Below are positions 1-64,000 of a stretch of 64,000 nt of DNA, one piece after another. A program made the position numbers and the translations under genes. Position 1 is the first letter of the stretch. Every line of letters begins with the position of its first letter. Origin of the DNA: Populus alba (taxonomy: Eukaryota > Streptophyta > Magnoliopsida > Malpighiales > Salicaceae); assembly GCF_005239225.2 (NCBI RefSeq), contig NC_133301.1, positions 8,184,318-8,248,317 on the forward strand, in the 5' to 3' direction. Below the pieces are notes generated by a model that was not told the DNA's origin, did not search any database, and was given only the letters and a program-made list of their open reading frames with translations.

Positions 1-540
1 AAATCAAATTTTATCTCATTTTCATTTGAAACACAGTACCAACCGGAGCATATCCAGGAAAAGTCTATCAAGGAACGAAAATATTCCGAGAATGACTGAA
101 AATAAATCAAGCCACTGCCATGGGAATTAGACACCAAAAGATGGACCAAATTTGTCTTTACAGGGAGCCATCTTAGTAGTGAGGCAAAAACTTTAGAGAG
201 ACAATTATTTATTCATCAAAACAATTATTTATTCTGGATGAAAACCCAAACTCAATTATTTAATTTGATCAAAGTCACACCATCAAAGAAAACAAGAAAA
301 AAGTATTTAATTGATATAATAGCAAAAAATTTGGTATACTAATAAAAAAAAAATCTACTAAGTGAATAATAACTCTGAATGTTCACATGCCTTATTTTCT
401 AGACAAGAAGAGATAATAAACACATGTAATGTTCTTTTCTCTAGCTGTAAATGAATAGAGACATCAATACCAAAAGCATGGATATTTTTTTTTTCAATTT
501 GAATATTTATATTAACAAAGTGTGATCAATAAAATATCTT
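1..540. repeat. Spacer duplication block A, copy 1
   Basis: AT-rich spacer with no gene. Much of it recurs, diverged, at 1930-2288 plus 14163-14320 (copy 2, interrupted by the gypsy element) and in part at 17830-17980 (copy 3). Shared landmarks, in order, are the text gcatatccaggaaaa, a run beginning aaaacccaaactcaatt, the text ctctgaatgttcac, and aaacatggatatttttttt. The copies appear to be spacers from duplicated RLP genes, because RLP scraps lie nearby. The function is unknown. Confidence 0.6.
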
Positions 541-783
541 CGTTAAATACATAGCAATTTACGTTAGGAATATTGATAAAAAAAATAAATATAACTAGAA
601 AAAAAATATAATTTTTTTTTTGATAATATTGGAGAAAGAGAGTATGTAATTCTAGTAAAGCATTTAAATTTCCATTGAAAGATGCGTCATATATTAATCT
701 AAGGTCCATTTTCCATTAACTAATCGGATCGCTTGAGATTTATTTTTTATGCTTAAGCATTTAATTCTTTTTTATACACTAAA

Positions 784-1010
784 TTGAAATTAAAGCATAT
801 TACCCCTTCTCAAACTTATGGAGCAATGGTCTTATGGATCCATCTTGTAGAAAATACAAAAAAAAGCTTGATAGCAATGGTCTCATGGACCATTCCACTT
901 GTCTATATCATGGAAAAAAATACAAATGATAATGTTCTTACAGACCATCCCACTAACCCATATCGTTGAAAAAAATATAGATAACAATGGTCTTACAAAA
1001 CCCATCTAAC
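784..1010. repeat. Spacer duplication block B, copy 1 (GACCCAT/GTGGAAAAA motif cluster)
   Basis: This segment is closely matched at 18064-18300. Both start with a run around gaaattaaagcatatta and contain repeated short units of the form 'gcaatggtctcatggacc-atcc...-tatcgtggaaaaaa'. The same core (a ggaccca(t) box followed by an at/gtggaaaaa box) is tandemly repeated just upstream of the intact RLP gene at 45200-45380. A 61-aa frame here is an artefact of the repeat. Confidence 0.55.
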
Positions 1011-1529
1011 ACTGCATTCATTTTTTATTTGTTGACTGTGTTACAAAAAAAATTTGATAAGTACTTTAGAAATAAAAAAAAAAAAAGAATACTTGTTTGA
1101 AAATTCTATTTTGCAATGTATGATTTGAAAATTCTATTTGGCAAGCTGAATTCTTTTGAAAATTCTATTTGAACGGTAGGCGAGCCGAATCAAAAAGGGA
1201 GTGTTACCTCATCTTAATGGTATTTAAAGTTGGTTAGCATTATTTTTGAAAGTTTTTTTTATTTAAAATTTTATTAAAATAATATTTTTTATTTTAAAAA
1301 TATTTTAAAAGCAGCATATCAAAAAATTTAAACATATATATTATTATCACAAATTAGGAATAGTTAAAACTAGTGGTATTTCTCGCTTGCCATTAAAACT
1401 ATAGTTTTTTTTTTTTAATTTGTTTCTCAATTATTGAAACAATAATATTTTTTAATATTATCATTCCCATACTTGTTTATAAAAAATCATTTCTATTAAA
1501 CCACATTAATATGTTTAAATTAAAGTATA
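1011..1529. other. AT-rich spacer, no gene seen
   Basis: Low-complexity A/T sequence. One short piece, aacggtaggcgagccga near 1172, recurs as aacggtaggccagccga near 51667, suggesting shared ancestry of the two spacers. I see no coding signal. Confidence 0.5.
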
Positions 1530-1760
1530 TTATCCCTTCTTAATTAAGGAACAAGAATTAAACAAGCTTACGAATTACCCATATCGTGGAAAAAAACTCA
1601 TGATGGTTGGAAATGGTCTCACGGCCTCACCTCGAGGAAACATGCAAGATGGAAATGGTCTCACGAACTCATAAATGCATGATGGTGATTGTCTGTAGGA
1701 TTCATCCTGAGGGAAAAAAAATGCACGACGGCTAAGTACTTATAAAATACTTATTTCGTA
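1530..1760. repeat. GGTCTCACGG/GTGGAAAAA motif cluster
   Basis: Several degenerate short units of the kind 'catgatgg...ggtctcacgg...cccatatcgtggaaaaa' lie here. The same motif family occurs at 784-1010, 16030-16110, 17270-17410, 18064-18300 and next to the RLP gene at 45200-45380. It is probably a decayed RLP upstream region. Confidence 0.45.
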
Positions 1761-2283
1761 TACTCTTGAGATTGGAGGATTGCCACCATATATTTTCGCT
1801 GTTGGAGAAATACAGTAGTTTAGGGAATTTTATTAAATATATTAAATTAATATAAGAGGTGCATCCTTAAAGTTATTTGGATAAAAAAACTTAATTAGTT
1901 TTTCAATTTATATACGGTAGATTTATAAAATTTTATCCAATTTTTATTTGGCATATCCAGGAAAAATTTATCAAGAAATGAAGATATTCGATGACAGAAA
2001 ATAAATCAAACCAAAAAATAGACCAAATTTGTCACGGTAGTGAGCCATCAAAGTGGTGGGGCAAAAACTTGATGGAGAAATAATTATTTATTTTTCAAAA
2101 ACAATTAATTATTCTAGAGGAAAACCTGAACTCAATTTCATTTGATCAATGTCACACAATTAAAGAAAACAAGAAAAAAAGGTATTTAATTGATAGAATA
2201 ATAAAAAAAGTTGGTATGTTAATATAAAAATAAAAAATAAAAATCTACTAAAATAGGTGGACTTGAGTAGCTCTGAATATTCA

Positions 2284-2288
2284 CGTAT
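2284..2288. repeat. Target-site duplication CGTAT (left)
   Basis: CGTAT directly abuts the TG start of the left LTR and is repeated at 14158-14162 directly after the CA end of the right LTR. This fixes the element at 2289-14157 and shows one clean insertion event. Confidence 0.95.
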
Positions 2289-4026
2289 TGATACGACCAA
2301 AAGCTTGATGTCTTCTCCCAAGTGCAGGAGTGTCGAAGTAATAAATAACCCGGCAAGACCGGGGTCGAACCACAGAGAGGTTAATTGTATAAATTATAAA
2401 TAACAAGACAACAACAACAACAACAATAACAACAACAATAATAACAATAATAATAACTATTATACTCAGTACGTGGCGTTGTTATACCTGAGAATGATCT
2501 AAAGATCGGGTCACAGGTTTCCAGCCTATATACTGAGTTTATGAAAAGATCAAATATATATATATTATGTAATATAAACAGAATGTAAATAATAATAATA
2601 ATAATAATAATGAAAGCAGAAGATGAAGAAATTAATGAGAACTTTGAGATGAAAGATTAACGTAAGGATTAAACAATGATAAAAACAAATGTCAAGGTTA
2701 GAGGATCCACTAATGGTACTTCAAACAAGTATAATATAAACTCTTATTACTCAATTGGAAACCACACATAAAGGAGGTTCCATTCAGATTATAAATTATT
2801 AACATGATTACATTAGTTATCTTATTCGAATAAAGCTAATACTTGTAAATGTTGGCAGGCATTCATGATTATAACTTATGTTAACAACAAATCAAGTTCC
2901 TTTCACAGCTCAGGTGTCGGTTATACCATACAGTATGAGCTATGAAAGTGCCAAGTATTTGTTGTACCAAGTGTTATACAACATAAATCTAGATTAACCA
3001 TTTAACAAGCAAAGTATTAAAAGTGAACAAGATAACAAATATAAAACATGTTAGTATCCAACGTTAAGGTCCATGTTAAGTTTATATTATACTTATTCTT
3101 ACACCATTAGTGTACCCTTTTCACCTTGACATAATTAACTTAGCTGAACATAATGAAAGAAAGAAACATAAATGAACAAGATAAGAACATAAATGAGAAA
3201 GACGTTAACTAAGTAAAAGAAAGGAAATGAAGTGCATAAACTTGATATTAATGAAAGAAAAGCATAAGCAATACAAAGAGAGAAAGCAAGAGCATGATCT
3301 TGATCTGGAAACCAAGATGCCTCAATACATGGTAAGTGCCTCCTTTTATAGGCCAAAATTTGGAACTATTGATTTGTTGACTAATTGATGAGTGGGTGGC
3401 CACATCTTGACTAGATAACAATCCTTATCTTCTTGTCTGATCAAGACGTCATTGCTAACATCATAATTTGCCCAGAATCCTCAAGAATGTTCTAGGAAAT
3501 TGTCTCAGCTTTCCAACAAAAAAAAAGATGAGGTCATTTGGACTTCTAGAACTCAAGATATGGGCTGAACACTAAATAGTGTTTGGGCTGCAGGACAGCT
3601 TCGGACTTCTTCGTTGTTCCTTCAATTTGGACTTCAAAACGACCTTTTCAAATCTTGGGCTCCTCATGAAAGTTGTAGGCCTTTGTCTTACCTTTCCATC
3701 CATATAAAGTGGACCTAAATCCGAAATCTAGAGCTCCAGATATGATCCAATTACCGAGCAATGTTCCGGTTTGGACTGCACCGACATCTCTTTTCTAAGT
3801 TTGGCCATCTCTTTGTCCTTTAACTTTCAATGCTTAAACTCATCAATCAATCCTTTTATTTATGTGATAGTCCTGCATTTAAAATGAGCATTTACCATAA
3901 ATTAAGGTATCTTATAATATCAAACTTGTTATTATAAAACATGCTTTAGTTAAGGAGTTATTGATACTTCAAGTGCAAAATGATGATATAAAACCTTGAT
4001 AAACATGCACTTTTAAGTATTAATCA
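2289..4026 (-). repeat. 3' LTR of the gypsy element
   Basis: A 1738-bp LTR that starts TGATACGACC and ends TTAATCA on the plus strand. It is nearly identical to 12420-14157. Differences seen: one A fewer in an A-run near 2577, one A more near 3525, and T versus C near 3966. It carries a trinucleotide (AAC/AAT) tract and a minus-strand TATA box at 3342-3350. A 73-aa frame within it is repeated in the other LTR and has no recognisable domain. Confidence 0.95.
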
Positions 4027-4028
4027 CA

Positions 4029-4040
4029 CCCCCCAACCAG
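4029..4040 (-). other. Polypurine tract of the gypsy element
   Basis: Read on the minus strand, the sequence just before the 3' LTR is ctggttgggggg, a purine-rich tract suited to priming plus-strand DNA synthesis. It ends two bases before the LTR. Confidence 0.8.
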
Positions 4041-4700
4041 CTTATTACTAGTCCCTAGTAATCTAAAGCGTTAAAATAGAGAAAACAATTTGCAAGTTCC
4101 ACAAAGCAAGGCATTCATCATTCAACTTCCATTAATCTATCCAGATAAACAAACTCTCATTAAATTTATATTCCTGCTTCATACTTCGTAAACAAGATAT
4201 TAATAAACCTTCTTTTTGTGTGCTCAATGAAAACATAGATGATGGGGCTTTTGTTGGAAGAAAACAATATTATGTTCAAATGTTTAAGGTGAACTTCCTT
4301 GGGTTGGGATTATTATTTTTCTTCTTCTTCTTCTTCTTTTTTTTTTTTTTTTTTTATCTTTTTTTTATATACACATACAACTTAAAACACAATGTATCTT
4401 TAACCCGTGTAACGAGTTTTAGGCTAATGACTCCCAGACCAGTTGATCTTAGGGCATTAGGTGTTGAGACACCCCTACGAGCTTAACAACTCGGGTTGCA
4501 GATACTGATACGTAGATAGTGCAATGTTTGATTCCCTTAAGCTTTTCTCCTTAACCCATGTAACAAGCTTTGGGCCAATAGCTCCCAAGTCAGTTGACTT
4601 TAGGGTATTAGGTGTTAAAAACACCCCTTCGGGCTTAATTGCTTAGGTTAGGGAGGCTACGAAACCAAACTTATCCACGTTTTATTATCATCAATACTAT

Positions 4701-4738
<38 letters not shown>

Positions 4739-5280
4739 AAATTATATACTATCCTTTTCCCTTAGTTGTTACCTTCAACAAAAGAACATAATTAATGTAA
4801 TAATCCAATGTGCAACCCACAATCATATGTTAAAGTGTGTGTGTGAAAATGAAGGTTTAATAATACTTGTTAAATGAGTATAAAAGCAGAATCAAGTGAT
4901 AACAATGTGAGAGTTTGTAAACCTGAATATTTCAAGAAGTATTATGATAGACCTTGGTAATGAAACTTACTAAGATGCGTCTCTAGAGTCAATAAAATTG
5001 ATTCCATACTCTGCCATCCTAATAACAATTTTGTCAAATGGTTTTAATAATAGCAAAAAACAGTTAGCAAGTTAGTATTTTTTTTTTTTTTTTTAAACTA
5101 CTACCCTCTCCCCCCAACCAAAACGAGACATTGTCCTCAATGTTCGAAGGTAGAAAGATAGAGTATAGAAGACATCACCTGAAACAGCGAACAATGACAA
5201 ACCTGAAACACACTTAAACAAACATAAGAAGTAACAAAACAAAATAATATGCTATTAATAAAACCAAAAGACACAAGGTT
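4041..5280 (-). repeat. Gypsy 3' untranslated region with tandem 151-bp duplication and T-tracts
   Basis: Region between the LOG stop codon and the polypurine tract. A unit starting taacccgtgt at 4401 is repeated, diverged, at 4552 (taacccatgt), giving a period of about 151 bp. Each copy contains agtcagttga-like text and a 'gcattaggtgttgagacaccc'-like piece. Three long T-runs (about 4320-4365, 4704-4737, 5073-5093) separate the blocks; on the sense strand they are A-runs. An 88-aa poly-Phe frame at 4220-4486 is an artefact of one T-run. Confidence 0.7.
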
Positions 5281-5934
5281 TCACAGATGAAGGCTCAAAT
5301 CTAATCTAAGCTTTTTACGGCTTTCCTTAGTTGACCAATCTAGACGACTCATGCAGGGATCAATGACAGGGATGAAAGATTGTAGTTGGTCAATCAATTG
5401 TTCAGCAGTAGCAGCAGAGATTATGATTCGTCGTGCCGAAGATGTTAGAAATTCCTGTTCCACAGCTTGATCAAGGAAAGACAGCAACTTATCATAAAAA
5501 CCATTAACATTTAACAAACCTATGGGTTTATGGTGAATGTGCAGTTGGGCCCAAGATGAAATATGAAAGATCTCTTCCAATGTGCCCAGACCACCTGGTA
5601 AGGCAATGAAGGCATCAGCATGGTTAAACATGGTATTCAGTCGGTCAGACATTGTTGGGACCTGTAGTTCTTCTCCAATTGTTTTTCCAATGATGTCCCC
5701 ATTTGCTAAAGCTTTGGGGACAACCCCCAAAACTTGACTGCCTCCTAAAAATGCAGCCATTGACACACCTCCCATTAACCCAAGGCTACCTCCCCCATAC
5801 ACTAAATGAATCTTTCTCTCAGCTAGTACCCGGCCAAGATGATTTGCTGATTCTAAAAACTCTTTTTCTTTCCCAGAACTGGATCCACCGAAAACACAAA
5901 TATTTCTTATATGATGACTTGAGGAACCTGCCAT
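5281..5934 (-). CDS. LOG: LONELY GUY-type cytokinin riboside 5'-monophosphate phosphoribohydrolase, retrotransposon-borne
   Basis: A 217-aa ORF for a LOG enzyme. LOG enzymes hydrolyse cytokinin riboside 5'-monophosphates to the free active cytokinin base and ribose 5-phosphate in the cytosol. The fold's landmarks are in order: GGSSSGK near residues 16-22, YGGGSLGLMGG at 46-56, catalytic Arg98 in MSDRLN, and PGGLGTLEE at 113-121 with Glu121. Length and residue numbering match plant LOG proteins. The frame is uninterrupted, whereas host LOG genes contain several introns, so the copy probably came from a spliced RNA. It lies in sense orientation between integrase and the 3' LTR, 245 bp downstream of the zinc-finger ORF, with a TATA-like box 65-73 bp before the ATG. 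Unlike gag-pol it has no frameshift, which fits selection or recent capture. Activity is untested. The older label 'lysine decarboxylase-like' refers to the same fold. Confidence 0.93.
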   Translation of the reverse strand: MAGSSSHHIRNICVFGGSSSGKEKEFLESANHLGRVLAERKIHLVYGGGSLGLMGGVSMAAFLGGSQVLGVVPKALANGDIIGKTIGEELQVPTMSDRLNTMFNHADAFIALPGGLGTLEEIFHISSWAQLHIHHKPIGLLNVNGFYDKLLSFLDQAVEQEFLTSSARRIIISAATAEQLIDQLQSFIPVIDPCMSRLDWSTKESRKKLRLDLSLHL

Positions 5935-5998
5935 TTCTACACACTTCTATATTTGATGAATATATGGGATGAGTAGAAATGAAGGGAAGGAAGAGAAG

Positions 5999-6007
5999 AA
6001 TTTATAG
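5999..6007 (-). promoter_or_regulatory. TATA-like box upstream of LOG
   Basis: On the minus strand the text ctataaattc lies 65-73 bp before the LOG start codon, followed by a pyrimidine-rich leader. Spacing and sequence fit a plant Pol II core promoter. LOG may therefore be expressed independently of the LTR, either from a captured host promoter or from one that evolved inside the element. A CT-run at about 6066-6082 lies further upstream. Prediction from sequence only. Confidence 0.45.
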
Positions 6008-6179
6008 ATGAAAAAGTGAAAATGCAATCATACCACCTATATGTAGGCCAGCTGTAGTCTCACAAACTCTCTCTCTCTTTATTAATTATTTATTTTGAAA
6101 AAGCATGTATGTACAGGTAGTTGTGATTGTGGCTCACATCTTCCCTTGGTTTTACGTCCAAGAACGGCTTAAACGCCCT

Positions 6180-6758
6180 CTATGGGTCGGGGATAGGCTT
6201 CCCATCCAGTTTTCTTAAAAACTGGCAAACAGGGTCTTTTTTAGTCAGATTCCCAAGACTAAGTCGATCATGTTCTTTATGGAATTGTGGCCATAAATCA
6301 TGAATTACACGATGTACATCTCCACTAGGATGCGTCTCAAGGGTCAACAAAAGATTATCTAAAGACCCCTTACTCAGGCCATCCTTAATGAATTGTATCT
6401 TATCTTCACGGTTTACAGATACCATTCCTAAAGAACGACATGTTGCATTACAAGTCCATCTGGCACATCTGTGACAGACTTTCAGTCGTTTTGCACGACG
6501 TTTCTTTGCAAAAGTGCTTTTACCTGTTCCAGGCATGTGTGAAATGAAAGAATTGGATGACTCACCTGATAATCGAACCTTTGCTTCAATTAACCAACGG
6601 ATATCTTCAGGAATTCCATGATTCATTAACAACCTCAATCTTGCACACCTAGCACGGTAAATTTTATTAATCGCATTTGGAGGCAAAGCGGGAAAATACC
6701 TTTTCAACTTTTCAAGAGTGGTGTCCATTTTCAAAAGAGAATTAGAGAAGCGATTCAA
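6180..6758 (-). CDS. Carlavirus-type zinc-finger nucleic-acid-binding protein homologue, retrotransposon-borne
   Basis: A 192-aa intact ORF. Residues 77-107 combine a GTGKST-FAKKRRAKR basic stretch with a compact Cys cluster (C95-x2-C98-x4-C103-x3-C107), followed by a GMVS...FIKDG segment. This arrangement is characteristic of the small cysteine-rich nucleic-acid-binding proteins at the 3' end of carlavirus and related Betaflexiviridae genomes, several of which act as RNA-silencing suppressors. Residues 1-70 and 130-192 are extra and unrecognised; the whole is clearly longer than the viral proteins. A second Met at residue 11 could be the true start. It lies in sense orientation 164 bp after the integrase stop. 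Possible splice acceptors precede it. Inference: captured from a plant RNA virus, or a shared ancestor, and possibly used against host silencing. A chance match to a basic zinc finger is the alternative. Confidence 0.72.
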   Translation of the reverse strand: MNRFSNSLLKMDTTLEKLKRYFPALPPNAINKIYRARCARLRLLMNHGIPEDIRWLIEAKVRLSGESSNSFISHMPGTGKSTFAKKRRAKRLKVCHRCARWTCNATCRSLGMVSVNREDKIQFIKDGLSKGSLDNLLLTLETHPSGDVHRVIHDLWPQFHKEHDRLSLGNLTKKDPVCQFLRKLDGKPIPDP

Positions 6759-6817
6759 AGAAGGAAGAAAGAGCTAAGAATTATACAAACATATACAGAT
6801 ATCAGTTATTTGGGAAA

Positions 6818-6828
6818 CTGAAAAAACC
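6818..6828 (-). promoter_or_regulatory. Candidate 3' splice site before the zinc-finger ORF
   Basis: The minus strand reads ggttttttcag here, a good polypyrimidine tract plus AG, 60-70 bp before the zinc-finger ORF. A second, weaker acceptor (attcttag) lies near 6773-6780. Env-like genes of plant Athila elements sit in the same position and need a spliced RNA or an internal start to be translated. Prediction only. Confidence 0.3.
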
Positions 6829-6922
6829 GACTTAAGTCACGGAGTACCGTTATCCGCCATTTGACCGGGGTGAAAGAGAGACTAGCAAAACAACAAAACA
6901 CAAAACAATGTGAGAAAAAGAA

Positions 6923-7147
6923 TCAATCTTTATATACAGGATCACTCAATTCAATAGAGTCATTTTCAACCGAAAAATTATCAAAATAAACTTTCAAACG
7001 ATGCCCATTTACCTTGAAAACATTGCCATTCTTTGGATTCTCAATATCACAGGCCCCATATGGATACACATGTTTCACAATAAAAGGACCGCTCCATCTT
7101 GTTCTTAGTTTTCCAGGAAATAAATGGAGTCGAGAATTATAAAGCAA
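6923..7147 (-). CDS. Integrase C-terminal part (gypsy pol, split by frameshift)
   Basis: 74 aa that continue the integrase, with the C-terminal motif [11 protein letters not shown] and the ending [11 protein letters not shown], usual for the integrase tail of Athila-type pol. The frame is offset from the integrase core by one extra base in the T-run at 7171-7176. The initial Met is incidental. No chromodomain is visible, as expected for this lineage. Confidence 0.85.
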
Positions 7148-7751
7148 GACTTTTTGACCAACATTGAATGTTTTTTCTCAGTATTTTCTTGTCATGAAAC
7201 TCTTTAATTCTTGCTTTATGAATTTTTGAATTGTCATATGCATCATTTCTTATTTCCTCAAGCTCATTTATTTGCAATTTTCGCAGCTGACTAGCATCAT
7301 CAAGGCTTGAATTGAAAGCTTTAATAGCCCAATAAGCTTTATGTTCAATTTCCACAGGCAAGTGACAAGGTTTTCCATAGACTAGTCTATAAGGTGACAT
7401 ACCTAATGATGTTTTATAAGCAGTTCGATAAGCCCAAAGTGCATCATTAAGTCTTAAAGACCAGTCTTTCCTATTAGGGTTCACTGTTTTCTCCAAGATC
7501 TGTTTGAGCTCCCTATTAGCAAGCTCGACTTGTCCACTTGTCTGAGGGTGATAAGGGGTGGCAACTTTATGTGTGATTCCATATTTCTTCATTAAAGACT
7601 CAAATGGCTTGTTGCAAAAGTGTGTTCCACCGTCACTTATCATGGCTCGAGGGATTCCAAATCGACTTAAAATGTTTTCTTTCAAAAACTTTATCACTAT
7701 TTTGTGATCATTGGTTCGACTTGGAATTGCCTCTATCCATTTTGAAAACAT
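7137..7751 (-). CDS. Integrase catalytic core (gypsy pol, split by frameshift)
   Basis: 204 aa of integrase core (rve domain). FSKWIEAIP at the start, then ISDGGTHF and [11 protein letters not shown], hold the second Asp and the Glu of the DDE triad; the first Asp lies in the preceding frame (GIDFMGPFP). Continuity with the upstream pol frame is broken by one extra base each in the A-runs at 7783-7786 and 7745-7748 (plus strand). The product would insert the cDNA into chromosomal DNA. As written the protein is split; if the runs are assembly errors it would be whole. Confidence 0.9.
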
Positions 7752-10700
7752 AATCTACTGCGACCAATATGTACAAGAAACCAAAATGATGGAGGAAATG
7801 GACCCATGAAATCTATACCCCAACAATCAAAGATCTCAATGACAAGAATAGGGTTTAAAGGCATCATGTGACGTTTCGAAATAGATCCCAACTTTTGACA
7901 ATTTTCACAAATTTTACAGAATGCATGTGAGTCTTTGAACATGGTGGGCCAGTAAAATCCACTTTGTAAGATTTTTGCAGTTGTCTTTCTTGATGAGAAA
8001 TGACCCCCACATGCCTCAGAATGACAAAATTTAATGACACTACTTACCTCATTGTCAGGAATGCATCTTCGAAATATTTGATCAGGACAATATTTGAATA
8101 AATAAGGGTCATCCCAATAAAAGTTCTTCACTTCGTTCAAGAACTTTCTTTTGTCTTGGGTACTCCAATGAGCTGGCAATTGTCCTGAAACAAGAAAATT
8201 AACAATATTAGCAAACCAAGGCATCGTAGAGACAGAAAATAAAGATTCATCAGGAAAGTAGTCATCGATTGGTGTAATGTCAGATCTCGAATCGGTTGTC
8301 AATCTTGACAAATGATCCGCGACAACATTTTCGGTGCCTTTCTTGTCTTTGATTGTGATATCAAATTCTTGAAGTAACAAAATCCACCGCACCAATCTAG
8401 CCTTAGAATCTTTCTTAGAGAGAAGATATTTCAATGCTGCATGATCACTAAAAACAACAACAGGTGAGCCAACAAGATAAGATCTGAACTTGTCACATGC
8501 AAATACTACTGCAAGTAATTCTTTTTCAGTGGTAGTGTAATTCATTTGAGCACTATTTAAAGTTTTACTTGCATAGTAAATCACATAAGGTTTCTTATCT
8601 TTCCTTTGTCCCAAGACAGCACCCACGGCATAATCACTAGCGTCACACATTATTTCAAAAGGTAATGACCAATCAGGAGGTTGAATGACAGGAGCAGAAG
8701 TAAGCAAGTTTTTAAGTTTAACAAAGGCTTCCTCACAATGTTCAGTCCATTCAAAAATATTATCCTTTGTTAGAAGGTTACTCAAGGGCTTAGATATTAC
8801 ACTAAAATCTTTGATGAACCTTCTGTAAAAACCAGCATGTCCTAAGAATGATCTAACATCTTTAACAGATTTTGGTGTTGGTAAGTTGGCAATTAACTCG
8901 ATTTTAGATTTGTCAACCTCAATTCCTTTCGATGAAACAATGTGACCAAGTACAATGCCGTTTGTTACCATAAAGTGACATTTTTCCCAATTCAGTACAA
9001 GATTCTTCTCTTCACACCTGCTCAAAACCTTTTCTAAGTTAGTCAAACAATCATCAAATGAATCACCAAAAACAGAAAAATCATCCATAAAAATTTCAAG
9101 AAAACGTTCAACCATATCACTGAATATGCTAAGCATGCATCTTTGAAACGTGGCTGGTGCATTACATAATCCAAAAGGCATCCTTCGATATGCAAAAGTA
9201 CCAAATGGACATGTGAAAGTAGTCTTCTCTTGATCTTCCAATGCAATTTCAATTTGATTGTAACCTGAATAACCATCTAGGAAACAATAAAATTCATGAC
9301 CTGCAACTCTTTCTAGGATTTGGTCCATGAAAGGTAAAGGGAAATGATCTTTTCTAGTCATTGAATTAAGTTTCCTATAGTCAATGCACATGCGCCAACC
9401 CGTAACAGTCCTAGTTGGAATTAACTCATTTTTCTCATTTGTTATCACAGTGACTCCAGACTTTTTGGGTACAACTTGGGTAGGACTTACCCATTTGCTG
9501 TCAGAAATAGGATAAATGATTCCATTATCTAGAAGCTTAATGACTTCATTTTTCACTACTTCTTTCATATTAGGATTAAGCCTTCGTTGCATTTCTCTAG
9601 AGGGTTTAGCATTTTCCTCCAAATAAATCCTGTGTGTGCAAATCAAAGGGCTAATTCCTTTTATGTCAGCTATGGTCCATCCTAATGCATTTTTGTGCAT
9701 TTTCAAAGTCTGTAATAACTTACCTTCTTGATGCGCATTAAGTTTGGACGAGATTATTACCGGAAAAGTTTCATTTTCTCCCAAAAATGAGTATTTGAGA
9801 TTAAATGGTAACGGCTTCAATTCAGGTTTTGGTGGTTGAACACTTGAAGGTATGGGCTCAATTGATCGTGGTGGCAATTCTTCAATTTGTGGTCTCCAAT
9901 TGCATGCCTTAGATTCCTGAAAGTAGACCATTTGCAAATCATCAGATTCATCAATCTCAGTTTCACTAGAAGTGGTTTGAAATTGATCATGAACTAATTT
10001 TTCAATAAAGTCAACTTCCTGTAAATCATTATCATCTCCAGGTTGCTTGTAAATGTTGAAAATATTCATCTCCAATGTCATGTTTCCAAATGATAGCTTC
10101 ATCAGTCCATTCCTACAATTAATCAATGCATTAGAAGTGGCAAGAAATGGACGTCCTAAAATGACAGGAATTGAATTACATGCTTCAACAGGTTGCGTGT
10201 CCAAGACAACAAAATCCACAGGATAAATGAATTTATCAACTTGTACCAACACATCTTCAATTATTCCTCTAGGCACTTTTACAGATCTATCGGCGAGTAA
10301 AAGAGTTACAGAGGTTGGTTTTAACTCACCTAGATTGAGACTCTGAAAAACTGAATATGGAAGTAAATTCACACTAGCTCCAAGATCAAGTAAGGCTCTT
10401 TCAATTTTATGTTCTCCAATAAAGCAAGAAATTGTAGGACAACCAGGGTCTTTATATTTCAAAGCATTATTGTTCTGAAGAATGGCACTTACTTGTTCGG
10501 CTAAAAAGGCTTTCTTTTTCACATTCAATTTTCTCTTCACAGTGCACAGATCTTTCAAAAATTTAGCATAGGAAGGAACCTGTTTAATAGCATCCAACAA
10601 AGGTATATTGATCCTTACCTGTTTGAAAATTTCAAAGATTTCAGAGTTGTGACTAACTTTCCTTTGTTTGATCATGGCATGAGGAAATGGAAGTGCTGGC

Positions 10701-10849
10701 GGGGAATCAGCCTTTTCTTTGCAATGTTCAGGTTCAACCCCTTCCTTACCCTCAGAGATAGACTCATCATCTTTCTCACAAGGTTCAAGAATAGGTTTTT
10801 CAATAACCTTACCACTACGAAGAGTGATGACTGATTTGACTTGATCCAT
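7733..10849 (-). CDS. Gypsy Pol: protease, reverse transcriptase, RNase H, integrase zinc finger
   Basis: 1038 aa. An aspartic protease with DLGAS near residue 155; a reverse transcriptase at about 430-610 with [19 protein letters not shown] and the catalytic FMDD near 588; an RNase H at about 680-800 beginning [12 protein letters not shown] and ending VADHLSRL; the integrase HHCC finger at about 935-985 (H...H...CKICENC). The N-terminus LRSGK is the usual start of the protease region in Athila-type elements. No internal stop occurs. Gag is out of frame just upstream because of one extra base in the A-run at 10919-10922; downstream the integrase core is shifted. In this lineage gag-pol is normally one frame, so the splits are breaks, not design. 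Confidence 0.95.
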
Positions 10850-10865
10850 GTGTTGGCTTCCAGAA

Positions 10866-12188
10866 CTACTTGCATTTGCATGGTATTGCCCCTTTGGATT
10901 TTGCTGTGGTTGAGAAGGAAAACTTACCTTTCTCTTGGAAACTGAGAGCAGATGTTAATTTTGCAAGAGCATCTTTAAAATCAGTCATGCTTTGAGCAAG
11001 TTGAGTGTTGATTGTCTCCTGCTTTTCAATGAATGCATGCAATGTTTCCTCAAAATTTCTTCTAGGAGGTGGAGCATAAGGAGGTGCATATCCATGAGAA
11101 TTTTGGAAATTATGGTGTGCTTGAAACGGTGGATGTGAAGTTTGTGCATTGTTGCTATCACTCTTCCAACTAAAATTTGGGTGATTTCTCCAACCAGGGT
11201 TATATGTTTGTGAGTATGGGTTATGGTTGGGTCTTTGGAAACTGTTTAAAGCATGGGCTTGTTCATGGAGGCATTCCTTGAAAGAAGGCAAAGTTGGACA
11301 ATCATTGGTTGCATGCTCATTTGTTTCACAGATTTGACACACAATGTCTTGAACAGATTTTAATTGACCACTCTTTTTTAATTCTAGTGCCTCGACTTTT
11401 CTAGCTAAAGATGCAAACTTGGCTTGGAGGTCATGATCTTCCCTAAGGTTGTGCATACCCCCACTAGATGTATGAGGTTGAGTTTTACCTGGTGCCTCAT
11501 AAGTACCTGTGGTGTCCCAATTTTGAGCATTTTCGGCTAGCAAGTCTAGGTACTCCATTGCTTCATTAGGGTCTTTATCTTCAAAGGTTCCATTGCACAT
11601 CAATTCAACCATTTGCCTATCTCTAGGTGTTAAACCTTCATAAAAATGTGAAACCAATCTCCATGTTTCAAAACCATGATGTGGGCAAGTATTAAGCAAA
11701 TCTCGATACCTATCCCAACATTGGTAAAATGTTTCTCCTGGCTTTTGAGTGAAAGTGATGATTTGTCTTTTGAAAGAGTTTGTTCTATGAGATGGAAAAA
11801 ACTTCTTTAAAAATTGTTGTTGCATATCATCCCAAGCACGAATGGATCCTGGTCTCAAATTTTGTAGCCATGTTTTAGCTTTATCTTTTAATGAAAAAGA
11901 AAAAAGCTTTAATCGAATGGTGTTCATGCTACAATTTGAGTCATTATAGGTATTACAGACCTCCTCAAATTCCCTTAAATGCAAGTATGGATTTTCTAAG
12001 TCTAAACCATGAAAAGATGGTAAAAGTTGAATAATGCCTGGCTTAAAATTAAAATGAGATGCATCAGGAGGGAAAACTATGCATGAGGGTGCACTTGTTC
12101 TTGTGGGATTCATGTGGTCTCTAAGTGTTCTCATACGGTTATTCTCATTATTCTCATTATGAAGTGATTGATTATCTTCTTCGGCCAT
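10866..12188 (-). CDS. Gypsy Gag (capsid and zinc knuckle)
   Basis: 440 aa from the Met at 12188 (MAEEDNQS); the frame stays open upstream to 12314, but that part is low complexity. It contains the retrotransposon Gag fold (LKDKAKTWL, FLKKFFPSHRT, ETFYQCWDRYRDLL, CPHHG) and one CCHC knuckle, CQICETNEHATNDC (C-x2-C-x4-H-x4-C), which binds RNA in the virus-like particle. The last about 19 residues are read in the wrong frame after an extra base at 10919-10922; the proper continuation lies in the frame of pol. Confidence 0.92.
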   Translation of the reverse strand: MAEEDNQSLHNENNENNRMRTLRDHMNPTRTSAPSCIVFPPDASHFNFKPGIIQLLPSFHGLDLENPYLHLREFEEVCNTYNDSNCSMNTIRLKLFSFSLKDKAKTWLQNLRPGSIRAWDDMQQQFLKKFFPSHRTNSFKRQIITFTQKPGETFYQCWDRYRDLLNTCPHHGFETWRLVSHFYEGLTPRDRQMVELMCNGTFEDKDPNEAMEYLDLLAENAQNWDTTGTYEAPGKTQPHTSSGGMHNLREDHDLQAKFASLARKVEALELKKSGQLKSVQDIVCQICETNEHATNDCPTLPSFKECLHEQAHALNSFQRPNHNPYSQTYNPGWRNHPNFSWKSDSNNAQTSHPPFQAHHNFQNSHGYAPPYAPPPRRNFEETLHAFIEKQETINTQLAQSMTDFKDALAKLTSALSFQEKGKFSFSTTAKSKGAIPCKCK

Positions 12189-12395
12189 ATTTTCTGAAAA
12201 TGATGAGGATACCCTACAAAGTCTACCACTTAATGTACGTGACCAAACTCTCATGCACGTGTAAGAAGAGAATAAAAGCAAGAAAAGAAAATAAAAGAAA
12301 AAGAAACAAAACAAAACAAAGGAAACAAAAATAGATAAAATGAAAAGTGAAAAGAGAAAATAAATTAAATATTATAATTTATACAAGAATTTACC

Positions 12396-12413
12396 TCCCC
12401 GGCAACGGCGCCA
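12396..12413 (-). other. Primer-binding site, tRNA-Asp type
   Basis: On the minus strand this reads TGGCGCCGTTGCCGGGGA, complementary to the 3' end of plant tRNA-Asp(GUC) plus CCA. It lies 6 bases inside the 5' LTR. Athila-type elements use this primer. Confidence 0.9.
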
Positions 12414-12419
12414 AAAACT

Positions 12420-14157
12420 TGATACGACCAAAAGCTTGATGTCTTCTCCCAAGTGCAGGAGTGTCGAAGTAATAAATAACCCGGCAAGACCGGGGTCGAA
12501 CCACAGAGAGGTTAATTGTATAAATTATAAATAACAAGACAACAACAACAACAACAATAACAACAACAATAATAACAATAATAATAACTATTATACTCAG
12601 TACGTGGCGTTGTTATACCTGAGAATGATCTAAAGATCGGGTCACAGGTTTCCAGCCTATATACTGAGTTTATGAAAAGATCAAATATATATATATTATG
12701 TAATATAAAACAGAATGTAAATAATAATAATAATAATAATAATGAAAGCAGAAGATGAAGAAATTAATGAGAACTTTGAGATGAAAGATTAACGTAAGGA
12801 TTAAACAATGATAAAAACAAATGTCAAGGTTAGAGGATCCACTAATGGTACTTCAAACAAGTATAATATAAACTCTTATTACTCAATTGGAAACCACACA
12901 TAAAGGAGGTTCCATTCAGATTATAAATTATTAACATGATTACATTAGTTATCTTATTCGAATAAAGCTAATACTTGTAAATGTTGGCAGGCATTCATGA
13001 TTATAACTTATGTTAACAACAAATCAAGTTCCTTTCACAGCTCAGGTGTCGGTTATACCATACAGTATGAGCTATGAAAGTGCCAAGTATTTGTTGTACC
13101 AAGTGTTATACAACATAAATCTAGATTAACCATTTAACAAGCAAAGTATTAAAAGTGAACAAGATAACAAATATAAAACATGTTAGTATCCAACGTTAAG
13201 GTCCATGTTAAGTTTATATTATACTTATTCTTACACCATTAGTGTACCCTTTTCACCTTGACATAATTAACTTAGCTGAACATAATGAAAGAAAGAAACA
13301 TAAATGAACAAGATAAGAACATAAATGAGAAAGACGTTAACTAAGTAAAAGAAAGGAAATGAAGTGCATAAACTTGATATTAATGAAAGAAAAGCATAAG
13401 CAATACAAAGAGAGAAAGCAAGAGCATGATCTTGATCTGGAAACCAAGATGCCTCAATACATGGTAAGTGCCTCCTTTTATAGGCCAAAATTTGGAACTA
13501 TTGATTTGTTGACTAATTGATGAGTGGGTGGCCACATCTTGACTAGATAACAATCCTTATCTTCTTGTCTGATCAAGACGTCATTGCTAACATCATAATT
13601 TGCCCAGAATCCTCAAGAATGTTCTAGGAAATTGTCTCAGCTTTCCAACAAAAAAAAGATGAGGTCATTTGGACTTCTAGAACTCAAGATATGGGCTGAA
13701 CACTAAATAGTGTTTGGGCTGCAGGACAGCTTCGGACTTCTTCGTTGTTCCTTCAATTTGGACTTCAAAACGACCTTTTCAAATCTTGGGCTCCTCATGA
13801 AAGTTGTAGGCCTTTGTCTTACCTTTCCATCCATATAAAGTGGACCTAAATCCGAAATCTAGAGCTCCAGATATGATCCAATTACCGAGCAATGTTCCGG
13901 TTTGGACTGCACCGACATCTCTTTTCTAAGTTTGGCCATCTCTTTGTCCTTTAACTTTCAATGCTTAAACTCATCAATCAATCCTTTTATTTATGTGATA
14001 GTCCTGCATTTAAAATGAGCATTTACCATAAATTAAGGTATCTTATAATATCAAACTTGTTATTATAAAACATGCTTTAGTTAAGGAGTTATTGACACTT
14101 CAAGTGCAAAATGATGATATAAAACCTTGATAAACATGCACTTTTAAGTATTAATCA
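12420..14157 (-). repeat. 5' LTR of the gypsy element
   Basis: Near-identical partner of 2289-4026, 1738 bp, TG...CA ends. As the 5' LTR it should supply the promoter for gag-pol. The minus-strand text cctataaaaggagg at 13474-13482 is the likely TATA box, so transcription would start about 25-35 bases further down the minus strand. Confidence 0.95.
13474..13482 (-). promoter_or_regulatory. LTR promoter TATA box
   Basis: TATAAAAGG on the minus strand. The same box is kept in the 3' LTR (3342-3350) and in the diverged solo LTR on the plus strand (54405-54413), which supports a function. Confidence 0.65.
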
Positions 14158-14162
14158 CGTAT
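14158..14162. repeat. Target-site duplication CGTAT (right)
   Basis: Matches 2284-2288. The host spacer resumes at once with cttatcttgcagg, which aligns with the uninterrupted paralogous spacers near 390 and 17880. Confidence 0.95.
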
Positions 14163-15030
14163 CTTATCTTGCAGGTAAGAAGAAACAAAAAAAGCATGTG
14201 ACGTTCTTTTTCTCTGACTGTAAATAAATGGAGGCATCAATACTAAAAACATGGATATTTTTTTTTAATTTGAATACTTATATTCATGAAATCTGATGAA
14301 TAAAATATCTTTATTAGTTTTATTATTAGGATGATGATGTCACAGTTAATTTTTTTAGATAAGTTTGGATTGATTTTAATTTATGAACGGTAAATATATA
14401 TAAAATACTTATACTTTATATCTTCTTTTATTCAAGTTCTCTAATTGATTTTTTTTATTTAAGTACTTGATAAACTAATGTCTGAGCATAAATTTGTTTA
14501 CATTGATTTCTCTAATAAATGTAAGGTTTATATAAAGTAACTATGGAGTAATAAGAATATTAACAATAAAATTTATTTATAAATAAATCATAGATTTAAT
14601 TTCTCTAAATTTTAAATTTGGTGTGAATAAATTCAAGGGATTTCCATGATAAATAGTACAATATTAGCCTTTCAAAAAATTAATTAGTGGGTAGTTAAAA
14701 CTATAATTTGTTCTATTTTCTTCGCTTTGTCTATAGTTTTACCTATATTATTATCACAAATTAGAAATAGTTAAAACTAGTGATATTTCTCCAACGTTGT
14801 TATAAGAAAATTTTGGAAATTTTTATTCAATTATAAGATAATGAAAATAAATATTAACAAAAAGAAACAATAAATAAAATTATAAAAGTAAAATATGTTT
14901 TTTTTGAATTATGTAATTTTTTTGTTCTCAAAACAAAAGGAGTTTTTATTAGCATTGTAGTTTATTGAATAAAAAAGTAACAATAATAGCCCCATCTTAA
15001 TAATTTAAACTAAAAAATATATATATATTT
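14163..15030. other. AT-rich spacer, no gene
   Basis: Continuation of duplication block A copy 2 to about 14320, then A/T-rich sequence without coding signal. Confidence 0.5.
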
Positions 15031-15108
15031 TCAAGCAACCAAGAGGCAATAATGCTATAAACATCTGAAGTAATAGCCCCATCTTAATATAAATGCTGAT
15101 CAATTATT
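15031..15108 (-). pseudogene. RLP 5'-end relic 1
   Basis: The plus-strand text from caagcaaccaagaggca through ccccatcttaatat to tgatcaattatt matches the start region of the intact RLP gene (45049-45165, including its ATG and 5' leader), with internal deletion. The orientation is the same as in that gene. No longer frame survives. Confidence 0.6.
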
Positions 15109-15653
15109 ATCATTATCAAAAATACTAAATGATGTTATTGTGTATGTATTTATAAATTATTATTCATTGTAATTGTATAATTATGAATTTGTTCTTGCAA
15201 AAAAAAAAAAAAAGCTTTAAACAAATATATTCATATATTATTATTCATTATAATTGTATAATTAAAAAAAAAAAAACAAATTAAGCTTTGAGAGTAAGAT
15301 TAATTTTTTATAATAAATACAAAATTGTATAATTTTTTGAGGTTTGATTATATTGAGTTAATTCTTTATAGTTTTTTTTTTTAATTTCATTATTTATTAT
15401 TTTTTAATATATAAATAATCTATCAAATTACAAATGTTTTTTTTTTTAATTTCAACTCCCTATAATGTTATAATCTTTTAAATTTTATTCTCATTATTTT
15501 AATTGTTATTTATTTTATATGAAATCATTTTTAATTTTTTTAAAATTTCATCCTCGTATTTTGTTCTCTCAAATCTTATCCTTGTTATTTTTTGTTGATT
15601 TTAAAAGTTTTTTTTTTTATTAATATTTTTCAATAATTTTTTTTAAGTGCAAT
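15109..15653. other. Low-complexity AT-rich spacer
   Basis: T-runs and A-runs; nothing recognisable. Confidence 0.5.
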
Positions 15654-15805
15654 TCGACCTGTACTGCTGTTGCACTTAATAAGTTCCCAAGAACAACAGT
15701 GGACGTCAGCTTTGATGCCATTAGGATAGTTAAGAGAATCTTTGAGATGCAAGAAAACGATTCTCTCTTCCTCCAAGCAACCAAGAGGCACCCATCCTTG
15801 CAAGA
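15654..15805 (-). pseudogene. RLP LRR N-terminal domain relic 2
   Basis: About 150 bp that closely match the first exon of the RLP gene (44915-45082): the tcgacctgtactgctgttgc segment, the aagaacaacagtgga segment (encoding the Cys-rich cap) and the signal-peptide side ending ccatccttgcaag. Insertions and substitutions break the frame. With relic 1 it shows that RLP copies once stood here. Confidence 0.7.
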
Positions 15806-17269
15806 TTGTTTGAGAATTTTCCCACTATTTAATATAATTTTTAATATATTTTCCCACTATTTGTTTTAATAAATCAACCAAGAGGCATCTTTCCTACTAA
15901 ACACAAACTTTTTAATATAATTTTCCCACTATTGTTTTTTTTAGTTTTAACAAATTAAAAGATCATTTGAGAATGAGAACAAATTTAAAATTGTGTTTTT
16001 TTTAAAACATAATTTTTTATTTTTAAAAAATGCATGATGGCACCATCCAACGGGCCCATCTTGTGGAAAAACAAGAAGAAGCAGGATGGCAGAGGACGGC
16101 AATGTCCTCTTCATCTCTTTTTTTTTTTTTTTTTGATATTACCTTAATTGTTGTTATTTTTTAAAAATTAAATTAAATTTTATTTTATTTTTTTAACTTT
16201 AAATTAATATTTTTTTTATATTTTCAGATTATTTTCATGTGTTGATATAAAAAATATTTTTTTAAAAAATAAAAAAAAATATTATTTTAATCCATTTACA
16301 AACAAAAAACACTTTGAAAATCAATGATAAGCACACTCTTAAACACCTTTAAGTATTGCTCTCGTTGATTTATTTTCCTTGTCAAGACTTTACTGCTCAT
16401 CCTTTTATATATTATTGTCGATGAATTCTTTTAAAATTTTATGTTTTTTTTAATTTCTTTTTGACAATTTCTTTTTAATTAAACTTCAGTTGATTTTGAT
16501 TTCTTATGAAAATATAGAATTGAAAGAAGAGAGACAGAAAAAAAAAAAAAAAAAAAAGACATCAAATATGAGTGTTAAGTCATAAGTTTCGCAAAGAATA
16601 TAATTTGTTTCTTAAACTTTAAAAATCATGTAAATCATACAATTTCAGTACTTCAATATTTTTTTCAATTTGATTTTGATACAAAAATTTATTTTTATTA
16701 TTTTTTTATCTCTAATTGAGAGAGGAGAGGGAAGTTATCAAATTATGGTGATAGAGAAAGAAAAGTGTTTCGACATCGATTTAGACCATAAAAACAGACG
16801 ATATTTGTGTCAAATGACTTTATTTGACTAGAAAAGCTCATATTAAGTTTTTTTTTTTTTATCTTTAAAGTTCTTGAAAAAATAAATCTAATCTTTGATT
16901 GATTTTCTACCTTGGAAGAAACATGATAAGTTTTTTTTTAATCTTAACACGACTGATCACTACTTTAAATATACGTTATTGTTGATGAATGAGAATTGAA
17001 GTGGATAAAATTTTAGGATTTCTAGAAGAATTAATTCTCTCAAATTTTGTCATATTTTCTGTTTTTATTTTTATTAACTTGGCTTTTTTTTTTCATACTT
17101 TTTTATATTTTTGGATGAGAATGAAATATTTTTATATAAACTTTAAAAACAACTCTGAGATTTATTCATATATATTTTGTGTGACTCTTTACTTATATAA
17201 ACAGATGAAGCATGGAAATTATAGTAATTTCTTTTTATATAATTCTTTTAATCTGAATATCTTTTAGGA
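15806..17269. other. AT-rich spacer with one motif cluster (16030-16110)
   Basis: At 16030-16110 a short unit reads gcatgatggcaccatcc then gggcccatcttgtggaaaaa and ends in ggacggcaatgtcctcttcatc. The same unit recurs at 17270-17410. The rest is A/T-rich. A 92-aa Phe/Leu/Ile-rich frame at 16989-17267 is judged a composition artefact. Confidence 0.45.
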
Positions 17270-17410
17270 AAAAATGCATGATGGACATGTTCTCTCGGAT
17301 CCAACTCATGTGGAAAAAATGCATGATGTCACCATCTAGCGGGCCCAACTCATGTGGAAAAAAATGGAGATAAAAAAGTAGGACGGCATAGGACGGCAGT
17401 GTACTCTTCA
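17270..17410. repeat. Motif cluster related to RLP upstream repeat
   Basis: Two units of 'gcatgatg...cccaactcatgtggaaaaaa' followed by ggacggcagtgtactcttcatc, parallel to 16030-16110. Probably relic RLP promoter sequence. Confidence 0.45.
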
Positions 17411-18063
17411 TCACAATCCCTTTCGTTTTCGTTTTGATATTATTAAGTATTGTTTGCGTGGATTTTTTTTATTCCGAAGGCTTCACTGTTTTCTCAAATA
17501 ATATTGAGGATGGATTATATAAAATTTTATATCTTTTCAATTTAGTTTTTAAATTTAAGTTTTGATGATTTAGTTCTAATTAAATATCAATTGATTTTTA
17601 TTTTTTATATAATTTTTTTTTTAAAACATAAAAAATATTAAACATAGATGCCATGTTATAATTTTACAAAAGAAGCCCTTTCATCCTTGAATCTTAAAAG
17701 CAACACTAATATTTATTCATATAATTATCTGGTACTATTATTTATATAAATGGATAAAGCATGAAAATTATAGAAGGCTAGCATGAAAATTATAGAAGGC
17801 TATTATTACATATTAGATCGGGAAGAGATAATAAAAGCTTTGAATGGATGGCACTTGAATAGTTCTGAATGTTCACATGCCTTATTATTTAGGCAAAAAA
17901 TAATAATAAAAGCTGGTTAATTTTTTTTCCCATTGTAAATGTTGTAAATGGATGGAGATATCAATACCAAAATAAATATGAATTAGTTAGAATTATTATA
18001 AGTAACTAATATAATAGTTTTTAATATTTAGTTTTAATATATATAAATGAAAGATATTAAGAG
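17411..18063. repeat. AT-rich spacer with duplication block A, copy 3 (17830-17980)
   Basis: The part ttctgaatgttcacatgcc near 17868 and the part ggagatatcaataccaaa near 17953 align with copy 1 (about 375-475). A short direct duplication (gcatgaaaattatagaaggct) occurs at 17759-17800. No gene is seen. Confidence 0.5.
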
Positions 18064-18300
18064 TTGATTAATGTTGAAATTAAAGCATATTATCCCTCCT
18101 CAAGCTTATGGGGCAATGGTCTCATGGATCCATCTCATAGAAAAAACAAAAAACGCTTGATAGCAATAGTTTCATGGACCATCCCACTGGTCTATATCGT
18201 GAAAAAAATACAAATGACAATGATCTTAATAACCATCCCACTAACCCACATCGTGGAAAAAATGCAGATAGCAATGGTCTCATAGACCCATCCGACACTG
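18064..18300. repeat. Spacer duplication block B, copy 2
   Basis: Partner of 784-1010, with four motif units ending in tgg/tcgtggaaaaa or similar. A 73-aa frame follows from the repeat and is not considered a gene. Confidence 0.55.
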
Positions 18301-20043
18301 CAAATTCCTATCTATCTTACTTGTTGATTGTGTTACAAAAAATAGATCGATAAGTGCTTTAGAAATAAAAAGAAGACTTATTTTCATGACAATGACAAGA
18401 AGTATTTTAGAAATATTTATCATTTGTGGTTTATTTCATCAACGATACTGTTTGATTTTGTCATCGCTATCAAAATTAAGGCATGATTTTCCACACGCTA
18501 TTTCCATAATGAAAGTAGCAAGTCTTATGTATCCATCATTGTCATGCAAAGTCAGCTTCCTACTTTTTCAATATATATCTTATTAAAGGATAAAGTTATC
18601 GAATATTCATTTTAAATATTATTTAAATACATTTATTTATTATTAGATTGTGTTAAGGAAATAAAAATTAAATATTTGAATGAAAATAATTGATATCAGT
18701 TAGATAAGTGTTATATTACATGCCAATATTTTGTATGCATTTACAATAAAATCTATAACAAAAATGTAAAAGCAGAATTTATGGAGAGCTTGCTAAGCTA
18801 AAAAAAAATGGTGGAAGGTCAGATATCTTTGTCACTACGAAGGCTCGAAGAAACAACAAACTACCTTGACAGTTTAATAAATTAGCATCCATTGTTCAGA
18901 AAAAAACAGAGAGACAAAAAAGTGATCTCATATGCGAAAATAGAAACAGTGATAATAAGTATGAAGCTAGATGTATCCATTATCCCCAACAATCATAACC
19001 CAAAAACAAGAAAAAAACCAACTTTTCCAATTACGGCTTGAATAATGGATCAGTGCATTGCCATCTTTTCCAGTGAACGATAAAACTGCAGTTAGTATCA
19101 GTACATTCAAGGGTGAAGTCATCTTTTCCGGTGGACGATAAAACTGCTACTTTATAAGAAGAATTCAAGTTTTTGGTTAATTGATTTTATGCAATTCATT
19201 TTATTTTTTTTACGATGTTGTTTGTTTTGATCAGCATTATTAAATTAGATTCAAGATTAATAAGTTAATATGTAACCTAACTTGATTCAAGTTTTAAAAA
19301 TCTCAAGTGAGAGTTGACTAAATCAAACCTCATTAACCAAATAAATCAATCAACAACCTAGTCAAAATCCAATTTATTAAACCACTTAACATATGTAAAA
19401 TATGTGCAATATGTATGTATTTTTGAATTTAATATTAATAATTATAACTTTGTAACATAAGTTTATTTAGTTAATAAGAATTGATCCACATCTATCCTCT
19501 CATCTATATCTCACTATTGTTTCTTCTTGTACTATTTTTGGGGACTGCTTTGTCTATTTTTCTTTCTCTTTTATCTCTCATTATACTTGTAAAATCTATT
19601 CAAGTCATAGATTGAGTGATTTAATTTAAAATGATATTATTTTAAGATTTATTTTTTAAAAAAATTATAACAAAGTTGTTTTAAAAATATTTGAAAAGTC
19701 AAATCTAGTTTCACTTGAATTTTAACTAGATCATATGTTGACCTCATAGATCAATATAGTTTAATTATGTCAACTCCTTGTTTAGAGATTCGTTATAGCA
19801 AATAGGCTCAAAAGGTTGGAGATGTTATTCCTCACCCCCCCCCGCCGTCCTCTGTTTTTATTTTATGCTAGCTAGCCTCTAATAGTGGCTCTACCACCTT
19901 TCTATAGTAATACTCGACTATCATAAAAAGAAGAAGAAGCAGAAGCAGAAATAATACTGGGCTATTATATATATACTGCCTTGTATATATATATTGTCCT
20001 CTGTTTCCTTAAATGAAGCATGTACATGTCTGATGAGCAGAAA
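18301..20043. other. Spacer without a gene; one 59-bp tandem duplication
   Basis: At 19063-19152 the text catcttttccagtgaacgat is repeated as catcttttccggtggacgat 59 bp later, each followed by aaaactgc. A C-run occurs near 19842. I see no coding region. Confidence 0.45.
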
Positions 20044-20218
20044 GACAAAAAATGATAAATGAGGACAGCATTGCATCACCACCATGGCAAACCCCGAGGA
20101 GTGCAGCAATGTGCAAAGGAGTGCTTGATGCGCTAACGATATAGAGCCAAGTAATTGTTTCTTCTTTGAGACTAAGTGTTAGTGTGTAGCAGAATGAGCC
20201 TTCTCTCCTTCTGGTCAA
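20044..20218 (-). pseudogene. Possible ankyrin-repeat exon fragment
   Basis: The minus strand encodes SSTPLHIAALLG near 20080-20130, the signature of one ankyrin helix pair (TPLHIAA-LG), followed by unrelated residues. Upstream text (cagaatgagccttctctcc and neighbours, about 20130-20280) recurs in intron 7 of the RPN13 pseudogene. It may be an exon scrap of an ACD6-like ankyrin gene moved by a repeat. Only one repeat unit is visible, so certainty is low. Confidence 0.35.
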
Positions 20219-20284
20219 TCGTCTTGGAGAGCCTCTGTTCTTGCCTTGATCAAGACTCCTATCTTAGTTATTCAACAAATATGA

Positions 20285-20676
20285 AGATTGGTAGTGTGGA
20301 AGCTGACCGTTTTGATAGAAAACGGGGCTGCCAGTATTGTGAGTTTTTCTCCAATAATTCTCTTTAATCTTGTTGTAATCCGAGAATAAGTTATTCTTGA
20401 TGATATATATATGTTGTATCCCTTAGTTGAATCTGAGAAAGAACAATTGTGAACCATTATTTGTTAATAGTGGAAGTTTTTAGATGGACTACGGTCCCGT
20501 GGTTTTTCCCGCATCGGGTTTTCCACGTAAAAATCTTGGTGTTGATTTGTGCGATTATTTGCATTATATTTGGTCATTGTTTGATTCTGTTTTTACTGCA
20601 TAAAGAGGGAAATAATTGGGACTTGTGAATTGTATTCCGCTAAATTGGTGTTCGGTTGTTCCTAGTTTTCCCAACA
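20285..20676 (+). repeat. 5' LTR of copia element (truncated)
   Basis: Begins agattggtagtgtgg inside the LTR and ends in CCCAACA directly before the primer site. It matches 29011-29405. Confidence 0.88.
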
Positions 20677-20678
20677 AG

Positions 20679-20690
20679 TGGTATCAGAGC
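20679..20690 (+). other. Primer-binding site, initiator tRNA-Met
   Basis: TGGTATCAGAGC, the standard plant copia site complementary to the 3' end of initiator tRNA-Met, two bases after the LTR. Confidence 0.95.
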
Positions 20691-20726
20691 ACTGGTTGTG
20701 TAGATTGAATTTCTTGTGCAGTTAAA

Positions 20727-21404
20727 ATGGAGAAGGAAGATTCGAGCATGATAAAGCTCACTTCCTCAAATTATTTTCTATGGAAAACAATGATGGAGGA
20801 TCATTTATATTGCAATGATTTGGCTTTACCAATTGAATGTAAAGGAATAAAGCCTGATGAAATGGATGATGTAAAATGGAATGGGCTTAATAGAAAGGCT
20901 ACCGCTAATGTTAGAAAATGGGTATCTTCTAAGTCTATTAATCATATTTCTCAAGAACATGACTGCTATATAGTTTGGAAGATGTTGGAAGAAACCTTTT
21001 CCAAGGAGAGTGCACAAAACAAGGTTTTTCTAATTAGAGACCTTGTGAATTTGAAGTATAGAGATGGTGAAGATGCTTTGGTGCATGTAAATGTATTCCA
21101 AGGGTTCTTGAATCAGCTGTCATTGATGAATCTTGAGTTAGCTGATGAAATGCAAGCATTAATCCTATTGAGTTCATTGCCAGATAGTTGAGAGACTTTG
21201 GTAGTGTCACTTAGCAATTGTACTCCGAATGGAAAGATCACTTTGAAAACAGTGAAGGATTGTATCCTCAATGAAGAGAAGAGGAGGAAAGGGACAAGCA
21301 CTTCCGAGTCTCATGCACTTGTTACAGAAAGTCGAGGGAGAAGTCCAAGCAGGTTCTCTCATGTCACAAGCCAAGGTGATCAAAGGGGAGGTGAAAGCAA
21401 TTAA
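20727..21404 (+). pseudogene. Copia gag (broken)
   Basis: Starts MEKEDSSMIKLTSSNYFLW, typical for copia Gag, and continues with a KMLEETFSKESAQNKVFL segment. An in-frame TGA at 21189-21191 follows SLPDS where a Trp codon is expected; the frame then continues ETLVVSLSN to a stop at about 21402. The zinc knuckle and protease that should follow are missing: within about 30 bp the sequence jumps to the pre-integrase domain. Confidence 0.88.
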
Positions 21405-23045
21405 ATATTGCTCTACTGATTTATGGCATAAACAGCTTGGACACTTGAGTGAGAAAGGCCTTGGCATCCTTGCCAAGAAGAACTACCTTCCATTGAAAGG
21501 TATGAACCTGAACATATGTACTCATTGTTTAGTTGGTAAACAACATAGAGTCGCATTTCAAAGATCACCTTCACATAGAAGATCACATGTTCTTGATTTA
21601 GTTCATACTGATGTTTACTCTATGATTGATAAGTCTCTTGGAGGTGCATTGTACTTTGTTAGTTTTATTGATGATCACTCCAGGAAAATTTGGGCCACTT
21701 GTTTGAAATCCAAAGATCAGGTGCTTGATGTCTTTAAGGATTTCCATGCCAGAGTTGAAAGAGAAACTGGTAGAAAGCTGAAATGTATTTGAGGTGACAA
21801 TGGTGGTGAATACAGAGGTCCTTTTGAGAAGTATTGCAGGGAACATGGTATCAAGTTGGAGAAGACAGTTCCTAAGACTCCACAATAGAATGGAGTGGCT
21901 GAGAGAATGAATAGAACCATTGTTGAAAGAATTAGATGTATGCTCTCTCATGCAAAGTTGTCTAAGTCCTTTTGGGGTGAGGCAATGAAGACTGCAGTTG
22001 CCATGATCAACCTTTCTCCATCGGTTCCTCTTGATTTTGATGTTCCAAATAGAGTTTGGAAAGGAAAGGATGTCTCTTATGCACACTTGAGAGTGTTTGG
22101 ATGCAGAGCATTCATACATGTTCCTAGAGATGAAAGGTCTAAGCTTGACAACAAGAAAAAACAATGTATTTTCTTGGGCTCTGAAGATGATGAGTTTGGC
22201 TATAGGTTGTGGGATCCAAAGGAGAAGAAAATTGTGAGAAGCAGAGATGTTATCTTCTTTGAAGATCAAACCATTGAAGACTTTGAACAAAAGGAGAAAA
22301 CAGAGTCTACTACTTTTATTCCATCTAATTCAAATCCAAGACCTACTCCACAATTACCTTTGATGCCTGCTAATCACGAGGGAGATTTGCAAAATGATGA
22401 TAATGGTGGTTTTCTTAATGAGCCATTAGTTGGTGATCTTGAATCAGCTAATGATGATATTGATGTTATTCCTGAACAAGTTATGCAGGAAGCTCCTGAT
22501 GAGCCACAATTGAGGAGGTCAACTAGACCTCGCCAACCTTCCACCAAATACTCTCCTTATGAGTATGTGCTGGTTACTGATGGGGGAGAGCCAGAATGCT
22601 TTGATGAAGCTATGTCACATGAGAAGAAAAGTGAGTGGTTGAAAGCAATGCAAGAAGAGATGAAATCCTTGCATGAAAATCATACTTTTGAGTTAGTGAA
22701 GCTTCCTAAAGGTAAGAGAGCACTCAAGAACAAATGGGTGTTCAGGTTGAAAATTGATGAACATTGCTCACAACCAAGGTACAAGGCAAGATTGGTTGTG
22801 AAAGGTTTCGGTCAGAAGAAGGGTATTGATTTTGAAGAAATCTTTTCACCAGTGGTCAAGATGTCTTCAATCCGAGTTGTGCTTGGTTTAGCTGCTAGTT
22901 TGAATCTTGAAGCTGAACAACTTGATGTGAAAACTGCCTTTCTCCATGGTGATTTAGATGAAGAGATCTACATGGAGCAACTTGAAGGGTTTGAAGCAAA
23001 AGGTAAAGAGCAGTTAGTTTGCAAGTTGAAAAAGAGCCTATATGG
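21405..23045 (+). pseudogene. Copia integrase and N-terminal reverse transcriptase (broken)
   Basis: Pre-integrase domain with LWHKQLGHLSEKG and CTHCLVGKQHR, integrase with DLVHTDVY, FIDDHSRKIW and GDNGGEY, then the RT start KNKWVFRLK, ARLVVKGF and AFLHGDL. Stops interrupt it at about 21790 (TGA where an Arg codon is usual) and 21886 (TAG where Gln is usual). The frame then runs to the nested solo LTR, which cuts the RT after KLKKSLYG; the text resumes as YGLKQAPRQWY at 27541. Confidence 0.9.
23041..23045. repeat. Target-site duplication TATGG (left)
   Basis: TATGG precedes the solo LTR and is repeated at 27540-27544 directly after it, inside the copia RT gene. Confidence 0.92.
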
Positions 23046-24855
23046 TGTCATAACCCAATTCTGGGTTATTCCCCAAAATTCACTTTTTTTAAAAAAAAAT
23101 AAAATAATAAAATAAAATAAAATAAAGGCTGGCAATGTGAAGAAAGCTAATAAAAAAAGACTGCAAAAATAGGCAAAAATCAAGCTGCAATTTTCAGAGG
23201 AATTTCAAGGCCTAATTGTACCCCATTATGCCCAAGAATAGAAAAATGCAAATTCGAAGGTCAAATTAAATGATTATTGGATGAATTTGCATAAAAAGTA
23301 AGTCCAATGACATAATGAAATTTTTAATGGGCCCATTTGATTTAATCATTGGCCAAATTAAATTTTAATTATGTTTAAGAATTAATTTAGGTCCAATTGA
23401 AGGTTTAATTAAGTGCAAGGACTTAATTATACTTTAAATGGGTCAAATTAATTTAGGGGCTTAATTGGTGAAAAATTAAGTTTGGGAGCCTAATTTGGAC
23501 TTAATTGAAAAGATTGAAATTTTAAGATCAAATTTAATTTTTACCAAGTGAATTGATTGAAAAAAATTGAGGGATCAATTTTGAGGTCCGAAAAATACTT
23601 TGCCTATAAATAGCAGCCTACAAAAATCAGTAAAGGGGGGTCATTTTGTCAGGGGGATAATTTTGGCACTTTCAAAAGAAAAAAACACAGAAAACCTAAC
23701 CCTAAAAAACCTCTTCCCTTGACACCAGCCGCCGCTCGCTGGTTTTTATTTTTTGGCTCCCTGAGCCGCTCCCCGGTTTGATTTCTCTGGCTCTCGAAAC
23801 TAGCTGGTCGCCCCCCTCTCTTTGGAGAAAACAGAGACCCCTCTCCCTTTGCCTTGCCAAAGACAAGCCGACGACTTCTCCAGCCTTCACAAAAAAGGAA
23901 AGCCACCGCCTGACCTTCCTTCTCCCTTGGTTAAAAAAAACTGGTCGCCGTTTCCCCCCTCCAAATTCAGTTTTCTTCTTCCTTCAGCCCTTCACCTGAC
24001 ACTATTCCCCGAAGCCATTTACAGCACCATCTCCTTCTTCTCAACCAAAAAACCAGAGGCTCAAGCCCCCTCGGTTTTCCCCATTGCTACAAACCAGCAG
24101 CAGATCCAGCCGAAGCCCCCTTTCTCAGCAGCGTCTTCTTCTCCTCTCAATAGCAGCGCCTCCACCCAAATCAACCCGCAGCTCCAGCGCCTCCCAGGTC
24201 TTCTCTCCTCAGCCGAAGCTTCCCTTTTCCTGTTGAAGATGACCGCTGCTTCCCTAGCTTGGACCCATGGGTTTCTTCTCCTCTCAACCATCGCCTCCTA
24301 GTTTCAGCGAACACAAACGACCACCGCCAGCCGAAGAGGAAAGAAGGGTCGGCGATTTACCCGATCTAGCCGGTGACCGACCCCACGAGTCGCCCGGCGA
24401 GTTACCCAACACTCCACAACAAATCTGCTACCCGGAGAAGAACGAGAGAGAAGCAGATCTAAACAAATCTAAGAAGGAGAGAGTCGACTGTGTTGTCTGT
24501 GTTGTTGCGTTTTTTTGTTGTTTTGCAGGTCACAGCCTCAACGCCGGTGAAGGAGAGAGGAAGCCGTGACTGAACCCTGCTTGCTCGACTTTTCCAGCAG
24601 TGGCGCGTGAATCCACACGCCGCCAGTGACGGTGGCACGTGGGAAGACGCGCTGCCACTGTTCCCAGCACGGTTCTGGTGGTGCAAAAGGGCTTTCCTGC
24701 AATTTTTGGAGTTTTAAGGACTATTTTGTAAATCTGATTGTAATTTTAATGTAATTTTTGTTTATTTGTTTTAAATTTGTATTTTGTGTAAATGTAAATG
24801 TAAATGTAAAAGAAAAGAAAAGGGAAAAAGAGAAACAAATAATAATAAAAAAAAA

Positions 24856-26975
24856 GGGTATTGAATGGTATTAGACAAGGAGATCCTTTATTCCCCTATC
24901 TTTTTATTGTTTGCATGGAATATTTCTCCAGGATGCTCCAAATTGCAGCTCTCTCTCCTGGTTTCCGTTTTCATCCGAAATGTGACACGTTGGGCATTTG
25001 TCATCTTGCATTTGCTGATGATGTTATCCTGCTTTCCCGGGGAGATCATCATTATGTATCCACCTTGTTTCAGCAATTGCATATCTTTGGGAGGACTTCG
25101 GGGCTGGAAATCAATGCATCCAAATCATCAATTTTCTTCGGAGGTGTTCCAGATAGTGTAAGGCAGCTTATTCTTTCAGACACGGGATTTGTTGAAGGGT
25201 CCTTTCCTTTCCGATATCTAGGCGTCCCCCTCAGTCCCCACAGACTTCTAGCCAGCCAGTATTCTCCTCTCATCCATACACTTGACTCTGCTATTCAAAG
25301 CTGGATGGGCAAGCATCTCAGTTATGCAGGAGGCTGGAGCTGCTCAAGTCTGTTTTATATGGCATTATTCAATTCTGGCTGAACATTTTCCCGGTTCCGG
25401 AAACTGTTGTTAAGCAACTCATTTGTCTTTGCCGCAATTTCTTGTGGTCTGGCTCCATCTCCAGGAGCAAATCTGCATTGGTTGCTTGGCGCACCGTTTG
25501 TCTTCCTAAAGATGAAGGTGGCTTGGGTTTCTTTGATCTCAGAGCTAGAAATAACAGTTTTCTAGCTAAACACATCTGGAATATTCATCTTAAGGCTGAT
25601 TCAATTTGGATTCAATGGATCCATCATTACTATATACGTTCCCAATCTTTTTGGGACACTGAAGCTCACCTGAATTCCTCTCCTTTGTGGAAATCAATTA
25701 TCAACTTTCGGGACAAGCTCGTTGAAACGGGAGGTGGCCAGTCCCAAGTTCTCTCCTTGATGGAAAACTGGTGCAGCTCTACTGGATCTTTCACAGCCAA
25801 TGCTTATGAATTCTTGCGGCTTAAAAGCAATCCTGTGTACTGGAGGCATATAGTTTGGGAGCCGTGGTCTATGCCAAGACATAGTTTTACTCTATGGCTG
25901 GCAGCATTGGGAAGACTTCAAACCAAAGACAGACTTCATTTCCTCCAAACGGATTTAACATGCGTTTTCTGCCAGGACGAAGAGGAGACACACAATCACC
26001 TCTTCTTCAGCTGCCCTTGGATATCCTCTCTTTGGCAAAAGATTAGGAATTGGCTGCACATAACAAGACGTATGTCTTCTTTAAGTAGTGCCATTCGGGG
26101 GCTGAGTCGAGTTGGAAATAATGCTCATGGCAGAATGAGGCGGGCATCACTTGGTATTCTTGTTTACATTATCTGGGAGGAGAGGAACAAACGAGTATTT
26201 GATTGCAAAAGCATTTCTCTCCCTTCTCTATTCCGCAAGTTTCAGACACTGTTCTTCTTGGTGTTCCATTTCCATGAACAGGATCACTCATCTCTCCATG
26301 TTGGCTTGTAACCTGTTGTGTGAGATTGTTGTCGTGCATGGAGGGGTCTCCCCTGTCGTGCTGCTGCTTGTGGAACTGACTTTGGTTGATCCTCTTTAGG
26401 ATTGTTGGGGGCTTCGTCCGGGGGCAGCTGGAATCTCTGCATGGTCTCGCAATGTTTAGCTTGTCTCCTGATTGGTTGGTGCTTAGCTTTAGGCCCTTTT
26501 CCACATGGGCCTTTATTCAAGTGGCAGGTTTACTCATTGGTTCTGCTTTTGGCTGGATTCTCTGCATGGCTTGTATAACTTATTCTTGTGCTGAGCGGCT
26601 TGGCTGTTCTTGGCGTATGCTTGCTGGTTCTTTACTCCAGGTTTCTTAGCCGTTGGTGACTCATCAGCTTCCGACTTGTTCTACTGGATTGCTGTTTTAT
26701 TTCGTGGAAGCTCAGCTTCTGTTCTGGTCTTTCAGCTCTGCTTGATTTGTCTCTCTTTTGGTTTGGTTGGGAACATTGTATTCTTGAGTTCCTCTCTTAG
26801 GCCTTAGTCTGCTGATTTATTTTTCCAATGGTTTGTTGTTTTGCTCTATGAGGGAGTCTGTTCCCTTTTATGATGCCTTTTTTGTTCTGCTGGTTTACAG
26901 CTTGTATCGCAAGCTTGGCTTGCTCTTTTTTTATCTATATTATTTCTTACATTTGATCAAAAAAAAAAAAAAAAA
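24856..26975 (+). mobile_element. 5'-truncated L1-type LINE
   Basis: Begins inside ORF2 and ends in a poly(A) tract at 26958-26974, preceded by ttacatttgatc. The 3' untranslated region (about 26312-26957) resembles that of the minus-strand L1 at 55930-58143, ending in near-identical text before the A-tail. It is truncated at its 5' end, as is usual for target-primed reverse transcription. A clear target duplication could not be fixed because both flanks are A-rich. Confidence 0.85.
24859..26311 (+). pseudogene. L1 ORF2 C-terminal half: reverse transcriptase and zf-RVT domain (broken)
   Basis: The translation opens at the RT motif GIRQGDPL, then LAFADDVILL (the catalytic FADD box), INASKSSIFF and YLGVPL. 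One lost base near 25330 shifts the frame; the second frame carries VAWRTVCLPKDEGGLG, LWLAALGRLQTKDRL and a zinc-binding C-x2-C...H...C pattern (CVFCQDEEETHNHLFFSC), the zf-RVT domain of plant LINEs. Stop at 26309-26311. The endonuclease and the start of the RT are absent. Confidence 0.9.
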
Positions 26976-27540
26976 GAGGGTGTGTGTGTTTGTTTTTTTG
27001 TTATACATGGAATTGAATAAAAAAATGTATTTAATATTTTAATGCACAAATATCTAATGATAGATAAAATCATGTTGTATTTTTCATGAAAATGTAAGAT
27101 CATGTTTCAACATATATTCTGGGAATTAATAACTGATTTATCAAAGCCTTGGATGTGGGCTAAAATATTATTTTTAAAATTACATCAAGCCCATGAAGCT
27201 TGAAAGTGAATGTGTGGTGCGTATTTTATTTGCGAATGTTTTTCTAGGATAAAATTGCAAGAATAAAGAAGGATTTAATATTTTGATTGGATCACGGTGT
27301 AGAAAGTACAAACTTGTACAGAAGTTGTCTTTCTAAAATCCGATGAAAAGATAAAATTTTTGAAACTTCTTTAACACATCAAGTCCACGGAGCAGCTTAC
27401 CTCAGGTAGGGTGCGTTAGGGCTGCTAATACCTTCCACAATCAGTCCCTTACCCGCGAATCTCTGACCATGACCAGTAAATCAGGGTTTCCTAGTAACCT
27501 CGCCAGCCGATGTCGTGCGGGAGTTTCCGACGTGCGACAT

Positions 27541-28280
27541 ATGGTTTAAAGCAAGCTCCAAGACAATGGTACAAGAAGTTTGATTCTTTCATGGTGGATC
27601 ATGGTTATGACAGGACCACTTCTGATCATTGTGTATTTATGAAAAGGTTTCCTGATGGAAACTTTATTATTCTCCTATTATATGTGGATGATATGTAGAT
27701 TGTTGGCCATGATGCTAAGAAGATTCAGATGTTAAAGGAAGAGTTAAGCAAGTCTTTTGCAATGAAAGACTTAGGACCGGCAAAACAGATTCTTGGCATG
27801 AAGATCACACGTGACAGGAAGAAGGAGAAACTTTGGCTATCTCAGGAGAGATATCTTCAAAAGGTACTTGAGAGATTCAACATGAGCAACTCCAAACCGG
27901 TTTGTTCTCCACTTGCAAGCCACTTTAAACTAAGTTCTAAGCAGTGTCCTTCAAGTGATGCAGAAAGAGATGAGATGAAAAAGGTTCCTTATGCATCCGC
28001 AGTTGGTAGCTTGATGTATGCCATGGTTTGCACAAGGTCGGATATAGCTCATGCAGTTGGTGTGGTTAGTCGGTTCCTCTTCGATCCTGGTAAAGAACAT
28101 TGGTCAGTAGTGAAATGGATACTCAGGTATCTCAAAGGTACTTCTAGTTTCAGCCTATGTTTTGGTAATAATAAACTTGTGTTGGATGGATACACAGATG
28201 CAGATATGGCTGGTGATGTTGATTCTAGAAAGTCCATATCAGGATACTTGATGAAGTTTGCAAGGGGAGCAGTCTCATGA
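27541..28280 (+). pseudogene. Copia reverse transcriptase, C-terminal part (broken)
   Basis: Resumes the copia RT with YGLKQAPRQWYKKFD, then LLLYVDDM, the catalytic YVDD box. An in-frame TAG follows at 27696-27698. It then continues LSKSFAMKDLGPAKQILGM, YASAVGSLMYAM and GYTDADMAGD, ending at a TGA (28278-28280) where a Trp is usual. Confidence 0.92.
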
Positions 28281-28289
28281 CAATCAAGG

Positions 28290-28667
28290 TTGCAAAAATG
28301 TGTTGCATTATCCACTACAGAAGCTAAATATATTGCTCTTACTGAAGGGGGCAAAGAGTTGTTATGGATGAAGAAGTTCTTACATGAACTTGGCCTAGTT
28401 CAAGAGAACTTTGTGTTGCACTGTGATAGTCAAAGTGCAATCCATCTCAGTAAGCATCCAACTTTTCACTCTCGATCAAAGCACATTGAGGTTAAATATC
28501 AATGGATTCGAGATGCTATGGAGATGAAGTCATTTGTTGTTGAGAAGATCCATACCGATGACAACGTGTCAGATATGATGACCAAACCTCTACCGAGAGA
28601 GAAGTTTGAGTTTTGCAAAAAGGAAGCAGGCTTGTCAGAGCCTCCTACATTGAAGCTTACATGTTGA
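28290..28667 (+). pseudogene. Copia RNase H
   Basis: Same frame as the preceding part after the stop: ALSTTEAKYIALTEGGKELLW, LHCDSQSAIHLSKHP and the end MTKPLPREKFEF. This is the usual end of a copia polyprotein. The domain itself is whole. Confidence 0.92.
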
Positions 28668-28700
28668 TCGCTAGTATGGCGAATTCCTCACATGGTGCGT

Positions 28701-28710
28701 GAGGGGGAGA
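28701..28710 (+). other. Copia polypurine tract
   Basis: GAGGGGGAGA, two bases before the TG of the 3' LTR. Confidence 0.85.
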
Positions 28711-28712
28711 TT

Positions 28713-29405
28713 TGTTATGTGTGCTCCTGCACCATGTGATGGTGGGACCACCACATTACATGGTGGGACCACCACATTAATTGGCAAGAGACTTGGCTGT
28801 CTCTTTAGTTGAAAAACACAAAATGTTCACTGTAGATGGCAATAGATGAAACATAAGATAGAAGAGAAAACCGAGAGAAAAAGAGAAGAAGAGGCAACAT
28901 AGCAGCCTGTGCTCTTCCTTCAATTCCCAGCTCGTTCACCGTTGGATCGGGCTAAAATTTTGACAGAAGCTTCTAGACACATTGATCTTCATTCTGGACG
29001 GTTGGATCAAAGATTGGTAGTGTGGAAGCTAGCCGTTGTGACAGAAAACGGGGCTGTCAATATTGTGAGTTTTTCTCCAATAATTCTCTTTAATCTTGTT
29101 GTAATCCGAGAATATGTTATTCTTGATGATATATATATATATGTTGTATCCCTTAGTTGAATCTGAGGAAGAACAATTGTGAACCATTATTTGTTAATAG
29201 TAGAATTTTTAGGTGGACTACGGTCCCATGGTTTTTCCCGCATCGGGTTTTCCACGTAAAAATCTTGGTGTTGATTTGTGTGATTATTTGCATTATATTT
29301 GGTCATTGTTTGATTCTGTTTTTACTGCACAAAGAGGGAAATAATTGGGACTTGTGAATTATATTACGCTAAATTGGTGTTCGGTTGTTCCTAGTTTTCC
29401 CAACA
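28713..29405 (+). repeat. 3' LTR of copia element
   Basis: 693 bp, TGTTATGTG...CCCAACA. Contains a doubled tggtgggaccaccacatta piece at about 28741-28790. Its last 395 bp match the truncated 5' LTR. Confidence 0.9.
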
Positions 29406-31270
29406 ATATTACACCATAGAGTTAATGTAATATTTGTTTCCTAAATAAAGCCATGTATAGGCTATATAGAAGCGTCGGCTGTTGACCTAAAAGGGAGAAA
29501 AACATAAAAAGAGAGACAAAAAATGCAAGAGAGGTAGACAGTTAGGAGAGAAAAAAAAAACGCATAGAATAGAGGGAGTTTCTTCGTTCATCCTTGCGTT
29601 GTTGTGAGATCAGGAACGCAGGCAGCAGAAGAGAAAGAAGAGAAAAGAAAAGACGAAAAAAAGAGAGGAGAAACAAGGAAGAAGCAAGGACTGACTTTCT
29701 GCAAATAAAATCTGTAGAACAGAGGAGAAGAAGGTGCAAAAAACCAGAAGAATGAGAGGAGACCGAAACAGAGAAAGAAAGGAGAAAGGAGTCTATCTTT
29801 GGATACCAGAGGCGAGAAAGCAGAAGCTCTGTCCATCAGCTCGTAAGTCATCTTTGGCATTCAGAACAAGCAGGGAGTTGCAGACAGTGGAGGACTGAAA
29901 GAGCCGCGGTCGCCAGCGGACCAGGTAAGCCGTGTCTCTCCTCTCCCAGTTTTTTTGCATTTTTGCATGTTAAGACACTAGCATTCTTAGTTTGCATTTG
30001 TTACTGTTCAAGTGAAATTTAATTCACTTGAGCAGTAACCAGGGAAGGCAAATTCACTTGAACGTCTATTATTATTATTATTCCCAGCTTTTGCATGCAT
30101 TCTTAGTTGCATTTGTTACTGTTCAAGTGAAATTTAATTCACTTGAATAGTAACTAGGGAAGGCAAAATCATTTGAACGTGTATTTTTTTCTCTTTTTTT
30201 TGTGTTTTTTTTATATAAAAAAATATCAATCTCGCATTAGAATATCCGGTTTTCGATGCAATGTGACAAATATATATATAAAAGAAATGTTTTCTTGTGT
30301 GTTGCATATGGCCAATACCCTAACATGTTTTGAATGTTCTTTTTTTCTAAAAAAAATAATGGAAGTTTCAAAAATATGTTTTAGCATGGATTTCTTAAAT
30401 ACAATAAAAATTATTTTCTTGCATTTCTGGATTTTACAACATATTTGTAAAATTCCCAAGGTATTGGCCAATATTTCAAAAAATACAAAAATCTTATTTT
30501 TGGGGGGAGTTCATCTATTATTCACCGTTAATGTTTGGATAAATAAACCCAAAGGGATGAATATCCAAAACATTATTGGGAATAACTTGTTATTATTCAT
30601 CGTTAATGTTTAGATAAAGAAATCCCAGATGGATGAATATCCAAAATATTATTGGGAATAACTTGTTATTATTCACTGTTAATGTTTGGATAAAGAAACC
30701 CCAAGTGGTTAATATCCAAAATATTTTTCTAGGAATAATAAGTCATCACACATTCTTAAAAGAAGCATCGATTATAATTGAGGACATTTCAATTTTTGAC
30801 TCCACGGTTTATGAGCCGTAAAAGTATGAAATACTAAGGCAAGAAAAGGCCTTTAAAGCGCTATGAATTTTCTTATATTTCTAAATTTATGTCCTTCCTC
30901 CTTGCGATTTACGAGTCACAAACTCTTGAAATACTAAGGGAAAAATGAGCTTTCGAAGCACATGGAATCTCCTTGGATTTTTATCCTAATAAATTTAGTT
31001 TGAATCAAACCTAGGAAAACTGATGGGATTAGAAAATACTAACACCATAATAATTATAAAGCAAACCAAACACCAAGCAGCTTACCTTAGGTAGGGTGTA
31101 CTAGGGGTGCTAATACCTTCCCTTTACGCAACCAGTCACTTACCTTAGAATCTCTGAAAGACCAGTTAGGGTTTCTAGTGATCAAAATACTAGGTGACAA
31201 CTCCTTTAACAAAAAAAAAGACCCTGAAATCGATCGATAGTCACCGCGCTCCGCCGCGAGGGTGCGACAC
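29406..31270 (+). repeat. Tat-type LTR fragment, plus orientation
   Basis: The right part (about 30360-31270) is the reverse complement, diverged, of 34690-35700: the text taatgtttggataaagaaa, the aatactaaggcaag piece, cagcttaccttaggtagggtg, and the LTR end gtgcgaca. The left end is cut at the copia LTR. After the CA end the sequence runs directly into minus-strand Tat pol, not into a plus-strand primer site. Frames of up to 146 aa are AT-rich artefacts. Confidence 0.75.
29985..30180. repeat. Tandem duplication of a palindrome-bearing unit (about 110 bp)
   Basis: The unit attcttag-tt(t)gcatttgttactgttcaag... occurs twice. Each copy holds an inverted repeat: arms gttactgttcaagtgaa at 30000-30016 and ttcacttgagcagtaac at 30023-30039, and again at 30115-30131 and 30138-30154, separated by atttaa. 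Each copy could fold into a 17-bp hairpin. Role unknown. Confidence 0.8.
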
Positions 31271-33340
31271 CCCACATGGAGATGTCAAGTTAAATAGAGG
31301 AATTGGAGGGGCGTTGATTTTATTACTATACACCTGGCACTTATGGCATTTTTAGACATAGTCGATGCAGTCCTTTTCTAATGTCATCCAAAAAGTAACA
31401 TGCGTTTTGTATCTTTCTAGCCATCATATGTTCACTAGCATGGGTTGAGCGAATCCCTTTATAAACTTCTCATAATGTGTCTTTGGCCTCATCTTTATCC
31501 AAACATCTCAACAACATCTCATCGAATGCTTTCTTATACAAAATCTCCCTATCAAGACAAAAACTTGTTGTCAATCTTCTCAAGGTCTTCTTGTCGATTT
31601 TGGATGCCCCAATGGGATATGCCTAGTTTTGGATGAAATTCTTGATATCATAGTACCAAGATTTTCCATCTACTTCTCTTTCAACTGAGCAACAATGAGC
31701 TGAGTTATTTCTGATATCAATGTGTATCGGCTGTACCTTATGCCTAAAGTCTATTCTAGCCATAGAAGCTAGTGTGACCAAAGCGTCAGCAAAATGGTTT
31801 CCTTCCCTTCCTAGATGGGTGAACTTTATTTCCTCAAATTCTCTAGCCAATTTAGACAGGTATTCTTGGTAAGGTCTCAACTTCTCGTCCTTGGTTTGCC
31901 ATTTTTCTTTCACTTGGCAAATAAATCAAAATCGAGTCTCCATACATATCTATCTTTCTAATATTCAGCTCCAATGCCACCTCTAAAATGAGAATGCAAG
32001 CTTCATACTCCTATGTTGTTATTGCGCCCAAACTGCAACTTAACTAAAACCAAATACTGCTTTTTATTAGGAGATATTATCATTGCACCAGCTCTGTTAC
32101 CACATACGTTTACAGCACCATCAAAGTACATAGTCCCACCAATCTAATTTCCCTTCCTCAACTGAAAGCACATCTTCATCAGGAAAGTCAAATTTTAAGG
32201 CTCATAATCTTCCATAGCATGGTCAGCCAAGTGATCGACAATAACACTCCCTTTCACAGCTTTCCTTGTCATATATACTATGTCATACTTAGCCAGTAGA
32301 ACTTGCCATCTTGCAATTTAGCTTGACAGATAGGGCTTTCCGCAGATGTATCTTAATGAGTCTAATTTTGAAATCAACCATGTAGTATGATACAACATCT
32401 ATTGACGCAATCTCTTCGTAGCCCATGTTAACGCGCAACATAGTTTTCTCAATCATAGTATACCTAGACTCACATTCCATGAACTTCTTGCTTAGATAAT
32501 AAATGGTCTTTTCCTTCCTTCCGGTTTCGTCATGTTGTCTAAGCACACATCCCATTGTTGTTTCAGGTACTTTGCAGGGTTAAGCCTCAACTTATATTTC
32601 TTTAGTCTTTTAAATAATTTGGACATGATTCTTTCCCTCTCTACATTTATCAATCATGTCATCCACGTATATTTCAATCTTTTTATGCATCATGTTGTGA
32701 AATAGAGTCACCATGGTCCTTTGGTAGGTGGCCTCGACATTCTTCAACCCAAATGGCATGACCTTGTAACAAAATATTCCCCATGGTGTTACAAATATTG
32801 TCTTCTCCTTATCCTATTGCACCATTTTCATCTGATTATAGCCTGAAAATCCATCCATAAAGGAATGTGTGGATTGACCAATACATCTATGCGTGGTAAA
32901 GGGAAATTGTCTTTAGAGCTAGCCTGATTTAAGTCCCTAGAGTCCATGCAAACCCTGATTTTATCTTTCTTTTTGGGTACTACCACTATGTTGGACACCC
33001 ATTATGGATACTTGACTATTTTTAGAAAATCAACGTTCCACTGCTTTTCAATTCCTGCCTTTACTTTGATTAAGACATTCGGATTGGTCCTTCTCAACCT
33101 TTGCTTAACCAATTTTCATCATTCTATTAGTGGTACCTTATACAAACCAAGCATATCTTTGTAGGACTAGGCAAAAACATCTACATAATCTCGGAGTATT
33201 GCAATCAACTATTCTTTTTTTTTCAGAGGCGATCAAAGTCCCTATCCTCAACTCTCTCTTAATTTCTTCATTGCCCATATTTATGGTTTCAAGTTCCTCT
33301 TTAGCGGGTTTCCAAGCTTGTTCATATTGTTCTTATTAAT
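31271..33340 (-). pseudogene. Tat/Ogre-lineage gypsy pol remains (RT, RNase H, second RNase H, integrase finger)
   Basis: Read on the minus strand: the RT side with KKKDKIRVCMDSRDLNQAS (about 32895-32975), the catalytic IYVDDMI (about 32655-32675), then RNase H with MGCVLRQHDETGRKEKTIYYLSKKF (to 32289) and a second RNase H with FEEIKFTHLGREGNHFADALVTLAS (31623-31913), then an integrase finger piece (MARKI...) down to about 31300. A second, archaeal-type RNase H after the first is the hallmark of Tat/Ogre elements. Many stops and frameshifts; the integrase core is missing, cut off at the inverted LTR. Confidence 0.85.
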
Positions 33341-34660
33341 TTTTATGAATCCCCTAATGTTATTTTCCTCTCATTCTTCCACTTCTACAACTAATATGTA
33401 TTCTTTAAAGTTCGGCCATTCATTCTCAGTGTAAAGTGCAGGTGTTTTGTTATGAAGATCCGCTTTGAAAATAGAAAGTGATGTCTAAAAAACATCAAGA
33501 TGAACTTTTAAAAATGCATGATCTCATTAAAGGGAAAGAGTTGTTACAAAACATTTCCTTGAGCAAACCGATTAGGTGCGCAACATCATTCCAAACTCTT
33601 TCAAGCTCTTTTTGGTTCTGAGCTTCTGAGTGTGACCTTTCTTCATTTTCCATCCTTTTCCTTAGTCAAGTTTTGTGGATTCTAAAAGGGGGAATTATGT
33701 TTTAGGTCTATAGATGTGTGCATAGATGTATAAGAAAATGCATGATATAATGCATAATTGTGATAAGAATGCTTTGTATGTTGGGTATGGATGCAGCCTT
33801 CTCGTGAATGATTAATAGCCACCACCTCATAAACATAGGTTCTCTTGTCACATTACTTTGTTAGGAGGACTGCATTTCGAGTCGTTTGTTTGAAGCCTAT
33901 TCACCAAGAGACAGATTTTGCACAAAAGATGGGTCAACGCCCTTCTCATTAATGTTTGATAAGTGCAACATTTCCTAAAAAATACAACCTAATTCACATT
34001 ATGGGAGTGAGCCATTAACTCGTTCACAATGCAACTCAGGTTCTTGATTGGTGATAGCTTCTTAGTATCAGTTTTAAGGCAATCTTCTTTAGTCAATGGT
34101 GATAGTTCAAAATGTTTCCATATTCTATGATGAAAATTTAGTAGTGGTGGTCATTTCGTTCACAAGTCCTACAATTTAAGATGCCTTAGGGTTAGACTTG
34201 TTTTGATGCAAAAGATATTATGGAGTATACACCCTAAAGATTGGTTCTAGTTCCTTTATGTGAGACATAGGGTAGGTTTACTACTTGGTCTCTAACAGAG
34301 GGTTTTTTACTATTCCAGTGATCACCCTCGTAAAGGCAATATGAGGGCTCAGCAGATAGTGGGATGGCACATATACCAATCACTATTAGTCTAAACACTC
34401 AGCAAATAGTTGGGGTTTATACAAACTCAAACCTTGACTCAAGTCATAAAGCAAGTTGCTAGTCTCCCACTTAACTTAAAGTTTAATGTGTGTGCCCTAA
34501 AAAAGATAATAATAATTATAAAGTGATGCATGACTATACCATGTATGATAGAATGTAAAGATGCATGATAAAGCTTTTAAACAAAGTAAAGCACTCATAG
34601 CAATCAAAGAACAACAAATACATAACATAAACAAACAAATTACCAAGCCTAGTCCAAGGT
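33341..34660 (-). other. Leader and gag remnant of Tat element
   Basis: Between the primer site and the RT only about 1.3 kb remains, too short for an intact gag and protease. I find no unbroken frame and no zinc knuckle. Treated as a deleted gag region. Confidence 0.5.
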
Positions 34661-34678
34661 TCCCCAGTGGAGTCGCCA
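34661..34678 (-). other. Primer-binding site of Tat element
   Basis: Minus strand TGGCGACTCCACTGGGGA, three bases from the LTR end. This matches the site type seen in Tat/Ogre elements, usually assigned to tRNA-Arg; I am not certain of the tRNA species. Confidence 0.7.
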
Positions 34679-34681
34679 TCT

Positions 34682-36972
34682 TGTTGCACCTTCATGGAAG
34701 AGCGCGACAGAGCGACGACCCTCCCCATGAGTGGGGATTGATTTCGGGGTTTTTGTTTTTGTGAATAAAGGAGTTGCCACCTAGTATTATGGTCACTAGG
34801 AAACCTAACTGGTTTTTCAGAGATTCTAAGACGAAGGACTGGTTGCGTAAAGGGAAGGTATTAGTACCCCTAGTACGCCATACCTAAGGTAAGTTGTTTG
34901 GTGTTTGGTTTGCCTTATAATTGCTATGGTGTTGGTGTTTTCTAATCCTATTAGTTTTCTTAGGATATGTTTTGCTATGATGAACAAACTTGGACTGAAA
35001 GTCCAAAAAGAAAGAACCCTTGGTCAATGTGGATCACACCCTTAGATATGTCTACAAAGTACCAATGAGAACCAATGCAGATCTCTTAAAATCTGTATTT
35101 GATTCAGACTAAATTTATTAAGATAGAAATCCAAGGAGATTTCATATGCTTTAAAAGCTCATTTTCCCCTTAGTATTTTAAGAGTTTTGCGACTTGTAAA
35201 TCACAAGGAGGAGGGACAAAAATTTAGAAATCTAAGGAAATTCAAGGTGCTTTAAAAGCCTTTTTTTGTCTTAGTTTTTCATACTCTCATGGCTCGTAAA
35301 CTATGGAGTCAGAAATTGAAATGTCCTTAATTATAATCAAGGCTTCTTTCAATGATGTGTGATGACTTATTATTCCTAAAAAAATATTTTGGATATTAAC
35401 CACTCGGGTTTCTTTATCCAAACATTAACAACGAATAATAACAAGTTATTCCCAATAATATTTTGGATATTCATTCTTTTGAGATTTCTTTATCCAAACA
35501 TTAACGGTGAATAATAGATGAATTTTTCCAAAAATAAGATTTTTGTATTTTTAAAATATTGGCCAACACCCTTTGGAGTTTTACAAACATGTTGTAAAAT
35601 CCAAAATGCAAGAAAATAATTTTTTTGTGTTTAAGAAATCCATGTAAAACACATTTTTAAAAACTTTGAATATTTGTTTTTTTTAAGAGAAAATTCAAAA
35701 TATGTTAGAGTATTGGCCGTATGCAACACACAAAAATATTTTTATATATTTTCTTTGTCAAAAACACAAACATCACAGTTAATCGTAACTGAAGTCAACA
35801 AACCACATATTAATCAAATTCTTAAGGTTTTAATAAATCAGTTATTAAATCCCAAAAAATATGTAGAAACATGTTCTTACATTTTCATAGGAAATAGAAC
35901 ATGATTTTATTTGTCCCTGAAATACTTGATCATATGCAAATTAAACATTAAATTCTATTTTTGCCTTCTTTTTATTTAATGATTCAAATAACATACATAA
36001 TAAAAATACAAACACACACACACATCTCTTTTTTATTATTTTTTAGACAGCCACATTTACATGTTACAAATCCACAAAATTTAAAATAAAAAAACAGTAC
36101 ATTAAACAAACAAAAAATTACACCAAAAATTACACCCTTTCTGCACCACCGGAATAGTGGCGGCGCATGGGTTGACGCGGCCCTGTAAAAAATTAGGCAA
36201 CGAGGGAGATCTGCAATGGCTTCGTCCCCTCTTCACTTTCCTTGTCGGTGGTGACCTGCAAAACACCAAAAAACACAGCAAGTAGTTGATTTTAGTTTTT
36301 GTTTCTTGTTCACGGATCAGTTTTTCTTTCTCTTCTTCTCCTTTCCAAATCTATTCTTGTGTTGGTTTTTCTGCTCTGGTTTGTTGTTATTTTCTTCTTC
36401 CAGTGGCCGATCTTATGGTTGTAGAGGGAGCTCTGGTTTGGTTTAGCAAAGATGGGGGAAGCTGGAGACGGCACCGGTTTTGGTCGCTATAGTTAAGACC
36501 GAAGGGTAAACAGACACTGCTGATGGGGAAGGAGACACCGCTACATGAGGAGAGGGACGCCATGGCTGGTCCATTGTTGTGGTCGATGGTGAAGGAATAG
36601 ACGAGTTCTGTAAGCTGCTGGATCTCCAGTGATGGCAGCGCTGTTGTGGTTATTGTTTTGGTCGTTGCTATTGGAGACCGAATGAAAGGGGGGACCTGGT
36701 TCAATCGCTGATGGAGAAGAAGAAAAGAGAAATCGAGGCCGGTTTATTGGCTTGGCCTTGAAGATGAGAGGAAATGAGGGAATGAGAGGTGAGCGGGTCT
36801 GGTGGGGAAGCTAAGAGTGAGGGTGGTAGTTGGTCTATGGGGGGAAAGATGGGTTTAGGTTCAGGGTTTTTTTTTTTTATAGTTCTTCTCCTTGTGTAAA
36901 ATTGTCCCCTTTGTAAATTTGCTCCCCCCTTTGTATATGGCTGGAGGTTCACTTGTATAGAAAATCTCAACA
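34682..36972 (-). repeat. 5' LTR of Tat-type element, minus orientation
   Basis: About 2.29 kb; on the minus strand it begins TGTTGAGATTTTC and ends GGTGCAACA beside the primer site. Its last part shares the conserved block gaaggtattagtacccctag with the other Tat LTRs in the window. It includes a short (AC)n at 36011-36024 and a GC-richer leader (36130-36900). Confidence 0.7.
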
Positions 36973-37814
36973 CGTGTTATTCAAGGAAATATTGCAATAA
37001 TTATTGCAGAGATTGTCTTCTATAACCAGCACTAACAAATCTTATACATATGGTATTTTATATTGCAATGATTATTTTCCACGACCAGTACGAATCAAAT
37101 CTTACATCTATGATATTTTATATTGCAGTAATTATATATGATTCAGTAATTATCTCATTGACATATTGCTTCCTTAATATTAGCCCTAATGCTTTATGTT
37201 ATCGCCACATATTCTTTCTCTCTGTTTTTTTTTTTAAAAAAATTTATCAAAACATGAGTCAAAAATTGGGTAGCAACATATATATTATTTTAATATATTT
37301 TTTTTTTAAAAAAATAAAAGAAACAAATTTCAAACAATGTTCTTTTAGCCAAAATCACTATTTTGCCTCTATGTGTTTGTGCCGATTAGTCTATCTTATC
37401 CTTGCATTTCATACTTCAAGTGGATGCAGCTGATTTTACCCATGTTTTGTTGGATTAACTGAATCACATGTTGTTGGTTTACACAAATTTAACCAGTTTA
37501 ATATCGAAAAACAATTTAAAAACAATCCTAATTCAATCTAGATTGGTGATCCATCAGATTGATTTGTTTGGCCCGTCCAATAACTATAGATAGCGGGTAA
37601 GACCCACATTTGCCACAAACATCTTGCCTTGTTTGTTTGAAATTTGGCAAACTTGGAGTGTCATCTTGGTAATCTCACAACAACCGAACCATTAATTTTC
37701 CAGCTTTGGATTTTCTTTTATTTTTTTTCTATTATTGTTTATGATTTGGGTATTTGATATGTCCTTCTTTGAAGTGTTGAAAGAAAGGAAGCTTTATAGA
37801 GGAAGTATGTGAAA
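36973..37814. other. Spacer before RPN13 copy; 60-bp tandem duplication
   Basis: At about 37000-37130 the text atattttatattgca with cca(c/g)(g/c)accagta(c/g) occurs twice, spaced about 60-65 bp. The region just upstream of 37815 is likely the promoter and 5' leader of the RPN13-like gene, but no clear TATA box was found. Confidence 0.4.
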
Positions 37815-40746
37815 ATGGGTTCTTTATCAGCTGAAGATATTCCAGCAATGTAGGTAAATAAAATCACATTTAAAATTGTGGGTTTTGCTTAAAATCTCTG
37901 TTTCTTATTAATTAGAGCATGTAATTGCTTTTTTGGATGCACAAGTATGTTTTTCTTGATGGGGTTATGTTATGGTGTTGTGGTTGTTTTGTTGGTAGGA
38001 AATTGTGTTTAAGTTTCGTTCTGGTAAAATGGTTTTCTATGGAAAAAAGGTTGTTCCTGATTCTCGAAAAAGACTTGTTCGCATTGGACCAGTAAACTGG
38101 TGTCTTTTGGTTTTTTGGTGCTATATAGAGTTCGAGTCTGTGTAAAGATTTTTAGTTACTTCTGTTGTTTTGGTTTATCTTAAGTACTAGATAGTGTGTT
38201 TCTAGCATCTTGTTTCCTGTTTGAAGTTGAAATTTTTGAATTGTTCCAGGGTGATGAGGGTTTGCTTCATTTCCAGTGGCTTGATAGGAATTTGAATGTT
38301 GTGGAAGATGTATCCTAGTTATTATTATATTTTTGAGCCTGGGGATTTTGTTTCTCTCTTCCAACATTGGTTTTTATTTCTTTTTCTGTTGTTTGTTTTG
38401 TTAATGTTCTTTTGTGGTGAGAACTTGGTAGCTTTTTCTTGACGTGTTGATTGATAGCATCAGATTATTTTTTTTTCTGAAGAGGCTGTTTCTGAGAAGG
38501 TACACTTTTCTCTCTTAGTTTTTTCTTAGATGGGAGATATTTGACTCTAATAATTGATTGTAATATCATAGATTCATAATTCTTTGGGTTATTCAGGTTA
38601 ATCAAGCTTTGGGAAGAGTTTACATCTTGAAATTCAATATAGATGATCAAAAGTTTTTCATTTGGATGCAGGTCAGGTTCATTTTCTAAGTTTTTCACTC
38701 TCTTATGTGTAACATTGACTCAGCTGTTAGTTGCATGATTTTGGAAAATTGTGTAACATGTTTGCAGGAGCCAAAGCTAAAGATGATTCACAATTGTGTA
38801 GCTCTGTCAACTATTATATTAATCGTCCATTTGGTAAATACTTTTGTCTTTTCAGTCCTTTGTTAGCCATCCGACTCTTCATTATTTTGTTCCTAATCAT
38901 CTTGGCTTATATTTAAATGCAAAGTCTAATCTTCTGCCCCCCTCCCCCGATCTGTTAAATGCAAACAATTTGGTGTAGTTGATAAATCACTTTCGCTAAT
39001 TTTACATCAGAAAGTTGTATAATTGCTTTATGGTCATCTCTCTCATAGAGGGTTTTTTGTTTTTTGTTTTTATCTTGCATCTGGATTTATCTTCTCCCAT
39101 CCCCTCAATTTCATAAAGAAAACCTCTATTTCACAGAAAGATCATATTAGACTAATTGGATTTCTTGTTTTCTACTTCCTGTTTATTTATTTGAGTTACA
39201 CTCTCCGTATGTGTGAATTGGTCTTCTTAAAATTTTACTAACCGGTTTTACACCTTCAAACTAATGACCTGGCTTATAACTTCAGCACTCATTCAATAGT
39301 GAAGTTTTTCCATCAGCAATGTCGCTGCTTTATCTTGTTGTTTGGCAGAGTTCCTTGATGAAGAAGATCCTGACGCTTCTACTCCTTTCCAAGTTTTTGA
39401 AGACATGCTTGAAGATAATATCTCATTAAGGTATATTTATTATAATAAAGAAGCATACTCAAAGATGATACTTCAACTATAAGAGTTGATATAGCAAGTA
39501 AGAGTAAGGATATAGAGCTAAGTAATTTTTTGTTCTTTGAGACTAAGAGTCAGTGGAGCAGAATGAGCCTCCCTTCTCTCCTTCTGGTCAATCATCTTGG
39601 AGAGCCTATGTTCTTGCCTTGATCAAGACTCCTATCTTAGTTATTCAAGAAATATCAAGAAATTTTCCAAAATCATTTCTTGACAAAAACATCTCACCCG
39701 CTTTAGCCCTTGTGAAATCCTTCATCCCCCTATGCCCTTACACAGACTCGCCCTCGGGGTAAATTCTAAAACTTGGGGCATCTTTTATATGGAAATTTAG
39801 AGTCATAACTTGGTGTTTGTCTATGTATATACCTGTTAATTCTTGTGATTCATTGTAAAATAACTTCAAAAATGTTAAGGAGCACTTTTATTACCAAAAA
39901 GAAATGGCCCAGTATAAATTACATGGTCATTTTCTTTTATTCTGGTGAGAAAGATTTTTGCTCATCACTCTCAGGACTGGAAACTTAGTTGTCCCAAACC
40001 TTGGTGCAGAAGTAACCTCTTCATCGAGACCAGTGAAATTGGAAGACTTGCAAAGAATCCTGAGTAATATTGGTGGTGGAGGTATGTTCTGCTCAGATAG
40101 TGCAATTGACCACAACCTTGTTTGTTGTACTTAGGCTGGCCCACGTGATGTGATGATACATGTTGCAGGTAGTTCGGGTGATCCAGATGAAGGTAATTAT
40201 TAATGCTTATTCTATACGTACTGTAAGCTGTGAAAGGATTGTACAATCTTTTTTTTTCCTGCTAATTATATGCTCTGGCACGGGGTGCCTTACTGTAAAA
40301 TCTTTTTTTTTTTTTCATGATGTTTTCATTTGTTATCCTAGGCTTAGGATTAGGTGATATACTGAAGCCTGATTTGATAATGCCATTGAATGAGACATTG
40401 CCACTTGAAGAAGGATTAACATCTCATTTACCTGAGGTATAAGACAGTCTTATGTTTAGGATTTCCTCTGTGTTTTATGTCGGTGCATTCTGAGGTAATT
40501 ATGAGGTTGCAGGGTCACTGGACTCTAGAGGATATTTTAGACTTGTTGCAGAGTCCTCCTTTCCGTCAGCAAGTGAATTCTTTTACTTAAGTAAGAAATG
40601 TGAGGCTGATCCTTTTTGTTCTATTTCTTGTCCTTTTAATGATAGCCAATTTTACAAGGTTTAACTCTTCTTTTTGTTTGAAGGTTCTCCGAACTAGACA
40701 AATAGATTTGTCTCAAGTTGGGATCAACCCCAGTAAATCTAAGTGA
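37815..40746 (+). pseudogene. RPN13: RPN13 (26S proteasome ubiquitin receptor) copy with introns, inactivated
   Basis: Twelve exons can be joined by GT-AG rules: 37815-37853, 37999-38091, 38250-38309, 38458-38499, 38597-38671, 38768-38833, 39349-39430, 39975-40081, 40169-40192, 40342-40436, 40513-40590, 40684-40746. They cover the whole family: the Pru ubiquitin/RPN2-binding domain (MVFYGKKVVPDSRK, LLHFQWLDR, GRVYILKF, FFIWMQ), a linker, and the DEUBAD domain ([44 protein letters not shown]) that docks the deubiquitinase UCH37. Three lesions: a TAG at the end of exon 1 (37851-37853, where Gln is expected), a lost base at about 38776 in exon 6, and TAA at the end of exon 11 (40588-40590, where Tyr is expected). 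Introns are kept, so it arose by DNA duplication, not by retroposition. RPN13 delivers ubiquitinated proteins to the proteasome; this copy probably cannot. Confidence 0.88.
39490..39770. repeat. Repeat shared with the copia left flank, inside RPN13 intron 7
   Basis: The text gatatagagctaagtaat, then ttctttgagactaag and tcttgccttgatcaagactcc (about 39508-39650) closely matches 20133-20280. It is a dispersed repeat that has entered intron 7, which is much longer than the other introns. Identity unknown. Confidence 0.6.
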
Positions 40747-41309
40747 TTTGTGGCTCTAGAACATGTAAATAGATTTTACAAGGTTCACTCATGTTCATCA
40801 GCATTAACTAAAGTCTTTAGTTAATTTTTTATTGGGAAATTCTGATTAGGGTTGATTATATAACTAATGATAACCCTATTCGCCCTAACCTGAATAGCCT
40901 CTTCCTCGGCAATCCTGACATATCTTGATCTGCCCAATACTGGTTTGGACACATACCTACATATATATATATTTTGGAGTTTTAAGAAGCCACGCTCTAA
41001 GTAGGCATGCAGAGAATTTCCACGCCAAATCATAATCAAAATCGATCCCCTTTAGTAATCTATTTTATTTAAACATATAGTCTGCCAAACCCAATCCAGA
41101 ATACCAAGACATCCTCTTATTAATTCACTTAGAAACTACTAGACCTAAGCTTTATAAATCCAACCATAGAGCAATCAGTGAAGAAACTTCATTATTATAT
41201 GTCACACAAAAGCTAAAAACAAAAAACAAAACACAAATGAAAATCAATAGAACATTGCCTTTAAACTTGTTTAAATCTTAAAACTAGAATACACAATGAA
41301 GCACCAAGG
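40747..41309. other. Spacer between RPN13 copy and RLP gene
   Basis: About 560 bp between two convergent genes; 3' flanks of both. No coding signal is seen. Confidence 0.5.
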
Positions 41310-44300
41310 CTATGAAAATCCAAACTTTGATAAAATAGGAATATTATCCACCAGAAAATAATAGCAATTATTGCTGCTCACCTCAATAAAGTAAAACCAA
41401 GCTCGTCGCCAATATGGATTTATGTATAGAACTGCACCTATCACCAGCAGCACCATGATGTATGCAACCCCAAAGGTCACATAGAAAACATCCATATCCA
41501 TGAAACCACTATTATCTTCGTTGGTCGTTAAAGTTGGTGTTGGTGATGGTGACATTGCCGCACCACAAACTTTTGATAGTGGTTGTCCACAAAGAAAAGG
41601 ATTGTCCTTGTAGCAGCTCTCCTCAAACGTGGCAAACTGTGCAACTCTCGCCGGAGTCTTGCCAGACAGATTATTGTGTGCCACATTGAAAAATTCTAGA
41701 AAAAATAGTTTAGTAAGTTGAGGTGGGATTTCTCCATCCAGTTTGTTGTAGGAAAGATCCAAGCTCTCTATTTCCTTTAACCTCGAGAATGTTGGTGGAA
41801 TTGGTCCAGTCAAGCTGTTGTGCGAAAGGTTCAATACCTTGATCATGCTGAGGTTTCCAATTTTAGGAGGAATCTCTCCTGAGAAATTGTTGCATGAGAA
41901 ATCAATTCCTGTGAAGTATTGGACAATACTGCCTCTATAAGAAAGGGATACATTCTTTGTTGTAAACTCGAAAGAAGGTTCTGATGAGGACACAGAATCA
42001 CGGGAATTGTATTGAAAAGGAAAAAGATGAGCAGATATCATCAAAGAAGGGATGTTTCCAGAAAGATAATTGTGAGATAGATCAATCAGAGTTAATCGGT
42101 CCAACCTGTACAATTGAATTGGGATTTCACCTTCAAGATTGTTATAACCCAATAGTAGAAATCTCAAGTTAGATAGCCTATCAATCCATTCTGGAATTCT
42201 ACCAGTTAAATCATTATGGGAAAGATCTAAAGCGAATATCTCACATGAGTCATAAAATGCCATTGCGATTGGTCCTTGCAACTTATTTCTAGACAAAGAA
42301 ACATGTCTTAATTTTGAAGAAGTGCCGAATCTAGGTGGTAAATGACCAGAGAAATTGTTCCTTGATAGGTCCAAGAATTCAAGAGAAGGCATATTCCCTA
42401 TCCATCTAGGGATTTGCCCTTGCAAACTATTGTTCGAAAGTATTGTTCCAGTCAAAACATTGTTGGACAGGTCTAACACTTGCAACGAGCTAATGTTACC
42501 CAATGACAAAGGAATGCTTCCACTGAAGCCATTGTCAGACATCAATAAAACTTCTAACCTTGGCAAACGATCTCCGATTTTTGAAGGGATTTGGCCTTGG
42601 AAGTGATTCGTTGATATACTTAGGAATGACAAACTCATATGAGAATTCTTTGGCAACAAGAATGGACCCAAGAGAGAACAATTTTCTAAATGAAGTTCTT
42701 GTAGGTATGTGTTGTTCTCAATCAACCAATTTGGAAACTCTCCCTTTATTTGGATGTTTGTAAGACTCATATATTGCAGGTTCACCTTATGGTAAAGGAA
42801 CTTGGGAAATGTTCCCACACTTTGTCCACGACCGCTCAAAAAGAGGACCTCTAACTGGAACTTTGGGCTCAGATTATGATCATCTTCTTCTGCATATATT
42901 TCATTACCTGAACCATCAAAATACTCAAGTCTTGAAAGGTTGTATAATGGGTTCAATGACATAGGAATCTTCAAGTGATTGGAAGAGAGAGAGAGTAGTT
43001 GAAGGGAAGTCAAATTTGCTAGACACGAAGGCAAGAAGCCACTGAGATCATTGTTGTCTATATATAGTATTTGGAGATGATTTAAGTCGCATATGCCTGA
43101 TCACATTATAATTTAGGAAATTTTTTAGAACTATGAGTGTCTAATGGAAAATATATAACTTACACACCATAGAGAGAGAGAGAGAGAGAGAGAGTCATCA
43201 CCTTTATTGATGGTTTGAAAAATGCTATTATTGAAAGTATTGGAACTCAAATCCAAGTATTTCAAGTTTTTGAGATCAAGGAAGTCTGTCACAATCAATT
43301 AAACAAGAGATTATATTAATCTAGAAGCAATTAATTATAAAGGAAAAGAGTTAACAAGAAGAAGTTTATTGAATACATAATAAGGATCTCAATTGAGTTG
43401 ATTTCTAAATTTGGGATTTAATTCTCTCTTATTGGTCAATTTTCTCTTGGTTAATTTCTAAATTTGAGATTTAATTGTCTCTTCAAGACTTGTTTAGTAG
43501 GCTGCTAAAACATAAAAGATGAATTCTATATAGACACGTCTAATCGTAGCAAGCATAGAAAGAAGTAGAATGGCTAATTTACCTTGATAAGGTATAATGC
43601 CACTCACTCTAGACAATGATAGAAGTTTTAGAGAAGACAGTGCTCCAAGCTTGTGAAGGGAGTGTTCATCTAGAGAACAACCGTCCAGGTACAACCTTTG
43701 CAAGGAGCTTAAATTTTGCAACTCTGTTCAAAAGTAGCAAATTAAAATTTTCAATTAAACCCAAAAATATAAACATCACTATATGCAATAACTTACCGTC
43801 ACCTAATATTCTTCCTCTAAAATTATTGTCGCTCAGATCAAGTTTCGTGAGGTATGGGAATGCTCCTAATGATTGCAATAACTGGAAGCTACTTCCATAG
43901 GTTGTGATATGATTTAACCGTAAATACAAGTTGCTTGAACCTGCAAGTTAGGGAAGAAATGTATAGAAAGGCTTTCCAAAAGCAAAAATAATTAATAATT
44001 GGATGGGCTCATATATTATCGTCATGCTACAAGGTAATGTGAATGTTTTACTAATTACCTCTTGAAGCTACCAATTTGTTAATATTGTTTCCGCTCAAAT
44101 CCAAGACCTTCAACGTGCTTAGAGATTCTTGATATTTATCAAAATAATAGTTAATTAGTTCACTACAAAACATAAATTGTGTTTTTTAAAAAAAGATAAA
44201 TATATAAAAAACTAACCTTTAAAATCTATTAATCCCTCCAGTCTATTATAACTCAGATATAGTGATTTGAGAGACGAAAACCCCACAATTGATGATAAAA

Positions 44301-45129
44301 TACTGTTATTGAAACGATTATATCTCAAGTCAAGATACTTCAATTTGCTCAATTGCTGTAACTCATAACTACCTATATAGAAAAAATAAATAAATTAAGA
44401 CTTCAGAATAAAAAAAAAAAGTTATTATTGGAGTGATTTAATTATGATGGATTTAGAGGCATGTAATTGTTACAATGACTTCACGTAAAGAGGTTAAGGC
44501 GATGAAGGTGAACGTGAAAGAAGTACATGTTACAGTGACATGTGATGCATAATTATAATAATATTGGTAATGTAATAATATTTATTGTGGTGGTATGATT
44601 ATATTAATAATGCAAAGAATTAAACAACACCTTATTACTAAAAATGATTTCTATTTTCTTCGATGGATTACTTACTGTGGAGAACCAAAATGTTATTAAT
44701 TAAACAACACCTTATTTGATTAATTCAAAAAAACTAATCTAAATATTTTGTAATACGAGAGGAGAGCAAACCTTTCTTCTCAACCAAACCAGCTATACGA
44801 TTATCCCACAAGGAGAGATCGTTGAGTTCTTGAAAAGGAAGAAACAAGGAGGTATTAAAGTACCAATCTCCCTGTTTGTGATTGCTTAGGCTCCAAAGAT
44901 TGAGTGCGATGACTCGACCTGTACTGCTGTTGCACTCCACATTTTCCCAAGAACAACAGTGGATGTCACCTTTTCTCCAGGAGGGTAGGGATGTGCCGTT
45001 GGGATAGTTAAAAGCATCTTTGAGTTGAAAGAGAGCGGCTCTCTCTTCCTCCAAGCAACCAAGAGGCAGCCATCCTTGCAAGAAAACCGCCATTACTAAC
45101 ACCGTGAACATCTCAAGGAACAGCCCCAT
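41310..45129 (-). CDS. LRR receptor-like protein without kinase, seven exons, intact
   Basis: Seven exons by GT-AG rules: 45129-44772, 44372-44217, 44127-44059, 43940-43797, 43723-43583, 43285-43202 and 43096-41310, all introns in phase 1, giving an uninterrupted product of about 912 aa. Parts: signal peptide (1-25, MGLFLEMFTVLVMAVFLQGW), an N-terminal cap with HCCSWENVEC, many extracellular leucine-rich repeats (LDLS-N-L-G-IP), an acidic segment after DMDM, one membrane helix at 854-876 (VFYVTFGVAYIMVLLVIG) and a 36-residue cytoplasmic tail. With no kinase it must signal through a partner such as SOBIR1/BAK1-type kinases; relatives with introns between repeats include Arabidopsis RLP1-like and tomato Cuscuta-receptor-like proteins. 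Probable role: cell-surface recognition of a microbial or parasite molecule. Ligand unknown. A short stretch around GTILSNNSLQG may have lost part of one repeat. Confidence 0.9.
43171..43195. repeat. (GA)n microsatellite in RLP intron
   Basis: About 12 GA units between RLP exons 6 and 7. It may vary in length between alleles. Confidence 0.9.
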
Positions 45130-45187
45130 CTTAATATCAAAAATAAATGTTGATCAATTGTTATAGAGGACAGGGAGGAGGTTTAGG

Positions 45188-45195
45188 CTTTTATA
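45188..45195 (-). promoter_or_regulatory. RLP TATA box
   Basis: TATAAAAG on the minus strand, about 60 bp before the ATG at 45129; a fitting core-promoter position, with a predicted start of transcription near 45160. Confidence 0.6.
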
Positions 45196-45199
45196 GAGG

Positions 45200-45380
45200 A
45201 CTTTACGGACCCATGCCGTGGAAAAAACTGCATTAAAAACGCCGCGGACCCATGCCATGGAAAAAACGCCGCGGACCATTGCCATGGAAAAAACGCCGCG
45301 GACCCATGCCATGGAAAAAACTCTCCCATCCCGCGGACCACTGCATTATGGAAACGGTCTCCCATCCCGTAATGATTTGC
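45200..45380 (-). repeat. Tandem short repeats upstream of RLP
   Basis: On the plus strand, about 30-bp units of 'gcggacccatgccatggaaaaaac' type are repeated five to six times, directly upstream of the TATA box. Related degenerate units occur at 784-1010, 1530-1760, 16030-16110, 17270-17410 and 18064-18300, near RLP relics. They may be regulatory or a minisatellite. Frames of 62-79 aa here are artefacts. Confidence 0.75.
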
Positions 45381-46499
45381 CCCGTCATTTATATTTATAT
45401 ATATAATACAAATGGTGATCAATATAGTATTTCAACCAAGGATATTTATTAAATTATAAATTAATTATAAATAAAAGGTGGTTGCTTCTTGTCATAATTA
45501 TTTAAAATAAAAAATGGTTAAACTTGACCTCTTTTGTAAATATATTCTTAGCTTATTATTCTTTAACTGATCATGAGAGTGTACTTTTTTCATAAATGAA
45601 TATATATTATTGTAGATGAAATGTTTAAAAACTTATTTTTTTTTATTTGTTCTTCAATTTGCCTTTTCATAAACCTCTCTCTTAATATTCTTTGTGAATG
45701 AATAATTACTTGTTGATTGTGTTACAAATAATATTAGGTTGATTGTCGTGAGAAGACATGATTCATTTTATCAACGATAATGTTTGGTCTAATTGCCAAC
45801 ACCATTAAAATTAATTAAGACATGTTCCTGATCAATTCCTTAAAACCTATAAATAAGATTGATTTATCGATTTTTATTGAAGAAAATAAAGTCATTATTC
45901 TTAATTTTCTTAAACAAGAACAACATATATCGGCACAATGACGAAGCTAACTCCCACGTCAGCATTTCAATAATAGTGAGCTACGAAGGATGTCAATAAA
46001 TATTGGTGGAAGAGAACCGTTTTTGATCGACGGAAGCAAGATTAAGCAATCCTCTTCTTTTTATTGTTGAATTACATACATGCCCTTAGAAGAAAAAAAG
46101 AAAGAATCAAAGGCTACCACTTTGGCGTGTTTTGTTTGTTTTACTTCTTCTTTTTCTTCCCCCTTTTTTTTTTAATCTAACTATTAGTCTTGAGATTTTT
46201 TATTTTTATGTTTTCTTTTTAAAGTTATCTCGAGTTTCATATTAGTTAGATTGACTTTAATTTTTTAAATGTTTTTTTTATTTATTTAGTTTTGATTCTT
46301 TTTTATGTTATTTTTTAAAAATATTTTTTTGATCATAATTTCATATCATGGATGGTAGGTTAATAGAATAAACTCCACTTAACTCAAGTTTTTTTCTTTT
46401 TTACATTTTATTTTTAATATTTTTTTATTTTATTCTTGAAAATTAGTTTTATTGGGATTTGAACTTTTTCTTTTCTTTTCTTGTTTGGAGTTATCTTGG
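45381..46499. other. AT-rich spacer, no gene
   Basis: A/T-rich sequence with T-runs; no coding signal. The RLP distal promoter may extend into it. Confidence 0.5.
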
Positions 46500-46507
46500 A
46501 TTGCGAG
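46500..46507. repeat. hAT target-site duplication ATTGCGAG (left)
   Basis: Eight bases repeated at 51371-51378, directly flanking the element ends. An 8-bp duplication is diagnostic for hAT. Confidence 0.93.
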
Positions 46508-49500
46508 TAGGGGTGTTTAAAAAAACCAAAAAACCGAGTAAACCGATAAACAGTTAACCGAAAAAACCGAACCGAAAAATAAAACCGATTAAACCGATTA
46601 GATTATGTAGGAAAAACCCCGGTTCGGTTCGGTTTTCGGTTTTGCAGTGCAAAAACCGGATGAATCGGATCGGTTTAAAAAAAAAGTTCCCTGCGCCCTA
46701 GTATAAAAGAAAATGTTGCTGCCCACGCCGCGCCCCTCTTTTCTCTTCTCTTCAGTCTTCACTTTACTCTCTAGTCTCCGCTAACCCTAAACAGTAACTG
46801 AGTAAAGTAAACACTTTAACTCCTCTCACTCTCAGCCTGATCGACGTTTCCTCTCCTCAGTCTCCACTGGTCTCCACAGTAAAGTAAACACTTTAACTCC
46901 TCTCCAGTCTCAGGCTCTCGGTGAATCACAGACACAGATCGACGTTTCCTCTCCTCAGTCTCCACTGGTCCAAAACACGCTGCGTTGTGTTTCCATCAGA
47001 CCGGCGTTTCCTCTCAACCTCTCAAAACCAGTGAGGCAATGACGGTGAGTTTTTTTTTTTGGTTTTCTAATTAAACCAGGCGGATCCTCTTCTATTATTC
47101 TAAATAGTGCATATATTCTAAGTTTTGTTTTCTTTTCTCCAGTTTAATCAAAAAATTAGCCACTGTTAGTGCTAGGATCAGCCCTTAATCTCAGTCTCCA
47201 CTGGATCAACCGATCAACACAGTCGACGCTTCCTCAGCCTCTCAAACCGGTGAGTTTTTTTTTTTCACAGCTACCCTCTTCTTGCTGTGAAACAAGGTAA
47301 GACAATATGGTATTTACCAATTAAGAGTCTGTAGCTTGAAAATCTTATTGTGGTTTGACAACTTTGATTTTTTAGATTTGTTCAAGCTAGGAATACAACT
47401 GATGGAAGTATTTGGGTATTAGAATTTCTATATTAAGGCGGTGGTCTTTTACATCTCCAATTTCGGTAAAGGTCTGGTCTTTTGAGGAATAGACCTATGC
47501 TTTGAGACATGGGTTTCTGAAACATGGATTGTTTAAGATTGAAATATAGACGGTCAGGATATGTTGTATTGTTTGTTAAATATAACCTATGCTTTATGCA
47601 AAACAAGAAACATTGATTGCACAAAATAATTGCTCCATTATGGGCCTCCTGAAACTAATTGAGTATTTGTTCATATTACAAAAACTGGACTTTGTATGCC
47701 GCATATGTGTTGTGTAATGATAGAGAAGCCACTATGTTCTTGCTAAAGCTTTTTCTTTGTTTTGAATAATTCGTTGTTGCCTCTCCTGAGTAGCACACTT
47801 GTGTTGTTGACTAGTCCTATAATGAATATGTACTGAGTATGAATTTACAAGCTTTAAATGTGTTAGCCTCTCCACTACTACCTCTTCACTCAGTAATGTA
47901 GATATTTGGATTGAAGATTTAATACGGTGTTGGAGTCTGCAACAGTATCGTTGTTTCATAAATATTAGGCTTATATTTTAGTCATGTATGGCTGGTTTTG
48001 TTAGATGCTGCAAGTGATTTAGTTCTGAGGTCTATAATAAGTAATGATTTTGTATGGCTAACAATCCCAATTAATTACGACAGAAGTGTTATTAAGCTTA
48101 GTTCAACTTATGGATAATTTGAATTGAATTTGTGACTTGTCTTGATTTTGCTGTTGTTGCTATGTTGATTATGTTGCTGTTGTTGTGTTGATTCTGTTGA
48201 ATCGTTGATGTTGTTTCTGACTAGCTGTGCTGATTTTGTTGTTGTTGTAATATTTGTTTCATTTTAATTTTTAAACATGATTTTATCTTTATGTTTATTA
48301 AGTGCTGAAAATGAAATGTGCAAGTGATTTGTTTTATTTGGTAATTACAGATGGAAAACCTTCAAAATCAAAATGCTTCATCCACTGGCACTACCCCAAC
48401 ATCAACCAATGCCCCAGCTTCAAACACTCTCCCAACATCAGCTACTGTAGGATCCACCACGGATAATACAGGTAAACAACTTCAAGTCCTTGCAACTAGG
48501 AAAAGAAATGTTGATGATAAAAAAAAAATCACAAATTTGGGATCATTTTACAAAACTTGATGGTGATCCTAAAACCCCTAGAGCTGAATGTAATTATTGT
48601 GGAAAGGATTATGCATGTCATACTATTATTAATGGGACAAGTAATATGTGGAGTCATTTGAAAGTATGAAAAAAGTTTCCTTTTGTGGTTGATAAGAAGC
48701 AAAAAATTTTGGTATTAGAACCTAATAAAGTAGGGGGTAAATTAGGAGATCGAAGTGTGGGAACTCTTAAGGCAATAGGTTATGATTATGATGAATGCAG
48801 AAAGGCACTAGTGAAATTGGTTATAATTGATGAGTTGCCTTTTAATTTTGTGGAAGGTAAGGGATTTAGATTATATTCTAGGACATTGCAGCCTAGATTT
48901 GACATTCCTTCTCGTTTCACTGTTATGAGAGATTGTTTGAAACTTTATGTTGAAGAGAAGGAAAGATTAAAAAGAGCTCTTAAGGGTCAACGATTATGCT
49001 TAACAACAGATACATGGACATCAATCCAAAACATTAACTATATGTCCTTAACGGCTCATTGGATTGATAATGAATGGAATTTGCATAAAAGAATTCTGAA
49101 TTTTTGTCAAGTTTCCAATTATATGGGTGAGACAATTGGTCAAGTTATTGAGAATTGTTTGTTAGATTGGGGGATTGATAAACTTTTAACTGTTACAGTA
49201 GACAATGCAAGCTCTAATAGTGTTACTATTTCATATTTGAAGAATGTGATGAAAGATTGGCCAACTAATAAATTGTCAAATGAACATTTGCATGTTAAAT
49301 GTTGTGCACACATTGTAAACCTCATTGTATGTGATGGTTTGAAAGAGATGAATGTTTCGGTTGTTAAGATTCGAGATGCAATGAGGTTTGTGAGATCTTC
49401 ACCCTCTAGGTTACTTGCATTTAAAAAGTGTGCAGAAAAGTTGCATATAGAGTGTAAGAAATCATTGTGTTTGGATGTTGCAACTCGATGGAATTCAACT

Positions 49501-51370
49501 TATCTTATGTTATAAGCTGCTGAAAAGTTTGAAAAGGTGTTTGCGAGGTTAAGTCAAAGTGAACCTAGATATATGAGTTACTTTTTGGAGGTTGATTCAA
49601 AGGGGAATAAAAAAAATATGGGGCCACCTAGTTTGGAGGATTGGGAAAATGCTAGAACTTTGCTGAAGTTTTTAAAGATCTTTTACATGGTTACATTGAA
49701 ATTTTCTGGCTCATTGCATGTTACATCAAATTCTTTCTTCACTGAATTGATTTACATGCATACAAACTTGTTGCAATTGTGTAAAAGTAGAGATAATCTT
49801 TTGAATGGAATGGCGATGAACATGATGAGTAAGTTTGAGAAGTATTGAGGTTATGGAGCAAATCAGAATTTTTTATTGTATGTGGCTACTGTTTTGGATC
49901 CACGTCTTAAGTTGAAATATGTGAAATTTTGTTTTGGTGATTTGTATGATTATGACAAATCACAATTGCTAACAAAAAAAAGTGAGAGATAATTTGGTGA
50001 GCTTGTATGAGTTTTATTTGAAAGCCGATGAAGTGGTGGATGACAATAGGCATAAACAAGATGATAATGATGCTATTGATGACATGGAGGTAGATGTTAA
50101 CACTTTAGCTCGGTTCAAAAGGCATTTACAAGAGGAAGATAGTGTGGAAAATAGAAATGAGGTTGAGAGGTATTTGGGTGATGGTTGTGAGGATCCTAAT
50201 GATGATAAATTAGATATTTTGGGTTGGTGGAATATTAATGCTTCAAAATATAAGATACTTTCGAAAGTTGCACAACATGTTCTTGTTATTCCTATATCCA
50301 CAGTGGCTTCCGAATCAGCCTTCAGCACAGGTGGTCATATACTTGACCAATTTCGAAGTTCTCTATCTCCAACAACAGTTCAAGCACTTATTTGTTGTCA
50401 AAATTGGTTGCATCATGGTCCAATTTCAACTGATAATGCAACCTTGATGAATGATTTTGAAACCTACGAAAACCTTGAATTGGGTAATGTTTCTTAAAAA
50501 CTTACACCTTTTATTTTATTATTTATTAATTAACACATTTTTATTCTAACATGTTTAATATTTTATTTTGTAGAATTTGGTGGAAAGTTGCATTTAGCAA
50601 CGGATGATAATTAGTTCACAAATTGTGATGCATTAATTGAAAACATATGGTATAAATTTTATTTTTTTATTTTTATATCTTCTAATTTAATTTACCATGT
50701 TATAATTCTAGATTATGAATTTCAGGAATCAAAGTGCAATGCTCTTGAAGTGCTTTTTTATTAAGACGATGTGCACATGAAGATTTATTTTTTGTGACTT
50801 GGAGTGTTTTATGATAATGTTATTTGTTGTTTTTTTGTTAAGCCTTTTGAAGGCAATGGTTTGTATTTTATAATTTGGATTTTAACTTATTGGTGTGTGA
50901 TTGTGAGTGTGTGTTGGTGTGTGATTGTTGGTGTGTGATATTTATTTAAACTTTTCAGAAGTAGAAAAATATTAGTAAGTTAAAAAATATATTGAACACA
51001 AGATTGTCACTAATAATTTCATATAAATGAATATTCAATGGCCAAAACAATTAATAAACATAAGATTGACAATAATAATTTAATAGATTTGAATATTGGG
51101 GTCAAAAAATTAAATGTATTTGGAATCTTCAAAGAAAATGAGATAATAGCAACAATAATAGTAAGCCCAACGGAAATCCATTAGAAAGCCCATTAAAAAG
51201 CCCAGAAAATGTATATAGGTTTGTCCGGTTTTTTGGATAAAAAACCGGACCGGAACCGAACTGGAACCTGCCGATTTGGGCCGGTTCCGGTTCGGTTTCG
51301 GGTCTCTTTTTTTTCAGTTTGGTTGTCTTTTTTTGTAAAAACCGAACTGAACAGAAAATGATCACCCCTA
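46508..51370 (+). mobile_element. hAT DNA transposon with decayed transposase
   Basis: 4863 bp with short terminal inverted repeats (TAGGGGTG...CACCCCTA) and an 8-bp target duplication. Both ends are rich in subterminal accgaaccg/cggttcggt motifs (46540-46680 and 51225-51350), likely transposase-binding sites. A 5' leader with doubled tttcctctcctcagtctccactgg-like pieces (46840-46980) and a probable intron ending at 48350 (ggtaattacag) precede the transposase. The protein is broken, so it cannot move unaided. Confidence 0.92.
48351..50497 (+). pseudogene. hAT transposase (BED finger, RNase H-like core, C-terminal dimerisation domain), broken
   Basis: Starts MENLQNQNASS. After a frameshift in the A-run at 48519-48528 comes a BED-type zinc finger (AECNYCGKDYAC...SHLK), then the catalytic core with LCLTTDTWTS, HWID and TVDNASSNS, and CCAHIVNLIV, and the C-terminal hAT dimerisation motif ASESAFSTGG with SSLSPTTVQALI near 50315-50395. 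Breaks: TGA near 48668, TAA at 49513-49515 after STYLML, TGA at 49846-49848 after SKFEKY, and a frameshift in the A-run near 49974-49982. RICESLEEPER/DAYSLEEPER-like in style. A small 3' exon may follow at about 50574-50614. Confidence 0.9.
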
Positions 51371-51378
51371 ATTGCGAG

Positions 51379-53617
51379 TAAATTAAATTAACTTAGATAA
51401 TTAAATGCTGCCTGATTAACATAACACTAGATCATAAAAAAAAAAAAAATCTGGAATGGCATGGTTGTTGAATCTATTTGTTTTTTTTATTAAATTAATT
51501 ATTTTGATAAATGATATATTCGGGGGAAAATAAAAAATAATAATCTTATTGTCAGAGAGGCATTGGAGCCTTTAATAAGTTGCAAAGGCATGGAACACGA
51601 TGCCAGGGGAATGTAAGATAGTTGTTGACTGCTGGCGTCAACCCGGTCTATAAAATATTCTCCCAAACGGTAGGCCAGCCGAGTCAAAAGTGATATTCAT
51701 TAACGTAAATGTTATTGGGAAATTATTGAGGATCCTCTAAAGTCGTACGTGCTGTTCAACTTGCTTCGGCGGATCACCTGGTTGTAGAACAATGATGATG
51801 GAGGACAACAGAGCCTCCACTTGTATATACCAACACACACGCAACTCAGATCAGAGCTTGCGGCTGTGGTTTAACAAGATTATAATATAATTTTATAATG
51901 TGAAACCAAGAAGTTCTTTGACATCGCAAATTTGAGTTCTAATTTTCCAGCCAAACTTGGTGACCTTTTTTGTCAAATTATCCGATAGAAACTTAACCAT
52001 GAGAGGAGTGCGGGGATGCAAGAACTTAAATCTTTAGAAAAGACTAAAAAAATGTTTTCCAGGACAACACCAAATAAGTATAAGAATAGTTTAAGAAGAA
52101 AAAAAGAGAAAAGAATGGCAAAATAAAAAATGGAACAAAATAAAAAAAAATTATAAAGAAAGCAATAAATTTCCTTATCCACAATCTCACAAACATATCT
52201 CAATAAATCAAACATGATATTCTCAAAAGATATCCAAATTAAATGATCTTGGAGATATATAGAACTTTTATTTTTATGAATTTATCAAAAAAATCAATTT
52301 GATTAAGAAAATAAGTTGGAAGTCAAGTTTCATAATCTATCAGTTTTAGGAAGAAAATCTAGAAAACATTCTTGAAAGATATCCAAATTAAATTATATTG
52401 GTAGTAGGATAAAGATAAGATGGAGATATTTATGAATTTCTCAAAATAAGTTGATCTAATTGAGAAACTAAGCTTGAAGTAAGGGGAAGAATCTGCCACT
52501 TTTAAGAAGAAAATCAAGAAAACAAATAGATTTTGGACTAAAGAAAAGAAGAGAATGAGGCTAGAGAAGAGAACTCAACTAGAGCTAATAGAAAATGAAT
52601 TTTCACAATTGATAGTGTTGGGCTCAAGAGGAGCAATAAAAAGATTGAATTAGACTTTGTTAATGATTAAGAAATTCAATCTATGAGTTTATTTCCTATA
52701 TTGTTGTTCTCTCTTTTATTCTATTACTGTGAATTGTCTAGAGATTCTGGTTTATAATAATATGATTATGAACTAAAGATTATTTCTAAAGCTCTAATGT
52801 AGTCTCTCCATGACATTCTTGAATTTTTTATATTTTTATTATTAAAGTATTTATCAATCCTTGTTAAGTATGGCTCATTGTATCTAATGCCTTTAAATGA
52901 TTGATCATCATTAGTATAAATTATTGTGCATGTTGATACCTAGTTATTATGCATGCTATTTGCTTTTTATGATGTATACCTTAAATTGAATGAAAGATAG
53001 AGATGTCCCAATATGATTTGTGCAATTATTGTCTTGAAATATTATAGAATTTAAAGTGTTTATATGCTTTTAAAATTATATAGAAATATCATGGGTTATG
53101 ATATGTTGGTAATTTCAATTCTACTTGAGAGAGTCTTGATAAAATAGAATATTTCAACATCAATTTGGAAGATAAATTCATAGCAACATAGTTTACGAAT
53201 CAAATTGGCTTGGTTAGGTAAATCAGAAGTCTTCTTGTTCATGATTAAATTCATTTTCACTATAGTGTTCCTATATGATTTTATTTTTTTTGCTAATATA
53301 TTAATTGTCTTACATATATTCATTTATTTGTAACTTTCAAATAATTTCAGCCTAGAAAAATTTCAATAGCTAAAAGGTAGATAATCCTCGTATGAATAAT
53401 AATCATACTAACATTATTTTACTTGAAGCGATTAGTATACTTGATATCTAAATTTTGCATCAAGATTTTGGCTCTGTTTTTGGGGAGTATTTTATTCCTA
53501 TTAATTTTCATACCAACTGGTTATAGGTTAATTTTACTTATATTTAATTTTTATTTTTTCTTATTATGATTTTTTAGATTTTTTTTGTGTTGTGCATCAT
53601 ATGTTATTGTAGTGTGG
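51379..53617. other. Spacer, no gene
   Basis: A/T-rich. About 51600-51700 shows aacggtaggccagccgagtc, also present near 1172 in the RLP-cluster spacer. At 52230-52520 two diverged copies of a gatatccaaattaaat...cttgaag segment are visible, about 150 bp apart. No coding region is recognised. Confidence 0.45.
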
Positions 53618-53754
53618 AGTTAGTACATTTTGATCTTGAAATTGAATGGTCGTGTAATAAGGAAAGGAAATAGAAGTTTATAAAACATTCAAGTAACCAT
53701 GAATAATTTGTTAGTGTATATACCTTGCAGCCAATCAGCTGGATGCTAGTGGCA

Positions 53755-54476
53755 TGATTAGTACTTAAAAGCGTATTTTTATCAAGGTTTTATATCATCA
53801 TTTTGCACTTGAAGTATCAATAACTCCTTAACTAAAGCATGTTTTATAATAACATACCTAATAATATAACATACATTTAATTTATGGTAAATGTTCATCT
53901 TAAATGCAGGCCTATCACATAAATGAAAGGATTGATTGATGAGTTTAAGTATTGAAATTGAAAGGACAAAGAGAGGGCCAAACTTAGAAAAGAGATGTTG
54001 GTGCAGTCCAAAATGAAACACTTTTCGGTAATTGGGTCATATCTCGAGTTCTAGATGTCCAAATGACCTCAAGTTTTTGGACAGATTCGGTAAGACATAG
54101 GCCTACAACTTTCATGTGGAGTCCAAGATTTAAAAAGACCGTTTTCAAGTCCAAATTATAGCAACAACGGAGAAGTCTGAATCTGTCCTGCAGCCCAGAC
54201 ACTGTTTAGCGTTCACCGTTCTTAATTTTTTTTTTCTTGGAAAGATAAGATAATTTTCTATAACTTTCATGAGTACAGGTGGTTTCAATTCTGATGCTAG
54301 CAATGACGTTTTATTCAGACAAGAAGATAAGGATTTTCACCAAGTCAAGAGTTGGCCACCTACTCAACAATTAGTCATCAAATTAATAGTTCCAAATTTT
54401 AGCCTATAAAAGGAGGCATTTGCCATGCATTTGGGGGCTTGGTTGTTCAGATCAAGAACTTGTTCTTGCTCTCTCT

Positions 54477-54546
<70 letters not shown>

Positions 54547-55369
54547 CCTAAATTTTGCTTTCATTAATATCTTGTTTATGCTTTTCATTATCTTTGTTTT
54601 ACTTAGTTAACTTGTATTTTATTTATGTTCTTATTTTATTTATTTATGTTTCTCTTCTTCATTATATTTAGCTAAGTTTATTATGTCAAGGTGAAAAGGT
54701 TACACTAATGGTGTAAGAATAAGTATAGTGTAAACTCAACATGGACCTTAATGTTTAATATTAACATGTCTTATCTTTTTATCTTACTAATTCTTAAACC
54801 TTGCTTGTTAAATGGTTAATCTAGATTTGTGTTGTATAATACTTGGTATAACAAATGCTTGACACTCTCAGAGCCCAACCGTCTGGTATTACCTACACTT
54901 GTGCTATGAAAGGAACTTGATTTGTTGTTAACATAAGTTAGCATCATGAATTCCTGACAATATTTAAAAGTTTGGTGTTACTTAAATAAGATAATTAATA
55001 TGACCATGTTAACAATTTATAATGAGCTATTAATGACAAATCATCCGATCGGAACCTCCTTTGTGTGTGATTTCCAGTTGAATAATAAGAGTTTATACTA
55101 TACTTGTTTGAAATACCATTAGTGGATCCTCTAACCTTGACATTTGTTTTTATAATTGTTTAATCCTTACATTAATCTTCCATCTCAAGTTCTCATCAAC
55201 TTCTTCTTCTTCTTCTTCTTTATTATTATTGTTGTTGTTGTTGTTGTATTATTGTTGTCTATAATTTATACAATTAACCTCCCTATGGTTCGACCCCGGT
55301 CTTGCTGGGTTATTTATTACTTCGACACTCTTACACTTGGAAGAAGACATCAATCTTTTAGCCATGTCA
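53755..55369 (+). mobile_element. Solo LTR of the same family as the LOG-carrying gypsy element
   Basis: 1615 bp, TGATTAGTACTTAAAAG...CATGTCA, flanked by TGGCA on both sides (53750-53754 and 55370-55374). It aligns over its full length with the reverse complement of 2289-4026 (for example ttgcacttgaagtatcaataactcc, the TATA box region and ggttcgaccccggtcttgc), with many substitutions and indels. It shows that the family has inserted here more than once and over a long time. Confidence 0.93.
54481..54542. repeat. (AT)n microsatellite
   Basis: About 31 AT units inside the solo LTR, downstream of its TATA box. A frame of repeated Tyr-Ile across it is an artefact. Confidence 0.95.
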
Positions 55370-56697
55370 TGGCACTAACTTTGTTCATATAAAAAAGCAT
55401 ATTTATTATTAATAAAGTTTTTATATATCTTTAATATTTATATGTGTTTGATCATGTCTATAATAAAAATAAAGTTTTTAGGACAAAAAAGCTTTGTAAA
55501 AAAATTATAAAGTGGTTATAATTATAAGATTCTTATTACATCAAAGCATTATTCCTAAATGATCATAATCGATCCTCTAGTAAGACATGATATTAATTAT
55601 ATTTATTGAGATCATTTCATATTATGTTCTTTCTTTTATGAAAAGAAGTAGTTGTTCTCATAAGCTTGTCAAATAACTTATACACTAAACTTATCCACAT
55701 GAGGATCCTATATGAAGAGATTACTTGTGTCTATGGAAAGACTCAAGTGATAATGGTGTGGTATCCCTAGATTTGAAGTTACTAATTAACTTATATGGGG
55801 TTATGTTTTGATTCTAACTACACGTTGCTTTAATTAAAGGTAAAAAAATATGTAGATATTAAGAATAACATAAATATATAAAGGTATCTGAGTGACTAAA
55901 AGAGATTCAACATCATAGATGATAGTACCTTTTTTTTATCAAGTGTAAGAAATATATAGATCTAAAACAAAGCTGGAGAACCAGCAAGTCATAGAATATT
56001 TACAAATACAAACGAAGAAAGGGAACAAGCTCCATTAGATATAGGGGAGAAACTCCCATATAAACTACAAGTAGCCTAAGACAAGAAAAGCATGTGCAAA
56101 GGAACAAGCTCCCTTGAACAAGCATATAACCAAAATGGCATAAACAATAAACAACAACTTCTAACAGTAACAAAGTCAGTTTAGCAACCAACACACCAGC
56201 CAGCAAACCAGTAGAAAAAACAGCATGAACAGCCCTCATACGGAGATAAACAGCATAAACAAAGCTAGCATAACCACAATCCAAGAAAAGCATCCAAAAG
56301 TGAACAGGCTTCCCATAAAAGCAACAAAGGCTAGGGGATCAGACTCCCACAAAGCCTCTACAAAAGAAATCCATCAGCCAAAACTAGAAGCAACAAGCCA
56401 GCTCCAAGAATGCAGAGACAGCAGGCAAGACTAACAAAAACTGACTTCAACTAGGCTGCAGGAAGTTGAACAAGAGCCAAATAGAAAGGCCACAGGCAGA
56501 GACAAAAAGCAATGCACCTGCAAACCAATCCAACAAAGATAACAAGCAAGAGCAATACAACACATCTACAGGCAAAAATATATAGACTGCAACAACTGAG
56601 TCAGGCCTACAAAGGCAAACAAAATACAATACTAGCAAAACCCAAAATAGACACAAGGACAAATTCCTTGGCCAATATTCCATAAAAGCAGAAAACA

Positions 56698-57973
56698 TCA
56701 AAGGGAGGAGGAAGGGGTAGAAGCTGTGCTGCCTTGGATCCTGGAGTCAGCCGGGGAGGAACTTTTGGAAGGTTGGCCTGACTTCCCTGATCGGCCAAAG
56801 GTAGAGGTGGCCACAGCTTTTCTTCTTGTCAAATATTGCCTCCTTGGAGGCAATGCTGCAGTATCATTAAAGTGATCTTCAGATACATGAACAACCTGTG
56901 GAAAGCCAAAAGAAGCATCAGGGCATCCAGGCTGTGAAGCCAGTTTAGCCCGCTTGCATTCAGAATGACTTACTCTTTCTTCCATAACCACAGCTGCCTC
57001 AACCATAGTTTCAGACCCAGCCTGGTGGTCGGCCCGGTCCAAGGTTCGGGTTCTGGATTTTTACCGGGTCACCGGGTCAATTTTTTAAAAAAAAACAAAA
57101 TGATGTCGTTTTAGTAAAAAAAAAACAAAAAACAAACATAAAAGTCAACAGGTTTGCAACTTGGTTTTGACGGGGTCTTGCCAGGTCACGCCGGGTTTTA
57201 CCTTTCCTTATTTTTTCTTCAACCCGGCCCGGTTCCAACCTCGAGTCAGCTGGGTCCCGGGTCGACCCGCGCGAGCCGGGCTGGATTTCAAAACTTTGGC
57301 CTCAGCAGACATTGGATCAATAGCCGGTTCACCTTGAGGTTCCTCCCTGGTTGACTGTTTGTCAATAGCTTTAGTGTCAGCTGAGTGATTAGAGCATCCA
57401 AAGGGAGCAGAAGTTGTAGGGGGATGTTTTTTGCGCTTGTGACTGGAAGTTTTGGTGCATGCAAAATTGGAGTGTTCCAAGGTCTTGCACCGCTTGCAGA
57501 ACCGTGGCAAAGATTCATATAGCACTGTATGGGACTTGGAAACACCATTGGGAAGGGTGATGTTGATCGATGATGGTAATTCAGTAAGTAAATCAACCTT
57601 AACCATCACGCTAGCGTATGAGAGCCGAGACATGGAAGTTGCTGGAGAATCAGAATGCACCGGTTTCCTAATCACACTTGCTAGTTTAGAAAGACACAAT
57701 GGTGACCAGCACTGAAGTTGTAGGTTAGGGAATCTAACCCAAACTGTGTGGTGATGTGAGGAAGAAGGTTTATGGTCCCCTGAAGTGGTGTTACCTTGCG
57801 TTGGGGGTGGCGGCGAAGGAGCAGTTCCAACCGTCGGCACCAAACCGTAAGTTCAGAGAACCATTCTCAGCAGGGGGACCACGACGTGGTCTAATAGAGA
57901 TAGGGGAGGTTGAAGTGTGCTCACTAGGCCTTGGAGAAGACGATGGAGGAGCAGCTTGGGGTGTGCGCTGCAA
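56698..57973 (-). pseudogene. L1 ORF1 (Gag-like, CCHC knuckle), interrupted
   Basis: Minus strand. An N-terminal piece with RPRRGPPAENGSLNLRFG (57791-57973) is followed, one frameshift on, by a DUF4283-like domain with VWVRFPNLQLQCWSPLCLSKL and the CCHC knuckle CKRCKTLEHSNFAC (57208-57843). The MITE-like insert at 57014-57285 then cuts the tail, which resumes as GSETMVEAAVV and ends at 56698 in a Ser/Pro-rich C-terminus. ORF1 proteins bind LINE RNA. Not functional as it stands. Confidence 0.85.
57014..57285. mobile_element. MITE-like insert in L1 ORF1
   Basis: 272 bp bounded by TTTCA (57009-57013 and 57286-57290). The ends are imperfect inverted repeats rich in cagcc(t/c)gg and ggcccgg. It contains many ccgggt/acccgg words and A-runs in the middle. 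No coding capacity. The exact class (MITE or SINE-like) is uncertain. Confidence 0.6.
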
Positions 57974-58149
57974 CCCCTCTTTTGATGCTTTGTGTGAACC
58001 TTAGCTTCACAATTGGAATTAACAACATCTACAAGAGTAATTATTGTTTATGGAGGGATAGAAGGGGGTGAGGGGGCCCGAGAATGACTAGAGGAGTGTT
58101 GTTCACGAAGGGAAACACCCTATCTTAGGGTCCGTTGGTGACCAGATGT

Positions 58150-58480
58150 TAGTACCTTTTGATCTTGAAATAGAATGTCGTGTTAGAATCTAAACAAAGA
58201 AGTGAAAAACAAGTTTAAAAAACATTCAAGTAGCCATGAATATTTTGTAAGTGTTATACCATATAACCAATCAATTGATTGCAAATGACACCGACTTTGT
58301 TCATTTAAAACAATATTTATTGTTAATAAAGAATTTCTTTATTTTTAATGTTCATATATGTTTGATTAATTAGTCTATAGTGAAGATAAAGTCATTGGAA
58401 CAAAAATCTTTAGCAAAAAAATTATAAGGTAATTATAATTATGAGATTCATATTACATCAAAACATTATTCTTACAAACT
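58150..58480. repeat. Unidentified dispersed repeat, copy 2
   Basis: Partner of 53618-53754 plus 55375-55560 (tagtaccttttgatcttgaaa through atcaaaacattattct). After about 58480 the copies diverge. Confidence 0.65.
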
Positions 58481-58831
58481 ATAAAATGAGGCAAATTATA
58501 GCGTTACAATTGGGGTTGGTCAATGACTTAATTTAAAGGAAATTCAAACATAAATTTTAAATGGGGTTAAATTTAAAATCTAAAAATACATTTCTTTATT
58601 GTGCGAGGGATAGTTCCTAATAAATGAGTTGTATATGCATTCTTTAAATAAATTTCTTTGCACAAAACATATATTCGCAGTTACAAATATAAAAAAAGGC
58701 TTTAGTTTATTGTTGTCATAATTTTGTAGGAATGAAATAAAGGATACATTTCTCTTAAGACTTTTATATTGTAATCCCTTTTTATGCAATTTGAATTATC
58801 ATTATTTTTAAAAAAATAAAGAAGCAGAAAA

Positions 58832-58869
<38 letters not shown>

Positions 58870-60070
58870 GAAAAAGAAAAGTATAAATTATAAATTATTT
58901 AGGGTTTCTAGATATAAATATATGCATGAATTGCTTACAAGATGAGTAAATAAAAATTCAAGAGTTTTTAGATTTTGATCTAGGAATTTGAAGATTAGAA
59001 TTTTCAAGTGACTTTTAATTATAAGTCTTTCTTTTTCTTTAAGGGACTAATATCATATTCTTTTTGCTAAAATCAAGTTTCCTTTTTTTAAGGGACCGAT
59101 GTTAAAATTCTTTGTGATAAGTCCAATCAACAAGTTTCTTTTTAAGGGATATATGTCAATTGTTTTTGAATTATTGAACCTACAAGTCTCCTTTATAAGG
59201 AACCAACATCAAACTTTTCATGCATGGTCAAGTAGATGAGTCTTTCCATTTTTTAGGAGCGATGTTGAATTTCTAGTAAATAAATAAAATTAAAATACAA
59301 ATTCTAAATAATTTTACAGAATAATTCGGATAATTAATGACAATTATAAAGATAAATTTAAAGAGAAAACACATAAAATGTAACCTTTCTTGAGAAATGA
59401 TATTGTAAATGTGATGTCGTTCTTCCCTTAAGCATAACTTCCCACTTACTTGAATATTTGTAACTAGTGTTAATCTTCAGGTTCCTGATTTTCTCTAATT
59501 AATAGATGGAAACTCTAATTTTTCAAATTTATTTTTTCTTTTTATTTAGAAGAATATTGTTAATGTCACGGTGTAACAAGGATTGTGATTCATATTTGGG
59601 TTAATATATTAGGAACCTAATAGGATACACAAATAAAGAATCATAAGTAAGAAATTAAACTGAGATAATTAATCAAGTATATCTTTATTGTAAATAAGTT
59701 TTAGAAAATAAGGACTAGAATTGAATTTAGATATGAGTTTAAAAATTTAGACATAGAAAAAAAAAGTAGAGACTTTATTGAATAAATTTTTAAAATTATC
59801 CTAAAATAATATATGTAATGTATTTCACATAACAAAATGATATTTTTTTTTATTTATAGGGTTATCAGGTTTTTCTTATAAATAGAATATTATTTCTCAT
59901 ATTGTCTTTTTAATTACACTATAATGAGATATTTGGTGTGAGCCTAAAAGACTAAAAAGAGCTAGTACACAAGGGACGACAATTCCTTTCTCCCAAAAAG
60001 GTTTTAGGATATTCCTAATATGGTTGTTCATGTGGATTACTTTTAGAGGTTAAATAATTAGATGACTTAT
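58481..60070. other. AT-rich spacer with (TA)n and a five-unit imperfect repeat
   Basis: A (TA)n lies at about 58836-58862. At 59030-59280 a unit of about 60 bp with 'caagtttc(c)ttttt-aagggaccgatgt' is repeated about five times in diverged form. No gene is seen. Confidence 0.5.
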
Positions 60071-60321
60071 TGTAACAACCCGACTTTTCAAGCCTAAAAC
60101 AGTTGTAATGTTTTTTTTACTTGACACACATCGTGTCGAGAATCAACGAACTTGTTTCCTCACATCATCAAGATTCAATCCATACATCAATAACAATCAA
60201 CATTTCAATTAAAAGTGAATCTTACATAAACACATAAGTTTGCATGATTTGCAGTTCACATTAAAAATACACCTACATAGACATGAGTATGCATTCCTAT
60301 TCTACTAATAGTCATCACGAA

Positions 60322-62065
60322 TGTTGTTATCCAATTTTTGACCCATCTATTTGATCATTTTTTTGAAAAATCCAAAAATAGCGAAAAACAACGAAAATCA
60401 AAAAAATATATACTTTTAATATATTTGCATCGTTTTTAGCATTTTCAACGTCGTCTTAAAAAAATTAAATTTTCAAAGGTCTTTCGAACGCGTTTGACTT
60501 TTCACGCGTCATTTTTAAATCATTGATTTTCTCATTGAGTCGACGTTGATATTGCTCATTTTCAAAAAATACAAAAGAATTAAGAAAAATCAAATTTACA
60601 AAAAAAAAAAGAAGTTGAGGGACCAAGTTTGAAAACCTAACAACATTTTTGCCTACAAATAAGAGTTTCCAACACATTCATAAAAAGAGGGGCAATTTTG
60701 AAAGAAAAGAAAAAAACACAAAAAGAAAAACCTTAAAACTAAACCTATCTCTAACCAAACAGTCGCCCCCGTCCCGGTTTTGGTTTTTCTCTCCCAGACT
60801 AGTCGCTCAAGCCCTCCCCCCAGCTTTTTCCTGATCTTCTTCTCCTTTTCAGAGGCCTCTCTCACTAGCCCCTTCTCCTCTGAGTTGCTCTCATCTCCCC
60901 TCAGCATTTCCCTCTACAAACAGCCAACCTCATCTCCATCCAACAGCCCCGTAACCATCACCAAATTCCCCCTCATAGAACCACAACCTCCCAGACTCTC
61001 GAACCAGCCAAGACCACCCTCTCACTCTCCTCTTAGTCGGTCTTCGTTGTCAGCAGCAGCATCCCCCACAAACCAAGATTGGTTCGTCCCTACTTCCTTC
61101 TCTGCTCTTTTAGCCACCCCCGTCTCTGCTAAACAGAGACCCACCTCTCACTCGGCCAAGGCCTCTCAAAACCAGAGCCACTAACTCGACCAGCCACGCA
61201 TCAGGCCTTCTCCTCGCAGCCACGGCCTCCATCTCCACCAGCTGTTGCCCAACATTTCCTTCTCCTTACCGCCAGCTACCTGAAGCAGAGGAGAAGATGG
61301 CGAAGCCCAACGAACCTAGAGAAAGAGAGCAGATCTAAAAAAAGAAGGGAAGAACCGAGACTTTGCTTGTGTTTTTTTCTTCTTTGTAGGTGATGCTACT
61401 CCTCATTGTCGGTGCAAAAGGGAAGAGGAGACGGAGTCGAGCCACATCCACCAATTGTTCGGGTTTGTATGCGGTGATGAGTGGGTCCACGCGCCGCTAG
61501 TGGCGGTGGCGCATGGAGGAAACGCGCTGCCACTATTCCTGCATTTCCAGAAGGCTTTCCCTATAATTCCTGGATTTTTTAGGGCCTATTTTGTAAATTT
61601 TAAATCGTTTAATGTAATTTTTTTTAGCTTTAAATTTTTTATAATTTGTAGTTTGGATGTAAAAAAAAAAGAAAAAATATAGTGAAAGTGAATGTGTTTT
61701 TTTTATGAATGTTTTTTTATGATAAAATTGCAAAGAATAAAGAAGAATTTAATATTTGGATTTGTTCACGGTCAAGAATTATGAACTTACACGTAAGTCA
61801 TATTTCTAATATCCGATGAAAAAACAAAAATTTTAAAACTTTTTTAACACATCAAAGCCACGAAGCAGCTTACCTCAGGTAGGGTGCGTTAGAGGTGCCA
61901 ATATCTTCCCTAGCCACAACCAGTCCCTTACCCGTGAATCTCTGACAAGACCAGTACACCCGGGTTTTTTAGTGGCCCTCAATTAAATACTAGGTGGCGA
62001 CTCCCAACGAATCAATCAAAAAAACAAAAAATCACCAACGGACGTTGCGCAGGTGACGTGCGACA
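60322..62065 (+). mobile_element. Tat-type solo LTR
   Basis: 1744 bp, TGTTGTTATCC...GTGCGACA, flanked by ACGAA (60317-60321 and 62066-62070). It shares the LTR end block gaagcagcttacctcaggtag and cagtcccttacccg with 23046-27539. A C/T-rich leader (60770-61360) gives frames up to 134 aa without a known domain; they are not called genes. Confidence 0.88.
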
Positions 62066-62439
62066 ACGAATTTTAAACACAAGGATCTAATAATAGTTAT
62101 ACATTCAGTATATTGATTCATACAAATACATCATGATTTAGAATACAACTACATGATTTCTTGCAAAAGTAGGTTCCCGTGTATTAGGTTTTTCTAAGCA
62201 CCTTGTTGGTGTGATGTCCCTGTTGCAGTATAAAACATTTATAAGAATTCATTTAATTAATAATAATAATGATAATGAATGGTCTGGAAGTTTCATGAAG
62301 CATAAACATTGTCTTATGTTTGGAGTATGACATTTATAGTCCCTCATTTACTTGGTATAAACAACTTGTAGTACATATAAATGCACCAATTCCTGTAATC
62401 AGCCATGATCTTAAATCCGGCTGGCTATTCTCTTAAGGC

Positions 62440-62670
62440 CTCATTTGTCGAGGTTAACCGTTCATTCACCCCGACCATCCACTTCGGATGCCATCAGCCA
62501 AAGCCAATCAATTGTTTGTCTCAGTCATTTATTCTAATTTCATTAGTCAAAGCTAATCATTCATTTGTCCTGGTCATCTATTTGGATGCCATTAGCCGAA
62601 GCTAATCATTCGTTTGTCCTAGTCATCCATTCGGATGCCATTAGCCGAAGCTAATCAACCATTTGTCAAC
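62440..62670. repeat. Tandem array, about 50-bp unit
   Basis: Four to five units of 'gccattagccgaagctaatcattcgtttgtcct' type (near 62488, 62539, 62588 and 62637), diverging to the left. Confidence 0.75.
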
Positions 62671-62989
62671 ATTTAAGCATTTGACAAACTGATATCTGAA
62701 CTAACACAATACGGTAACATTCATGATAAAGTATTTCATTATTCAATGATTTTAAAAAGAAAGGTGAAAGTCACCTACCTGCAATAGAAGCTCTACTCGT
62801 GTTCCCTTGTTGCTGCTGTTGCACCTCACATGTGGTCCCTCCTATAAATCATAGTTTTATCTCATAAACTTTTCTCACTCAAGGATATGTTTTAAAATAC
62901 CATATCAACAGTCAATAAATCTTTCTTTCAGACATTTCTTTATATTTTACATTTTTCTCATTACACCCATTAATATTTTTGTTCTTTGT

Positions 62990-63900
62990 CCAACCATAGT
63001 TATCATTCTTTTCTTTATATTTGAACTATTACTGTCTGATATGTCCTCAGATTTTTAACTATATCTAGAGTTATAAAACTTCATTTCAAACAAGATTAGT
63101 CTCGTTGGAAAGCTAAGACATGAGGCTACAAGTTCTTTGAAGGAAGCAGAATCCAATTCTTCCTCTAAGATAACCAAAATTGCTTATAAACAAACATTGG
63201 ACTGTTACTGTTCAACTATTACTGTCTAGATATTGAATTGTTATTGTTTGACCTCTTCTAAGAGTTTTAACCATATCTAGAGTTATAGAACTTTGTTTCA
63301 AACGAGATTGATCTCGTTGGAAAGCTAAGACACGAGGCTACAAGTTCTTAGAGGAAGGAGAACCCAGTTCTGCCTCTAAGATAGTCAAAATTGCTCATCA
63401 ACAAACATTGGACTATTATTATCCAACTGTTACTCTCTAGACATTGAATTGTTATTATTCACTCTCCTTAAATTTTTAACTATGTCTAAAGTTATATAAC
63501 TTTGTTTCAAGCGATATTGGTCTTGTTGGAAAGCTAAGACACGGGGCTACAAGTTCTCTAAAGGAAGGAGAACCCAGTTCTGCCTCTAAGACAGTCAAAA
63601 TTGCTCATCAATAAACATTGGACTATTACTGTCAAACTGTTATTGTCTAGATATTGAACTGTTAATATCCGACCTCTCATAAGAGTTGTAACCATATCTA
63701 GAGTTATTGAACTTTGTTTCAAGCGAGATTGGTCTTGTTGGAAAGTTAAGACACGAGGCTACAAGTTCTTGGAGGAAGGAGAACCCAATTCTGCTTTTAA
63801 GACAGTCAAAATTGCTCATCAATAAACATTGGACTCTTAGTGTCCAATTATTATTATCTAGACATTGAATTGTTATTGTCCTACCTCTCCTCAAATTTTT
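62990..63900. repeat. Tandem array, about 210-bp unit, four copies
   Basis: Units are anchored by atatctagagttat at 63061 and 63273, atgtctaaagttat at 63482 and atatctagagttat at 63694 (spacing 212, 209, 212). Each continues with cgttggaaagctaagac, ggctacaagttct and aaacattggact. An 84-aa frame across it is an artefact. Confidence 0.88.
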
Positions 63901-63947
63901 AATCCTTACATCAATATCTCATAAAATTCTCATAAACTTTTTGTTTT

Positions 63948-63974
63948 ATTATATATATATATATATATATATAT
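63948..63974. repeat. (AT)n microsatellite
   Basis: About 13 AT units near the right edge of the window. Confidence 0.9.
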
Positions 63975-64000
63975 TATTTGTAATTTATATAGTTCACCTC

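What the first reader, a model, noticed from the sequence alone, without database searches (positions are those of the whole stretch)
2289..14157. Young gypsy retrotransposon carrying both a cytokinin-activating enzyme and a viral-type zinc-finger protein
Seen: one TSD-bounded element holds, between integrase and the 3' LTR and in sense orientation, a carlavirus-like nucleic-acid-binding ORF and an intact LOG ORF. Known: LOG releases active cytokinin; several viral proteins of the zinc-finger class suppress RNA silencing; Athila-type elements often hold an env-like gene in this slot. Inference: the element may use them to blunt silencing and to favour dividing or meristem-like cells, which would improve transposition into the germ line. 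I know of no described element with this pair.
Basis: partly seen in the sequence, partly recalled or inferred. Interest (0 to 1): 0.96.

Follow-up and report, generated by a model that had tools for sequence, protein, structure and literature searches.

The report
Poplar retrotransposon with two hijacked genes
An abundant jumping gene of white poplar carries two extra genes that bear the mark of natural selection, a plant-virus-type zinc-finger protein and a relative of the plant's hormone-activating enzyme LOG, which likely help it by changing how its host cells behave.

Summary
Window 2289-14157 is a young Ty3/gypsy element on the minus strand (TSD CGTAT; LTR pair with one mismatch). Between integrase and 3' LTR lie an intact carlavirus-type nucleic-acid-binding ORF (NABP, 182 aa) and an intact LOG-family ORF (217 aa). 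All 38 sampled LOG places lie with an LTR of the family; 25 also span NABP fully. Variants shared among copies are mostly synonymous in both ORFs, not in LTR DNA read as codons: purifying selection. An Acer gene model joins part of NABP, a matching spacer and LOG; transposon LOGs split from host LOGs at 100/100. New: RT-less partner subfamilies keep and recombine the 3' module; one lost NABP, another LOG. Populus copies keep LOG's catalytic pair, but three of five prenyl-pocket residues differ, so cytokinin release is doubtful. A LOG-type domain in Citrus and Populus gypsy elements is already in print; I found no report of NABP or the pair. Expression and function are untested.

The parts
2284..2288 (.). 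target-site duplication CGTAT (left)
2289..4026 (-). 3' LTR (1738 bp)
   Evidence: pair with 12420-14157: one mismatch, two gaps
4029..4034 (-). polypurine tract (G-run next to the 3' LTR on the element's strand)
   Evidence: sequence
5281..5934 (-). LOG-family ORF, 217 aa, no intron; PGGLGTLEE motif, basic LxLxL tail
5935..6179 (-). NABP-LOG spacer; a TATA-like CTATAAAT begins about 73 bp upstream of the LOG ATG; about 21 codons after the NABP stop match the Acer gene model
6180..6728 (-). NABP ORF, 182 aa: RRAKR basic motif and C-X2-C-X4-C-X3-C zinc finger
   Evidence: PF05515 and PF01623 above gathering cut-offs; cysteine columns in A1
7137..7751 (-). integrase core ORF, out of frame with pol in this copy
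   Evidence: PF00665
7733..10849 (-). pol: protease, RT, RNase H, H2C2
   Evidence: PF00078, PF17917, PF17921, PF13650
10866..12314 (-). gag
   Evidence: PF03732
12396..12413 (-). primer binding site TGGCGCCGTTGCCGGGGA (tRNA-Asp type, recalled)
   Evidence: sequence
12420..14157 (-). 5' LTR
14158..14162 (.). target-site duplication CGTAT (right)

Best explanation
This is one copy of an abundant Athila-like Ty3/gypsy retrotransposon family of white poplar whose 3' region holds two genes that show purifying selection, a carlavirus-type zinc-finger protein (NABP) and a LOG-family enzyme, which likely act in trans, as a shared kit, to make host cells more permissive for the family. Shown: structure, high copy number, the same order in an Acer gene model, purifying selection on both ORFs, loss of RT in partner subfamilies, and a 3' module that does not follow the full-length and RT-less classes. 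Inferred: NABP enters the nucleus through its basic motif and, like carlavirus cysteine-rich proteins, binds nucleic acid, dampens RNA silencing and/or turns on host growth genes; the LOG protein, directed by its basic tail, cleaves an adenine-nucleotide monophosphate (cytokinin precursor in the ancestral form, possibly a changed substrate in Populus) so that cells keep dividing; because these products serve every copy in the cell, RT-less copies and copies lacking one gene can ride along and amplify.
For: Copy number: 1781 (LOG) and 1737 (NABP) first-look candidates, unscored beyond 150 each; the scored ones are at least 96% and 95% identical, and 12 and 15 of 150 have a stop. Of 38 sampled LOG places 38 lie with an LTR in the fetched piece, 25 span NABP fully (at least 5 of these with a stop), 6 have a broken one, 7 a remnant. 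Variants shared by three or more copies: LOG 19 syn/12 nonsyn (45 copies), NABP 19/5 (26), protease region of RT-less copies 11/3 (18), against 32/75, 36/67 and 31/75 in LTR DNA read as codons in three frames (33 copies). Variants shared by two or more copies against the LTR: Fisher p 0.0001-0.003 for LOG and 0.0005-0.006 for NABP. Acer model P0256 = part of NABP + matching spacer + LOG; Xanthoceras LOG model P0216 holds a pol piece. Transposon-type LOGs split from host-type LOGs 100/100. 3' module not clustered by class: 15 changes, shuffled mean 15.8, as low in 85 of 200. Viral relatives: CVB p12 is a weak silencing suppressor and a transcription factor causing hyperplasia, SPCFV NaBP a suppressor (PMC12172455 passages).
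Against: Neither ORF is indispensable in cis: class A copies lost NABP; 4 of 20 NABP-sampled places share one deletion of LOG. Of the other 16, 7 have frameshifts or indels in LOG and 3 of the 9 ungapped ones a stop. Most LOG copies were picked by similarity to this LOG; in the nine picked through NABP the single-versus-shared contrast is not significant (p 0.56). NABP variants found in just two copies are 2 syn/9 nonsyn or stop, against the trend. Copies with indels were left out of the counts (45 of 46 kept for LOG, 26 for NABP, 33 for the LTR), and variants were treated as independent. LOG within class A (7 copies) has pairwise pN/pS 0.45, weaker constraint than 0.19 among 12 full copies. 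Three prenyl-pocket residues differ. No expression data; the NABP fold was not predicted with confidence (pLDDT 53). The Acer model lacks the finger part of NABP and its LOG has lost the catalytic Arg.
Confidence: 0.42

Rival explanations
1. Straight reading of the first stage: NABP suppresses silencing and LOG releases active cytokinin, so that the element multiplies in dividing, germ-line-bound cells.
For: LOG fold and catalytic Arg/Glu kept; the Xanthoceras and two unnamed Sapindales-like transposon LOGs keep all five prenyl-site residues; viral relatives of NABP suppress silencing (PMC12172455 passages).
Against: In the Populus copies His97, Lys100 and Glu125 (CgLOG numbering, PMC4979012 passages) are Ser, Leu and His; Leu and His in 54 of 54 ungapped P. 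alba copies, Ser in 50 of 54. No germ-line evidence.
Confidence: 0.22
2. In the LxLxL subclade the LOG protein has left cytokinin activation: a remodelled pocket cleaves another adenine nucleotide, or the basic LxLxL tail (EAR-like, recalled) binds a TOPLESS-type corepressor.
For: Pocket changes and LxLxL tail go together in the tree rows (14 of the 15 rows with a changed pocket have LxLxL) and are absent from the 14 LOG7-type and 2 Arabidopsis LOGs; changes look stepwise: K to M/I and E to Q, then K to L/M, E to H and H to S; tail identical in 50 of 54 copies.
Against: Not without exception: P0272 has the changed pocket without LxLxL, and among the 94 further rows one with the host-type pocket has LxLxL and a few changed ones lack it. 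Function of the changed residues untested; tail has low pLDDT.
Confidence: 0.2
3. NABP is a virion or RNA cofactor (packaging, chaperone, nuclear export) and LOG is incidental cargo.
For: NABP is a basic zinc-finger protein next to pol; its variants shared by three or more copies are more constrained than those of LOG (19/5 against 19/12).
Against: LOG is also constrained and lies with NABP in the Acer model too.
Confidence: 0.12
4. Both ORFs are passengers, intact only because the copies are young.
For: LTRs nearly identical; frame breaks and deletions of each ORF occur.
Against: Shared variants mostly synonymous against an LTR control; same order and spacer in Acer; relatives of LOG at 61-64% and of NABP at about 70% identity in Sapindaceae.
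Confidence: 0.04

Closest known systems
Ty3/gypsy elements with a YgdH/LOG domain in Citrus sinensis, C. clementina and P. trichocarpa (PMC9289625, section 12 read; citing Steinbauerova et al. 2011, which is not held; its abstract, recalled, speaks of two Athila-like elements similar to LOGL4)
   Same: LOG-family domain inside plant gypsy elements, in Populus too
   Different: That section mentions neither NABP, nor the pair, selection on LOG, pocket changes, nor RT-less partners
Carlavirus cysteine-rich / nucleic-acid-binding proteins (CVB p12, SPCFV NaBP)
   Same: Basic motif plus four-cysteine finger; Pfam PF05515 and PF01623 above cut-off
   Different: 182 aa with N- and C-terminal parts outside the viral match; carried by a retrotransposon, with relatives in Populus, Xanthoceras and Acer
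Athila retrotransposons with env-like or other ORFs between pol and 3' LTR (PMC6317226 and PMC7264820, passages read)
   Same: OTA-type layout, no second RNase H between RH and integrase, sense extra ORFs at the 3' end
   Different: Two identified small ORFs, each under the 250-codon limit of the 2019 survey
Non-autonomous gag-only LTR elements (TR-GAG/LARD type, recalled)
   Same: LTRs, Gag and protease kept, RT lost
   Different: These keep accessory genes and seem to exchange 3' modules with full-length relatives
Orchid Ty3/gypsy elements with an m6A demethylase (PMC9289625, section 12)
   Same: Retrotransposon with a gained RNA/nucleotide-related host-type enzyme found in many copies
   Different: Different enzyme; no viral-type second gene mentioned in what I read

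Membership tests
Athila (OTA Ty3/gypsy) | RT/RH/INT phylogeny within the Athila clade | not tested
   no reference set of classified elements was at hand
Athila (OTA Ty3/gypsy) | no additional RNase H (aRH); angiosperm Tat elements carry one between RH and INT (PMC6317226) | tested here: met
   only the canonical RNase H matches (to aa 829), H2C2 follows at aa 930; definition
Athila (OTA Ty3/gypsy) | extra ORFs in sense between pol and 3' LTR, 5-bp TSD | tested here: met
Athila (OTA Ty3/gypsy) | Athila ORF-1 domain (in 16% of Athila only) | tested here: not met
   not among the Pfam matches of the five ORFs; not a required feature
LOG phosphoribohydrolase | PF03641/TIGR00730 above curated cut-off and PGGxGTxxE motif | tested here: met
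LOG phosphoribohydrolase | catalytic Arg and Glu | tested here: met
   Arg in 53 of 54 and Glu in 54 of 54 ungapped P. alba copies
LOG phosphoribohydrolase | prenyl-binding Met96, His97, Lys100, Glu125, Trp129 | tested here: not met
   M, S, L, H, W in the window protein; met in the four Xanthoceras rows
LOG phosphoribohydrolase | NCBIfam equivalog NF058542 cut-off | tested here: not met
   115.1 bits against 300; the Xanthoceras protein also falls short, 127.5
LOG phosphoribohydrolase | release of free cytokinin base | not testable with these tools
   needs enzyme assay
Carlavirus-type NABP | Pfam PF05515 / PF01623 above gathering score, basic motif, four-cysteine finger | tested here: met
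Carlavirus-type NABP | nucleic-acid binding, silencing suppression | not testable with these tools
   needs assay

The most novel reading that the evidence does not exclude
A retrotransposon lineage has carried a two-protein nuclear host-reprogramming kit (a virus-type zinc-finger factor plus a LOG enzyme that gained a basic tail, then an LxLxL tail and a new substrate pocket) since before the elements of Populus and Acer parted, and runs as a multipartite mobile system in which full-length, RT-less, NABP-less and LOG-less members share the kit's products and swap 3' modules.
Probability: 0.25. Interest if true: 0.92.

Novelty: new variant of a known kind. Interest (0 to 1): 0.74.

Why it matters
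Extra ORFs of plant gypsy elements are common but mostly of unknown nature. Here both extra ORFs are identifiable, under selection, found together in two plant orders and present in very many copies, which makes the old question of what such ORFs do for a retrotransposon directly testable by enzyme and silencing assays. If the kit works, a transposon has long used a plant hormone-pathway enzyme and a virus-type factor on its host; the remodelled LOG pocket may also point to an unknown nucleotide substrate. It further suggests that some Populus proteins annotated as 'LOGL10' are transposon ORFs.

Tried and rejected
Host LOG genes of poplar: the genome search with a cotton LOG7 (P0298) did not complete, so no Populus host LOG is in the tree; likewise the search for more divergent copies (P0217). 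NABP structure: pLDDT 53, not searched for folds. Viral contigs scanned with the NABP alignment: 22 pattern matches, none confirmed; whether the gene came from a virus or the reverse stays open. LOG-less places were first considered as a possible ancestral state; the junction keeps the last about 12 LOG codons, so they are deletions. A clean class phylogeny was expected and not found: the 3' module tree does not follow the classes, though full copies alone are slightly clustered (8 changes, shuffled mean 10.3, as low in 31 of 500). Literature searches for the pair or for NABP or LOG in retrotransposons; in what they listed I found only PMC9289625 reporting a LOG-type domain. That is no proof of absence from print, since most subscription papers are not held.
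Full report
What is there. The element runs on the minus strand from 14157 to 2289. LTRs of 1738 bp differ by one mismatch and two gaps and are flanked by CGTAT. gag, protease, RT, RNase H, H2C2 and integrase core are recognised by Pfam. Between integrase and the 3' LTR lie NABP (6728-6180) and LOG (5934-5281), both intact and in sense. gag-pol of this copy is broken by frame changes (against 35, 81). In 8 of 11 full-type copies examined the integrase core lies in an open frame of 362-469 aa within the fetched piece; in the other three it is 54-241 aa.

Which genome. G000 has 416 Mb in 96 contigs. Three of its contig lengths (C1 54,846,348; C15 16,454,697; C8 20,300,730) equal those listed for Populus alba proteins (P0041/P0198, P0124, P0158), so I take it to be white poplar.

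Family-wide pair. The own-genome search gave 1781 first-look candidates for LOG and 1737 for NABP, of which 150 each were scored; 12 and 15 of these, by my count, have a stop. The LTR end gave 2288 candidates, 40 scored. I fetched 38 LOG places at about every fourth row: 38 of 38 have an LTR of the family in the fetched piece, 25 span NABP fully (at least 5 of these with a stop), 6 have a broken NABP, 7 a remnant. From the NABP list I fetched the LOG stretch beside 20 of the every-fourth rows: 16 have LOG (9 ungapped, 6 of these without stop; 7 with frame changes or indels) and 4 lack it. The remaining every-fourth rows (92-148) could not be fetched.

Structural classes. Besides full-length copies (integrase core seen in 11 of 38) there are RT-less copies (junction seen in 22 of 38; 5 unclassified) in which protease is joined in frame to the H2C2 region. 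The junction reads alike in 25 matched frames apart from single residues, which points to one deletion event. Class B keeps NABP and LOG; class A has a second deletion running into NABP and keeps LOG; class C, 4 of the 20 NABP-sampled places, shares a 770-bp deletion from window 6089 to 5318 that removes LOG but its last codons. Beside NABP, three of the four class C places have the class B layout without integrase core and one holds integrase. LTR pairs are spaced about 10.13 kb (this copy), 7.05-7.09 kb (class A, e.g. L027, L048) and, once, 7.83 kb (class B, L028). The protease region of RT-less copies differs from that of the window copy, the only full copy compared, at 14% of synonymous sites (pN/pS 0.29), yet the LOG-plus-3' tree of 36 copies is not clustered by class (15 changes against 15.8 in shuffles). 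So 3' modules seem to be exchanged between full and RT-less copies, as template switching after co-packaging would give (inference).

Selection. Variants carried by one copy approximate changes after insertion; those shared by three or more, changes in transposing lineages. pN/pS single against shared: LOG 0.65 and 0.19 (45 copies), NABP 0.60 and 0.07 (26), protease of RT-less copies 0.39 and 0.07 (18); LTR DNA read as codons 0.74-0.94 and 0.50-0.66 (33). Variants shared by two or more against LTR: Fisher p 0.0001-0.003 (LOG), 0.0005-0.006 (NABP). Limits: most LOG copies were picked by similarity to this LOG; in the nine picked through NABP the ratios are 0.38 and 0.24 with no significant contrast (p 0.56); NABP variants in just two copies are 2 synonymous to 9 nonsynonymous or stop; copies with indels, and two duplicate loci, were dropped; variants are not independent; within class A the LOG pairwise ratio is 0.45 (7 copies, 42 ordered pairs) against 0.19 in 12 full copies, so constraint may be weaker where RT and NABP are gone.

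Age and spread. NABP relatives at about 70% identity occur in Xanthoceras and Acer. The Acer yangbiense model P0256 holds part of NABP (start and finger missing), a spacer reading KAFKLLLDVKPEEDVSHNHNY against RAFKPFLDVKPREDVSHNHNY after the poplar NABP stop, and LOG; its LOG has lost the catalytic Arg, so it is a decayed copy. The Xanthoceras LOG model P0216 contains 48 residues like the start of this pol, 54% identical. In a tree of 38 LOG proteins the 22 transposon-type rows separate from 16 host-type rows at 100/100; the Reevesia, Melia and most unnamed rows were not shown to lie in transposons. Whether the shared cassette is vertical since the split of the orders or passed horizontally is open.

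What NABP can do. RRAKR followed by C-X2-C-X4-C-X3-C is kept in most of 34 relatives. PMC12172455 (passages) states that carlavirus cysteine-rich proteins suppress RNA silencing and that CVB p12 acts as a transcription factor causing hyperplasia. Both proteins thus point to nucleus and cell proliferation, which is my reason for preferring one joint host-directed function; it is inference.

Prior art. PMC9289625 section 12 (read) reports the YgdH (LOG) domain in LTR elements of two Citrus species and P. trichocarpa, in line with Steinbauerova et al. 2011 (not held). The 2019 survey counted extra ORFs of at least 250 codons (PMC6317226 passages), above both ORFs here. Searches named under Tried and rejected found no report of NABP or the pair.

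Noticed in passing
window 20727-28667: A degraded Ty1/copia element (Retrotran_gag_2, RVT_2) with a LINE-type reverse transcriptase fragment inside it (24861-26311).
   Followed up: partly
window 41310-45129 (-): Broken receptor-like protein gene with leucine-rich repeats.
   Followed up: partly
window 48685-50497 (+): hAT-like transposase pieces (recognised by eye; no Pfam match for the first piece; the second not scanned).
   Followed up: no
window 784-974 and 18074-18262: Direct repeats up to 90% alike on both sides of the element, about 17.3 kb apart.
   Followed up: no
window 4220-4760 and 5080-5100: Very long A/T runs in the 3' spacer of the element, varying between copies.
   Followed up: partly
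proteins P0217, P0241, P0293: Populus trichocarpa and P. nigra proteins named LOGL10 group with the transposon LOGs, so they are probably transposon ORFs annotated as host genes.
   Followed up: partly
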